Positions 1 through 40,469 of a stretch of 40,469 nt of DNA are shown here, one piece after another. The stretch's first letter is position 1. Each line of letters begins with the position of its first letter. The translations under genes were made by a program, and so were the position numbers. The notes under the pieces are model-generated. The model was not told the DNA's origin. It ran no database searches and worked only from the letters and a program-made list of their open reading frames with translations. Source of the stretch: Planctomycetota bacterium (GTDB lineage Bacteria; Planctomycetota; Planctomycetia; Gemmatales; Gemmataceae); NCBI GenBank assembly GCA_021413735.1, contig JAIOPV010000098.1, positions 1 to 40,469 on the forward strand. The letters are read 5' to 3'.

Positions 1-13
1 CGCTCACAGGTAG

Positions 14-3013
14 TCACGCGGTTTGCAGATCGCGCAGGTTCTCTTCCATCGCGGCGATTTGCTTCTCGATGTCCACCACTGTCTCGCGTTGTTGCTGCAC
101 CACCTCCGGCGGCGCTCCCTTCATGAACTTCTCGTTGTTCAACTTGGCGTTCACGCCATCGAGTGCCTTGCGCTTCTCGGCGATTTGCTTGTCGAGGCGC
201 TTGATCTCGGCCGCAGGGTCGATCAACCCCGAGAGCGATACGTACGCCTCGAACTCCGGTCGCACGATGCCACCGGCCTGCTTCGGCTTCACTGCGGTCG
301 GGCCCGCCGTGAGAGTCGCGATACCGGCGAGCGGACCAATGAAGGCTGACAGTGCGTTGAAGTCGGCCGCCACGATGTCGGAACATTTCACGCTCACGTC
401 GAGGCGTGTCTTGTCGTCTACCTGATAGCGGTTTCGCACTTCTCGCACGCTCCGCACGAGATCTTGCATTCGAGCAAAACGAGCTTCCACGGGAGCATCG
501 ATCCATGCCTCCGGGTAAGTCGGCCACTTGGCGATCACCACGCTTTCCTCGGCCTTGGTGGGCGTCGGCAGACCACGCACCGGAGCCACTTCGCTGAGGG
601 CAGCCCACAGTGATTCGGCCAAGAATGGCATCACGGGTTGCACAAGTCGGAGGATGCCATCGAGGACGCCGGTGAGCACCCGCTGTGCGGGTGCTCGTGT
701 CGCGGGGTCTTTGAGCCGACCCTTCGACATCTCGATGTACCAATCGCAGAACTCGGACCACACGAACTCGTACACGAGTCGAGCCACTTCGCTGAAGTGA
801 TAGCCTTCGAGGGCGGCGGTCACGGCTTTCGTGGTGGTCGCGAGCCGTGACAGCAACCAGCGATCTTCGGTTGGAAGCGAGGCCACGTCCACGGGTCCAG
901 GCGTGTAGCCATCGAGGTTCATCAGGATGAACCGCGTGGCGTTCCACATCTTGTTCGCGAAGTTACGCCCTTCCTCGAAGCGATCCGAACCCTGTTTGGC
1001 GGTCTTCAGTTCAGGATCTTCCGTCGGCCACGGACCCCCTGGACGGAAGCTCTGCTTGCAACTCGGGCACACGAGTTTCTTGGTCCGCATGTACATGTGC
1101 TCTTGCTTGATCGGCACATCTTTTCCGCAATGCGGGCACACGTTCGACACCGGCATACGCGAGTCTTGCGTCTCGGTTGCGAGCTTCACCACGCCGTAGC
1201 GCATCGCGTCAGTGCCGTACAAGTTGATGATGTCCACGGGGTCAACGCCGTTGCCCTTGGTCTTGCTCATCGTCTCGCCGAAGCCATCCATCACCTTCGG
1301 ATGCACATACACATCGCGGAACGGAATGTCGCCCACGTTGTAGAGGCCGGTAATCACCATGCGCGCCACCCATAGCGTGATGATGTCGCGACTCGTCACG
1401 AGCGTGCTCGTGGGATAGAAGGAACGCATCTTCTCCCAATCGGGAGCCTCGCGGCCTGCTTTTTCTTCAGGAAGTGTTGGGCCAGGCCAGCCGAGCGTGC
1501 TGTGCGGCCACAACGCCGACGAGAACCACGTATCGAGCACGTCATCGGACTGCGTGAACCCGTCGCCAGTGAGGGCGGCGATCATGTCCGGGTCGTCGTA
1601 CTCAAGGCACACATGCACAGCCATCGTGTCGTCTTGTGCCGTCCACGCCACGTGCGGGATCGACGACCAACCGCCAGCCTCCAGAACCAGTGTGTCCTCG
1701 AAGGTCTTGCGGTCGGTGAATGTCCGTGTCCACACTGCGATGCGGTGTCCCCACCACAGTTGCCGACTGATGCACCAGTCGCGTTTTTCGCCCAGCCACG
1801 CGAGATAGCCGTCTTTGTAGCGCTCCGGGAAGAACTTCACCTTTTCGGACGTCACGGCGTCCATCGCCATCTGTGCGAGGCCGGGCTTGCCGTCGGTGCG
1901 ATCCGACATCTTCACGAACCACTGATCCGACAAATATGGCTCAATTGGCGTCTTGCTCCGGTCGCTGATCTTGAGCGGCACCTCGCGGTCTTCCTTGCCC
2001 ACATACAGCCCGAGTTCTTCCATCTTCTTGGTCACGGCCTCACGGGCCTTGTAGCGATCGAGTCCCTTGTACTCGCCACCATTTTCATTGATCGTGCCAT
2101 CCGGGTTCAGGATGTTGATGATCCCGATTTCCGGGTGACGCTGCCAACAGGCGTAGTCGTTCGGGTCGTGCGCTGGCGTTACCTTCACGCACCCAGTGCC
2201 AAGTTTGGGGTCGGCGAGTTGACCGTCGGCGATGATAGGAATCTTGCGGTCTGTGTGCGGTTGTGTCACCAACTTCCCAATGAGGTGCTTGTACCGCTCA
2301 TCGTTGGGGTGAACACACACGGCCGTGTCGCCGAGCATGGTCTCGGGCCGCGTGGTACTGAAGGCGATGAACGTGTCGGGCGAGCCGTCCACGCGGTATT
2401 TGAACGTCCAGAATCCGCTCTTGGTTGGCACCGTGTCCGTCTCGTCGTCGGCCACGCTTGTCTGCAAACTGGTGTCCCAGTTCACGAGGCGCTTGCCGCG
2501 ATAGATGTAGCCATCGCGGAACATGCGGAAGAAAGTTTCACGCACCGCACGCGCACACACTGGATCAAGCGTGAAGCGAGTTCGTTTCCAGTCGCAGCTC
2601 GCGCCAATCTCGCGGAGTTGCCCGAGAATGCGAGCCTCGTATTTGTCCTTCCAGTCCCAAATGCGGCGCACCAACTCCTCGCGGCCGAGGTCGTGTCGCG
2701 TCTTCTTCTCCTGAGCCATCACGAGGCGTTCCACCACCGACTGCGTGGCGATGCCGGCGTGGTCGGTGCCGGGCATCCACAACGCGTTGTAGCCCTGCAT
2801 CCGTCGCCAACGAATGAGCACATCCTGAAGCGTGTTGTTGAGCGCATGCCCCATGTGAAGGGCACCCGTCACGTTCGGCGGCGGAATGACGATCGTGTAT
2901 GGCTTCTTCGTGGCGTCAGGCTTGCAGTGGAAGTAGCCGCGTTCTTCCCAGAACGTCAGCCACTTCTCCTGTGCTGCCTTCGGGTCGTAAGCCTTCGGAA
3001 GTTCAGTCGCCAT
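14..3013 (-). CDS. valS: Valyl-tRNA synthetase
   Basis: Charges tRNA-Val with valine in the cytoplasm; class I aminoacyl-tRNA synthetase. The 999-residue protein shows the HIGH-type signature (GALHMGHA) near the N terminus, the KMSKS-type loop as MSKTKGN, the WNATRF block of the anticodon-binding domain, and a C-terminal Lys/Glu-rich coiled coil typical of ValRS. The reading frame is open further upstream, but ATG at 3013 is preferred: the protein then begins MATELPKAYDP, as in the family, with GGGGAA upstream. The stop of cimA lies 5 bases before this start, so the two are probably one operon. Odd: an insert of roughly 45 residues between the KMSKS loop and the anticodon domain carries two CxxC pairs (C626/C629 and C649/C652), a probable zinc ribbon. 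Identity is secure. Confidence 0.97.
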   Translation of the reverse strand: MATELPKAYDPKAAQEKWLTFWEERGYFHCKPDATKKPYTIVIPPPNVTGALHMGHALNNTLQDVLIRWRRMQGYNALWMPGTDHAGIATQSVVERLVMAQEKKTRHDLGREELVRRIWDWKDKYEARILGQLREIGASCDWKRTRFTLDPVCARAVRETFFRMFRDGYIYRGKRLVNWDTSLQTSVADDETDTVPTKSGFWTFKYRVDGSPDTFIAFSTTRPETMLGDTAVCVHPNDERYKHLIGKLVTQPHTDRKIPIIADGQLADPKLGTGCVKVTPAHDPNDYACWQRHPEIGIINILNPDGTINENGGEYKGLDRYKAREAVTKKMEELGLYVGKEDREVPLKISDRSKTPIEPYLSDQWFVKMSDRTDGKPGLAQMAMDAVTSEKVKFFPERYKDGYLAWLGEKRDWCISRQLWWGHRIAVWTRTFTDRKTFEDTLVLEAGGWSSIPHVAWTAQDDTMAVHVCLEYDDPDMIAALTGDGFTQSDDVLDTWFSSALWPHSTLGWPGPTLPEEKAGREAPDWEKMRSFYPTSTLVTSRDIITLWVARMVITGLYNVGDIPFRDVYVHPKVMDGFGETMSKTKGNGVDPVDIINLYGTDAMRYGVVKLATETQDSRMPVSNVCPHCGKDVPIKQEHMYMRTKKLVCPSCKQSFRPGGPWPTEDPELKTAKQGSDRFEEGRNFANKMWNATRFILMNLDGYTPGPVDVASLPTEDRWLLSRLATTTKAVTAALEGYHFSEVARLVYEFVWSEFCDWYIEMSKGRLKDPATRAPAQRVLTGVLDGILRLVQPVMPFLAESLWAALSEVAPVRGLPTPTKAEESVVIAKWPTYPEAWIDAPVEARFARMQDLVRSVREVRNRYQVDDKTRLDVSVKCSDIVAADFNALSAFIGPLAGIATLTAGPTAVKPKQAGGIVRPEFEAYVSLSGLIDPAAEIKRLDKQIAEKRKALDGVNAKLNNEKFMKGAPPEVVQQQRETVVDIEKQIAAMEENLRDLQTA

Positions 3014-3018
3014 GATCG

Positions 3019-4587
3019 TTAGTTCCCCTGTTCTTCGTCCTTGAACAGTTTGTATTCGATGCTGTCCACCAATGCCAACCACGACGCCTCGATCACGTTC
3101 TCACTCACGCCCACGGTTCCCCACACGTCATTGTCGTCGCGTGATTCGATCACGACACGCACCCGCGCTGCTGTGCCCGCACGAGCATTCACCACGCGAA
3201 CCTTGTAGTCCGCGAGCCGCATTTCCTCAAGGCGTGGGAAGTATCCAGTCAGTGCCTTACGCAGTGCCGCGTCGAGCGCGTTCACGGGGCCGTCGCCTTC
3301 GCTCACCGTATGTTCGGTGCTTCCCGCGATCTTCAACTTCACGGTCGCTTCGGTAAGCGTGCGACCAGCCGCGTCGGTCTCGCTGTTCACCCGATACGCG
3401 ACCCGCTCGAACCATGGCTTATACAGCCCCGCGGCCTTCTTCACGAGGATGTCGAACGACGCTTCCGCTGCCTCGAACTCATAGCCGGCGTTCTCCAAAT
3501 CCTGAACCGCCGTGAGGATCTTCGTCATCAGCGCTTTGTCGTTGTTCAGATCGTACTTCGTTGTCTTCGTCAAGATCGTGGAGTGTCCCGAAAGTTCCGA
3601 CACCAGAACACGGCGTTCATTGCCGACCTGTTCCGGGCGGATGTGCTCGTAGGTCGTCGGATCTTTCGCGACGGCGTGCGTGTGCATTCCCCCTTTGTGT
3701 GCGAACGCACTTTGACCGACGAACGGCTGCCCAGGCCGAAAGTTCATGTTCGCCAGTTCGTAGACGTATCGCGACGCCTCCGTGAGCCGACCAAGGCTGC
3801 CCGGCGTCAGCACTTCGTGGCCATACTTCAACGCGAGGTTCGCGATGGTGCTCACAAGGTCGGCGTTGCCGCAGCGTTCACCAATGCCATTCATGGTGCC
3901 TTGCACTTGCGTTGCGCCACCGCGTACACCGGCGAGCGTGTTCGCCACGGCAAGCTCGCAATCGTTGTGGCAGTGGATGCCGATCTCACACCGCACCGCG
4001 TGCCGCGCCACTTGTACCACTTCCGTGATGCGCTCGGGCATCGTGCCGCCGTTGGTGTCACACAGGATCACGACGTTCGCCCCCGCATCCGCTGCGGCTT
4101 TCAGCGTTCGCAGGGCGTACTCGGGATTGGCCCGGTAGCCGTCGAAGAAGTGTTCCGCATCGTAGAACACTTCGCGACCCTGAGTTTTGCAGAACCCTAC
4201 CGAATCCGCGATCATCCGGACGTTCTCATCAAGCGTCGTGCCCAGCACGTTCGTGACGTGAAAGTCCCACGTCTTGCCGACGATCGTGACCACCGGCGTC
4301 TGCGAATCGAGCAGTGCCTTAAGGCACGTGTCGGTTTCCGGCGGGCTGTTCTTGCGGCGTGTCATGCCGAAGGCGCACACTTTTGTGTGCTTCAACGGCA
4401 GTTCACGCACCGCCTGGAAGTACTCGAAATCCTTGGGATTCGACAACGGGTAGCCGCCCTCGACGTAATCCACGCCGAGTTCATCGAGTCGGCGAGTGAG
4501 GAGCAGTTTGTCTTGCAGTGAGAAGTTCACGCCCTCGCCCTGACTGCCATCGCGGAGGGTTGTGTCGTAGATCGAAACGCGGCTCAT
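3019..4587 (-). CDS. cimA: (R)-citramalate synthase
   Basis: Condenses acetyl-CoA with pyruvate to citramalate, the first step of the threonine-independent route to isoleucine. The 522-residue protein has the DTTLRDGSQ start of the HMGL-like TIM barrel, HCHNDCELAVANT with metal-binding histidines, GERCGNADL, and a C-terminal LeuA-type allosteric dimer domain (about 380-515). Length and the opening MSRVSIYDTTLRDG fit the CimA/TIGR00977 branch rather than LeuA or homocitrate synthase; substrate is inferred from that subfamily, not proven. ATG at 4587 is preceded by GGATAA. It is the first large gene of the cimA-valS operon and lies directly behind an attenuator with an Ile/Val/Thr-rich leader peptide. 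Confidence 0.9.
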   Translation of the reverse strand: MSRVSIYDTTLRDGSQGEGVNFSLQDKLLLTRRLDELGVDYVEGGYPLSNPKDFEYFQAVRELPLKHTKVCAFGMTRRKNSPPETDTCLKALLDSQTPVVTIVGKTWDFHVTNVLGTTLDENVRMIADSVGFCKTQGREVFYDAEHFFDGYRANPEYALRTLKAAADAGANVVILCDTNGGTMPERITEVVQVARHAVRCEIGIHCHNDCELAVANTLAGVRGGATQVQGTMNGIGERCGNADLVSTIANLALKYGHEVLTPGSLGRLTEASRYVYELANMNFRPGQPFVGQSAFAHKGGMHTHAVAKDPTTYEHIRPEQVGNERRVLVSELSGHSTILTKTTKYDLNNDKALMTKILTAVQDLENAGYEFEAAEASFDILVKKAAGLYKPWFERVAYRVNSETDAAGRTLTEATVKLKIAGSTEHTVSEGDGPVNALDAALRKALTGYFPRLEEMRLADYKVRVVNARAGTAARVRVVIESRDDNDVWGTVGVSENVIEASWLALVDSIEYKLFKDEEQGN

Positions 4588-4620
4588 GGGAGTTATCCGT
4601 TTGTATTTGATGGATGCACG

Positions 4621-4649
4621 AAAAAACCCCGAAGCGTTGGCTCCGGGGT
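4621..4649 (-). terminator. Attenuator terminator before cimA
   Basis: On the minus strand a 10-bp stem (ACCCCGGAGC / GCTTCGGGGT, one G-U pair) closes a CAAC loop and runs straight into six T. This is a textbook intrinsic terminator, but it sits upstream of cimA and downstream of its promoter, so it must act as an attenuator. Its 5' arm (plus 4640-4649) overlaps the 3' arm of the alternative antiterminator. Confidence 0.85.
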
Positions 4650-4679
4650 CGGCAAGGTTTGTACCCGCTTAGCGACCCC
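4645..4679 (-). promoter_or_regulatory. Antiterminator hairpin of the cimA leader
   Basis: On the minus strand GGGGTCG (plus 4673-4679), one base after the leader-peptide stop codon, is exactly complementary to CGACCCC (plus 4645-4651). The second segment overlaps the 5' arm of the terminator, so the two hairpins are mutually exclusive. By analogy with ilv/leu leaders, a ribosome stalled on Ile/Val codons would leave this pairing free to form and let transcription continue. I did not find a convincing protector (1:2) stem. Confidence 0.65.
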
Positions 4680-4680
4680 T

Positions 4681-4785
4681 TCAACCGCTGGTAACCACCA
4701 CGAATGGGATGGCTACGATGGTGCGCACTCCCTGCGCGGTGGTAATCGCGATGATCTTCGGGGTGTGTGATTTGAACGGATTCAC
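4681..4785 (-). CDS. Ile/Val/Thr-rich leader peptide of the cimA-valS operon
   Basis: A 34-codon minus-strand frame starting GTG with GGGAA eight bases upstream and ending TGA at 4681-4683. It includes the stretches IIAITT and TIVAIPFVVVTSG: five Ile, five internal Val and five Thr codons, with ATC-GTA-GCC-ATC and GTG-GTG-GTT in the last dozen codons. It lies between a promoter and an antiterminator/terminator pair in front of a gene for isoleucine synthesis and a valyl-tRNA synthetase, exactly the codons expected for control. The product itself probably has no function beyond being translated. The GTG start is the only good candidate after an in-frame TAA upstream. Confidence 0.7.
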   Translation of the reverse strand: MNPFKSHTPKIIAITTAQGVRTIVAIPFVVVTSG

Positions 4786-4815
4786 GGAAGTTGTTCCCGA
4801 GTCTGCTTCGAGTGA

Positions 4816-4843
4816 ATCTTATGGCAACCCGCGTGGCCGTCAA
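4816..4843 (-). promoter_or_regulatory. Promoter of the cimA-valS leader
   Basis: On the minus strand TTGACG (plus 4838-4843) and TAAGAT (plus 4816-4821) are separated by 16 bases. This is a good sigma-70-type match, placed about 25-30 bases upstream of the leader GTG, as expected for an attenuated operon. Confidence 0.55.
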
Positions 4844-4918
4844 CTGACGCTGTGGAACGCGGCATGCTCTGGCATCATAATACCCACTTCGACGCCCAAT
4901 CTCACAAGGAGGTTCGCG

Positions 4919-5779
4919 ATGCCCCTCTTCGGCGCACATCTTTCGATTGCTGGCGGAATGCACAATGCGATCAGTGCTTCCAAGAAGCTCGGTTGCTCAA
5001 CCGTTCAGATTTTCACGAAGAGTCCAAATGCCTGGGATGCGAAGCCGCTCGTGCCGGCAGACGTCGCGCAGTTTCGGCGAGCAGTCAGTGAGGCCGGGAT
5101 TCAGTTCCCAACTGCTCATGACTCGTATCTGATTAATCTCGCTGCACCCGACGACAAGATGTTCGAGAAGTCGATCAAGGCGTTCGTCATCGAACTGGAA
5201 CGGGCCGAGGCTCTCGGGTTGAGCTATCTCGTTTCACATCCTGGAGCGCACAACGACAAGGGCGAAGACGCCGGGCTTGCTCGCATCATCGACGGATTGG
5301 ATGAAGTGCGTTCGCGTTGTCCGGAACTGAACGTGAAGGTGCTGCTCGAAACGACCGCGGGGCAGGGCAGTTGCCTCGGCGCTCGCTTCGAGCACTTCCA
5401 GCGGATTCTCAATGGCGTACGTGACCCGAGTTGGCTCGGCGTGTGTCTCGATACGTGTCACATCTTCGCAGCGGGTTACCCGATCAGTTCACCCGAAGAC
5501 TACGGCAACACGTTCAACGAGTTCGGCAACGTGATTGGCTTCGAGCATCTGAAGTTGTTCCATGTCAACGACAGCGTCCCAGGCTTGGGAAGTCGAGTGG
5601 ATCGGCACGCGAACTTGGGCCAGGGGCAGATCGGCATCGACTTCTTCGAGCGACTCGTGACCGATCCGCGCTTCAGCGAGTTGCCGATGATCCTCGAAAC
5701 GCCCAAGGAAGACGACAAAGGCGAAGAGATGGACCCCGTCAACCTCGCCATTCTCAGGCGATTCGCGGGGGAGGCGTGA
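4919..5779 (+). CDS. nfo: Endonuclease IV (AP endonuclease)
   Basis: Cleaves DNA at abasic sites in base-excision repair; TIM-barrel enzyme with three zinc ions. All family signatures are present in the 286-residue protein: GAHLSIAGG (5-13), SHPGAH (106-111), ETTAGQG (144-150), CLDTCH (176-181), HVNDS (215-219), DRHANLGQG (228-236) and ILETPKE (258-264), giving the expected His/Asp/Glu zinc ligands. The frame is open upstream to 4709, but that extension is antisense to the cimA leader peptide; ATG at 4919 has AAGGAGG upstream and gives the canonical MPLFGAHLSIAGG start. Its last 26 bases overlap the end of the convergent glycosyltransferase gene. Confidence 0.97.
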   Translation: MPLFGAHLSIAGGMHNAISASKKLGCSTVQIFTKSPNAWDAKPLVPADVAQFRRAVSEAGIQFPTAHDSYLINLAAPDDKMFEKSIKAFVIELERAEALGLSYLVSHPGAHNDKGEDAGLARIIDGLDEVRSRCPELNVKVLLETTAGQGSCLGARFEHFQRILNGVRDPSWLGVCLDTCHIFAAGYPISSPEDYGNTFNEFGNVIGFEHLKLFHVNDSVPGLGSRVDRHANLGQGQIGIDFFERLVTDPRFSELPMILETPKEDDKGEEMDPVNLAILRRFAGEA

Positions 5780-7103
5780 TTGTCGGGCTGCCGGTCTCTG
5801 CACTCGTGGCGCGCTTCAACTTGTTGAGCTGCCAGCCGAGCGTACCCAGCAACAGCAGCGTCGCCACGAAGAAGTTCCCGTAAGACTCAGCCGTGCGTTT
5901 CTCAACCAGTGTCAACGCACATAAACCCACGGCCACCACAAACACGGTCCCGAACCGTCGCGATTCGAGCGAGGGCTTCGGGGCGATGAGCCAGAGATTC
6001 ACCAACACCGCGAACGGGAACATCAGCCAGACGAAGAAGTAACCGAAGGAGTACGGCGAAAAGAGCAGGATCAGCAGCAGCAGCATCGCGAATTCGATCG
6101 TGTCGCTTTGGGGTGTGCGCTTGCTGTGGCTCGGCATCACGCCAATGTAGAACAGACACAGCGACAGCGCGACGCCCACGATGATGGCGTTCACGGTGCG
6201 GAAATCCCAATCAACCACGTTCGCGTAATACTCGCTCGCGGGGTTGTCGTCGGCCTTTTTGTGCCGCAACAGGCGATTCGACAGCCCGACCAACGACTGA
6301 TTCTTCCAACTGTAAGCACGCTCGGTGCGCTGACCGATGGAACCCTCGTCGTACTTCAGCAACATGCCGCTCGCCCAGACGGTCACGTCGTCCGCACCCT
6401 GATCGGGGCCACGCACCGCGAACGGCACAATAATGAAGAACACGAGCAACGACACGACCAACGACAGCAACGCTGTCCAGTGTCGGCGATAGACGAAGTA
6501 CCCCACCGCCATCAGCGGGAATGCTTTGATGCCGACCGCGAGCGCGACCAACGCACCCGCTCCCCATTCACGCCCATTTCGCAAACACACGAACGCCCCG
6601 AGCATTACCCCAAGGAGGAGCAAGTTCACCTGCCCGAGATGGTAGGTGTCGAACGCGAACGGTGCCGAACAGAGTGTCGGGAGCAGATACAGCAGCGGGT
6701 TCTGGCGTAGAGCCTTTCCGGTCACGAGGTAAACAGACAGCAATACGCTCCCGAACCACACCGCTGAGTTGATGACAGCGAGGATCAGCATCATCGGAAA
6801 CGGACCGAACACGCTCAACGGCGCAAGCAGAATCGCCGCGATCGGCGGATACATGAACGGAAACGGGTCGCCAACGGGGTAGATCTGCTTCCCCAAGATC
6901 ACCTTCTGACCAGTTTCGTACCAGAGTGGGTAATCTTTGGTCAGACCGCCGCGCAGATAGTTCACGGTTTGTGGGAGCGCGCAGAGCGTCATCAGCAGGA
7001 CGAACGCCGCGATCATTCGGCGATACGTGAGAACTCTCCCAACTGTGGGCTGCCAAGCAGTCAGGCGAAGACCGGTTCGCACACCAAACGGGGAAGCCTC
7101 CAT
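5754..7103 (-). CDS. Membrane glycosyltransferase, DUF2029/GT87-like
   Basis: Polytopic membrane protein of 449 residues with about ten hydrophobic segments. The first periplasmic-side loop carries a Tyr-rich block ending YPVGDPFPFMYPP, characteristic of GT-C enzymes of the DUF2029/GT87 family, which transfer mannose or other sugars from polyprenyl-phosphate donors at the outer face of the inner membrane. Sugar and acceptor cannot be told from sequence. The frame is open to 7217; ATG at 7103 is chosen because AAAGGGAA lies five bases upstream, although starts nearer the first membrane segment are possible. The gene stands alone and converges on nfo with a 26-base overlap. Confidence 0.75.
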   Translation of the reverse strand: MEASPFGVRTGLRLTAWQPTVGRVLTYRRMIAAFVLLMTLCALPQTVNYLRGGLTKDYPLWYETGQKVILGKQIYPVGDPFPFMYPPIAAILLAPLSVFGPFPMMLILAVINSAVWFGSVLLSVYLVTGKALRQNPLLYLLPTLCSAPFAFDTYHLGQVNLLLLGVMLGAFVCLRNGREWGAGALVALAVGIKAFPLMAVGYFVYRRHWTALLSLVVSLLVFFIIVPFAVRGPDQGADDVTVWASGMLLKYDEGSIGQRTERAYSWKNQSLVGLSNRLLRHKKADDNPASEYYANVVDWDFRTVNAIIVGVALSLCLFYIGVMPSHSKRTPQSDTIEFAMLLLLILLFSPYSFGYFFVWLMFPFAVLVNLWLIAPKPSLESRRFGTVFVVAVGLCALTLVEKRTAESYGNFFVATLLLLGTLGWQLNKLKRATSAETGSPTITPPPRIA

Positions 7104-7592
7104 GCCGATTCCCTTTCGCTCCCAAACGAGGCGTTCAATCGTTGATCCCGTTTCCACCCGGTGCGCAATCCGTTGCGCTGGGTGTGCGAATTTGGGTATT
7201 TCGCTGAGCAATTTCAACTCATCTCATTTCGAGACGGCACTGTACCAAGTTCTGCTTTTGCGGAAACCCGAGTTTAGATTTCAGTCTCAGAATCACTTTT
7301 ACGCTGTGAGGCGAACGCACGAGAGAATTCTTTGAGTGGCGCAGCGTTTGCTGACTATTCTCTCAAGTTCCGACCGCACCTCGGAAGCGGAAAACCGCTC
7401 AAAGGATGCTTGCAACCGAGTTACCCAAACGCAATCCGACCGGGTAACGTCTGTTGAGGAGAGGGAACTTAAGAAAAAATGAAACGCCTCGAAAGATTTC
7501 TTCGGGCGTGACGTAGAATCCAACAGTAGGACAGTTGACGCTGGGCACCTCTCCGCCCTCCACGTCAACCCCATCCAGGAGGGACATCTCAC
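7104..7592. other. Intergenic region between divergent glycosyltransferase and csrA genes
   Basis: About 490 bases without a supportable gene. It must hold the promoters of both divergent genes, but I see no convincing -35/-10 pair. The 130 bases before csrA contain several GGA triplets, including GAGGAGAGGGAA near 7454-7467 and AGGAGGGA at the csrA ribosome binding site. A ten-codon frame (ATG at 7479) is present but not claimed as a gene. Confidence 0.5.
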
Positions 7593-7967
7593 ATGCTCGT
7601 TCTTACCCGTCGGCCCGGCGAATCGATCATCATTGGCAACGGAATCAAGATCACCGTCGTAAACATTGGCCCCGGCCGAGTCAAAATCGGCGTTGAAGCT
7701 CCGGCTTCGGTCCGTGTGGATCGAGCTGAGATTCACGCAAGAATTGTCAACGAAAAGGCTTCCGACGTTCTCAACGCGGTCGCTGAAAACGTTGAGATTG
7801 GCACAGCCGATCACCCAACGATGGTGAACTCCGGTGCGGACACCGAGGTTCTCCCCAACCGAGTTGCCGACCAACTCCCCGATGTGCTTCCCGTCGTGAA
7901 TCCACCCACCGGTTCGGATACGGGGCATCGGTTGAGCCAGTTCCGTGCTCCCCGCAAACCTCGCTAA
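7593..7967 (+). CDS. csrA: CsrA-family RNA-binding regulator with long C-terminal tail
   Basis: CsrA binds GGA motifs in mRNA leaders and blocks or promotes translation. Residues 1-60 match the family throughout: MLVLTRRPGESIIIGNGI, then VKIGVEAP and SVRVDRAEIH with the RNA-contacting Arg. CsrA is normally 60-75 residues; this protein has 124, the extra 60 being polar, Pro/Val/Asp-rich and basic at the very end (APRKPR), a feature I do not recognise. ATG has AGGAGGGA ten bases upstream. That ribosome binding site contains two overlapping GGA motifs, so the protein may bind its own mRNA, as E. coli CsrA does; this is inference. Confidence 0.9.
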   Translation: MLVLTRRPGESIIIGNGIKITVVNIGPGRVKIGVEAPASVRVDRAEIHARIVNEKASDVLNAVAENVEIGTADHPTMVNSGADTEVLPNRVADQLPDVLPVVNPPTGSDTGHRLSQFRAPRKPR

Positions 7968-8143
7968 TTGACTGGATTGGAGAGGGCAAAACAGGCTTCA
8001 AGCGGCGTCCATTTTTGGTCGCCGCTTCCTGCATGCGCGAACTTCTGCTATTTTCTACAGAACGCGGTTTGAAATCACTGGCCGTCCGCGTCGTGTTTCC
8101 GGAGAACCATCCACGGGACTCCAAACTTCCCGAGGTGCCGGAT

Positions 8144-8872
8144 ATGTTCACAATTGCGTTCGTTCTGCTCCTCACAACCGGGGCCGACGCTCCAGACACA
8201 CCCAAAACACCCGCCACTGCAAAACCCACCACTCCCAAAGAAGCACTGCAACCATTCAACGGCCTCGTTGGGTCGTGGAAAGGTTCCGGAGCGCCCGAAG
8301 GCACGAAGGAAGAACGTGCTGCCGGAGCCTGGACCGAAACGACGACCTGGAGTTGGCAGTTCAAAGGCAACGATGCCTGGATGGCAATCGCGTTCGATAA
8401 AGGCAAGCACTTCACTGCTGGCGAACTGCGCTACACACCCGCCAAGGACAAGGAAGAAGTTCGCTACACGCTGAAGCTCACCACACCGACCAAAACCACC
8501 GCAACCTTCACGGGCACGCTCAAAGACAAAGTGCTGACGCTCGACCGAACGGATAGTGCGGCCGAAGATCAACGCCTCGTGTTCAGCTTCCTGCACCACA
8601 ACCGACACCTGGTTCGGCTCGAAACGCGACCTGCGGGCACCGCGATCGCGTTCACGAAGCAATGGCAAGTTGGGGCGACGAAAGAGGGCGTCCCATTTGC
8701 GGAGGTTGCGAAGGGTCCGGAGTGCATCGTGAGCGGCGGCGTCGGCACCATGAAGGTGTCGTACATGGGCAAAGATTACTGGGTGTGTTGCACAGGTTGC
8801 CGAGATGCTTTCAAAGACGACCCCGAAAAGTACATCAAGGAAGCTGCCGCTGCTGCCGCGAAGAAGCCGTGA
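8144..8872 (+). CDS. Secreted protein with C-terminal YHS/TRASH-like metal-binding domain
   Basis: 242 residues. A hydrophobic start (MFTIAFVLLLTTGADA) suggests a signal peptide, followed by a Thr/Pro/Lys-rich linker, a beta-rich middle region (about 40-180, with a GSWKGSG lipocalin-like opening) and a C-terminal block (about 193-235) of the form ECIVSGG..Y.GKDYWVCCTGCRDAF..DPEKY. The last resembles YHS or TRASH domains, in which cysteines bind copper, zinc or iron. The middle region looks like the DUF1579-type fold, but that is tentative. ATG at 8144 has GAGGTG upstream; the frame opens earlier at 8015 but lacks a signal peptide there. A terminator follows. Substrate unknown. Confidence 0.7.
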   Translation: MFTIAFVLLLTTGADAPDTPKTPATAKPTTPKEALQPFNGLVGSWKGSGAPEGTKEERAAGAWTETTTWSWQFKGNDAWMAIAFDKGKHFTAGELRYTPAKDKEEVRYTLKLTTPTKTTATFTGTLKDKVLTLDRTDSAAEDQRLVFSFLHHNRHLVRLETRPAGTAIAFTKQWQVGATKEGVPFAEVAKGPECIVSGGVGTMKVSYMGKDYWVCCTGCRDAFKDDPEKYIKEAAAAAAKKP

Positions 8873-8884
8873 TTCTGACGCGAT

Positions 8885-8909
8885 GCCCCGTGCCCATGCC
8901 GGGGCTTTT
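8885..8909 (+). terminator. Intrinsic terminator
   Basis: GCCCCG, a nine-base loop and CGGGGC, followed by TTTT. It lies 12 bases after the YHS-domain gene and 30 bases before the next start, in the sense of transcription. Confidence 0.7.
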
Positions 8910-8938
8910 CCATTCCCACTCTCCCACAGAGGTTCTCC

Positions 8939-10228
8939 GTGTCGAGTACAACACGCCGTTCATTTCTGAAATCGACCGCTGCCGCCGGAACATTCCTCAC
9001 GCTCCCTGCTGCGACATATCGCGCAGCACTTCTTGCGGAAGACAAGCCATCCGAAACGATTCGCGTCGGCTGCATTGGAGTTGGTGCCCAGGGTCGCGGG
9101 AACCTGAACGCGATCAAGAAGCACGTCGTTGCAGTGTGTGATGTCGATAAGGAGCGAGTCGCTTCCACCGCTGCCGAACTGGAGAAGTCGAGCATCAAGG
9201 CCCAGACGTTCGGCGATTATCGCAAGTTGCTCGAATCGAAAGACATCGACGCCGTTCTAATTAGCACGCCCGACCACTGGCACGCGCTGCCCACGGTCGA
9301 TGCGTGCAAGGCCGGCAAGGATGTGTACTGCGAGAAGCCGTTGTCGCTGGTGACGACCGAAGGCCGAGCGATGGTGAAGGCCGCTCGCGCCAACAAGCGA
9401 ATCGTGCAGACCGGTAGCCAACAGCGTTCGGGCAAGGAATTTCGACAAGCGTGCGAGTTGGTTCGCAACGGAGCGCTCGGCAAGCTGACCGGCGTGAAGG
9501 TTGGGTTGCCTGGGCCGAACTGGGTCGATCGCGCCAAGAAGCCGGTGCCGGATTCGGACCCACCCGCGAACCTCGATTACGAGTTCTGGCTCGGCTCAGC
9601 CCCCGAGCGAAAGTACAACGTAAACCGCGTTCACTACCTGTTCCGCTTCTTCTGGGATTACTCCGGCGGTCAGCAAACGAACTTCGGCGCACACGACCTC
9701 GACATCGCTCAGTGGGGTCTGGGCATGGACGAAAGCGGTCCTGTCACCATTGAAGGCGCGGGCACGTTCCACCCGGAGAAGTGGTTCGAGACACCTGAGA
9801 CCGCGAAGCAATCGTTCACCTACGCCAACGGCGTGACTGTGCTGTGCAGCCTCGGGAAAGGCGGTTACCCCGGCGGCGTGACCTTTGAAGGCGAGAAGGG
9901 AACGATTCACGTTCGACGTGGCGGCCTGACCGTGACGCTGAACGGCGAGAAGGTTGCCGACCCGTACAAGCTCCCGACTGGCGACGTGAAGCTGTACGTG
10001 TCGAACGGGCATCACGCGAACTGGTTGGAGTGCATCAAGACGCGAAAGCTGCCGATCTGCGACGTGGAGATTGGTCACCGCAGCGCGACGGTTTGCCACC
10101 TCGGCAATATCGCGATTCGCACGGGTCGCAAGCTGACCTGGGATCCGGCGAAGGAGGAGATCATCGGCGACAAGGAAGCGTCCGCGATGCTGACGAAGGA
10201 ATACCGCAAGCCGTGGTCGTTGGGGTGA
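8939..10228 (+). CDS. Tat-exported Gfo/Idh/MocA-family oxidoreductase
   Basis: NAD(P)-dependent sugar or polyol dehydrogenase family, 429 residues. Residues 6-11 (RRSFLK) followed by an Ala-rich hydrophobic stretch are a twin-arginine signal, so the enzyme probably acts in the periplasm with its cofactor bound before export. The Rossmann fold opens with VGCIGVGAQGRGN; the CEKPLS block follows at about 131-136, and the C-terminal half is the beta-sheet substrate domain. Planctomycetes carry many such secreted paralogues, and the substrate cannot be named. The start is GTG with AGAGG six bases upstream and a terminator just before, so it is probably transcribed alone. Confidence 0.88.
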   Translation: MSSTTRRSFLKSTAAAGTFLTLPAATYRAALLAEDKPSETIRVGCIGVGAQGRGNLNAIKKHVVAVCDVDKERVASTAAELEKSSIKAQTFGDYRKLLESKDIDAVLISTPDHWHALPTVDACKAGKDVYCEKPLSLVTTEGRAMVKAARANKRIVQTGSQQRSGKEFRQACELVRNGALGKLTGVKVGLPGPNWVDRAKKPVPDSDPPANLDYEFWLGSAPERKYNVNRVHYLFRFFWDYSGGQQTNFGAHDLDIAQWGLGMDESGPVTIEGAGTFHPEKWFETPETAKQSFTYANGVTVLCSLGKGGYPGGVTFEGEKGTIHVRRGGLTVTLNGEKVADPYKLPTGDVKLYVSNGHHANWLECIKTRKLPICDVEIGHRSATVCHLGNIAIRTGRKLTWDPAKEEIIGDKEASAMLTKEYRKPWSLG

Positions 10229-10237
10229 GCGGGATAA

Positions 10238-10504
10238 TTACCTCTTCCAAAACTGCCACCAACGCGGCCGCGTCTGCGGCGTCAATAAAGGACGTCGCGA
10301 CGTTGCTTCCGGAGGCGCATTCTGCGGCAGTTCGTCGACTTGTCGGAATGCACGGAATGGAATGGGAATTGGTCCGCCGTGCGCCGGACACCGAATGTTG
10401 TAGACGGCATCCGCTGGAGGCTCAGTTTCTGTGGTCAGCGTGCCGGGACACGGGCACAAGCATTTTGGACACTTGACAGTTACGGTGTAGTGCAGAGTTG
10501 CCAA
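10238..10504 (-). CDS. Small Cys-rich (putative zinc) protein downstream of glnB
   Basis: 88 residues with CPKCLCPCPG near the N terminus and IRCPAHGGPIPIPFRAF further on, suggesting a zinc-binding or redox Cys cluster; the C terminus is basic and Trp-rich (PRWWQFWKR). The start codon is TTG, supported by GGAGG six bases upstream, which fills the 16-base gap after the glnB stop codon, so the gene is probably the last of the fhcA-glnB operon. I do not recognise the family. The context hints at nitrogen or C1 metabolism, without proof. Confidence 0.6.
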   Translation of the reverse strand: MATLHYTVTVKCPKCLCPCPGTLTTETEPPADAVYNIRCPAHGGPIPIPFRAFRQVDELPQNAPPEATSRRPLLTPQTRPRWWQFWKR

Positions 10505-10520
10505 ACGCTTCCTCCCTTCG

Positions 10521-10868
10521 CTAAATCGCTTCGGGTCCGCGTTCGCCAGTGCGGATGCGGATGCAGTCCTCCAACGGCAGAATGAAAATCTTGCCGTCGC
10601 CGATGTGCCCTTCCGGACCCGTGCGAGCCGCCTCGATAATCGCGTTCACGGTCGGCTCCACGAAATCCTCGTTCACCGCGATTTGAAGCTGCACCTTCCG
10701 CAGCATGTTTACCGTCAGTTCGTGACCGCGATACACTTCCGTATGCCCCTTCTGTCGACCGAAACCTAGCACGTCCACGATTGTCAGGCGGAACACTTCC
10801 ACTTTGTTCAGCGCTTCCTTCACGGCGTCGAGCTTGTTCGGCTGAATGATGGCGAGAATCAGTTTCAT
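10521..10868 (-). CDS. glnB: P-II family regulator (GlnB/GlnK-like) lacking Tyr51
   Basis: Trimeric signal protein that senses 2-oxoglutarate and ATP/ADP. 115 residues; KLDAVKEAL, GFGRQKGHTEVYRG (35-48) and IGDGKIFILP with the RIRTGERG end identify the family. Two departures: in the T-loop the residue matching E. coli Tyr51, the uridylylation site, is Leu51 (RGHELTVN), and in the nucleotide-binding B-loop the usual TGKIGDGK is TGPEGHIGDGK, three residues longer. Control by uridylylation at Tyr51 is therefore unlikely. It lies 95 bases after fhcA on the same strand and 16 before a small Cys-rich gene. No Shine-Dalgarno precedes the ATG; instead there are GTGTTTG repeats. Confidence 0.92.
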   Translation of the reverse strand: MKLILAIIQPNKLDAVKEALNKVEVFRLTIVDVLGFGRQKGHTEVYRGHELTVNMLRKVQLQIAVNEDFVEPTVNAIIEAARTGPEGHIGDGKIFILPLEDCIRIRTGERGPEAI

Positions 10869-10960
10869 GGTGTTTGGTGTTTGGTGTTTGGTGTTTGGTG
10901 CTGTGTCTCCTGTGGATCGTGTCTGTTCTGCCTAAACACCAAACACGAAACACCAAACAC
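10869..10960. repeat. Heptad repeats and inverted copies in the glnB leader
   Basis: Plus-strand 10869-10900 is a run of TGTTTGG heptamers (about four and a half units). At 10933-10960 the complementary AAACACCAAACAC appears twice, separated by one interrupting G. The two blocks can pair into a long hairpin in the transcript between fhcA and glnB, and the heptads occupy the place where a glnB ribosome binding site should be. Confidence 0.8.
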
Positions 10961-10963
10961 GAG

Positions 10964-12634
10964 TCATCCGGGTGTTGCAGAACGGCATTCTACCACCGTT
11001 TCCCCGTGCGTCAGGTATTCGTCGCCGACTGCGTAGTTCTCGAATTGCAGCGAGTACGCTCCCTCGAACCACTCGCGAATGTGCGGGATCGCTTCGTGGT
11101 CGTAGCTCGGTTGTGCCACCAGCGCCGGGCCATACGGTGCGAATCGAATCTCGCCTTGCTCAACGACGAGTTTCCCAGCCTTGAACACGAACCTCGGCAA
11201 CTCGAACATCGCCTTGCGATCCGCGCTCGGCGTGTAAACCGTGATGTCCGCGTCTGCCCCGATTCCGAGATTGCCCTTGTTTCGCAGTCCAAGAATGCGG
11301 GCTGGTCCGGCTCGTGTCACGATGGCGATTTCTTGCAGCGTGTATTCGCGATCCAAGTCGGGAAGCGAACACACATCTTTCAGCTTCGCGGGAAGGCGTT
11401 TCAGCACTTCACGGCGATAATCGCGGCTCATCAACAGCGCGCAAATCTCGGGGTACGCGAGGAACGAGCCGCCGTTCGGATGGTCGGTGCTCATCGCCAC
11501 GCGCCAGGGATCGCGGACCAACAGATACCACTCCAACCCGATGGCCCATTGCAGCGCGTGAACGAAACTCTTCTCCTTGTACTCGATGGGAACGATGCCG
11601 CAACCGCCCTCGCATTCGGTGTCGCCGTTGAACCACTTTCGACCCGTGACGCGATGCAAGAAGTGCCCAAGTGGTCCGTCGCCGGTCATGGATGTGGTGT
11701 CGCCGAACATCACCTGCCCGACATCGACCGTCGTGTTCGCGTGAGCATTCACCCACTCGGCCAACTCCGGCACCTTCGACCGAAACGTGCCCTGATCGTC
11801 GGGACCGCCGCCATAGCTGTGAAACTGAATGTGCGTGAAGTGTGCCCGATGGCCTTCGGTGGCTCGCATGGTATCGAGCGTCGTTGACCAGTTGCCGGGC
11901 ATCCCGAGTTGATTGCAGTGAATGTGAACTGAGTGCGGCAACTTCAACTCATCCGCGACCTGCGCGACCGCCGCAACGATCTGGCGAGGCGACACCCCAA
12001 ACCCAGGAACAATGTCTTCGAGGCCGGCCATGCCGTTCTTGCCTTGCTTCCACACCTCGACGCCGCCGGGGTTCACGACCTTCAGCGCATAGCCGCGTGT
12101 TGCGTGAAGCAGCCAGCCGCAGAACGCGCGAACACGCTCGTGTTCCCCGCGACCGAGCTGGTCCATCAGGTAATGGTTGTTGCCGACGAGGACGAAAAAG
12201 CCTTTGTCGATGACCGGCGTATCGTGGAACTCTTCGTGTGTGTGTCTGGCACCGAGTGGCGGAATTGCGGCATCAAATACGGTGGTGTAGCCGAGACCAG
12301 CGTAGAGGTAGCCGGTGGCGAACGTGGTTGGTGTGCTGCCGAGCGTGCCGGATCGCAGGAACTTCGTGCGCCGCATCGGAGCGTTGTCTCGCCGGTCTTC
12401 GGGGCGCAGTTTGCGTGCGACGTTCACTTTCGGGCCAGCGATGTGGGCGTGCATGTCGACGCCGCCCGGCATCACCACCAACCCGGTGAGATCATACACA
12501 CGCTCGACAACCGCAGCGGGATCTGTCGGCGGCGCGACAATCTTCCCGTGCTCGATCCAGATATCGCGGATGTCGCCGTCGATACCGTTTGTGGGGTCGT
12601 GAACGATGCCATTCGCGAGCTTGATAAACGCCAT
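10964..12634 (-). CDS. fhcA: Formyltransferase/hydrolase complex subunit A (formylmethanofuran dehydrogenase subunit A homologue)
   Basis: Amidohydrolase-fold subunit of the tetrahydromethanopterin-linked C1 pathway, known from methanogens, methylotrophs and planctomycetes; it handles formate release from formyl-methanofuran analogue. The 556 residues keep the metal site: HAH at 62-64, a candidate carboxylated Lys at 185 (GYALKVVNPGG), HIHCN at 237-241 and Asp384 in STDHPNGGS. No other Fhc subunits are in the window; in bacteria fhcB, fhcC and fhcD are usually nearby or elsewhere in the genome. The minus-strand operon continues into glnB. ATG at 12634 has no clear ribosome binding site. Confidence 0.9.
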   Translation of the reverse strand: MAFIKLANGIVHDPTNGIDGDIRDIWIEHGKIVAPPTDPAAVVERVYDLTGLVVMPGGVDMHAHIAGPKVNVARKLRPEDRRDNAPMRRTKFLRSGTLGSTPTTFATGYLYAGLGYTTVFDAAIPPLGARHTHEEFHDTPVIDKGFFVLVGNNHYLMDQLGRGEHERVRAFCGWLLHATRGYALKVVNPGGVEVWKQGKNGMAGLEDIVPGFGVSPRQIVAAVAQVADELKLPHSVHIHCNQLGMPGNWSTTLDTMRATEGHRAHFTHIQFHSYGGGPDDQGTFRSKVPELAEWVNAHANTTVDVGQVMFGDTTSMTGDGPLGHFLHRVTGRKWFNGDTECEGGCGIVPIEYKEKSFVHALQWAIGLEWYLLVRDPWRVAMSTDHPNGGSFLAYPEICALLMSRDYRREVLKRLPAKLKDVCSLPDLDREYTLQEIAIVTRAGPARILGLRNKGNLGIGADADITVYTPSADRKAMFELPRFVFKAGKLVVEQGEIRFAPYGPALVAQPSYDHEAIPHIREWFEGAYSLQFENYAVGDEYLTHGETVVECRSATPG

Positions 12635-12669
12635 GAAGAGGAGTTTACGAGATGTGGCTGAAGATCAAG

Positions 12670-12739
12670 ACGGAACGCGGATGACGCAGGATGAAAACAA
12701 CATTTTGCGTTGATCCTGCGTCATCCGCGTTCCGTTTTT
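12670..12739. repeat. Perfect 23-bp inverted repeat between two minus-strand genes
   Basis: Arms 12670-12692 and 12713-12735 are exact inverted copies around a 20-base AT-rich loop. TTTTT follows on the plus strand only. It lies between the end of the Pro-rich secreted protein gene and the start of fhcA, both on the minus strand, so the T-run is on the wrong strand for terminating them. The arms, built on GGATGACGCAGGAT, resemble dispersed palindromic repeats of large bacterial genomes; that is a resemblance only. Confidence 0.8.
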
Positions 12740-12742
12740 CTC

Positions 12743-14059
12743 TTACTGTTGCTTGCCGGCGGTGTTCCATTCGGTTCGTGCTGGTGCTGCCGTGGTCGGC
12801 TGCCACTTCGGTTGTTCTTCGGTCACCGATACCGGCAGTGGCGCAGGCGCGGGAAGCGCCTTCACTTCCGGGATCGGCATGCCCTGCACAACAGCTTCCG
12901 GCTTGAGTGGCGTCGGGAACGTCTGCGGTGGCACGCCAACAGGAGGCAGCACGGGAAGCGTCGGCAGCGGTGGCATGCTGCCGATTTCAGTCGGCCGTGC
13001 CATCATCGGAGCGAGGGTCAGCGGGGGATTGGTCACTACAACCCGCGAACCGACCGCTTCGGTTTCTGCAACGGGAAGCGGCGTGTTCACCGACGATGTT
13101 CCGAGCGAAGGCGGTGGCGACATCGTCGGAACCGCGACCGGCACGACCTGCATCGTCGGGAGCGTCGAGCCAACCGAAGGCAACGGCATCAACGTCGGTG
13201 GCGGTGCGTCCTGGTTCTGCACAGGCACCGGCATCGTTCGCGGTGGTTCCATTCCTGCGGGTGCTGACGAGGCACGCGGAACGATTGGGTTCACCATCAC
13301 GGGAGGCTGACGGTGTGGTGCCTGGAACGAAGCAGGCGACCCACCGACAGGTTGCGGGTTCGTGACGGTCACGGGCGGCGAATACGGTGTGGGTGGAGTC
13401 ACGTACATCGGCGGTTCGGTTCCAGCATTCAGGTTGTGTGGATCGACAACCTGAGTCGGGAAAGCTCCCGGAGTCGCGCCGGTGATCGAGTACCAGTTCG
13501 CCGACGCACGCGGGAAGTGGCCAGTCGGAGCGTAGGGATTTGCGCCAGGAGTCACCGAACCCCAGCCATACCACCGATACGCGGGCGGGCCAGCGTACAC
13601 AGGTTGACCGGTCGGGCTTGTGCCACGAAACGGGCTGTTCGCGCTTGTGTCTACCGGCGCTGCTCCACCCGAGGGCGGCGAACTTGTGAATGTGCTCTTC
13701 AGCTTTTCGAGGCTCTTCGACATGAAGGAAGGCTCGTCTTTTGGAGCGTTTCCTGTCGGGGCCGCAGGGCGCGTTGGCGGCTTCTCGACTGTTGTTGCTC
13801 CCACTGGTCGAACGTGGGAGTCAGTGCCGGTCAACCACGCTTGCCCCGTGTGCTTCCCATTGGTGTACGTGACCGGCGTGCTTTCCGGAAATTGCGGAAG
13901 CGGTTCGGCTGCGGCACGCACGGATGTCGGCACCACGTCCGGTTCGACGGCACGCGGTGGGAGCAGCCGAGCGCCACGTTGCCCCGCGCCTTGCGCGAGT
14001 GCGACAGTGACCGACAACCCGAACCCAAGAATGCCGACGATCCCAATTTGAACCCGCAT
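12743..14059 (-). CDS. Secreted proline-rich protein
   Basis: 438 residues: a signal peptide (about 1-24, ending ALAQ), then a chain dominated by Pro, Thr, Val and Ala with no clear domain. Clusters such as AYRWYGWGSVTPGANPYAPTGHFP around the middle recall the aromatic spacers of planctomycete extracellular proteins. No catalytic motif is visible; it may be a cell-surface or matrix protein. ATG at 14059 has GAGGAGCGG upstream. Its neighbour on the same strand, 65 bases upstream, is another secreted protein of biased composition. Confidence 0.6.
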   Translation of the reverse strand: MRVQIGIVGILGFGLSVTVALAQGAGQRGARLLPPRAVEPDVVPTSVRAAAEPLPQFPESTPVTYTNGKHTGQAWLTGTDSHVRPVGATTVEKPPTRPAAPTGNAPKDEPSFMSKSLEKLKSTFTSSPPSGGAAPVDTSANSPFRGTSPTGQPVYAGPPAYRWYGWGSVTPGANPYAPTGHFPRASANWYSITGATPGAFPTQVVDPHNLNAGTEPPMYVTPPTPYSPPVTVTNPQPVGGSPASFQAPHRQPPVMVNPIVPRASSAPAGMEPPRTMPVPVQNQDAPPPTLMPLPSVGSTLPTMQVVPVAVPTMSPPPSLGTSSVNTPLPVAETEAVGSRVVVTNPPLTLAPMMARPTEIGSMPPLPTLPVLPPVGVPPQTFPTPLKPEAVVQGMPIPEVKALPAPAPLPVSVTEEQPKWQPTTAAPARTEWNTAGKQQ

Positions 14060-14124
14060 GACCGCTCCTCGTTGATCCTTCAACTACGCCGCAAAGTTGC
14101 GACGTGGAGAGCCTGAACCCCAGA

Positions 14125-14661
14125 TCATTTTTTCGGTGCCGGTGGCCGACTGTTGCCAAGTCCACCGAGACCGCCACGCGAACCGCCAGCCTGTCCGAAT
14201 GGACTCGGGAAGTAACCCAGCGTGTTGTTGAACACAACCGGATGCCCGGCTGGCGGCAGCACGCCTTGTTCATCTGGGCCGACGCCTTCGAGGAGATCGG
14301 GGCCAGCAGCCTGTTGCGGGAAGAACAACGGGCGATTCCCGCCGAACGCCATGAATGGAGCACCTGCGCCGCGGGCCGCGCCTCCACCCACCGTGCCTGG
14401 CCGAACGCCGTAGAAGTAGTTCACACCAGCGTTCCCACCACGCAGCAGGTTCAAGTACGGACTCAGCGGTTGAGTCGCCGGGTTGTAAATGTTCGGCATC
14501 ACGTTCATGGGGTTGAGCGGCGGATAAGCACCGCCAAACCCACCAGCACCATACTGATTTGGAGACTGATACCCCTGGTTCGGATACCCCTGGCCGGGGA
14601 ACTGAGCCGAGGCTTGAGCCGCCGACAATCCGACAACTGCAGCCACAAAGAGCATTCGCAT
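14125..14661 (-). CDS. Secreted Gly/Pro/Asn-rich protein
   Basis: 178 residues with a clear signal peptide (MRMLFVAAVVGLSAAQASAQ) followed by a low-complexity chain rich in Gly, Pro, Asn and Tyr (FPGQGYPNQGYQSPNQYG near the start; a Gly/Arg-rich end). Such proteins are common in Gemmata relatives and probably sit outside the cytoplasmic membrane. Function unknown. ATG has GAGGAGAG upstream. It is followed 65 bases later by the Pro-rich protein gene and preceded by a 17-bp hairpin that may separate it from the Wza-like gene. Confidence 0.65.
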   Translation of the reverse strand: MRMLFVAAVVGLSAAQASAQFPGQGYPNQGYQSPNQYGAGGFGGAYPPLNPMNVMPNIYNPATQPLSPYLNLLRGGNAGVNYFYGVRPGTVGGGAARGAGAPFMAFGGNRPLFFPQQAAGPDLLEGVGPDEQGVLPPAGHPVVFNNTLGYFPSPFGQAGGSRGGLGGLGNSRPPAPKK

Positions 14662-14693
14662 GATGTCTCTCCTCAGTCAGGATACCGTGCTTT

Positions 14694-14729
14694 CAGATAG
14701 CCTACCCGTCGTGACGGATAGGCTATCTG
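14694..14729. terminator. Hairpin between two minus-strand genes
   Basis: CAGATAGCCTA (14694-14704) pairs with TAGGCTATCTG (14719-14729), and the inner CCGTC/GACGG extends the stem, with one C-A mismatch and a GT loop. It lies ten bases beyond the stop codon of the Wza-like gene, a likely transcript end, though neither side has a T-run. Confidence 0.5.
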
Positions 14730-14738
14730 GTCCGTTTA

Positions 14739-15635
14739 TCAGGGGATGTTGTTGCCGAGGCCACGACCACTGATCTGGTTCACTGTGCTGGCACCGAGCA
14801 GGGTGATACCGAACACACGCTCGATCGGGGCGAAGATACGGGTTAGCGTGCGGTCGATCGTCACGAGCTTCTGAGCCTTCACGTAGATGCGATCCCCAGG
14901 AAGAATCTGATAGTTCGTACAGGTCTGGCCGTGTTGCGTCAGGCCGACCCAGTCGATGGGCAGAATCTGCCATGGCTGCCCAGGGTGCGGTGTCCGGCGT
15001 GCAACCCACATATTCCGCTTGCTGCCCACGTCCGAAATCCCGCCGACGTTCGCGATCGCATCGAGCACTGTTTCACTGCCCGTGATCGGGAACGAGATCA
15101 CTTGTTCGCCGAAACCGCCACCGTCGAAGATGACGTAATAGCGCTTGCTATTATACGCTAGCACATCCAGGATCACGACGACGCTCTCGGGCTTCGTTCC
15201 AAGATCGCGAAGGACTGGATTGGTGATGACGTGTTTGCGGATTGCTTCGGCTGCCTGTTCCATGGTCAGACCCGAAACGGGAACTGGTCCCCAGAATCCG
15301 AGGCCAACGGTTCCATCGAGTCGCACCTGGAACGGTCCCGAGATCGGCTGCACTGGCAACCTTACCGTCTGCACGGTCTTCACCTTGGTCACCGGGTCTT
15401 CGACCGGAGCACGCTGGATCACCTCGATGAGAAGTTGGTCCGGAGCTTCGATCACATACGGCGGCAGCATGATCTTCTGAAGTTCAACGGGAACTGTGCC
15501 CGGTGGGGGAACGGCGATGGGAGCGGTTGCTCCTCGCGGCCCGACTTCCGGGTGGGTGTGGTGGCACCCGACTCCCAAAAGCGAGAGCAAGCAAGCACCG
15601 ATTCCCAGTACGCCCCATCGGTGACCGCCAAGCAT
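14739..15635 (-). CDS. Polysaccharide export lipoprotein, Wza-like
   Basis: 298 residues. A hydrophobic leader ends LLGVGC, a slightly atypical lipobox with Cys24, so it is probably an outer-membrane lipoprotein. It contains the Poly_export core (PPYVIEAPDQLLIEVIQ, then VRLDGTVGLGFWGPVPVSGLT and the EAAEAIRKH helix) and following SLBB-like segments with YVIFDGGGFGEQVISFPITG and YQILPGDRIYVK. The family forms the exit channel for capsular or extracellular polysaccharide. No polymerase or tyrosine kinase genes are adjacent, so the exported polymer is unknown. ATG at 15635 has GGGAGGAG upstream; the longer frame to 15686 would place the lipobox too far in. Confidence 0.85.
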   Translation of the reverse strand: MLGGHRWGVLGIGACLLSLLGVGCHHTHPEVGPRGATAPIAVPPPGTVPVELQKIMLPPYVIEAPDQLLIEVIQRAPVEDPVTKVKTVQTVRLPVQPISGPFQVRLDGTVGLGFWGPVPVSGLTMEQAAEAIRKHVITNPVLRDLGTKPESVVVILDVLAYNSKRYYVIFDGGGFGEQVISFPITGSETVLDAIANVGGISDVGSKRNMWVARRTPHPGQPWQILPIDWVGLTQHGQTCTNYQILPGDRIYVKAQKLVTIDRTLTRIFAPIERVFGITLLGASTVNQISGRGLGNNIP

Positions 15636-15790
15636 CGGTAACTCCTCCCGCCGATCAATCGTCATCGTTGGTGTTATCGACACCACCCGAACGGGATCGT
15701 GAACTATTCCCCCAGAAGAGGCGGGATTGGTTCAAGCGCGGGGGTTTGCGACGAGACGCGGAGGCCAACGAAGACGAGCGAGGAACGAAA

Positions 15791-15821
15791 AAAGGCAGGC
15801 ACACTCGGTGTGCCTGCCTTT
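15791..15821 (-). terminator. Intrinsic terminator of the patatin-like gene
   Basis: AAAGGCAGGCACAC and GTGTGCCTGCCTTT form a perfect 14-bp stem around TCG. On the minus strand it is followed by six T, and it lies 27 bases after the stop codon of the patatin-like gene. Confidence 0.85.
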
Positions 15822-15847
15822 GGTATTGCGATCGTGAACGGCTCAAC

Positions 15848-17056
15848 TCACGGTTGGACGATGAACTCCAGGCCGGTGCGTGGCGGGCTCGCTTCGCCGG
15901 GCAGCGTGTCCGGCGGAGCGTGACGCCATTCAGCCTTGCCCGCGGTCAACTGGTAGCCGATCCAGTAGAGCTTCTCCAACTCCGCCGGGTCGAACGCGAA
16001 CGAACTCGCGGCCCCCTTGAAATCATTCGGCAACGCCAGCAATCGGAACTCGGCCCTCGACACCGCACACAACGCATACAACTTCACGAGGTCCGACCGG
16101 AATAGAGCGTATAGTGAGTTCGATACGCCACCGGCTACAAGATTGATGACCTTCACCCCATTTCGCATCGGGTCGCGGTAGAACTTGCCTGCCGAGAGCA
16201 CCCATGCTGTCGAGCCTGGTGGAATGCCTGCTGGCGTCCGCACGAACCCCTGAAGCATGTTCCCGGCGTCGGTGTGCATCTCCCTGTACTTGACGCCGTT
16301 GACCTCAACGCAAATTTCAATCGGGCGAACTGCCCCCGTTGGCGAACAGGCCGCGACAAGAATCTTTCGGATGAGTGTCGGCGCATCCGGACGACCCGAA
16401 GACGCAATCGCGGTGATATCCCAGATGGTGGGTCGGTTCGTCAGCACCTCCACCGTGCCAACATACACACGTCGCCCGGCAGCGTATGCCGCCTGCATGT
16501 CGCACATGAACTCGGGTGTGATTTCTCGCCCAATTCGCTGTTCGCGCGGAGCACTCGAGAAGAACCCCGTCTTCTCGGTGATCGCTTTGAATGGCTCCAA
16601 TTTGTAGAGATCCGAGCGCTTGAGGTTCGTGAAGTTCGCTCGCAACCGGTCGTCGTATTTCGGACCGAGGAACGCCAAACATGCCGTTGCCGCACCGCTG
16701 CTGACCCCGGTCGCGACGTCGAACGTTGGGCGGTCGCCGGATGCGGTCCAGCCAGCGAGAACGCCAGCAGTGAACGCACCGTACTTGCCGCCGCCGGACA
16801 TGATGAGCATGTTCAACGGCTTGCCAGGATTCACAGGCGGCGGTTGACCCGCGAGGACCGCCGACAAGCCCGCGACGGCTTCAGAATCGCCGTCCCGCGA
16901 TGGTGGCGAACCATCAGCGTTCATCCACACCTTGCCAACAAGGTGTTCGGGGCCGTGGATCGGCTTCGCCTTACACCCGATCACGACCGCGAGTGCCAAT
17001 GCAATGGGCACAAGATAAGCGGCCAACCGGCCTCTCAATGGGGCGCTGGCTGTCAT
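15848..17056 (-). CDS. Patatin-like phospholipase lipoprotein
   Basis: Serine lipid hydrolase family. 402 residues with a signal peptide and lipobox (VVIGC, Cys28). The oxyanion loop SGGGKYGAF (87-95), the nucleophile elbow GVSSG with Ser119, and Asp263 in DAG complete the Ser/Asp dyad, so it is likely active on lipids in the cell envelope. Its substrate is unknown. ATG at 17056 is preceded by GGTGG; the frame opens to 17113. The gene is divergent from the exported hydrolase at 17225 and ends at a strong terminator, so it is probably transcribed alone. Confidence 0.82.
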   Translation of the reverse strand: MTASAPLRGRLAAYLVPIALALAVVIGCKAKPIHGPEHLVGKVWMNADGSPPSRDGDSEAVAGLSAVLAGQPPPVNPGKPLNMLIMSGGGKYGAFTAGVLAGWTASGDRPTFDVATGVSSGAATACLAFLGPKYDDRLRANFTNLKRSDLYKLEPFKAITEKTGFFSSAPREQRIGREITPEFMCDMQAAYAAGRRVYVGTVEVLTNRPTIWDITAIASSGRPDAPTLIRKILVAACSPTGAVRPIEICVEVNGVKYREMHTDAGNMLQGFVRTPAGIPPGSTAWVLSAGKFYRDPMRNGVKVINLVAGGVSNSLYALFRSDLVKLYALCAVSRAEFRLLALPNDFKGAASSFAFDPAELEKLYWIGYQLTAGKAEWRHAPPDTLPGEASPPRTGLEFIVQP

Positions 17057-17224
17057 GAAGGTCCACCCGCTCGGCGAGAATACAAGGAAGGCCGGGGCAT
17101 AACGAAGGCACATCGACGGGTCAAGGCTTTCGGAGGCGAAAAATCCCTCGAAACGCTCTCGAAATGGGTTGTTGCGTATGCTCGGTAATTCGGATAAGTC
17201 AGATGAAACCCGCTGGAGTCACCT

Positions 17225-18466
17225 ATGGATCGCCGAAACTTCCTCGCTTCACTTCCTGTACTTTCCACACGGACAGCAACCGCTGCCGGTGAGCCGGGCC
17301 CAACTGCGATGCCGGCCGATCCTGCCCGGGAACTTCCCGCGACTGGGGCCGACCTGGGCACGCTGTTCGCCGATGTCGAGAAGCTCGCGGCCGCGAATCC
17401 GTTCGCGTTCCGGTTCCCGTCGGATCGTTTCAAAACACACGCCGAGTACCGCACTTCCGCACGCGAAAAAGTGTTCGAGGTGCTTTCCTACAAGCCTCCG
17501 AAAGTCGAACCGAAAGCTGAAGTGTTGGAACGAACTGACCGAGGCGATCACATCCGCGAACGAGTGCTGTTCTCGACAACGCCGTGGTTTCGTGTGCCCG
17601 CGTATGTGCTAATTCCGAAGGGTCTGAAGGCTCCCGCACCGGCGATCGTCGATCTACACTCGCACGGCGGCATGTTCTTGTTCGGCAAGGAGAAAGTGAC
17701 GGATCTCGGCACGAACCACGCGGCAATGACTGAGTACCACAAAGTAAACTACGACGGCCGACCAACAGCCACGGAACTGGTTCGCCGCGGCTATGTGGTC
17801 ATCTCGATTGATGCGTTCATGTTCGGCGAACGGCGAGTGATGATTGACGCGGACCGTGCCGCAGGCTGGGATCGGTCGAAGTACGCGCTCGATGATGTGC
17901 GCCGGCTCAATCAGGTGTGTCGCGGGAAGGAATCGACCATCGTGAAGGGGTTGACGCTTGCGGGGGCGACATGGCCGGGCGTCGTATTCTGGGACGACAT
18001 CCGAACGGTCGATTATCTTGCTTCACGACCCGAAGTTGACCCCAAGAAGATCGGTTGCGTGGGCATCTCGATGGGTGGCTATCGCGCTGCGTATCTGACG
18101 GCACTCGATGAACGAATCGCGGCTGGTTGCGTGGTGGGCTTCATGTCGAGCGTTCGACCGATGATGAAGTCGCACCTCGACACGCACTCGTTCGTGCACT
18201 TCTTGCCGGGATTGCACGCGCACCTCGATTTGCCAGACGTGTCGGCGCTCGCGGCACCGCGGGCGTTGATGGTGCAGCAGTGCAAGCAAGACCGACTGTT
18301 CCCGCTGGCAGGAATGGAGGAATCGCTCACGAAGATCGAGGCAGCGTTCAAGGCGGCAGGTGTGGAGAAGCAATTCGTTGGCCGTTTCCACGATGAGCCG
18401 CATCGCTTCACACGCACGATGCAGGACGAGGCATTCGATTGGTTCGACGCGAAGTTGAAGAGCTGA
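17225..18466 (+). CDS. Exported alpha/beta hydrolase (acetyl-xylan-esterase-like)
   Basis: 413 residues. The start MDRRNFLASLP with a short hydrophobic stretch is a probable Tat signal. The alpha/beta hydrolase fold shows IVDLHSHGGM, the nucleophile elbow GISMGG with Ser282, Asp356 (KQDRLFPL) and His393 (DEPHRFT). Proteins of this type in planctomycetes are annotated as acetyl xylan esterase or dienelactone hydrolase relatives and are thought to deacylate polysaccharides, but the substrate here is not known. It is convergent with the Rrf2 gene, only 15 bases apart, and no terminator is seen between them. Confidence 0.8.
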   Translation: MDRRNFLASLPVLSTRTATAAGEPGPTAMPADPARELPATGADLGTLFADVEKLAAANPFAFRFPSDRFKTHAEYRTSAREKVFEVLSYKPPKVEPKAEVLERTDRGDHIRERVLFSTTPWFRVPAYVLIPKGLKAPAPAIVDLHSHGGMFLFGKEKVTDLGTNHAAMTEYHKVNYDGRPTATELVRRGYVVISIDAFMFGERRVMIDADRAAGWDRSKYALDDVRRLNQVCRGKESTIVKGLTLAGATWPGVVFWDDIRTVDYLASRPEVDPKKIGCVGISMGGYRAAYLTALDERIAAGCVVGFMSSVRPMMKSHLDTHSFVHFLPGLHAHLDLPDVSALAAPRALMVQQCKQDRLFPLAGMEESLTKIEAAFKAAGVEKQFVGRFHDEPHRFTRTMQDEAFDWFDAKLKS

Positions 18467-18481
18467 ACCGATGTGGCTTCG

Positions 18482-18943
18482 TCACACCTTTCGACGGAGT
18501 TTCAACGCCTGCACTGTGGGTTCGCCATCGCACAGTGGAATGCTATCGCCCGGCTCGCCAAGAACCTCAGCCAGCGTCGAGTTCCGAAATGCTGCCTCGA
18601 CCGTCGCCATCGCATCGTCCATACGTCGGTGAAGAGGACACAGCTTGATGCCGTGTGTCGCGAGTCCAAGTGGGCACGTCGTGATCCGCTGAATCGGCTC
18701 CACTGCGTTCACCACATCGAGAATCGTCAACTCTTCGGGTGCCTTGGCAAGTGTAACCCCTCCACCAACGCCCCGTTGCGTCTGCACGATTCCCTTCTTC
18801 GCTAACCCCTGCAAAATTTTCGAGAGGTAATCCTTTGGGACTTTGGTCGCCTCCGCGATCTGTGCCGTCGTTCGTGCTTCCGGTGCCTCAAACGCAAGGT
18901 GAACGATCGCCCGCAACGCATACTCAACGGTATTCGAGAACAT
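18482..18943 (-). CDS. Rrf2-family transcription regulator (NsrR/IscR-like)
   Basis: 153 residues: winged helix with TTAQIAEATKVPKDYLSKILQGLAKKGIV and the RGVGGGVTLAK wing that define the Rrf2 family. Of the three Fe-S cysteines in NsrR and IscR, two are clear (C90 and C102 in TTCPLGLATHGIKLCPLH) while the middle one is replaced, so cluster binding would need another ligand such as His97. It is divergent from a protoglobin gene whose promoter carries a 10-bp inverted repeat; regulation of that globin in response to nitric oxide or iron-sulfur state is inferred. ATG has GGGAGGATTGG upstream. Confidence 0.88.
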   Translation of the reverse strand: MFSNTVEYALRAIVHLAFEAPEARTTAQIAEATKVPKDYLSKILQGLAKKGIVQTQRGVGGGVTLAKAPEELTILDVVNAVEPIQRITTCPLGLATHGIKLCPLHRRMDDAMATVEAAFRNSTLAEVLGEPGDSIPLCDGEPTVQALKLRRKV

Positions 18944-18983
18944 CCAATCCTCCCAAAATCTTGCGGACCAACTAGCAGACGGC

Positions 18984-19011
18984 TTGACAGATGAGTATAG
19001 CGAGTTACACT
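18984..19011 (+). promoter_or_regulatory. Promoter of the protoglobin gene
   Basis: TTGACA (18984-18989) and TACACT (19006-19011) are 16 bases apart, 60 bases before the globin ATG. The inverted repeat at 19020-19050 begins at the expected start of transcription. Confidence 0.6.
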
Positions 19012-19019
19012 TGATCGTG

Positions 19020-19050
19020 AAACTGGAATTCGGAGTCCTTATTCCAGTTT
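19020..19050. promoter_or_regulatory. Inverted-repeat operator before the protoglobin gene
   Basis: AAACTGGAAT (19020-19029) and ATTCCAGTTT (19041-19050) are perfect inverted copies with centres 21 bases apart, two helical turns. Lying directly after the -10 box, it suits a dimeric repressor such as the divergent Rrf2 protein. A hairpin in the leader RNA is an alternative. Confidence 0.65.
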
Positions 19051-19070
19051 ACTCTCCCCAAGGAACGAAA

Positions 19071-19646
19071 ATGACTCACGTCGACGAACCACGCCTGGAA
19101 AACGACCTTGCCTACCGGTTTCAGTACGTCGCGAACTTCGTTGGGTTCGGCCCAGACGACGTCGCGGTCATTCACGCATCGGCCCCGTTGTTGGCCCCAC
19201 TTGTGCCGGGGCTTGTTGATGCCGTTTACGCCAAGCTCATTCAGCAAGACGCTACGTGGCGGCACTTCCTTCCGCGTCAATCGGGTTATGCGGGCGAAGT
19301 GCCAGTCACACTCGAACAACTGACGCTGGACCACCCGCAGATTGCGTTCCGCAAGCAGCACCTTGGTCGCTACCTCGCGGCGCTCGTGACGAGACCCTAC
19401 GACGGGAAGATGGTCGAATATCTGGACATGGTGGGGAAGATTCACACGCCTCAGGCCGGGAGCAAAGATCTTAACATCCCACTTGTGCAGATGAACGCCC
19501 TGCTCGGATTCGTCGCGGATGCATTCACGGCCACCATTCTCGGTCTGAAACTGGATCGCGAGACCGAGGTGAAGGCCCTGCGGGCGTTCGGCAAACTGCT
19601 GTGGATTCAGAACGACCTCATCACGCGGCATTACCAGGCGCGATGA
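19071..19646 (+). CDS. Protoglobin
   Basis: Single-domain haem protein of the globin superfamily, 191 residues. It matches protoglobin in length and pattern: an N-terminal extension with YRFQYVANFVGFG, the middle helices, a QHLGRYLAALVTRPYD segment, and the proximal His125 in VGKIHTPQAG, followed by NIPLVQMNALLGFVADAF. Protoglobins bind O2, CO and NO; roles in NO detoxification or sensing are proposed. ATG at 19071 has AAGGAA upstream; the frame opens earlier but covers promoter and operator. The divergent Rrf2 gene probably controls it. Confidence 0.85.
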   Translation: MTHVDEPRLENDLAYRFQYVANFVGFGPDDVAVIHASAPLLAPLVPGLVDAVYAKLIQQDATWRHFLPRQSGYAGEVPVTLEQLTLDHPQIAFRKQHLGRYLAALVTRPYDGKMVEYLDMVGKIHTPQAGSKDLNIPLVQMNALLGFVADAFTATILGLKLDRETEVKALRAFGKLLWIQNDLITRHYQAR

Positions 19647-19700
19647 GGGCCTGTCCGTACACGGACGGCCAGAACCTCACTTCTTCAGCTCGATCTTGCT

Positions 19701-19728
19701 GCTGGGGTACACCCTTGTGTACCCCAGC
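19701..19728 (+). terminator. Hairpin downstream of protoglobin gene
   Basis: GCTGGGGTACAC, loop CCTT, GTGTACCCCAGC: a perfect 12-bp stem 55 bases after the stop codon. No T-run follows, so termination is likely but not certain. Confidence 0.55.
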
Positions 19729-20234
19729 AATGCGAGCCCGAGTATCTCCAGGTCTGCCTTCGAGACACCCATTCAAGATCCGAACCCGTCAGATCGCTGG
19801 CGAGGAATGTGGCCACGTGGCTTCCTCGGGCGGAATGATGGACGTTGCCACGGCGAGTCTACTGGAATCTGCGGCGTCTTTCGGAACGGGATAACGAGGG
19901 TAAGCCTGAGAATCTGTTGAGAACGCGTTGCGAATATGCGTCGTCGGGGTGGGGCACTTGATTCCGGAGTGTGTTCATAGGTTCCGGGCCGCATGGATTT
20001 CAGATCAGAATCGCAAGGTATTTAGGTGTCGTGTGATGCGGCGAACAGCGTCGTTCTGATGTAGTTTCTTCCGGACAGGTGACATGGTTCCGGGGCTGAA
20101 ATGGTTGTTTCCGGAGGTGGGGTGGGGAAGTCGCCCGGAATCAAATACCCACACACAACACGCTTGACTCTCCACAAACGTTGACTCCGCAAACCGGTGA
20201 TACACCCGCGCCGTCGGTTCTCCCATTCGCGATC

Positions 20235-20263
20235 TTGACACGAATTGTTACCAAGCGTATGCC
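20235..20263 (+). promoter_or_regulatory. Probable bamA promoter
   Basis: TTGACA (20235-20240), a 17-base spacer and a weak -10 (TATGCC, 20258-20263), 54 bases before the bamA ATG. Confidence 0.4.
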
Positions 20264-20316
20264 CGGGCCACTCACCGAGATGCCGTTGTTTGCCGACTGG
20301 GAACCGAGGAAGCCCC

Positions 20317-22698
20317 ATGACCTCTTGCCGTGACCGCCGTAGGACATGGCCCGTGGCCGCCGTATTGGTGGCTGCAGCCGTACTGACGGCTGGGGGCGTC
20401 CTGAAGTGGTCTGTCAGTTCGGCCGCGGACGACAATCCGAATGGCAGGATGATCTCCGCGGTGAACCCCATCGGGAACACCGTCCACACTGCCGAGCAGA
20501 TTCGGCAAGTGATGCACACTCGGCCGGGCGTCGCCTACGACGAAGCCACTGCGCAGGAAGACGTCCGTCGGTTGAATAACACCAAGTGGTTCGATCCCGG
20601 CCACATTCAGATTCTCACGGTCAAGGATGCCGACGGGCGGGTCACTGTCCTCGTTCGGGTCGTCGAGTTGACAGGTATCGTGCAGGATGTGCAGTTCCTT
20701 GGAGCACAGCACGGTTATGGGGATTTGGCGAAGCTCTCGGGTGTTCGCAAGGGCGAACCGATGAACCCGATGGCCAACGAACTCGGCCGCAAGGCGATTC
20801 TCCGGAAATACCAGGAAGATGGTCGGTACTTCTCCAGCGTCGAGTTGCTTGAGGGGAATAAGCCGACCGATACGCGGGTCATCTTCCGGGTGATCGAGGG
20901 GCCGAAGGTCAAGGTCGCTGGCATCGACTTCTATGGGGTGGATTTCGCCAGCGTTTCCCGACTCCGCACGCAGCTCGTCACCAAGCGCCAACTCGCCGGA
21001 ATCTTAGGTGGGCAGTTCAATCCGATCACGATGGAAGTCGATCGCCAGAAGCTCATTGAGTATTACGAAGGGCTTGGGTACCTCGATGTGCAGGTCACTC
21101 CCGAGGTGGTGCAAACTGAGGATGTCGGCCATGTGCGTATCGCCTACCACATCGCGGAAGGTAAGCAGTACAAGGTCGAAGCGAAGGAGATCCTCGGGGT
21201 GAGGTCGTTCCCGCTCGACAAGCTCAGTCCGCTTGCCGACGACATGAAGCCCGGCGAGCGCTACAACCGGTATCTGTCCGAGGCGAACAAAGCAAGACTT
21301 CGCAACTACTACAACGTTCGCGGCTATCAGGTTGCCATCGAGGAACATCGTATCGCGAAGCCTGAAGATCCGAACGTGGTGCAGGTGCAGTACGAGGTGA
21401 AGAACGACGGCGGCACGCCGGATCGCGTCGGTCGAATCATCCTGGATGGGAACACTGTCACACGCGACCGCGTGATTCTGAATCAGTTATCGCTGCGCCC
21501 TGGGCAGATTCTCGATTACTCGGCGATCGAAGACGCCCGAATGCGGCTGTCGCGGCTTGGCATCTTCGATCCGGAAGATCCACCGAACATCGAGGTTGTG
21601 CAGAACGAGTTTGACAGTCCGCTGAAGGACGTCAAGGTCCGCGTGCGTGAGACGCGAACGGGTTCGTTCATGCTCGGTGGGAGCTTCAACACGAACCAGG
21701 GCGTGACCGGCAACATCACGGTCAACGAGCGAAATTTCGACATCCTCCGATGGCCAACGAGTCTGGACGATTTCCGCGAAGGTCGTGCGTTCCGTGGTGG
21801 TGGTCAGGAGTTCCGAATCGAAGCGGCTCCGGGCACGCAGTTCCAACGGTATTCGGCAACGTGGCGTCAGCCATACTTGCTCGACACGCCGTTCGGTCTG
21901 ACCGTGTCGGGGTACTACTACCAGCGGTGGTATGCGGAGTACAACGAGGAGCGAGTCGGCGGACGCTTCACGCTTGATCGCCGGCTCGATTCGATTTGGC
22001 GTGCGTCCGTGACGACTCGCGTCGAAGGTGTGAACATCAACAACATCCCGTTGAACGCTCCCTTCTCGATCGCAAAGGATTACGGGCAGCACTTCCTGCT
22101 CGGTATCCGGCCTGGGGTCACCCGCGACACCCGCGACTCGTATGTGTACCCGACGACGGGTAGCGTGTTTGATGCGGGCTTCGAGGAAGTGCTCGGTAGT
22201 TACACCTTCCCGGTGGGAACCGTGGAGTACACGAAGTTCTTCTCGAACAAGTTCCTGGCTCGTGAAGACGGCAGCGGTAAGCACGTGTTTGGGTTGCGAA
22301 CGCAGTTGTCGGTCGCTGGGTCGAATGCTCCGGTGTATGAGCGGTTCTATGGTGGTGGCATCCGGAGTATGCGAGGTTTCACGTTCCGCGGTGTGGGTCC
22401 GTTCGAGAATGGGTACGCGACCGGCGGTACGTTCGCCTGGTTGAACACAGTGGAGTACCAGATTCCGATCATGGCGAACGACAAGTTTCACTTCGTGACG
22501 TTCTGCGATCACGGCACGGTCGAGAAGAATTTCTCGATCACGAACTACCGCGTTGCGGTGGGTGCTGGTCTTCGACTCAACATCCCGGCGTTGGGACCGT
22601 TGCCGTTGGCTCTCGACTTTGCGGTCCCTCTGAACAAGGGACCATACGACCACGGTCAGCTCATCAATATCTCGGTTGGTGTGTTCGGCAGCCAGTGA
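20317..22698 (+). CDS. bamA: Outer membrane protein assembly factor BamA (Omp85)
   Basis: Inserts beta-barrel proteins into the outer membrane. 793 residues: a signal/anchor sequence (about 10-40), a chain of POTRA domains (about 50-450; several repeats of the form GNTVTRDRVILNQLSLRPGQ), and a C-terminal 16-strand barrel whose conserved loop motif appears as SMRGFTFRGVGP at about 684-695. The final strand ends LINISVGVFGSQ. Its presence agrees with a diderm envelope. ATG at 20317 has GAGGAAG upstream. A large hairpin follows the stop codon. Confidence 0.93.
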   Translation: MTSCRDRRRTWPVAAVLVAAAVLTAGGVLKWSVSSAADDNPNGRMISAVNPIGNTVHTAEQIRQVMHTRPGVAYDEATAQEDVRRLNNTKWFDPGHIQILTVKDADGRVTVLVRVVELTGIVQDVQFLGAQHGYGDLAKLSGVRKGEPMNPMANELGRKAILRKYQEDGRYFSSVELLEGNKPTDTRVIFRVIEGPKVKVAGIDFYGVDFASVSRLRTQLVTKRQLAGILGGQFNPITMEVDRQKLIEYYEGLGYLDVQVTPEVVQTEDVGHVRIAYHIAEGKQYKVEAKEILGVRSFPLDKLSPLADDMKPGERYNRYLSEANKARLRNYYNVRGYQVAIEEHRIAKPEDPNVVQVQYEVKNDGGTPDRVGRIILDGNTVTRDRVILNQLSLRPGQILDYSAIEDARMRLSRLGIFDPEDPPNIEVVQNEFDSPLKDVKVRVRETRTGSFMLGGSFNTNQGVTGNITVNERNFDILRWPTSLDDFREGRAFRGGGQEFRIEAAPGTQFQRYSATWRQPYLLDTPFGLTVSGYYYQRWYAEYNEERVGGRFTLDRRLDSIWRASVTTRVEGVNINNIPLNAPFSIAKDYGQHFLLGIRPGVTRDTRDSYVYPTTGSVFDAGFEEVLGSYTFPVGTVEYTKFFSNKFLAREDGSGKHVFGLRTQLSVAGSNAPVYERFYGGGIRSMRGFTFRGVGPFENGYATGGTFAWLNTVEYQIPIMANDKFHFVTFCDHGTVEKNFSITNYRVAVGAGLRLNIPALGPLPLALDFAVPLNKGPYDHGQLINISVGVFGSQ

Positions 22699-22705
22699 TG
22701 ATGGA

Positions 22706-22763
22706 GTTGTTGCGGCTTGCGGCGTAGCGATCCTTGAATCGCTACGCCGCAAGTCGCAACAAC
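22706..22763. terminator. 26-bp hairpin between convergent genes
   Basis: Arms 22706-22731 and 22738-22763 pair over 26 positions with one G-U and a six-base loop. It fills the gap between bamA and the convergent gene ending at 22774, so it probably ends both transcripts, although T-runs are absent. Confidence 0.7.
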
Positions 22764-22773
22764 CCGAAACAGT

Positions 22774-23175
22774 TCAGCCCGGGGGCGTTTCGGCGTCCTC
22801 GGGCGGTTCTGTTTTTCCGCTCAGGATGATCCAGACCATCGCGAGGATCCCCAACAGGATGATGGCCGGGATACCGAGAGCCATCAACCACACATCATCC
22901 TCGTACACGAGATACGCGACCACGGATCCGATGATGACTGCGCCCAAAAGCAGGACGAGCCAGGGAGCCCAACGCCAGCGCGGTGGCGGAACGACCGGAA
23001 TGAAGTCCGGCACACCCGGATTCGCGGAATCGTATTCAGCCTGTTGTGCTGAAGGTTGCGTTCCAGGTGCGAACGTGACGGGGCGATGACACACGATGCA
23101 GGTGAACCCCGGATGCGGCCAGTCATCCGGGACTGCGGTGAGCGCGGAACAGAACGGGCACGCATAACGCGGCAC
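22774..23175 (-). CDS. Membrane protein with N-terminal zinc ribbon
   Basis: 133 residues. Residues 6-9 (CPFC) and 26-29 (CIVC) form a zinc-ribbon-like pair of CxxC motifs, followed by a Pro-rich linker, two membrane segments (about 69-90 and 96-118) and an acidic tail. Small zinc-ribbon plus two-TM proteins are frequent and uncharacterised in planctomycetes; function unknown. The start is GTG with GGGGTT upstream. It lies 80 bases after the acyltransferase fusion gene on the same strand and may be cotranscribed. Confidence 0.6.
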   Translation of the reverse strand: MPRYACPFCSALTAVPDDWPHPGFTCIVCHRPVTFAPGTQPSAQQAEYDSANPGVPDFIPVVPPPRWRWAPWLVLLLGAVIIGSVVAYLVYEDDVWLMALGIPAIILLGILAMVWIILSGKTEPPEDAETPPG

Positions 23176-23255
23176 GACGAACCCCGAGGTGAAGAGGTGC
23201 GATCAGGCGGGTGACGGATGGCAGCGTACCACTGTTCGTGACCGTGTGCCATGAT

Positions 23256-25556
23256 TCACTTCGCGGTCACTTCTTTCGCGACGTCGGCGAGCTTCTTCAT
23301 GTCGAGCTTACCGCTGCCCAGCGTAGGCATAACCTCGAGTGGATAACAATCGCGGCGGTCGGGAATCCACAAGTTCGGCAAGCCGCGCTTTCCCAACGAC
23401 TCAAGCGCCGCCGGCAGCTTCTCTGCGATATCGGGCAAGTGGAGTACCACAATCCGCTCGCCGCGTTTCTCATCGGGCACCGATGCCACGGCCAGCACGC
23501 GCTCCCCGTTGCTCCCCAGAACGTCGTGCAATTCCTCGTCGAGCCGTTCGAGAGGAACCATTTCGCCCGCGATCTTTGCGAATCGGGACATACGCCCTGT
23601 GATGCGAATGAACCCGTCTGCTTCCACGAAGCCGATATCACCGGTGGAGTACCAGCGGTCGCGAATCGCCTCAGTGGTCTTCTCCGGTTGAAGCAGATAA
23701 CCCGCCATCACGTTCGGACCCTTGATACAAAGCACGCCCTCAACACCAATGGGAAGCGGCGTTCGCTCGGTTGGCTCGAACGCTTTCACGCACACGCCGA
23801 AGATCGGTTGACCCACGGTTCCGCGATGATTCCGCTCCTGCACAACTCCATCGCCGACAACATTGTGCAGGTTCGCCGACGCAACCGGCGACACTTCCGT
23901 GCAACCGTATCCTTCGAGGGGCAGCACACCGAACTTGGAATGGAACTCGTCTTGGAGTTTCACCGGTAGTTTCTCGGCCCCGCAGATAATCATGCCGACG
24001 CTGCGGAAATCGTCCTTGTCGCAACGGCGAATGTAGAAGCGGAGGAATGTCGCGGTACTCAGCATGACCGTGATCCGGTGCGTGCGAGCGAGTTCGCCAA
24101 CTTCTTTCGCCGCTCGCGGGTCCGGGAAGAATACCGCGACGCAACCAGCTACGAGCGGTGCCCACATGCAGACCGTGTAACCGAAACTGTGGAAGAACGG
24201 AAGGATGCCGAAGAGCCGATCGTGCTTGGTGATCCCGAGTGTGCGAATTGCCGAATCGACGTTGTGCCCAATGTTGCGGTGCGTCAGCACGACGCCCTTG
24301 GGTTCGCCCGTGCTTCCGCTGGAGAAGACGATCGTCAGCGGGTCGTCGAGGCGATGGCGATGCAGACCCAGCACGAACCGATCAAGAACCCATCCCGGGA
24401 GCAACAGCACCATCAGGAACGTGCCGATGCGTTGCCACTTCGTGACGGATTCCATCACGTCTTCGAGGTAGATGGCCTGCACGTCGTCGGGCAGTTCCAG
24501 CGGAACTCGCATGAGGAATCGCTTCGACGTGATGACGATGCGAAGGCCCGCTTGCTTCATCGCCGAGTGGACCGGACCAGCACCCGCAGTGTAGTTCAGG
24601 TTCACGGATGTCTTGCCGAGGAAGGCGATAGCGAGATTGGCCAGCGCCCCGCCAAGGCTCGTTGGCATCCAGACACCGACATTCGCTGCGCTGCCAAGAC
24701 GAGAACGCAGATATGCCGTCACGCACAGTGCGCCGACGAACGTCTTTCCCCATGAGAGAGTCCGTGCCGGGCCAGCCGAATTGTCGATCACGCACGGCCG
24801 AAAGATATTGCGGAACTTTGTCGCATTGCTCACGAATGTCCGGTGTACGAGGGGAATGTAATCGCTTTCCCGTAGCGCGAGGTCAGCCATCGCCTCCTGA
24901 ACCGCAAGCCGATAATCAGCGGCGGTCAGTCCTTTCTTCAGAGGCTCGCCGAACCACACAGCCACACGCGGTAGGAATGCCTTCGGCAACTTCCGCATGA
25001 TCGGCCCGCCACCGTGACTGAAGAAGCCGCTCCACAGTCCGCTCGAACACGCCGGAACCACCGCGACCTCCGTTTGTGTCAGTCGCAGGACGCGTTCGAG
25101 GCCACGCCCAAAGGGGAACATATTCCCGGTTCGTGTGAGCCGAGCTTCAGGAAACATCACGACCACGCGGCCAGCGTCGAGGGCTGCCGCAATTCGCTTC
25201 AGACCGTCGGCAATCGCGTGCGGTTTGGCGAGGTTGGTTTCGATGGGGATGGTGTTGCGGCGTGCCCACGAGAGGAACAACCGAGCGATGGGATTGCGGT
25301 AATACCACGTCTGCGAAACGAACAAGACCGAACGTGGACACGCCAACCAGAAGATTAGCCAGTCGATGAGGCTGACGTGATTGCACACGATCAGCACGCC
25401 GCCGGTCTTCGGAATGTGATCGCGGTGATACACGCGGAAGCGATACATCAGATGCACGAACACCCACAGCAATGGCCGCAGAATGATGGGGAACATCCAC
25501 GTCAGCGCGACGCCGAGAATGAGCGAAGCCACGATGATGGAGATGTCGTCGAGCAT
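23256..25556 (-). CDS. Fused 1-acylglycerophosphate-type acyltransferase / acyl-activating enzyme (Aas-like)
   Basis: 766 residues with the order of E. coli Aas. The N-terminal part has a membrane anchor and the PlsC-type acyltransferase with NHVSLID (H60, D65) and FPEAR (135-139). The C-terminal part is an AMP-forming acyl-CoA/ACP synthetase with SSGSTGEPKG (412-421), a GYGCTE adenylate block and the YSTGDIGFVEADGFIRITGR hinge. The likely role is reacylation of lysophospholipids with free fatty acid at the inner membrane. ATG at 25556 is chosen because it starts the membrane anchor; a GTG at 25598 is possible. The gene stands upstream of the zinc-ribbon membrane protein. Confidence 0.85.
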   Translation of the reverse strand: MLDDISIIVASLILGVALTWMFPIILRPLLWVFVHLMYRFRVYHRDHIPKTGGVLIVCNHVSLIDWLIFWLACPRSVLFVSQTWYYRNPIARLFLSWARRNTIPIETNLAKPHAIADGLKRIAAALDAGRVVVMFPEARLTRTGNMFPFGRGLERVLRLTQTEVAVVPACSSGLWSGFFSHGGGPIMRKLPKAFLPRVAVWFGEPLKKGLTAADYRLAVQEAMADLALRESDYIPLVHRTFVSNATKFRNIFRPCVIDNSAGPARTLSWGKTFVGALCVTAYLRSRLGSAANVGVWMPTSLGGALANLAIAFLGKTSVNLNYTAGAGPVHSAMKQAGLRIVITSKRFLMRVPLELPDDVQAIYLEDVMESVTKWQRIGTFLMVLLLPGWVLDRFVLGLHRHRLDDPLTIVFSSGSTGEPKGVVLTHRNIGHNVDSAIRTLGITKHDRLFGILPFFHSFGYTVCMWAPLVAGCVAVFFPDPRAAKEVGELARTHRITVMLSTATFLRFYIRRCDKDDFRSVGMIICGAEKLPVKLQDEFHSKFGVLPLEGYGCTEVSPVASANLHNVVGDGVVQERNHRGTVGQPIFGVCVKAFEPTERTPLPIGVEGVLCIKGPNVMAGYLLQPEKTTEAIRDRWYSTGDIGFVEADGFIRITGRMSRFAKIAGEMVPLERLDEELHDVLGSNGERVLAVASVPDEKRGERIVVLHLPDIAEKLPAALESLGKRGLPNLWIPDRRDCYPLEVMPTLGSGKLDMKKLADVAKEVTAK

Positions 25557-25820
25557 GGTCGCGTCCGTGGATTCGCTGGGCGAACGAGCGTGTGCCACAG
25601 ATTACGGGACGTGAAGCAGACTGCCAACCGCAACGGGTTGCGAGTTTTTGTGAAGAGTCCGCTTGCGACGCTCATGAAGCGCCGGTATACGACCCGCACT
25701 TAGCGACGATACGGGATGACGGGGAAGTCGGTCACGCCGGGGTGGGTGGGGGACCTGCCCGGCGATGACCGACCGAGGTGGCCGTGCGCCCGTTGCACAG
25801 CCGAAGGGTGGGGGAACCGA

Positions 25821-26177
25821 ATGGCAATATCGTGCGATCCGCTGTTGCGCCACGTTTTGCGTGATGAGTCACTGACGAGGGGGTTGGGGGATGTCGAAGC
25901 GAGGATGCTCGTTGAATGGGTAACGGACTGGACAGAACTGCTCGCAGACGCGGCTCGGACCGAAGACGATGCCTGGTCGTGCATTCGTCGGCTTTGCCGT
26001 CGCGGTCGTGCGATCAGTCGATTCGTGCAGCTCTGGACTGATCCGGAGAATCGCGGTGCGGCGGGTCAGCTCGCAGCCGCGGAACGATTCGCCTGGCCGT
26101 TGCCGACGCGCTCAGTTGATCCGGCGGACCTGATGCACCACATCCTCACCTGGGAAAACCAGCATCCGGAATCGTGA
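25821..26177 (+). CDS. Hypothetical protein
   Basis: 118 residues, mostly alpha-helical by composition, with many Arg, Asp, Trp and Leu (ARMLVEWVTDWTELLADAARTEDDAW; CIRRLCRRGRAISRFVQLW). No signal peptide, membrane segment or known motif. ATG has GGGGGAACC upstream. The last 32 bases overlap the convergent phosphatase gene. I do not recognise the family; coding is supported by the ribosome binding site and amino-acid pattern only. Confidence 0.55.
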   Translation: MAISCDPLLRHVLRDESLTRGLGDVEARMLVEWVTDWTELLADAARTEDDAWSCIRRLCRRGRAISRFVQLWTDPENRGAAGQLAAAERFAWPLPTRSVDPADLMHHILTWENQHPES

Positions 26178-26862
26178 GCATCAACGCCCGGTGCTGCGTG
26201 CGGTTAAGCCGCACGCCAGCTCGCTGCGATTGCAGAAGCCGAACGCCCTCCGCAATAGACTTCACGATTCCCGCCGAGAGCAGATACGCCACCACGACGC
26301 ATCCGGTCCGCCCATGACCGAGTGCGCAGTGGACATACACCGGTCCATTCTTCAGAGCCACAGCCAGCCAAAGTATTGTGTCGCGGAGCTGCGGTTCGGT
26401 TGGAGCGGTCGCGTCGAGAATTGGAAAGGAACGGTAGCCGGGAAGGTTCCGCAAGCTGGGAACTTCAGCGAACTCTGGTGCGAGGTCGAGCACCGCGAGC
26501 CAGTCGAGCTGCGTCGCTGTATGTGCTTCGCGGTTAGTGAGTCGGCGACCGAAGAACAGATTCGGCACCACTTCAGCATAAGCCGGCTCACGACTCAGCC
26601 CTTGGTGCAGCCGAAAAATCAGTGCGTTGAGTTGGAAGTAGGGACCGAAGAGAACCCGACCCCAAAATGCGAGTCGCCCGTTTGGGCGCTTTCCGAAGAG
26701 TCCCGGGCTACCGAGAGCGTAGGCGAGGGCGAGCAAGAGGAACGACACCGCAGGATAAGCGAGAATCAAGGCCGGCCAGCCGAACAGATCCCACGCCTGA
26801 ACGGTGACGCCGGTGCAGATGCCAGCCAGCAGCAGAAAGATGACTGCATACGCGGCGTGCAT
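26146..26862 (-). CDS. Membrane-anchored dual-specificity protein phosphatase
   Basis: 238 residues. Two N-terminal membrane segments (about 5-23 and 29-51) precede a cytoplasmic DSP-type domain. The catalytic P-loop is HCALGHGRTG (178-187) with nucleophile Cys179 and Arg185; Asp150 (FPILDATAPT) is the probable general acid. Its substrate could be phosphotyrosine/serine proteins or a phospholipid; PTPMT1-like enzymes of bacteria look similar. The ATG overlaps the stop codon of the TIGR03000 gene upstream (TGATG), so translation is coupled. Confidence 0.82.
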   Translation of the reverse strand: MHAAYAVIFLLLAGICTGVTVQAWDLFGWPALILAYPAVSFLLLALAYALGSPGLFGKRPNGRLAFWGRVLFGPYFQLNALIFRLHQGLSREPAYAEVVPNLFFGRRLTNREAHTATQLDWLAVLDLAPEFAEVPSLRNLPGYRSFPILDATAPTEPQLRDTILWLAVALKNGPVYVHCALGHGRTGCVVVAYLLSAGIVKSIAEGVRLLQSQRAGVRLNRTQHRALMLTIPDAGFPR

Positions 26863-27536
26863 CACTCCTTGACTTCCACGCCAGCAATCACCTGAGCGCG
26901 AGTGCGGTTCCCACTCGCAACGTCGACCGACCGCTCGTACTCGTATGTCTTGCCGTTCAGCGTCCAACGTGCCTTCACCTTGAATGTGAACTCCTTGCCA
27001 GCCTTCAACACGGGTGAGGTCAGCGTCCACTCGGTTGTCGCGCGGCCCTCGCCCTTCACGCCGTTCACCCACACTTCAGCAGCTGCCGGAAACTCTAACG
27101 TCAGCGTTGCCGGGAACTCGTTCACAAGCGCGATGTTCCCCGTCGGCGGAAGCACGGTTGCAGGCAACGCGTCGGCCCCTGGATTACCGAAGTCGAAGCT
27201 GTACCCAGGCGCATAGCTAATTCCACCGGATCCGTAGCCGTAACCGGGGTAGTAACCACCGCCACCGAATCCATAACCCCCCGCCCAGATGCCGGAGAAC
27301 GGGAAGCCCGGCCTTGTGGGAATCGCCGGGACGAAACCGCCACCAGAGTTGCCACCGTTGTGATATTTCGTTGGGCCAACCGGCCCAAACTGCGGGGCTG
27401 GCATTCGCCAACCAGCGGCGATTCCAGGGGATAGTGGTGCGCCGCCGTTACCTGCGGCGATTCCAGGGGCAAGTTGTGCAAAACTGCTCGCGGGAAGATT
27501 CAGAATGAGGGCGGCTGTAAAAGCATAACGCAGCAT
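26862..27536 (-). CDS. TIGR03000-domain secreted protein
   Basis: 224 residues: a signal peptide (1-20, ending SSFAQ), a Gly/Tyr/Pro-rich segment with GYGFGGGGYYPGYGYGSGG, and a C-terminal domain (about 140-222) of the planctomycete TIGR03000 type, an all-beta, PEGA-like fold (ATLTLEFPAAAEVWVNGV, then KARWTLNGKTYEYERSVDV). Such proteins are thought to act at the cell surface; no enzyme activity is known. ATG has GGAG upstream. The stop overlaps the next ATG by one base, pairing it with the phosphatase. Confidence 0.8.
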   Translation of the reverse strand: MLRYAFTAALILNLPASSFAQLAPGIAAGNGGAPLSPGIAAGWRMPAPQFGPVGPTKYHNGGNSGGGFVPAIPTRPGFPFSGIWAGGYGFGGGGYYPGYGYGSGGISYAPGYSFDFGNPGADALPATVLPPTGNIALVNEFPATLTLEFPAAAEVWVNGVKGEGRATTEWTLTSPVLKAGKEFTFKVKARWTLNGKTYEYERSVDVASGNRTRAQVIAGVEVKE

Positions 27537-27852
27537 GTTGATGTCTCCACGAGGTGCGATCTAATCTATTTTACCGTCTTTGGAGTGCTGCCTGTCAGAG
27601 AATCGCCACGGAAAAAGAAGTGGGGCACGAGATTCGGCGGGGGACTCGCATACCCTTTAGACCGTTTTGTAGTATACAACTGGATACCATCAAACTTTAC
27701 TGTTGTGTACTATCTGGGTATCGGATTTGCCTTGTGCGTCTCAAGTTCTCGCCAATCTAACACGTTTACGCACATCTGGTGATATCTGGTTGTATGGAGA
27801 GAATGGCACAACTTGGCACACGCCGAGCCTTCCCGAATGCTCCCCGTTTCGA

Positions 27853-27864
27853 CGGTCGCGCGAC
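27853..27864. repeat. Island palindrome copy 1
   Basis: Exact 12-base core GGTCGCGCGACC, 22 bases before a second, longer copy; both precede the lipoprotein gene at 27998. Confidence 0.85.
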
Positions 27865-27882
27865 CAACTTCCGGCCCTCCTA

Positions 27883-27902
27883 ATTCTGGTCGCGCGACCA
27901 GA
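27883..27902. repeat. Island palindrome copy 2 (full 20 bp)
   Basis: TTCTGGTCGCGCGACCAGAA, a perfect 20-bp palindrome, 95 bases upstream of the lipoprotein start. Confidence 0.9.
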
Positions 27903-27997
27903 ACGACCTATCTGACGCTGAACCGGGCGTTGACCGGTGGCCGGAAATCCCGTACCCTCGGTGGCGAATCCAAGGTATCGCCCCACGGGGAACGAAG

Positions 27998-28822
27998 ATG
28001 ATTCGCGGGTATGCCTTCCTCATCCTCGCTTGCTGTCTGGCCGCGTGTGCCAAGCGGGACGCCACGAGTGCGACTGTCGTTCCTTCTGATGCGTCCGATT
28101 GGACGTATGCCGAGCTTCTTGACCACCTCAAAGCACGCGGGCTACCGCTGACGATGGCACCTTGCCGAGCGGGTCAACTGTTCCTCATCACGACTGAGGG
28201 CGATGAGCGGACTGCGACAACTGCGGCCAGTGGTATCGACGCAGGGGGCAAGTTGGCGACCGCCATAACTTGCATCAAATCAGAATCCGCTCGACAAGCG
28301 AAAGAAGCTGCCGACCAACGAGGGTCGTTCACCTGGGGACGGTTCGCATTCAATGGCGACGAAGAAGCTATCAACTTGTTCCGCCAAGCGCTCGCCACGA
28401 AGGAACCAGTTAGCGACAGCAGCCCCGATCTGAGCTACGAGGAGTTGGCCGAAAAACTGAAGTCGAAGGGTTTGCCCGCGAAGCTCCGAACGGTTCGCGA
28501 TAATCGTCTTGTCGTGTTGGCTGACTCTGATGCACTGGTTGATCGCATCGTCAGCGATTTCGACACGGGCCGAGTTCGGAAGGATCACACCTTCCGAGTC
28601 GAAGAGTTCAAGACGATCCCGGCCACGACGGTTGCAGCATTCAATTCGGGTGTGATCGTGGTGAAACACCGGTTCCACATCCAAGCGATTGAATCAGCCG
28701 GAGGGAATTCCGCTTCGTCGTTCGCCTGGGGTCGTTTCTCGTTCTTCGCGGTTCAGGTTATCGACCCGACCACATACACGACGAACGACGCATTGAAGAA
28801 AATCAAGGCATCATTGCAATAG
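27998..28822 (+). CDS. Lipoprotein with two repeated domains
   Basis: 274 residues. The signal peptide ends LAACAK (Cys17, good lipobox). The mature chain is an internal duplication: DWTYAELLDHLKARGLP... with FTWGRFAFNG in the first half, and DLSYEELAEKLKSKGLP... with FAWGRFSFF in the second. Each unit is an alpha helix followed by beta strands; I do not recognise the fold. ATG has GGAACGAAG upstream. Palindromes lie upstream, and the stop codon is one base from a hairpin built on another copy. Function unknown; envelope location likely. Confidence 0.6.
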   Translation: MIRGYAFLILACCLAACAKRDATSATVVPSDASDWTYAELLDHLKARGLPLTMAPCRAGQLFLITTEGDERTATTAASGIDAGGKLATAITCIKSESARQAKEAADQRGSFTWGRFAFNGDEEAINLFRQALATKEPVSDSSPDLSYEELAEKLKSKGLPAKLRTVRDNRLVVLADSDALVDRIVSDFDTGRVRKDHTFRVEEFKTIPATTVAAFNSGVIVVKHRFHIQAIESAGGNSASSFAWGRFSFFAVQVIDPTTYTTNDALKKIKASLQ

Positions 28823-28850
28823 CCGTGTTGGTCGCGCGACCGGCACGGCT
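28821..28850. terminator. Hairpin with palindrome core between convergent genes (palindrome copy 3)
   Basis: AGCCGTG ... CACGGCT flank the core GGTCGCGCGACC (28830-28841), with two T-G wobbles, giving a 15-bp stem with almost no loop as DNA or a shorter looped RNA hairpin. It spans the stop codon of the lipoprotein gene and ends four bases before the stop of the opposing gene, so it may end both transcripts. No T-run. Confidence 0.6.
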
Positions 28851-28854
28851 GCGT

Positions 28855-30717
28855 TTACGCAACTGGTGGCGGTGGGGTTGGCCCATCCCCTGATTGAATA
28901 TCCGATGTGGGGATCGGGCCGCCTGGAAGGTTCGCTCCGAGCGATTTGGCTACGTTGTCGTTTGGTTTCTGACCCACGGTAAGTTGCTCATTCCAAGGGC
29001 ACGGCCCCTGTCCTTGAAATTTCCAAATTATGTCGTCTGAGAAGTAACCCGCCGTGTCCTTGGATGCAGGCGCGGCAGCGTCAGTCAGGAACGGTGGAAT
29101 TGGCGCCGCGGCGCTCACAAGAATAGGATTCTTCACGCCGTAGTGATAGGTTCCCGCCGCTTTGTATGTTGGATTTTGCGCATCTGCTGCGAATTCAGAC
29201 CCACCGATTTCGAGACTCATGTGCATGTGCTGGAAGTTAGAATTTGGGCTGGCAAACTTCGGCAAGACTGGCGGGAATCCAATTCGCGAAGCCGACCAAC
29301 TCACCGTCATTGTGGCGAGGCCACCGTGACGCCGAACAAAGCATGATTCGCCACCTTTTGGCCCGACACCAGTTCCAGGCAGTTGAGCATAGCCCGCATC
29401 GTATGCATACGTCGTATCAATCAGATAGCTTTCATATGGTGCCTCATCCTTGATGGAAGGTTCACCAGTATCGGGTTTGGTGTCAGCAACCACTAGGGAC
29501 ACAACAGGACCGCCATTCATAGTCACAGCGCTGGTGGGTGCATCCTTTCCGTTCGATAGGAGATCAACGCCTTTCGGATTGCACGGGTCGCGGAACGCAG
29601 CAGTAAGCAACGCCAAAATGCGCGCTCGAACTGGTGGCGATAGACCGGGCCTTCCGGGATCACAACCTGGGGTTATCCCTCCGCTCCGCATCATGTCCAA
29701 ATCTTCCTTTGGCTTCACCTCGCGGAGCATCGCTTGCATTGATACCTCAACAACGCACTCCCAAAGTTCTTCACGAAACGTACCCCAGATCATCCGCGTG
29801 GCACCAAAGAACTTTTCTGCTTCCAACTTCGCGAACGCAATCCTCATCGCAATCACCATCAACGCATTCCGGCTTGTGCCTTTCGGACCTTCAAGCCGGA
29901 TATCAACCTGTCCTACTCGATTAACACCGGGCTTGGGACAAACGATGGTGAACCGGCCGGATGCTTTCGTCGCCCGAATCGGAGGCATCAGGTTCTTCTC
30001 TTGATCCACGAAACGGAAATCGAGTTCGCTCCCGTTCGGGTTCAAAGTGTAGGACGACTCGGTTCGAACGTAATCGTTAAGAACGTTCGGCACCGTGAGC
30101 GGTCGCAAAAAATCGGCGCTCACCTTGAACAGATCGGTCCTGACGATCAACTTCCCGGAGGTGACAAGCCGACTGTACCAATTCTCGTCAAAAATCTCAT
30201 TTTGGGACCAGCGGAGCGAAACGATCGGACTCTGACTCAAGGGGTTGTTATCACAGTCAACTAACCGAACGATACCGCCCCATTCTACAAGCCATGTGCC
30301 TCCCGCGTTCACCTGTCGCACTTCGCAGGACAGGGGTTCCGGGCCGAATGCCGCATCCGGTGGATTCGAAACTTCGAGCAACTTCGTATCGCCGACTTGG
30401 TAAATGAGCGGAAGGCGTGGGGTCATCATCATGTGCTTGACCTTCGCCATGAAAGCTGCGGAGTCGCCGCTGTCTGGCAACTCTAACGGCATGTCAGAAA
30501 GTGGTTGTTTTGGTGGCTGTTTTTGGCTTGGCGATGTGAATTCGTCAGCCGGAGGTACCACCGGCTCGGGGAGAATTGACGTGAGAATACCTCGCACCTT
30601 CACCTCGTAGCGGTTCCATTTGCGATCTGAACCGGATGGGTCAGTCTCGGTGTCGATGCGGAACAACAGTGTTCGGAGTAACGCGAGTTGAACTGTGCCG
30701 TACTTGAACTGTGACAT
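28855..30717 (-). CDS. Large hypothetical protein, last gene of the minus-strand cassette
   Basis: 620 residues, no signal peptide. The start (MSQFKYGTVQLALLRTLLFRIDTETDPSG) and a stretch of beta-type segments with GTWLVEWGGIVRLVD are not matched to a family I can name. The C terminus is Gly/Pro-rich, ending TPPPPVA. The longer frame to 30753 would read through a palindrome; ATG at 30717 is chosen, with GAAGAG nine bases upstream. It follows a probable tape-measure-like gene and may be a structural or tail-associated protein; that is a guess from gene order. Confidence 0.5.
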   Translation of the reverse strand: MSQFKYGTVQLALLRTLLFRIDTETDPSGSDRKWNRYEVKVRGILTSILPEPVVPPADEFTSPSQKQPPKQPLSDMPLELPDSGDSAAFMAKVKHMMMTPRLPLIYQVGDTKLLEVSNPPDAAFGPEPLSCEVRQVNAGGTWLVEWGGIVRLVDCDNNPLSQSPIVSLRWSQNEIFDENWYSRLVTSGKLIVRTDLFKVSADFLRPLTVPNVLNDYVRTESSYTLNPNGSELDFRFVDQEKNLMPPIRATKASGRFTIVCPKPGVNRVGQVDIRLEGPKGTSRNALMVIAMRIAFAKLEAEKFFGATRMIWGTFREELWECVVEVSMQAMLREVKPKEDLDMMRSGGITPGCDPGRPGLSPPVRARILALLTAAFRDPCNPKGVDLLSNGKDAPTSAVTMNGGPVVSLVVADTKPDTGEPSIKDEAPYESYLIDTTYAYDAGYAQLPGTGVGPKGGESCFVRRHGGLATMTVSWSASRIGFPPVLPKFASPNSNFQHMHMSLEIGGSEFAADAQNPTYKAAGTYHYGVKNPILVSAAAPIPPFLTDAAAPASKDTAGYFSDDIIWKFQGQGPCPWNEQLTVGQKPNDNVAKSLGANLPGGPIPTSDIQSGDGPTPPPPVA

Positions 30718-30739
30718 GGTGTTCTCTTCAAAGAATTCT

Positions 30740-30751
30740 GGTCGCGCGACC
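30740..30751. repeat. Island palindrome copy 4
   Basis: Core GGTCGCGCGACC within AATTCTGGTCGCGCGACCA, the same 19 bases as at 27881-27899. It lies 23 bases upstream of the ATG at 30717 and nine bases before the stop codon of the gene at 30760. Confidence 0.85.
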
Positions 30752-30759
30752 AAGGTGAA

Positions 30760-31947
30760 TCAAGGTCGTGCCCCAGGTCGCACAACTCCCCCGCCAGCAA
30801 TCCTTGCCGCTGCCGCTTTCGCTCGTTCCATTGCCTCCCGGCCAGATTCTTCCATCCGTTTAAACTCTTTTTCAATCGAAGGCATGAGGCCAGCTACACC
30901 ACCCACTTCGGGCGGCGGTGGAGCGCCGACGAGCTTGTCACGAATTTGAACCACGACCTCTGAGATTGGCTCAATCACGTTGGTTATCAGGTCGTTCAGC
31001 TTGGTCAGCAATGCGTTCTGCAAGTCTTCAATTGCCGCATTCATCGGCGCTTCTGCTTCTCGCCGTGCATTCACGCTGTCTGCGAGTTTCTTCGTGCTGC
31101 CCGCTGTCGCCTCGCCGTGTCGCATATCCCGGCGCATCTGGTTGGCGTCTGACTCTGCCAAGATCGTCGCTTGTGACCCGCTGAGTTCCGCATATTTCCG
31201 CTTCGCTTCCAAGGCTGATTCGGCAGCACTCCGAACGGCCTTTCCGAAATCGACTAACACACCTGCAACAGCGATTGCAGCGCCTGCGACGGGGATGGCT
31301 TTCCCGGCCATCCCCGCAGCGCCGCCCGCACCTTCCAGCCCGGCAGCTTTGGCGATGCCCTTGCCGCCCTCGAACCCTTCCTTAACCTCACTGGCCGCGC
31401 GACCGGCACGGCTCCCCGTAACCCGTTGACCCAGGCCGGTATCTTTGAATGCATCCCAGACCTTTCGCGCCCGGCTCGGTTCCGGCTTCTCGTCTTCGGC
31501 CTTCTCTTTCGTCTTCGGCTTCTTCTCGCTCTTGGCTTCCTTCTTGGGCTTGTCCTTGCTCGCGGGTCGGGTCAACTTCTCCCACTTGAAATCTTTGGTC
31601 GGTTCCGTGGGGCGTGTGGGTGGCGGTGGTGGGAGTGGTCGCCGTTCCGTGGGCAGCACGCCGTAGGTGGGCGCGGGTTCGCTCGGCTTGGTCGGTCTGC
31701 TCGGTCTGTCGATGGGAACGGGGTAAGTGCTTCCGCGTTCCTTTTCCAGTGGGGTGGGCGGAACGGGTTTGCTTGGTCGCGCGACCGGGCTTGCGTCGGT
31801 TGCTCGTGCTGCCGATGCTGCCATCTTTGAGACAGCGACGGGCAGGCTACCCAGGTCGTGAGCGGCTTCGGCCAGCTTGTAGATGGCGTCGGCCAACTTG
31901 CGGGCTTCCGCGTCTCGTGATTCCGGTAGTTCGATGGGGTCAGACAT
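30760..31947 (-). CDS. Coiled-coil/hydrophobic-core protein, possibly tape-measure-like
   Basis: 395 residues. Helical start (1-50), then a Pro/Lys/Glu-rich linker (50-160), a hydrophobic Gly/Ala segment (about 203-235: GLEGAGGAAGMAGKAIPVAG), then a long helix region (240-340) and a short Pro-rich tail. The combination of long helices and a central hydrophobic stretch recalls phage tail tape-measure proteins, but it is shorter than most and no family motif is seen. The ATG overlaps the stop of the upstream gene by eight bases (ATGTCTGA), so translation is coupled. A palindrome core at 31775-31786 is part of its coding sequence. Confidence 0.5.
   Translation of the reverse strand: MSDPIELPESRDAEARKLADAIYKLAEAAHDLGSLPVAVSKMAASAARATDASPVARPSKPVPPTPLEKERGSTYPVPIDRPSRPTKPSEPAPTYGVLPTERRPLPPPPPTRPTEPTKDFKWEKLTRPASKDKPKKEAKSEKKPKTKEKAEDEKPEPSRARKVWDAFKDTGLGQRVTGSRAGRAASEVKEGFEGGKGIAKAAGLEGAGGAAGMAGKAIPVAGAAIAVAGVLVDFGKAVRSAAESALEAKRKYAELSGSQATILAESDANQMRRDMRHGEATAGSTKKLADSVNARREAEAPMNAAIEDLQNALLTKLNDLITNVIEPISEVVVQIRDKLVGAPPPPEVGGVAGLMPSIEKEFKRMEESGREAMERAKAAAARIAGGGVVRPGARP
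31391..31413. repeat. Near-copy of the island palindrome with flank of copy 3
   Basis: CTGGCCGCGCGACCGGCACGG plus CT matches 28829-28850 except for the first base and one inside the core. It lies within the coding sequence of the gene at 30760. Confidence 0.6.
31775..31786. repeat. Island palindrome copy 5, inside a coding sequence
   Basis: Exact core GGTCGCGCGACC, read as part of SPVARPSKP in the Pro-rich linker of the gene at 30760. Confidence 0.85.
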
Positions 31948-32383
31948 TCGCGTTGGCCTCGCTCGTGATGTTGCCCGTGAAGGTCAGAAACGCTTTCAAC
32001 AACCCGAGCGTTTCCACGACCGTCAAGCCTCTGGGTTCGCTGTTCGTGCCGTCGAACTGTTCCACTCCGAACGCTTCACGGGTTGCGGTCAGCAGGAAGT
32101 GTTCTGCAATCCGGGCATCGGCTTCATCGCCCGTCATCAGGTCCGTCATCAACTCGACAACATCGGGCCGGATGCGGAACAGCGTGTCGCGGGTCAAGTG
32201 CGGATCGACGGTTCGCCAATGTTGCCCATCCCAGAACGGGAACAGGCAACGCGGAGGCGGTGGCGGGTCGGCTCGATACCCGAGAAGGCGAGAGATGAAT
32301 CGGAACACGCTGCCGACTCCGCGAGGTGATGAGGACACAACGAAGTGAGTGAGCAGGACATCGTGCCCCCGCTCACTTCTCAC
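31940..32383 (-). CDS. Hypothetical protein, third from the end of the minus-strand cassette
   Basis: 147 residues. The N terminus (RFISRLLGYRADPPPPP) is followed by a compact helical C-terminal part (LFRIRPDVVELMTDLMTGDEADARIAEHFL, then GLTVVETLGLLKAFLTF). No family recognised; size and position between a small beta-type protein and a tape-measure-like gene would suit a tail-assembly chaperone, but this is only a guess. The start is GTG, two bases after the stop of the gene upstream, so translation is probably coupled; an internal start cannot be excluded. Its stop overlaps the next start by eight bases. Confidence 0.5.
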   Translation of the reverse strand: MRSERGHDVLLTHFVVSSSPRGVGSVFRFISRLLGYRADPPPPPRCLFPFWDGQHWRTVDPHLTRDTLFRIRPDVVELMTDLMTGDEADARIAEHFLLTATREAFGVEQFDGTNSEPRGLTVVETLGLLKAFLTFTGNITSEANANV

Positions 32384-32385
32384 GC

Positions 32386-32682
32386 TCAGACGATGGCAGG
32401 AGCAACCGTATCAACCGCACGGGACATGATGCACGCCGTCATCGTTGTTCCCGTGGAGTCCGTTGGATCAACCTTGTAGTCTTGGTCGCCGATGATGAAC
32501 CCTTCGGATTTGAACTTCCCGTGGGTGAAATCCCTTGCGGCTCGCACTGCCGCTTCCGGGTTTTGGTCGTTGGGAACGGTGAACTTCATGTCGAGTTGAG
32601 CCACGGGCGGCTTTCCGGAGTTCCGCACCACCGTGAACTTGGCTTCGTAGTCGGTGCCCTCTGGCATCTTCAAGTCGATCAT
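32386..32682 (-). CDS. Small hypothetical protein, first gene of the minus-strand cassette
   Basis: 98 residues with alternating hydrophobic/polar strands (YEAKFTVVRNSGKPPVAQLDMKFTV; EGFIIGDQDYKVDPTDST), a likely all-beta fold. It could be a tail-tube-like or regulatory protein, but no motif decides this. ATG at 32682 has AGGAAACAG upstream; the frame opens to 32703. A full 20-bp palindrome lies 57 bases upstream. It begins a four-gene minus-strand run. Confidence 0.5.
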   Translation of the reverse strand: MIDLKMPEGTDYEAKFTVVRNSGKPPVAQLDMKFTVPNDQNPEAAVRAARDFTHGKFKSEGFIIGDQDYKVDPTDSTGTTMTACIMSRAVDTVAPAIV

Positions 32683-32739
32683 GCTCTGTTTCCTGTTGAG
32701 CATCCGGCATCGTGGCCGAACGCGGTTTGAGATCGGCCG

Positions 32740-32759
32740 TTCTGGTCGCGCGACCAGAA
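32740..32759. repeat. Island palindrome copy 6 (full 20 bp)
   Basis: TTCTGGTCGCGCGACCAGAA again, perfect, placed between the divergent starts of the cassette (32682, minus) and the DUF1580 gene (32884, plus). The left flank GGCCG is shared with copy 7. Confidence 0.9.
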
Positions 32760-32860
32760 TAGATTCACTATGTGAGCAGTCTCGTTGCTCGGTTCCGCTG
32801 CTCAGCGGATGCCCGATTGTACCCGGCGCGTCCCAGCGTCATCCCTCGCGCGTGTCGTCC

Positions 32861-32866
32861 TACAAT
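32861..32866 (+). promoter_or_regulatory. Promoter-like -10 before the DUF1580 gene
   Basis: TACAAT at 32861, 18 bases before the ATG, inside TACAATCGG. The same nine bases occur at 34360 before the second small DNA-binding gene. No good -35 is visible. Confidence 0.35.
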
Positions 32867-32883
32867 CGGGCAAGGAGCCAACT

Positions 32884-33225
32884 ATGGAACTTGACCTTAT
32901 CAACGACCGACTGATCGCCCTTTCGGAAGTGCCTGAGATGATCCCGCCGGGCCGTGGTGGGAAGCGAACGCATCTCAAAACCGTCGAGCGTTGGATTGCT
33001 AACGGCGTGCGGTTGGGGAACGGGGAGCGTGTGCGGTTGGAAGTTGTTCAACTCGCGGGCCGTCGCCTGACGACAGCGAAGCGACTGGCCGCGTTCATTG
33101 AGAAGCAAACCGAAGTAGCGAAGACGAAACAGCCCGCTAAAGCTGCGGCGGTCCGGTATCGGTTCAAGCCGCGAAGTGCGAAACAGTTTCTTCCGCAGGG
33201 TACCTACCCGCCAACTCCTTGCTGA
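32884..33225 (+). CDS. DUF1580 protein, excisionase/HTH-like
   Basis: 113 residues. The N-terminal 60 (LIALSEVPEMIPPGRGGKRTHLKTVERWIANGVRLGNGERVRLE and the RRLTTAKRLAAFIE end) match the planctomycete DUF1580 family, whose pattern is that of a MerR/excisionase-like winged helix: first helix pair, PPGRGG loop, then RWI recognition helix. A basic C-terminal tail follows (RYRFKPRSAKQF). DNA binding is likely; the target is unknown. ATG has AAGGAG upstream, and a hairpin follows. A paralogous small protein is encoded at 34412. Confidence 0.75.
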   Translation: MELDLINDRLIALSEVPEMIPPGRGGKRTHLKTVERWIANGVRLGNGERVRLEVVQLAGRRLTTAKRLAAFIEKQTEVAKTKQPAKAAAVRYRFKPRSAKQFLPQGTYPPTPC

Positions 33226-33247
33226 CTGATGCGTGTTTGATCCGGCC

Positions 33248-33269
33248 GGGCTTGTCACGGGACAAGCCC
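33248..33269 (+). terminator. Hairpin after the DUF1580 gene
   Basis: GGGCTTGTC, loop ACGG, GACAAGCCC: a perfect 9-bp stem 22 bases after the stop codon. No T-run follows. Confidence 0.5.
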
Positions 33270-33433
33270 AACTGCCAGACCGAACAGCCCGAGCCTCAGC
33301 GTTCAATCGTGCATTTCGGCAGGGCTTTCTTGAGTTCTTTCTCTCCTGCTTCCAGGTCGTCTTTACTTCTAACCCAACCATGACCCGAACTCAATGAGCA
33401 GAAGCAACCACGCCCACCTTCGCGGGGTGGGCA

Positions 33434-33445
33434 GGTCGCGCGACT
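33434..33445. repeat. Near-copy of the island palindrome
   Basis: GGTCGCGCGACT, one base from the core. Confidence 0.6.
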
Positions 33446-33606
33446 AACAGAACTTGAACCTGACAATTGCGGTTCAACAGGTCGCGAATGGGCAGGCGAG
33501 ACGGCGTGAGTTCTTCCGTGGGTCGGCCCGTTGCGTTCAGCCATCTGCCCCCACTAACCTTCCTCCGGATGCTTGATCCCGTGTGCGATCCCTGCGTGGC
33601 CGTTCT

Positions 33607-33618
33607 GGTCGCGCGACC
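33607..33618. repeat. Island palindrome copy 7
   Basis: Exact core preceded by GGCCGTTCT, the same flank as copy 6, so the two share about 21 bases. It lies 140 bases upstream of the membrane-protein ATG. Confidence 0.85.
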
Positions 33619-33758
33619 GAGATTCAGCGTTCGACCTCTGCACCTTGGGAAAGGCTCAAGGGTGGTCACAGCGGATGTGAACATTGCTTTCGCAGAAGTA
33701 TTGGATAGTTCATGCTGTCAGCGTGCCTTCGATATCGTTGCCATACTCTCGTGCCCCC

Positions 33759-34184
33759 ATGATCCGTTTACTGCGCTGGTTCAATCCCAACACACCTCTT
33801 CGCGGTGTCGTGTTCGGCGCGTTGTTTGGGTTCCTCTCGACTCTGGTGATTCTCCGCGTTCGTTCGTACTTTCACCTCCCGTATGCCTTTCGCGACATCT
33901 CGCTCACAATCGTCTTTGCCGTCACCTACGCAATCGCTTGGTCGATCATCTGGGGTGTGTCGGGATTCACCTCCCGAAGCCCACGCCCGCATCGGGGAAC
34001 TCTCGTGACCGGTTGCGCCATCGTCATCGGAATCACTGTCTCGCTTTGGTGCCTTCCAAGTCGTGACCCGCAGTTTTGGACCGCCGTTACCGTTTTCACG
34101 TTTGCGGCCCTCGTCCCTTGCCACCTGTGCTACTTCCTCTGTCAAAAACTGAGTCGGTCGGCGCGGCCACAGAACACTCTTTAA
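33759..34184 (+). CDS. Small membrane protein
   Basis: 141 residues with four hydrophobic segments (about 15-32, 47-66, 78-97, 103-125) and a basic N terminus (MIRLLRWFNP). No family recognised. ATG at 33759 lacks a clear ribosome binding site; a TTG at 33684 would add 25 residues. It lies between hairpin-rich DNA and the second small HTH gene; its role in the island is unknown. Confidence 0.45.
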   Translation: MIRLLRWFNPNTPLRGVVFGALFGFLSTLVILRVRSYFHLPYAFRDISLTIVFAVTYAIAWSIIWGVSGFTSRSPRPHRGTLVTGCAIVIGITVSLWCLPSRDPQFWTAVTVFTFAALVPCHLCYFLCQKLSRSARPQNTL

Positions 34185-34359
34185 ACCGCGTCAGGACACC
34201 GGCATTGGTGATTCCAGGCCATCGCAAGGTGGTGTCTATTCGTGATTTTCCTCAGTTCTTGGCCACTTTTTTCGCCCATCTCATCGCATTCAATCGCATC
34301 TCGTGGCAACTAACAAATCGGGACCAATTCACCTTCCGAGGTGGCTCCGCTCGCCTCGG

Positions 34360-34365
34360 TACAAT
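34360..34365 (+). promoter_or_regulatory. Promoter-like -10 before the second small HTH gene
   Basis: TACAAT in TACAATCGG, 46 bases before the ATG; the same nonamer precedes the DUF1580 gene. A CCGAGG/CCTCGG inverted repeat (34336-34341, 34354-34359) overlaps the region just upstream. Confidence 0.35.
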
Positions 34366-34411
34366 CGGATAGCGTCATATACATCCGTCCAAATCTCTTC
34401 GAGTGCGACGA

Positions 34412-34681
34412 ATGAAAACGACTCACACCGAATCAACGGTCACTCTTGGCGCTGCTGCTCTCGTCGTCCACGAGATGACAGGCATGAAGCCCACGAGGGC
34501 AACGCTTTGGAACTGGGCGCGTCACGGTCTTCGCACGAACGGAACGTGGCTCAAACTTGAAACGACCCAAGCCGGCGGATTCCTTTTGACGACTCGCGCA
34601 GACCTCGCACGGTTCCTCAAAGCAACGGGGAAGCTGAAGGCGACTCAGACAGAGCAGAAGTGCGAAGAGATCGCGGTCTGA
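34412..34681 (+). CDS. Small HTH protein, DUF1580/excisionase-like
   Basis: 89 residues: VTLGAAALVVHEMTGMKPTRATLWNWARHGL, a beta hairpin (NGTWLKLETTQAGGFLLT) and RADLARFLKAT. The order first helices, WNW recognition helix, wing, closing helix is that of the DUF1580 product at 32884, though sequence identity is low. DNA binding, perhaps as an excisionase or regulator of the island, is inferred. ATG has GAG upstream only. A hairpin follows the stop. Confidence 0.6.
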   Translation: MKTTHTESTVTLGAAALVVHEMTGMKPTRATLWNWARHGLRTNGTWLKLETTQAGGFLLTTRADLARFLKATGKLKATQTEQKCEEIAV

Positions 34682-34688
34682 AAAACAA

Positions 34689-34732
34689 ACCAGCCACGGC
34701 GTGAGGGTGATGACCTCGTTGCCGTGGCTGGT
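34689..34732 (+). terminator. Hairpin after the small HTH gene
   Basis: ACCAGCCACGGC and GCCGTGGCTGGT form a perfect 12-bp stem around a 20-base loop that itself holds GAGG/CCTC. It begins eight bases after the stop codon. No T-run. Confidence 0.55.
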
Positions 34733-34812
34733 AGCGACTAGCAGGAACAGGAACTTAGTCGAGTCACCCTTTTGCTTGCCGGCGGGGAGTGACGCAACAA
34801 GGTACTCACCCG

Positions 34813-35733
34813 ATGGTATCTACGGCGAAGGTAGCGCGCAATGTCAAACAACAAGATTTTGGTAACTCTTGTGATGATTGGTCGCCTCTTGACGCATCCC
34901 GTCTGAACCAGCGTTGGGACACCACAGAAGGAATGGTACTGGCTGTTGCCGAGTCCCTTCGCTCGTTCGTCTCCGCTGCCATTCCGGGCAGTGGTCGTGA
35001 ATCCGTAATTCGTCTCGTAATTCAACGGTGCGGTTTCGACCCAGACAAGTTCCTAAGCGTCTGCAAGATCGCGGGGGAAGTGGCGTCGGGTCGGTGGTTA
35101 ATGATCGATTCCGACCAACCCTATCCAGATTTCGGGGTGAATGCACCCGATCCACGTTCCGAGGCGTGGGTACCCGACGGCTTAAGTGCTAGCTCGTCTT
35201 TTCCCGATTACAACGGGCCGGATGAACCGGTTGAGGAACAAACCGCGTCCGACGTTCCGCAGGCAACCGACCGTGGCCATACCACCCGTGGTGTCCAAAC
35301 CGCCGAGGCAGAGCAGACCGCGAAAACTTCAACTCAGTCTTCTTGTCTTTCAGAAAGTGGAAGTTCTGGGAAATGTGCCTTCGTCAAGTGCGTGAATCTT
35401 GCCCTGGCGGGTAAGGTGCTCCCTCGTGCTGATGGCATCGTCGCAGACACATCAAAAGTAACCAAGAACCTCCGGCTCCTTGCGTCCGTGGCCTGGCACC
35501 TCGCGGGCCGGCGATCCGGGAACGGCTTCACGCTTGGAGTCGAGCAGACAGCGAAGTTGCTCGACGTTTCGGCGCGGAGCGCTTCGAGCTACATCCACCG
35601 GCTCGAAGGTCTTGGCGTCGTCGTGCGCTTGAGGACCGGCAACAACTTAGAACACAAGGTTTCTCAGTTCCGTTTCGTCGGGTCGGGTTCCTCCCGAAGA
35701 GTACCGCCTTTGCTGGTCGCGCGACCAGATTGA
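34813..35733 (+). CDS. Winged-helix protein with disordered middle
   Basis: 306 residues. N-terminal helical region (about 25-90: MVLAVAESLRSFVSAA; GFDPDKFLSVCKIAGEV), an acidic/polar Ser/Thr-rich linker (about 115-185), and a C-terminal winged helix (about 215-290: LLASVAWHLAGRR, VEQTAKLLDVSARSASSYIHRLEGLGVV). Such a layout is common in replication or partition proteins of mobile elements, but no family is certain. ATG at 34813 has AAGG upstream; GTG at 34789 is an alternative. The last residues (LLVARPD) and the stop codon lie in and just after a palindrome copy. Confidence 0.5.
   Translation: MVSTAKVARNVKQQDFGNSCDDWSPLDASRLNQRWDTTEGMVLAVAESLRSFVSAAIPGSGRESVIRLVIQRCGFDPDKFLSVCKIAGEVASGRWLMIDSDQPYPDFGVNAPDPRSEAWVPDGLSASSSFPDYNGPDEPVEEQTASDVPQATDRGHTTRGVQTAEAEQTAKTSTQSSCLSESGSSGKCAFVKCVNLALAGKVLPRADGIVADTSKVTKNLRLLASVAWHLAGRRSGNGFTLGVEQTAKLLDVSARSASSYIHRLEGLGVVVRLRTGNNLEHKVSQFRFVGSGSSRRVPPLLVARPD
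35713..35728. repeat. Island palindrome copy 8, overlapping a gene end
   Basis: CTGGTCGCGCGACCAG, a 16-bp perfect palindrome that encodes the last residues of the winged-helix protein and lies 50 bases before the ParB-like ATG. Confidence 0.88.
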
Positions 35734-35778
35734 ACGCGATTGAATCACCCACCTGTTCCACTACACGAGGAAAGCAAC

Positions 35779-37077
35779 ATGACGATGAACCAGACGGAAG
35801 AAATGATGTTCTCGGTCAAGGATATCGACGCAACCCCGGCAGCTTCGGTGCGGGATTCACTGCGAACGGACTCGGTTGAGACCTATTGCGAAAAGCATAA
35901 GAGGGGGACCAAATTCCCACCTCTTGACGTGTTCGCCTGCAGGTCATCGCAAGGCACGTTGGTTGCGTTCCTCGGTGACGGCAACCACCGGTTAGAAGCC
36001 TGGAAAATGGCGGGTCTGGATACCGTCCGCTGCCTTGTCCGGTGGTTCGACACCGTGAACGAGGCGGAAGTGGCCGCGTACCGTCACGCGGTCATGGCGA
36101 ACGATACCAACGCAATCCATCGTTCCAAGGAAGACAAGCGGGCTGCGATCCGGGCCGCTCTCCTGCGGCCGGAGAACGCTGAGTTGAGCGACAACAAGAT
36201 TGGCGAGATGTGCGGCGACCTTCACCACAACACCGTCTCGAACGTCCGGCATGAACTCACCGGATTGGGTCTTCTCTCGGGCCGAGCAGCGTCAACAGCA
36301 CCCGAGCGTGGATACAAGAAGGGAGCGAAAACGAGTGGCGGTTACCATCGCGGGGAGGCCGGCAGAGGTATATCCAACACTCCGGTAAGTGTTAAAGTTG
36401 GGCAAGTGCGCACCCCAGGCGATGAAAAACCTGGGCAAGTGCGCACCCTCTCAGACCAATCAGGCACCAACGAACCAACCGAGTCGGGTTTGACCGAACC
36501 GAATGCTGGCGATGTCGAAGTTCCTCGCTCCGAGAGTGGTAACGTTACCAGCGCGGAGCCGCCTGAACCTAAACCCTCCAACCGGGAGATCGTGCGGGAT
36601 GCGGCGGGGCGTCCGATTCCTGCGGCGCTCGCCTCGCAGTTCGTGGCAGCTCGTGATGCCAATCGCGATGCTCAGAAGTTGGTCAAGGAACTTCGCAAGT
36701 TCATCGGGTCGATGGCTCACCAAGAGTGGGGGAAGGGCATCCCGGCCATCCTCTCGACAGTGGAAGCCGAAACGAAGACGGTTGGGGAGAACGTGGCTTC
36801 GTCCATCCCCGCTTATCTCTGCCCGCACACGGACGATGCGGGTGTTCACGTACAGCCGGGCAACTGCAAAGTGTGCCACGGTCGTGGTTGGCTCAGTCGC
36901 CACGTTTACCGCCAACTCCCCGACCCGGTGAAGCAAATCTGCAAGGATCGTGCTGAGAAGGCAGGGGAAGAAACCGAGCCGTGTGACGATCCTGAATCCG
37001 AGGTCACCGTTCACGAGAACGACGACAAACGAGGCGGCGGTTGGAACGGTCACGTTTCGTCGCGGAGGGCTTCGTAA
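35779..37077 (+). CDS. ParB-like protein
   Basis: 432 residues. N-terminal ParB/Srx-type domain (about 10-110) with FPPLDVFACR and the GDGNHR motif (66-71), followed by a ParB-type helix-turn-helix (about 135-162: LSDNKIGEMCGDLHHNTVSNVRHEL). The middle is a polar linker with a direct repeat of GQVRT (208-212 and 220-224), then a helical part (285-312) and a Cys/His cluster (CPHT at 348, CKVCHGRGW at 363), a possible zinc site. ParB family proteins bind palindromic sites; whether this one is a partition, regulatory or nuclease type is unknown, and no ParA is seen. ATG at 35779 has AGGAAAG upstream. The stop overlaps the next ATG. Confidence 0.75.
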   Translation: MTMNQTEEMMFSVKDIDATPAASVRDSLRTDSVETYCEKHKRGTKFPPLDVFACRSSQGTLVAFLGDGNHRLEAWKMAGLDTVRCLVRWFDTVNEAEVAAYRHAVMANDTNAIHRSKEDKRAAIRAALLRPENAELSDNKIGEMCGDLHHNTVSNVRHELTGLGLLSGRAASTAPERGYKKGAKTSGGYHRGEAGRGISNTPVSVKVGQVRTPGDEKPGQVRTLSDQSGTNEPTESGLTEPNAGDVEVPRSESGNVTSAEPPEPKPSNREIVRDAAGRPIPAALASQFVAARDANRDAQKLVKELRKFIGSMAHQEWGKGIPAILSTVEAETKTVGENVASSIPAYLCPHTDDAGVHVQPGNCKVCHGRGWLSRHVYRQLPDPVKQICKDRAEKAGEETEPCDDPESEVTVHENDDKRGGGWNGHVSSRRAS

Positions 37078-37427
37078 TGACCAGTTACCTCCTGCTCGAA
37101 GAGTTGAAGGCGAGACGGGTGCGGATCGGCGTCAACGCGGGCCGTCTCACCGTGGTCGGAACCATTCCGCGCGAACTGCGGGACCGGTTCATGATTCTCG
37201 GAACGGGAATCCGGGCCATGCTCACAGGCAAAATCTGGTGGGGTTGCGGCTCCGAGGTGAAATACGCGGGTGCGATCAGCCTCCCCACGGCGGGGGTGAT
37301 TCCCGCCTGGGTCACCCTGCTTTCGGTCGAAGGTGACGAGCGATGGGACCGCATCCACCCGTCGGCGTGGATCGACTTCCCGGACCTGTTTCAGCAGCGG
37401 GAAGCGGACTCCTCCAACGCGGCGTAA
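37077..37427 (+). CDS. TubC-N-like docking-domain protein
   Basis: 116 residues. The first 50 (LLEELKARRVRIGVNAGRLTVVGTIPRELRDRF) follow the pattern of the TubC N-terminal docking domain, a helix-beta-hairpin-helix unit found in NRPS modules and often on small proteins of mobile elements. The remainder has no known motif (GKIWWGCGSEVKYAGAISLPTAG). The ATG shares one base with the stop of the ParB-like gene (TAATG), so the two products are made together and may interact. Function unknown. Confidence 0.6.
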   Translation: MTSYLLLEELKARRVRIGVNAGRLTVVGTIPRELRDRFMILGTGIRAMLTGKIWWGCGSEVKYAGAISLPTAGVIPAWVTLLSVEGDERWDRIHPSAWIDFPDLFQQREADSSNAA

Positions 37428-37494
37428 CCTTTCTGACGCGATCAAGTAGCCCCGCCATAATTAATGGTCAACTCGCGTTGATGTGTATCAATTA

Positions 37495-39090
37495 TCAATG
37501 CAAGCCGGGGAAGTAGCTCAGCATTGCGATCCGAATGCCTCTCCCGATTTCGCTTGAAAGGAGTCGGAGTACCAGTTTTGGAAACTCGCCATCCGCAAAA
37601 CCAAGATTCCGAGACACTCGTGATGGTAAATTCTTTCGATTGTAGTGACAGATGAGGCGTGGGTAGTCCCTTGTTTCGATGATTTCCTTGAAAAGTCGTT
37701 CACTGTCTGCATAAATCTCAGCGGTGTCGATTGATCCAAGGTATTGTTTAACCGCATCTTGAAATGACCCCTGCCCATCCGGCCGTTTCTGTAATCCTGG
37801 GAAACTGTTTAGCCGCTGCTGTACTTGGAAGACGGCTCGGTCTGTGATCTGTCTAGTAAGTTCCTTTTCCAGTTCTGAGAATAGGAACTTCTTCACGTTG
37901 CTAATATCCTCGTCTGCATTTCGCTCCAGGTGTGTCGAAACCAAACGGATCACTTCTTCGATTAGAAAAAGGTTCTCGACCTCTGCGACGACTGGGGCGA
38001 ACACTCGCTTCGACTTGTACGACGCAATCTCGGCTTCGTTTCTGTGATCCCGATCTATGACACCGATCGCGTCAACGTGGTTAAACAGAGAAAGAGAGTT
38101 GACCGCAACGGTTGAGTCGATGACTGCGGTGCAGGAACTCCGCGGAATGACGAGATGGTTGGGAAAGAGGTGTCGGTACAGCGCAGCATCGAGGCTACTA
38201 GTGTCGCCCTCAACAAACAAAATGGGTCGGCGACTACCGAGAATCTGCAAGACGAGACTTTCTGGGAAGTCCTCGTTTGGTGGAATCTCGTTCCAATCCC
38301 ATTTGGCGTTCTCTGGATACGATTTAACCCAAATTTTTCTTGCAAGATGCCGAGACGCTGCAAAACCGAGATCGTGGGTGATGTAAACAAATAGACAATC
38401 GGGGCGAACCTTCTCTATCTCGTCCCATAACCTTGCCTGCACCGCTTGATGAAGGTGAAGTTCTGGCTCATCAATTACGACGATGTAGCCTGATGGTGCC
38501 GCGAGGCCTTGCGCGATCAAATACAGCGTGACACGTTCTCCATCACTTAATTGCTTTGCTGCGAATGGTTCTCCCTTGTAACCGCTTGCCTCAACCTTGT
38601 TATCTTTGAATGTTAGTTGTCTGTGGGGCATTACCAGATTCCAAATCCGGTGCAGCTCCTCAAGGCGTGACTCGACTACCTGCAACTGATTGCCACCTTC
38701 CACTTTGAACTTCTCTCGAAACTCATTTGCGACCTTGAAATGTTCGGCAAAAATCCACGCCAATAAGACATCATAATCATCTAATTGATGGCCGAATGGA
38801 TCGTGATTCCAGCGTGGGGATGTATCTCGACGATTCGAGTTCTTGTCCGTCCCCGTAATGAGCATCCGGTCCGCCTGCTCCCATGGGCGAGGTTGAACGT
38901 AGTCAGAGATTTTGAGTGCTCGCTGTGCCGAAATTCGGTGAACAAGCCTCCCGCCTTGAGAATGCTCGATCCAAATCCCAAGCCGGGTTTTCCCAGAACC
39001 GTTGGCACCAACAATAACCATGGAGCTAACGTTATTCAATTCAACATAATTACCGTTGTCGAGAGGTTTCGGTAGTCGGATTGTGCTCAT
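37495..39090 (-). CDS. Fused ABC-type ATPase / DUF4435 (TOPRIM-like) protein, PARIS-like
   Basis: 531 residues. ATPase part (1-285): Walker A GANGSGKT (28-35), signature LSDGE (181-185), Walker B YIVVIDEPE (202-210), His239 in YITHD. C-terminal part (287-531) matches DUF4435: ILFVEGD (290-296) with candidate catalytic Glu294, IDRDHR (345-350) and AEVENLF (369-375). AriA (ATPase) and AriB (DUF4435 nuclease) form the PARIS anti-phage system, and fused PARIS proteins are known, so an abortive-infection role is likely. The ATPase half is shorter than AriA. ATG has GAAGAG upstream and overlaps the stop of a 38-codon ORF. The surrounding DNA is visibly AT-richer, as expected for transfer. OLD-family nuclease is the main alternative. 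Confidence 0.75.
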   Translation of the reverse strand: MSTIRLPKPLDNGNYVELNNVSSMVIVGANGSGKTRLGIWIEHSQGGRLVHRISAQRALKISDYVQPRPWEQADRMLITGTDKNSNRRDTSPRWNHDPFGHQLDDYDVLLAWIFAEHFKVANEFREKFKVEGGNQLQVVESRLEELHRIWNLVMPHRQLTFKDNKVEASGYKGEPFAAKQLSDGERVTLYLIAQGLAAPSGYIVVIDEPELHLHQAVQARLWDEIEKVRPDCLFVYITHDLGFAASRHLARKIWVKSYPENAKWDWNEIPPNEDFPESLVLQILGSRRPILFVEGDTSSLDAALYRHLFPNHLVIPRSSCTAVIDSTVAVNSLSLFNHVDAIGVIDRDHRNEAEIASYKSKRVFAPVVAEVENLFLIEEVIRLVSTHLERNADEDISNVKKFLFSELEKELTRQITDRAVFQVQQRLNSFPGLQKRPDGQGSFQDAVKQYLGSIDTAEIYADSERLFKEIIETRDYPRLICHYNRKNLPSRVSRNLGFADGEFPKLVLRLLSSEIGRGIRIAMLSYFPGLH

Positions 39091-39203
39091 TCGTACTCTT
39101 CTATGGGAATCAACCGAGTCGCAAAGGCAACAATTCTCTTGAGGGAATCGGCATTAAGATCATCGAATTTTCTCACTACTTTCGCCACTCGAATTAGCTT
39201 CAC
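39087..39203 (-). CDS. Small ORF translationally coupled to the PARIS-like gene
   Basis: 38 codons, GTG start, product beginning MKLIRVAKVVRKFDDLN and ending RLIPIEEYE. Its TGA overlaps the ATG of the ATPase gene (ATGA). It lies wholly in the gap between the sigma-factor and ATPase genes. The pattern of two short amphipathic helices (LIRVAKVVRKF; SLKRIVAFATRL) resembles small helical proteins found beside defence genes, but I know no family match. No ATG, GTG or TTG lies further upstream in frame before a stop. Only composition and overlap support it. Confidence 0.45.
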   Translation of the reverse strand: MKLIRVAKVVRKFDDLNADSLKRIVAFATRLIPIEEYE

Positions 39204-39249
39204 TTTGTACTCAGCAACTCGCGGAAACCAGGCTAGAACGCGGCATGAA

Positions 39250-39873
39250 TCAAGCTGCCGTCAGGCTCAACTGGCGTGGCTTCCTCGCTGGTCGCCAGGG
39301 TGCTAACCAGGGCGTTTCGTCCGCGCGTCCAAGGAATGCAAGCGAGTCTTGCAGGATCTTGTTGACTTGGTTCGGCGTGAGCACGAGCCGTTCCGCCACG
39401 TCGCCAGTTCCCAAAGTCCCACCACCCTCCAACCCAAAGCTGAGAGTGAGGACAGCGCGGCTCGTCCCATCCAGTTCATTCAAACCGGGAACTTCAACTG
39501 ATTCGCCGTCGCGAGCGAAGGCCATCTCCAAGGGCGTTTCTTCCGCTGCCCGCTCATCACAGTCAAGGCATTCACGCACCTGCTTCACGGTCGATCGCAG
39601 GTACTTCCGGAGTGCGTTTCGCACGCAAACGAATGCCAGGGTCTTGTACTTCGCATTCCGGCCCGGCTTCCACGTCTGGGCAGCTCGATAGAGAGCGATT
39701 TGCCCCGCTTGAATCATGTCGTCAAAGTCGATGCGGGTTGGCGGCTTCATCTTCTTCGCCTGACCTGCGACCAGTCGCTTGTACCGCATAACCAACACGT
39801 TCCCGGCTTCGCGGTCGCCGGCCTGGATGCGGATGCACAGTTCCTCGTCGCTCTCAACTCTGGTGATGAGCAT
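39250..39873 (-). CDS. Sigma-70-family RNA polymerase sigma factor
   Basis: 207 residues with region 2 (about 8-95: AGDREAGNVLVMRYKRLV, IDFDDMIQAGQIALYRAAQTWKPGRNAKYKTLAFVCVRNALRKYLR) and region 4 (about 132-183: DGTSRAVLTLSFGLEGGGTLGTGDVAERLVLTPNQVNKIL), joined by a short acidic linker. Regions 1 and 3 are missing, so it is like an ECF factor in size but closer to the RpoD type in sequence. ATG at 39873 has no strong ribosome binding site; the longer frame to 40056 reads through a palindrome copy. No anti-sigma factor is adjacent. It may serve the island's own promoters. Confidence 0.8.
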   Translation of the reverse strand: MLITRVESDEELCIRIQAGDREAGNVLVMRYKRLVAGQAKKMKPPTRIDFDDMIQAGQIALYRAAQTWKPGRNAKYKTLAFVCVRNALRKYLRSTVKQVRECLDCDERAAEETPLEMAFARDGESVEVPGLNELDGTSRAVLTLSFGLEGGGTLGTGDVAERLVLTPNQVNKILQDSLAFLGRADETPWLAPWRPARKPRQLSLTAA

Positions 39874-40136
39874 GGGGTATCCGACGTGAGCAGGGATTCT
39901 CCATCCTACGCGGCTCGTGTTGGTCGCGCGACCGGAGTTCGCGTGCAACTCCAGCAGAGGGGTAGATGTTGGACTGTTATGCAATAGTGAGGGCATTATG
40001 AGGATAAGAAAATTCCTTGTTGGCAACCCTTCGTGTGGGTAGGGTTGACGTTCCAAGTTGATTTCTGTTCTCTGAGATGTTCATTTGGGAAAGCTCGGCG
40101 TGGGTAGATCCTCACCCCAACGAAAAGGAATCTCCG
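39874..40136. other. Right edge of the island
   Basis: 260 bases between the divergent sigma-factor and secreted-protein genes, holding palindrome copy 9. No integration site or direct repeat matching the left edge was found. Confidence 0.4.
39922..39933. repeat. Island palindrome copy 9
   Basis: Exact core within GTGTTGGTCGCGCGACCGG, the same 19 bases as at 28825-28843. It lies 49 bases upstream of the sigma-factor ATG. Confidence 0.88.
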
Positions 40137-40469
40137 ATGTGTGCACCGAGGTTGTTTGCGACTCTCCTGGCCGGAGGAATGTGCGGGCTAACCGTCTGGG
40201 CTGCCGATGAGCCTGCAAAGCAGGCACCGAAGGTGCCTGATGGGTGGGTCGATTACATGCCGGCGGACAAGATCTTCGGCGTCTTTCTCCCGAAGGGTGG
40301 CAAGAGGACTGAACGCGACGTCACTGTGCCTGTCAAGGGTGAAATGGTCAGCGTGAATATCATCGAGTTGGAATCGGAGGGGAAAGGCAAATTCGTCGCG
40401 CGAACGCTGCTCATCCAGTTCAAAATGGGGCCGGTTGCCATTCCCAAACCGATGATCGTCAAGGGGAAG
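40137..40469 (+). CDS. Secreted protein, cut by the window end
   Basis: At least 111 residues, open to the last base. A signal peptide (LFATLLAGGMCGLTVWAADEP) is followed by GWVDYMPADKIFGVFLPKGGKRTERDV, a pattern seen in several planctomycete exported proteins of unknown function that contain a short beta domain. ATG has AAAAGGAA upstream. It is the first gene outside the island on the right. Confidence 0.75.
   Translation, partial: MCAPRLFATLLAGGMCGLTVWAADEPAKQAPKVPDGWVDYMPADKIFGVFLPKGGKRTERDVTVPVKGEMVSVNIIELESEGKGKFVARTLLIQFKMGPVAIPKPMIVKGK

What the first reader, a model, noticed from the sequence alone, without database searches (positions are those of the whole stretch)
27853..39933. 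A palindrome family confined to the accessory island
The core GGTCGCGCGACC occurs exactly nine times between 27.8 and 40 kb (27853, 27887, 28830, 30740, 31775, 32744, 33607, 35715, 39922) plus near-copies at 31393 and 33434, while I found none in the first 27.8 kb. Copies extend to a 20-bp perfect palindrome (27883, 32740), and pairs of copies share longer flanks (27881/30734, 28825/39917, 32735/33598), so they look duplicated rather than chance. Six lie 20-140 bp upstream of starts, one between convergent gene ends, one in a coding linker, one overlapping a stop codon. Possible roles: operators of an island-wide regulon, partition or segregation sites, recombination sites, or terminator modules.
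Basis: seen in the sequence. Interest (0 to 1): 0.75.

Follow-up and report, generated by a model that had tools for sequence, protein, structure and literature searches.

The report
ParB-type docking sites across a prophage
A short mirror-image DNA word is scattered through a mobile, phage-like element and is almost absent from the rest of the host genome, and related phages suggest it is the landing site of the element's own clamp-type DNA-binding protein (an 'orphan' ParB), which makes the role of such proteins testable.

Summary
Observation confirmed. GGTCGCGCGACC occurs nine times in window 27854-39933 and not before; the 9.8-Mb genome holds 14 copies, nine here, four on contig C2, one elsewhere. 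C116 and C2 share a 77-bp end overlap and a 42-bp direct repeat beside an integrase, so the 'island' is one 23.4-kb att-bounded element with 13 of the 14 copies. A 50-kb prophage of a relative has 43 of its genome's 44. Flanking arms are symmetric and element-specific.
Best explanation: dispersed parS/OB-like sites of the element's ParA-less ParB-family protein (35779-37077). Follow-up: viral contigs found by this ParB type carry repeated palindromes in 10 of 48 loci against 1 of 98 controls; contigs with one such word encode the ParB type in 9 of 120 against 0 of 120; a copy often lies inside the parB gene; the recognition helix tracks the word. Binding is untested; silencing or coating is inference. 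Against: one element has a swapped ParB N-terminus, 36 of 48 ParB loci show no such palindrome, and none of 12 multi-copy stretches holds a parB in the part fetched.

The parts
27614..27655 (.). left attachment repeat (attL): 42 bp, identical to C2:10559-10600 just behind the integrase gene
27854..27865 (.). palindrome copy 1, GGTCGCGCGACC, upstream of 27998
27884..27903 (.). palindrome copy 2, 20-bp TTCTGGTCGCGCGACCAGAA
28830..28841 (.). palindrome copy 3, between convergent gene ends (28822 and 28855)
30740..30751 (.). palindrome copy 4, in the 42-bp gap between two minus-strand genes
31393..31404 (.). one-mismatch copy (GGCCGCGCGACC), inside the 395-aa gene
31775..31786 (.). palindrome copy 5, inside the 395-aa gene
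32740..32759 (.). palindrome copy 6, 20-bp TTCTGGTCGCGCGACCAGAA, upstream of the gene starting at 32682 (minus)
33434..33445 (.). one-mismatch copy (GGTCGCGCGACT)
33607..33618 (.). palindrome copy 7
35715..35726 (.). palindrome copy 8, at the 3' end of the preceding gene and 52 bp before the ParB-like start chosen at 35779
39922..39933 (.). palindrome copy 9, in the 5' part of the sigma-like ORF; homologues are shorter, so probably upstream of its true start
35779..37077 (+). ParB-family protein, 432 aa: ParB N-domain + HTH, Cys/His-containing C-terminal part; proposed binder of the palindromes
34813..35733 (+). winged-HTH-like protein; family not found in the G002 prophage
34412..34681 (+). 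small protein with a weak DUF1580 match (below Pfam's cut-off)
37077..37427 (+). 116-aa protein with homologues next to the ParB-like gene in G005, G012a and G012c
39250..39996 (-). sigma-70 family factor (region 2 E 3.5e-11)
28855..30717 (-). 620-aa protein, marker of the element family, fold unknown
30760..31947 (-). 395-aa protein shared with related elements
31940..32308 (-). 122-aa protein shared with related elements
32386..32682 (-). 98-aa protein of unknown function
27998..28822 (+). 274-aa protein shared with related elements
40393..40469 (.). 77-bp contig end identical to C2:1-77; the element continues there to the integrase (C2:9249-10538) and attR (C2:10559-10600)

Best explanation
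The palindromes are the specific binding (loading) sites of an orphan, ParA-less ParB-family protein encoded by the same element (35779-37077). A ParB dimer would read the two half-sites with its helix-turn-helix, as ParB reads parS or KorB reads its OB operators, and then spread as a clamp. Sites spread over the whole integrated element would let it coat, silence or coordinate its genes (KorB-like) rather than segregate a plasmid. Shown here: confinement between attachment sites, symmetric and element-specific arms, no ParA match in the elements searched, co-occurrence of this ParB type with other repeated palindromes in viral contigs, a copy inside the parB-like frame in many of those, and a match between recognition helix and word. 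Inferred: the binding itself, nucleotide-driven sliding, and silencing or coating as the outcome.
For: Confinement: 13 of 14 copies in a 23,379-bp att-bounded element; 43 of 44 in the G002 prophage. ParB family: profile A4 matches Spo0J 1vz0 at 1.2e-9 and Noc 7nfu; Foldseek finds ParB, Noc and KorB. The same ParB N-domain is in 6 of the 7 elements G000, G002, G005, G007, G012a, G012c, G013, and the C-terminal part aligns in all 7; G014 contigs carry distant ParB-type proteins. No PF13614 (ParA) match inside the elements of six genomes at E 1e-3. Test from the protein: of 48 viral loci found by the ParB alone, 10 have a repeated palindrome with log10 E below -6, against 1 of 98 control loci; of the ten, L150 is a tandem array and L179 a cluster. 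Test from the word: TGGCAACGTTGCCA stretches encode the ParB type in 9 of 120 and hold two or more copies in 12 of 120; a palindrome of the same composition gives 0 and 0 of 120. 47 of 109 14-bp palindromes in the 48 loci have TGG..CCA ends, the form of TGGTCGCGCGACCA. A copy lies in the parB-like frame in 10 of 15 loci, 3.75 expected. Helix SHT[FY] goes with TGGCAAC: 6 of 7 against 1 of 25 distinct helices, p 5e-5. Helix SQ[PS]FVA goes with TACTA-N7-TAGTA in L152, L169, L423; that pattern is absent from 1.07 Mb of control (noticed after the fact).
Against: G012a carries the same palindromes but its ParB has a different N-domain and HTH; its genome also holds G012c with the usual protein. The recognition helices of G000, G002, G005, G007/G012c and G013 differ while the 10-bp core is the same. 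36 of 48 viral ParB loci show no palindrome with log10 E below -3; many are partial contigs. Each of the nine ParB-encoding TGGCAAC stretches has one copy only, and none of the 12 stretches with two or more copies holds a ParB-like gene in the part fetched; five of the 12 are DNA relatives of the L174-L180 phages, which do encode it, seven are not. G091a and G091b have a weakly similar ParB (4e-12) and no strong palindrome. Four plasmid regions with homologues (of 14 records matched) lack a strong repeated palindrome (best log10 E -4.9). In G007 and G012c the nearest copy is 1.5 kb from the ParB gene. A sigma factor is present in all seven elements too (one family in six, an ECF type in G012c), and structural-looking genes are as conserved. 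Loci are related, so counts are not independent. No binding data.
Confidence: 0.62

Rival explanations
1. Dispersed operators or stoperator-like sites of another element-encoded regulator (a CI-like, AlpA/DUF1580-like or winged-HTH protein, or sites linked to the element's sigma factor), with the ParB protein a bystander.
For: Sites favour gaps in G002 (24 of 54 in 6.9% of positions) and several lie upstream of genes; the elements encode other HTH proteins and sigma factors.
Against: None of the three other HTH families tested is in all seven elements: the winged-HTH and DUF1580 families were not found in G002, the 70-aa HTH not in G000 and G013. Known stoperators are asymmetric and oriented (PMC4351075 and PMC9283540, passages). 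The viral search used only the ParB and still found repeated palindromes.
Confidence: 0.2
2. RNA-level elements: intercistronic hairpins controlling translation or mRNA decay, in the manner of the start-associated sequences of Cluster K mycobacteriophages.
For: In G002 many gap copies sit 2-6 nt behind a stop codon and 15-35 nt before the next start; the palindrome can fold.
Against: In oriented sites G-U pairs (30) are not favoured over A-C (50). 30 of 54 G002 copies are in predicted genes and others lie in convergent or divergent gaps.
Confidence: 0.06
3. Recombination joints or site-specific exchange sites that shuffle gene modules between related elements.
For: 4 of 84 homology-block ends fall at a palindrome, 0.65 expected; the Cluster O paper infers recombination between its repeats (PMC4351075 section 8, read).
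Against: Conserved sites flanked by diverged gaps give the same picture; element-specific symmetric arms are unexplained.
Confidence: 0.05
4. A mobile palindromic repeat (REP- or MITE-like) that multiplied in these elements.
For: Pairs of copies share longer flanks.
Against: Almost no copies outside the att-bounded elements of G000 and G002; arms change symmetrically between elements; other phages have other words.
Confidence: 0.04

Closest known systems
KorB and its OB operators, plasmid RK2 (PMC11790492, passages read)
   Same: ParB-family protein on a mobile element, 16-bp sites at various distances from promoters, long-range silencing; Foldseek finds KorB 8qa9 at 3.6e-4
   Different: KorB works with KorA, and IncP-1 plasmids have a ParA, IncC (PMC2666795, search listing only); here no ParA match, a planctomycete host, up to 43 exact sites in one element
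Cluster O (Corndog) mycobacteriophage 17-bp palindromes (PMC4351075, section 8 and passages read)
   Same: 34 dispersed palindromes in Corndog, in gaps and genes, function unknown; the phages encode a ParB-like protein and no parAB system (passages; Firecracker gp94)
   Different: 3-bp spacer, other sequence; gp94 matches the viral profile only weakly (1.2e-7) and holds no copy, the nearest copies flank it
Noc and its dispersed sites in Bacillus (recalled; structures 7nfu and 7ol9 hit)
   Same: ParB relative with many dispersed palindromic sites (recalled)
   Different: host-encoded, chromosomal, nucleoid occlusion (recalled)
N15 prophage SopB and its IR1-4 sites (PMC7205306, passages read)
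   Same: phage ParB-family protein with several inverted-repeat sites
   Different: works with SopA to partition a linear plasmid prophage; here the element is integrated and no ParA was found
Orphan ParB proteins of prophages (PMC12704722, passages and Discussion read)
   Same: ParB-CTPase-fold proteins without the ParA-binding motif are reported as frequent on plasmids and prophages
   Different: the passages read give no DNA sites for them ('palindrom' occurs 0 times in the main text); here candidate sites are proposed

Membership tests
ParB/Spo0J protein family | ParB N-terminal fold followed by a helix-turn-helix | tested here: met
   profile A4 against PDB sequences: Spo0J 1vz0 1.2e-9, Noc 7nfu 1.8e-8; Foldseek ParB 6sdk 9.9e-7, KorB 8qa9 3.6e-4. 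Weaker: Pfam gives no hit for the window protein, PHROG ParB-like 2.6e-4
ParB/Spo0J protein family | binds CTP and closes as a clamp | not testable with these tools
   a DGxHR-like stretch stands in the N-domain; no assay
ParABS partition system | ParA ATPase encoded with ParB | tested here: not met
   PF13614 search of six genomes: none of the listed matches lies inside the elements; other ParA models were not searched
ParABS partition system | palindromic parS site in or beside parB | tested here: inconclusive
   copy in the gene in G002, 63 bp away in G000, 36 bp in G013, but 334 to 1674 bp in the other six; inside the frame in 10 of 15 viral loci
KorB/OB silencing system | several dispersed palindromic sites on the element that encodes the ParB-family protein | tested here: met
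KorB/OB silencing system | KorA partner that locks the clamp at promoters | not tested
   no KorA search was made
KorB/OB silencing system | represses promoters at a distance | not testable with these tools
   needs reporter assays
Cluster A stoperators | asymmetric sites oriented with transcription | tested here: not met
   sites are perfect palindromes
Start-associated sequences (SAS), Cluster K | asymmetric sequence immediately upstream of start codons | tested here: not met
   symmetric word; 30 of 54 G002 copies inside predicted genes

The most novel reading that the evidence does not exclude
Many phages and phage-like elements use an orphan ParB clamp with a private palindromic code: one copy often inside the parB gene and further copies strewn over the genome, so that the protein marks and coats its own genome only. 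The code drifts with the recognition helix, giving each lineage its own self-address; the unexplained Cluster O repeats may be another case.
Probability: 0.4. Interest if true: 0.87.

Novelty: new variant of a known kind. Interest (0 to 1): 0.73.

Why it matters
Orphan ParB proteins are reported as frequent on mobile elements, with their roles largely open (PMC12704722, passages and Discussion read). Candidate DNA sites for one such protein, and matching words in other phages, turn that into binding and silencing tests. It may also bear on the unexplained palindromes of Cluster O mycobacteriophages, and it suggests a simple way to find more such systems: look for a repeated palindrome with a copy in the parB-like gene.

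Tried and rejected
RNA hairpin reading: G-U not favoured over A-C. Other HTH genes as binder: three families tested by profile, none in all seven elements. Sigma factor: present in all seven in one form or another, not excluded, but a palindrome is not a promoter form known to me. Recombination joints: weak and confounded. CI-like repressor: one CI-type HTH protein in G002; its spread was not followed. The 620-aa marker protein: no solved relative by sequence and a poor model (pLDDT 43), fold unknown. C63 copy: inside a 2,496-aa ORF, taken as chance. G106: nine 12-mers in the genome; in the 10-mer places listed the only pair near a 620-aa match is on C214; not followed. Elements without the core: genome G069 has other palindromes (ACCGCANACGTNTGCGGT, seven in the genome, each within about 26 kb of a 620-aa match; TGCGG-N5-CCGCA eleven times in one 40-kb region); nothing strong in G091a, G091b, G009, G024, G069a, and only -3.7 in G071; repeat-like ones in G045. 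A first control scan with an integrase as query found nothing usable. The named-phage collection gave no match to the window protein and three records to the L156 protein, of which two were fetched. Paper searches; in their listings I saw no paper on dispersed palindromes of phage orphan ParB proteins other than the Cluster O paper, which makes no such link; the claim extends only to those listings.

Weak points of the counts. Gene calls come from my own simple ORF picker. Related loci were counted apart: L174-L177 and L180 are one group, L178/L181/L182 another, L166/L167 another. L134 is the G002 prophage, L205 is the same contig as L136, L251 is part of the L180 contig. Among the ten palindrome-bearing loci, L150 is a tandem array and L179 a cluster. 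Control loci are shorter on average (10 against 15 kb) and 22 of 120 under 5 kb were dropped. In one search frames are stop-to-stop. In one search, 60 viral loci were examined; 16 without a regex match and repeated helices were dropped; five of the 16 (L174-L177, L180) have SHTYI with TGGCAAC, three others with TGGCAAC (L191, L211, L224) had no helix shown. Nine of the 60 were chosen because they carry TGGCAAC. Arm coupling was tested at ten positions; three gave 5-8 of 1000, two gave 58 and 66, five gave none.
Full report
The word GGTCGCGCGACC occurs nine times in the window, from 27854 to 39933, with two one-mismatch copies, and not once before 27.8 kb. Sixty second-order Markov copies of the window held none. 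The genome in which the window lies (9.8 Mb, 293 contigs) has 14 copies: nine here, four on contig C2, one on C63. The reversed control word occurs zero times. The shorter 10-bp core is not confined: 35 in the genome, 16 in the element.

The island is a mobile element that runs off the window. The last 77 bases of the window contig equal the first 77 of C2, as expected of contigs left unjoined in assembly. A 42-bp direct repeat stands at window 27614-27655 and at C2:10559-10600, just behind an integrase gene at C2:9249-10538. The element is thus about 23.4 kb and holds 13 of the 14 copies in the genome. Joining the contigs is inference from overlap and repeat, not from reads.

Relatives carry the same thing. 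In the same genus, G002 has 44 copies, 43 of them in one 50-kb stretch bounded by a 48-bp repeat of a tRNA-Arg gene. That stretch encodes integrase, large and small terminase, portal, scaffold, helicase, primase and clamp homologues, and IMG/VR lists a 47.6-kb record with the same row of sites; it looks like a whole prophage. G007, G012 (two), G013 and G005 carry related elements of about 25 kb or pieces of them. The window element shares genes with them, among them a 620-aa protein, a 395-aa protein, a sigma factor and a ParB-like protein. Family scans of window, C2 and G012c proteins showed no capsid, portal or terminase (the lists of 33 and 34 show only the first 25 families), so the smaller elements may be satellites or reduced prophages; this was not settled.

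The sites look like double-stranded protein sites. The 10-bp core GTCGCGCGAC is constant, while the next three bases are largely symmetric and differ between elements: CTG or TTG in G000, GTG in G002, G007 and G012, GTG or CTG in G005, CTT plus CCG in G013, CCG in G014. Within elements left and right arms match better than re-paired arms at positions 1, 2 and 4 (7, 8 and 5 of 1000 permutations reach the observed value), less clearly at 3 and 5 (58 and 66), not further out. In sites that can be oriented by a gene, G-U pairs (30) are not commoner than A-C pairs (50), so an RNA stem is not favoured. In G002, 24 of 54 copies (up to one mismatch) lie in gaps that make up 6.9% of positions; 30 lie in predicted genes.

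Which protein reads them? Among seven elements with the core (G000, G002, G005, G007, G012a, G012c, G013) a ParB-family protein with a common C-terminal part is always present, window 35779-37077. A profile of eight relatives matches Spo0J (1.2e-9) and Noc, and a model of the window protein (N-terminal part confident, mean pLDDT 64 overall) matches ParB, Noc and KorB structures. Three other HTH families are each missing from one or more elements. A sigma factor is also always there, of one family in six and of an ECF type in G012c. No ParA match lies inside the elements. The weak spot is G012a: it has the palindromes and the common C-terminal part, but a different N-domain and HTH. It shares its genome with G012c, which has the usual protein. 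G014 pieces carry only distant ParB-type proteins.

The stronger test used phages found by the protein alone. A search of viral contigs with the ParB alignment gave 49 loci, one of them the G002 prophage. A search for any repeated palindrome found TGGCAACGTTGCCA (12 copies in 19 kb in L180), TGGGGAATTCCCCA (L178, L181), TGGAAGCGCTTCCA (L156) and others. These three share the frame TGG-N4-N4-CCA with TGGTCGCGCGACCA; L156 repeats the outer AAGTGG seen in many Gemmata sites. Ten of 48 loci had a repeated palindrome with log10 E below -6, against 1 of 98 control loci of at least 5 kb; of the ten, L150 is a tandem array and L179 a cluster at one end. Of the 109 14-bp palindromes in the 48 loci, 47 in 16 loci have TGG..CCA ends.

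The reverse test agrees in part. Stretches that carry TGGCAACGTTGCCA encode this ParB type in 9 of 120 cases and hold two or more copies in 12 of 120. For a palindrome of the same composition, ACCGTTGCAACGGT, both counts are 0 of 120. The nine proteins are 24-43% identical to the L180 protein in the aligned parts, though L205 is the same contig as L136. But the two sets do not overlap: each of the nine has a single copy, and none of the 12 multi-copy stretches holds a ParB-like gene in the part fetched. Five of the 12 are DNA relatives of the L174-L180 phages, which do encode it; seven are not, and their remaining contigs were not read.

Two further signs tie site to protein. In 10 of 15 loci with a repeated palindrome a copy lies inside the parB-like frame, 3.75 expected by length, as one parS lies in spo0J of Bacillus subtilis (recalled). 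The named phage record MW202545 has eight copies of TACTAGTC-N-GACTAGTA in the 50 kb read, two of them inside its annotated parB-like gene. And the recognition helix follows the word: helices with SHT[FY] go with TGGCAAC in 6 of 7 distinct cases, other helices in 1 of 25; helices SQ[PS]FVA go with TACTA-N7-TAGTA in L152, L169 and MW202545, a pattern absent from 1.07 Mb of control.

Against this: 36 of 48 viral ParB loci show no palindrome with log10 E below -3; loci are partial and many are related. In the Gemmata elements the helices differ although the core is constant. In G007 and G012c no copy is within 1.5 kb of the ParB gene. Four plasmid regions with homologues, of 14 records matched, show no strong repeated palindrome. 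Binding has not been measured.

Comparison with known systems. KorB of RK2 is a ParB-family clamp that silences at a distance from OB sites (PMC11790492, passages). N15 SopB uses four inverted repeats (PMC7205306, passages). Cluster O mycobacteriophages carry dispersed palindromes of unknown function, 34 in Corndog, and a ParB-like protein, and the authors thought a transcriptional role unlikely (PMC4351075, section 8 and passages). In Firecracker 27 exact copies lie in the 41 kb read; the ParB-like gene holds none but is flanked by two. A 2025 survey reports orphan ParB proteins as frequent on mobile elements (PMC12704722, passages and Discussion). What is new here is a set of candidate DNA words for one such group and their match to the recognition helix.

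Most likely it is the set of docking sites of the element's own orphan ParB protein (about six in ten), with silencing or coating of the element as the inferred purpose (less certain).

Noticed in passing
L109-L116 and G069:C1: Related elements in another genus have different repeated palindromes (ACCGCANACGTNTGCGGT; TGCGG-N5-CCGCA); the first has seven copies in the genome, each within about 26 kb of a match to the 620-aa marker protein.
   Followed up: partly
window 28855-30717 and homologues: A 620-aa protein without a Pfam, PHROG or PDB relative at the cut-offs used marks this element family in 15 of 95 genomes of the family.
   Followed up: partly
L048 and L050/L051 (G012): Two related elements in one genome share a 4.6-kb block at 96% identity, yet their ParB-like proteins differ strongly in the N-terminal half.
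   Followed up: partly
L126, L127, L131, L133 (G004 contig ends): Several contigs of G004 begin with the same sequence holding a palindrome about 74 bases in, as if it lay in a repeated element.
   Followed up: no
L233, L255, L256, L286, L292 and others: Viral stretches with three to six copies of TGGCAACGTTGCCA but no ParB-like gene in the part fetched; some are not DNA relatives of the L180 phage. Their full contigs would be the sharpest test.
   Followed up: partly
L150 19971-20310: A tandem array with 100-bp period carries palindromes GTGTAAG-N2-CTTACAC and AGTGTAA-N4-TTACACT on a contig with a ParB-like gene.
   Followed up: no
L105/L106 (G045): A repeated GC-rich stretch with several inverted repeats recurs at 5964, 10353, 18731 and 39206 of the joined region.
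   Followed up: no
window 39250-39996: The element encodes a sigma-70 family factor; related elements do too, G012c having an ECF type instead.
   Followed up: partly
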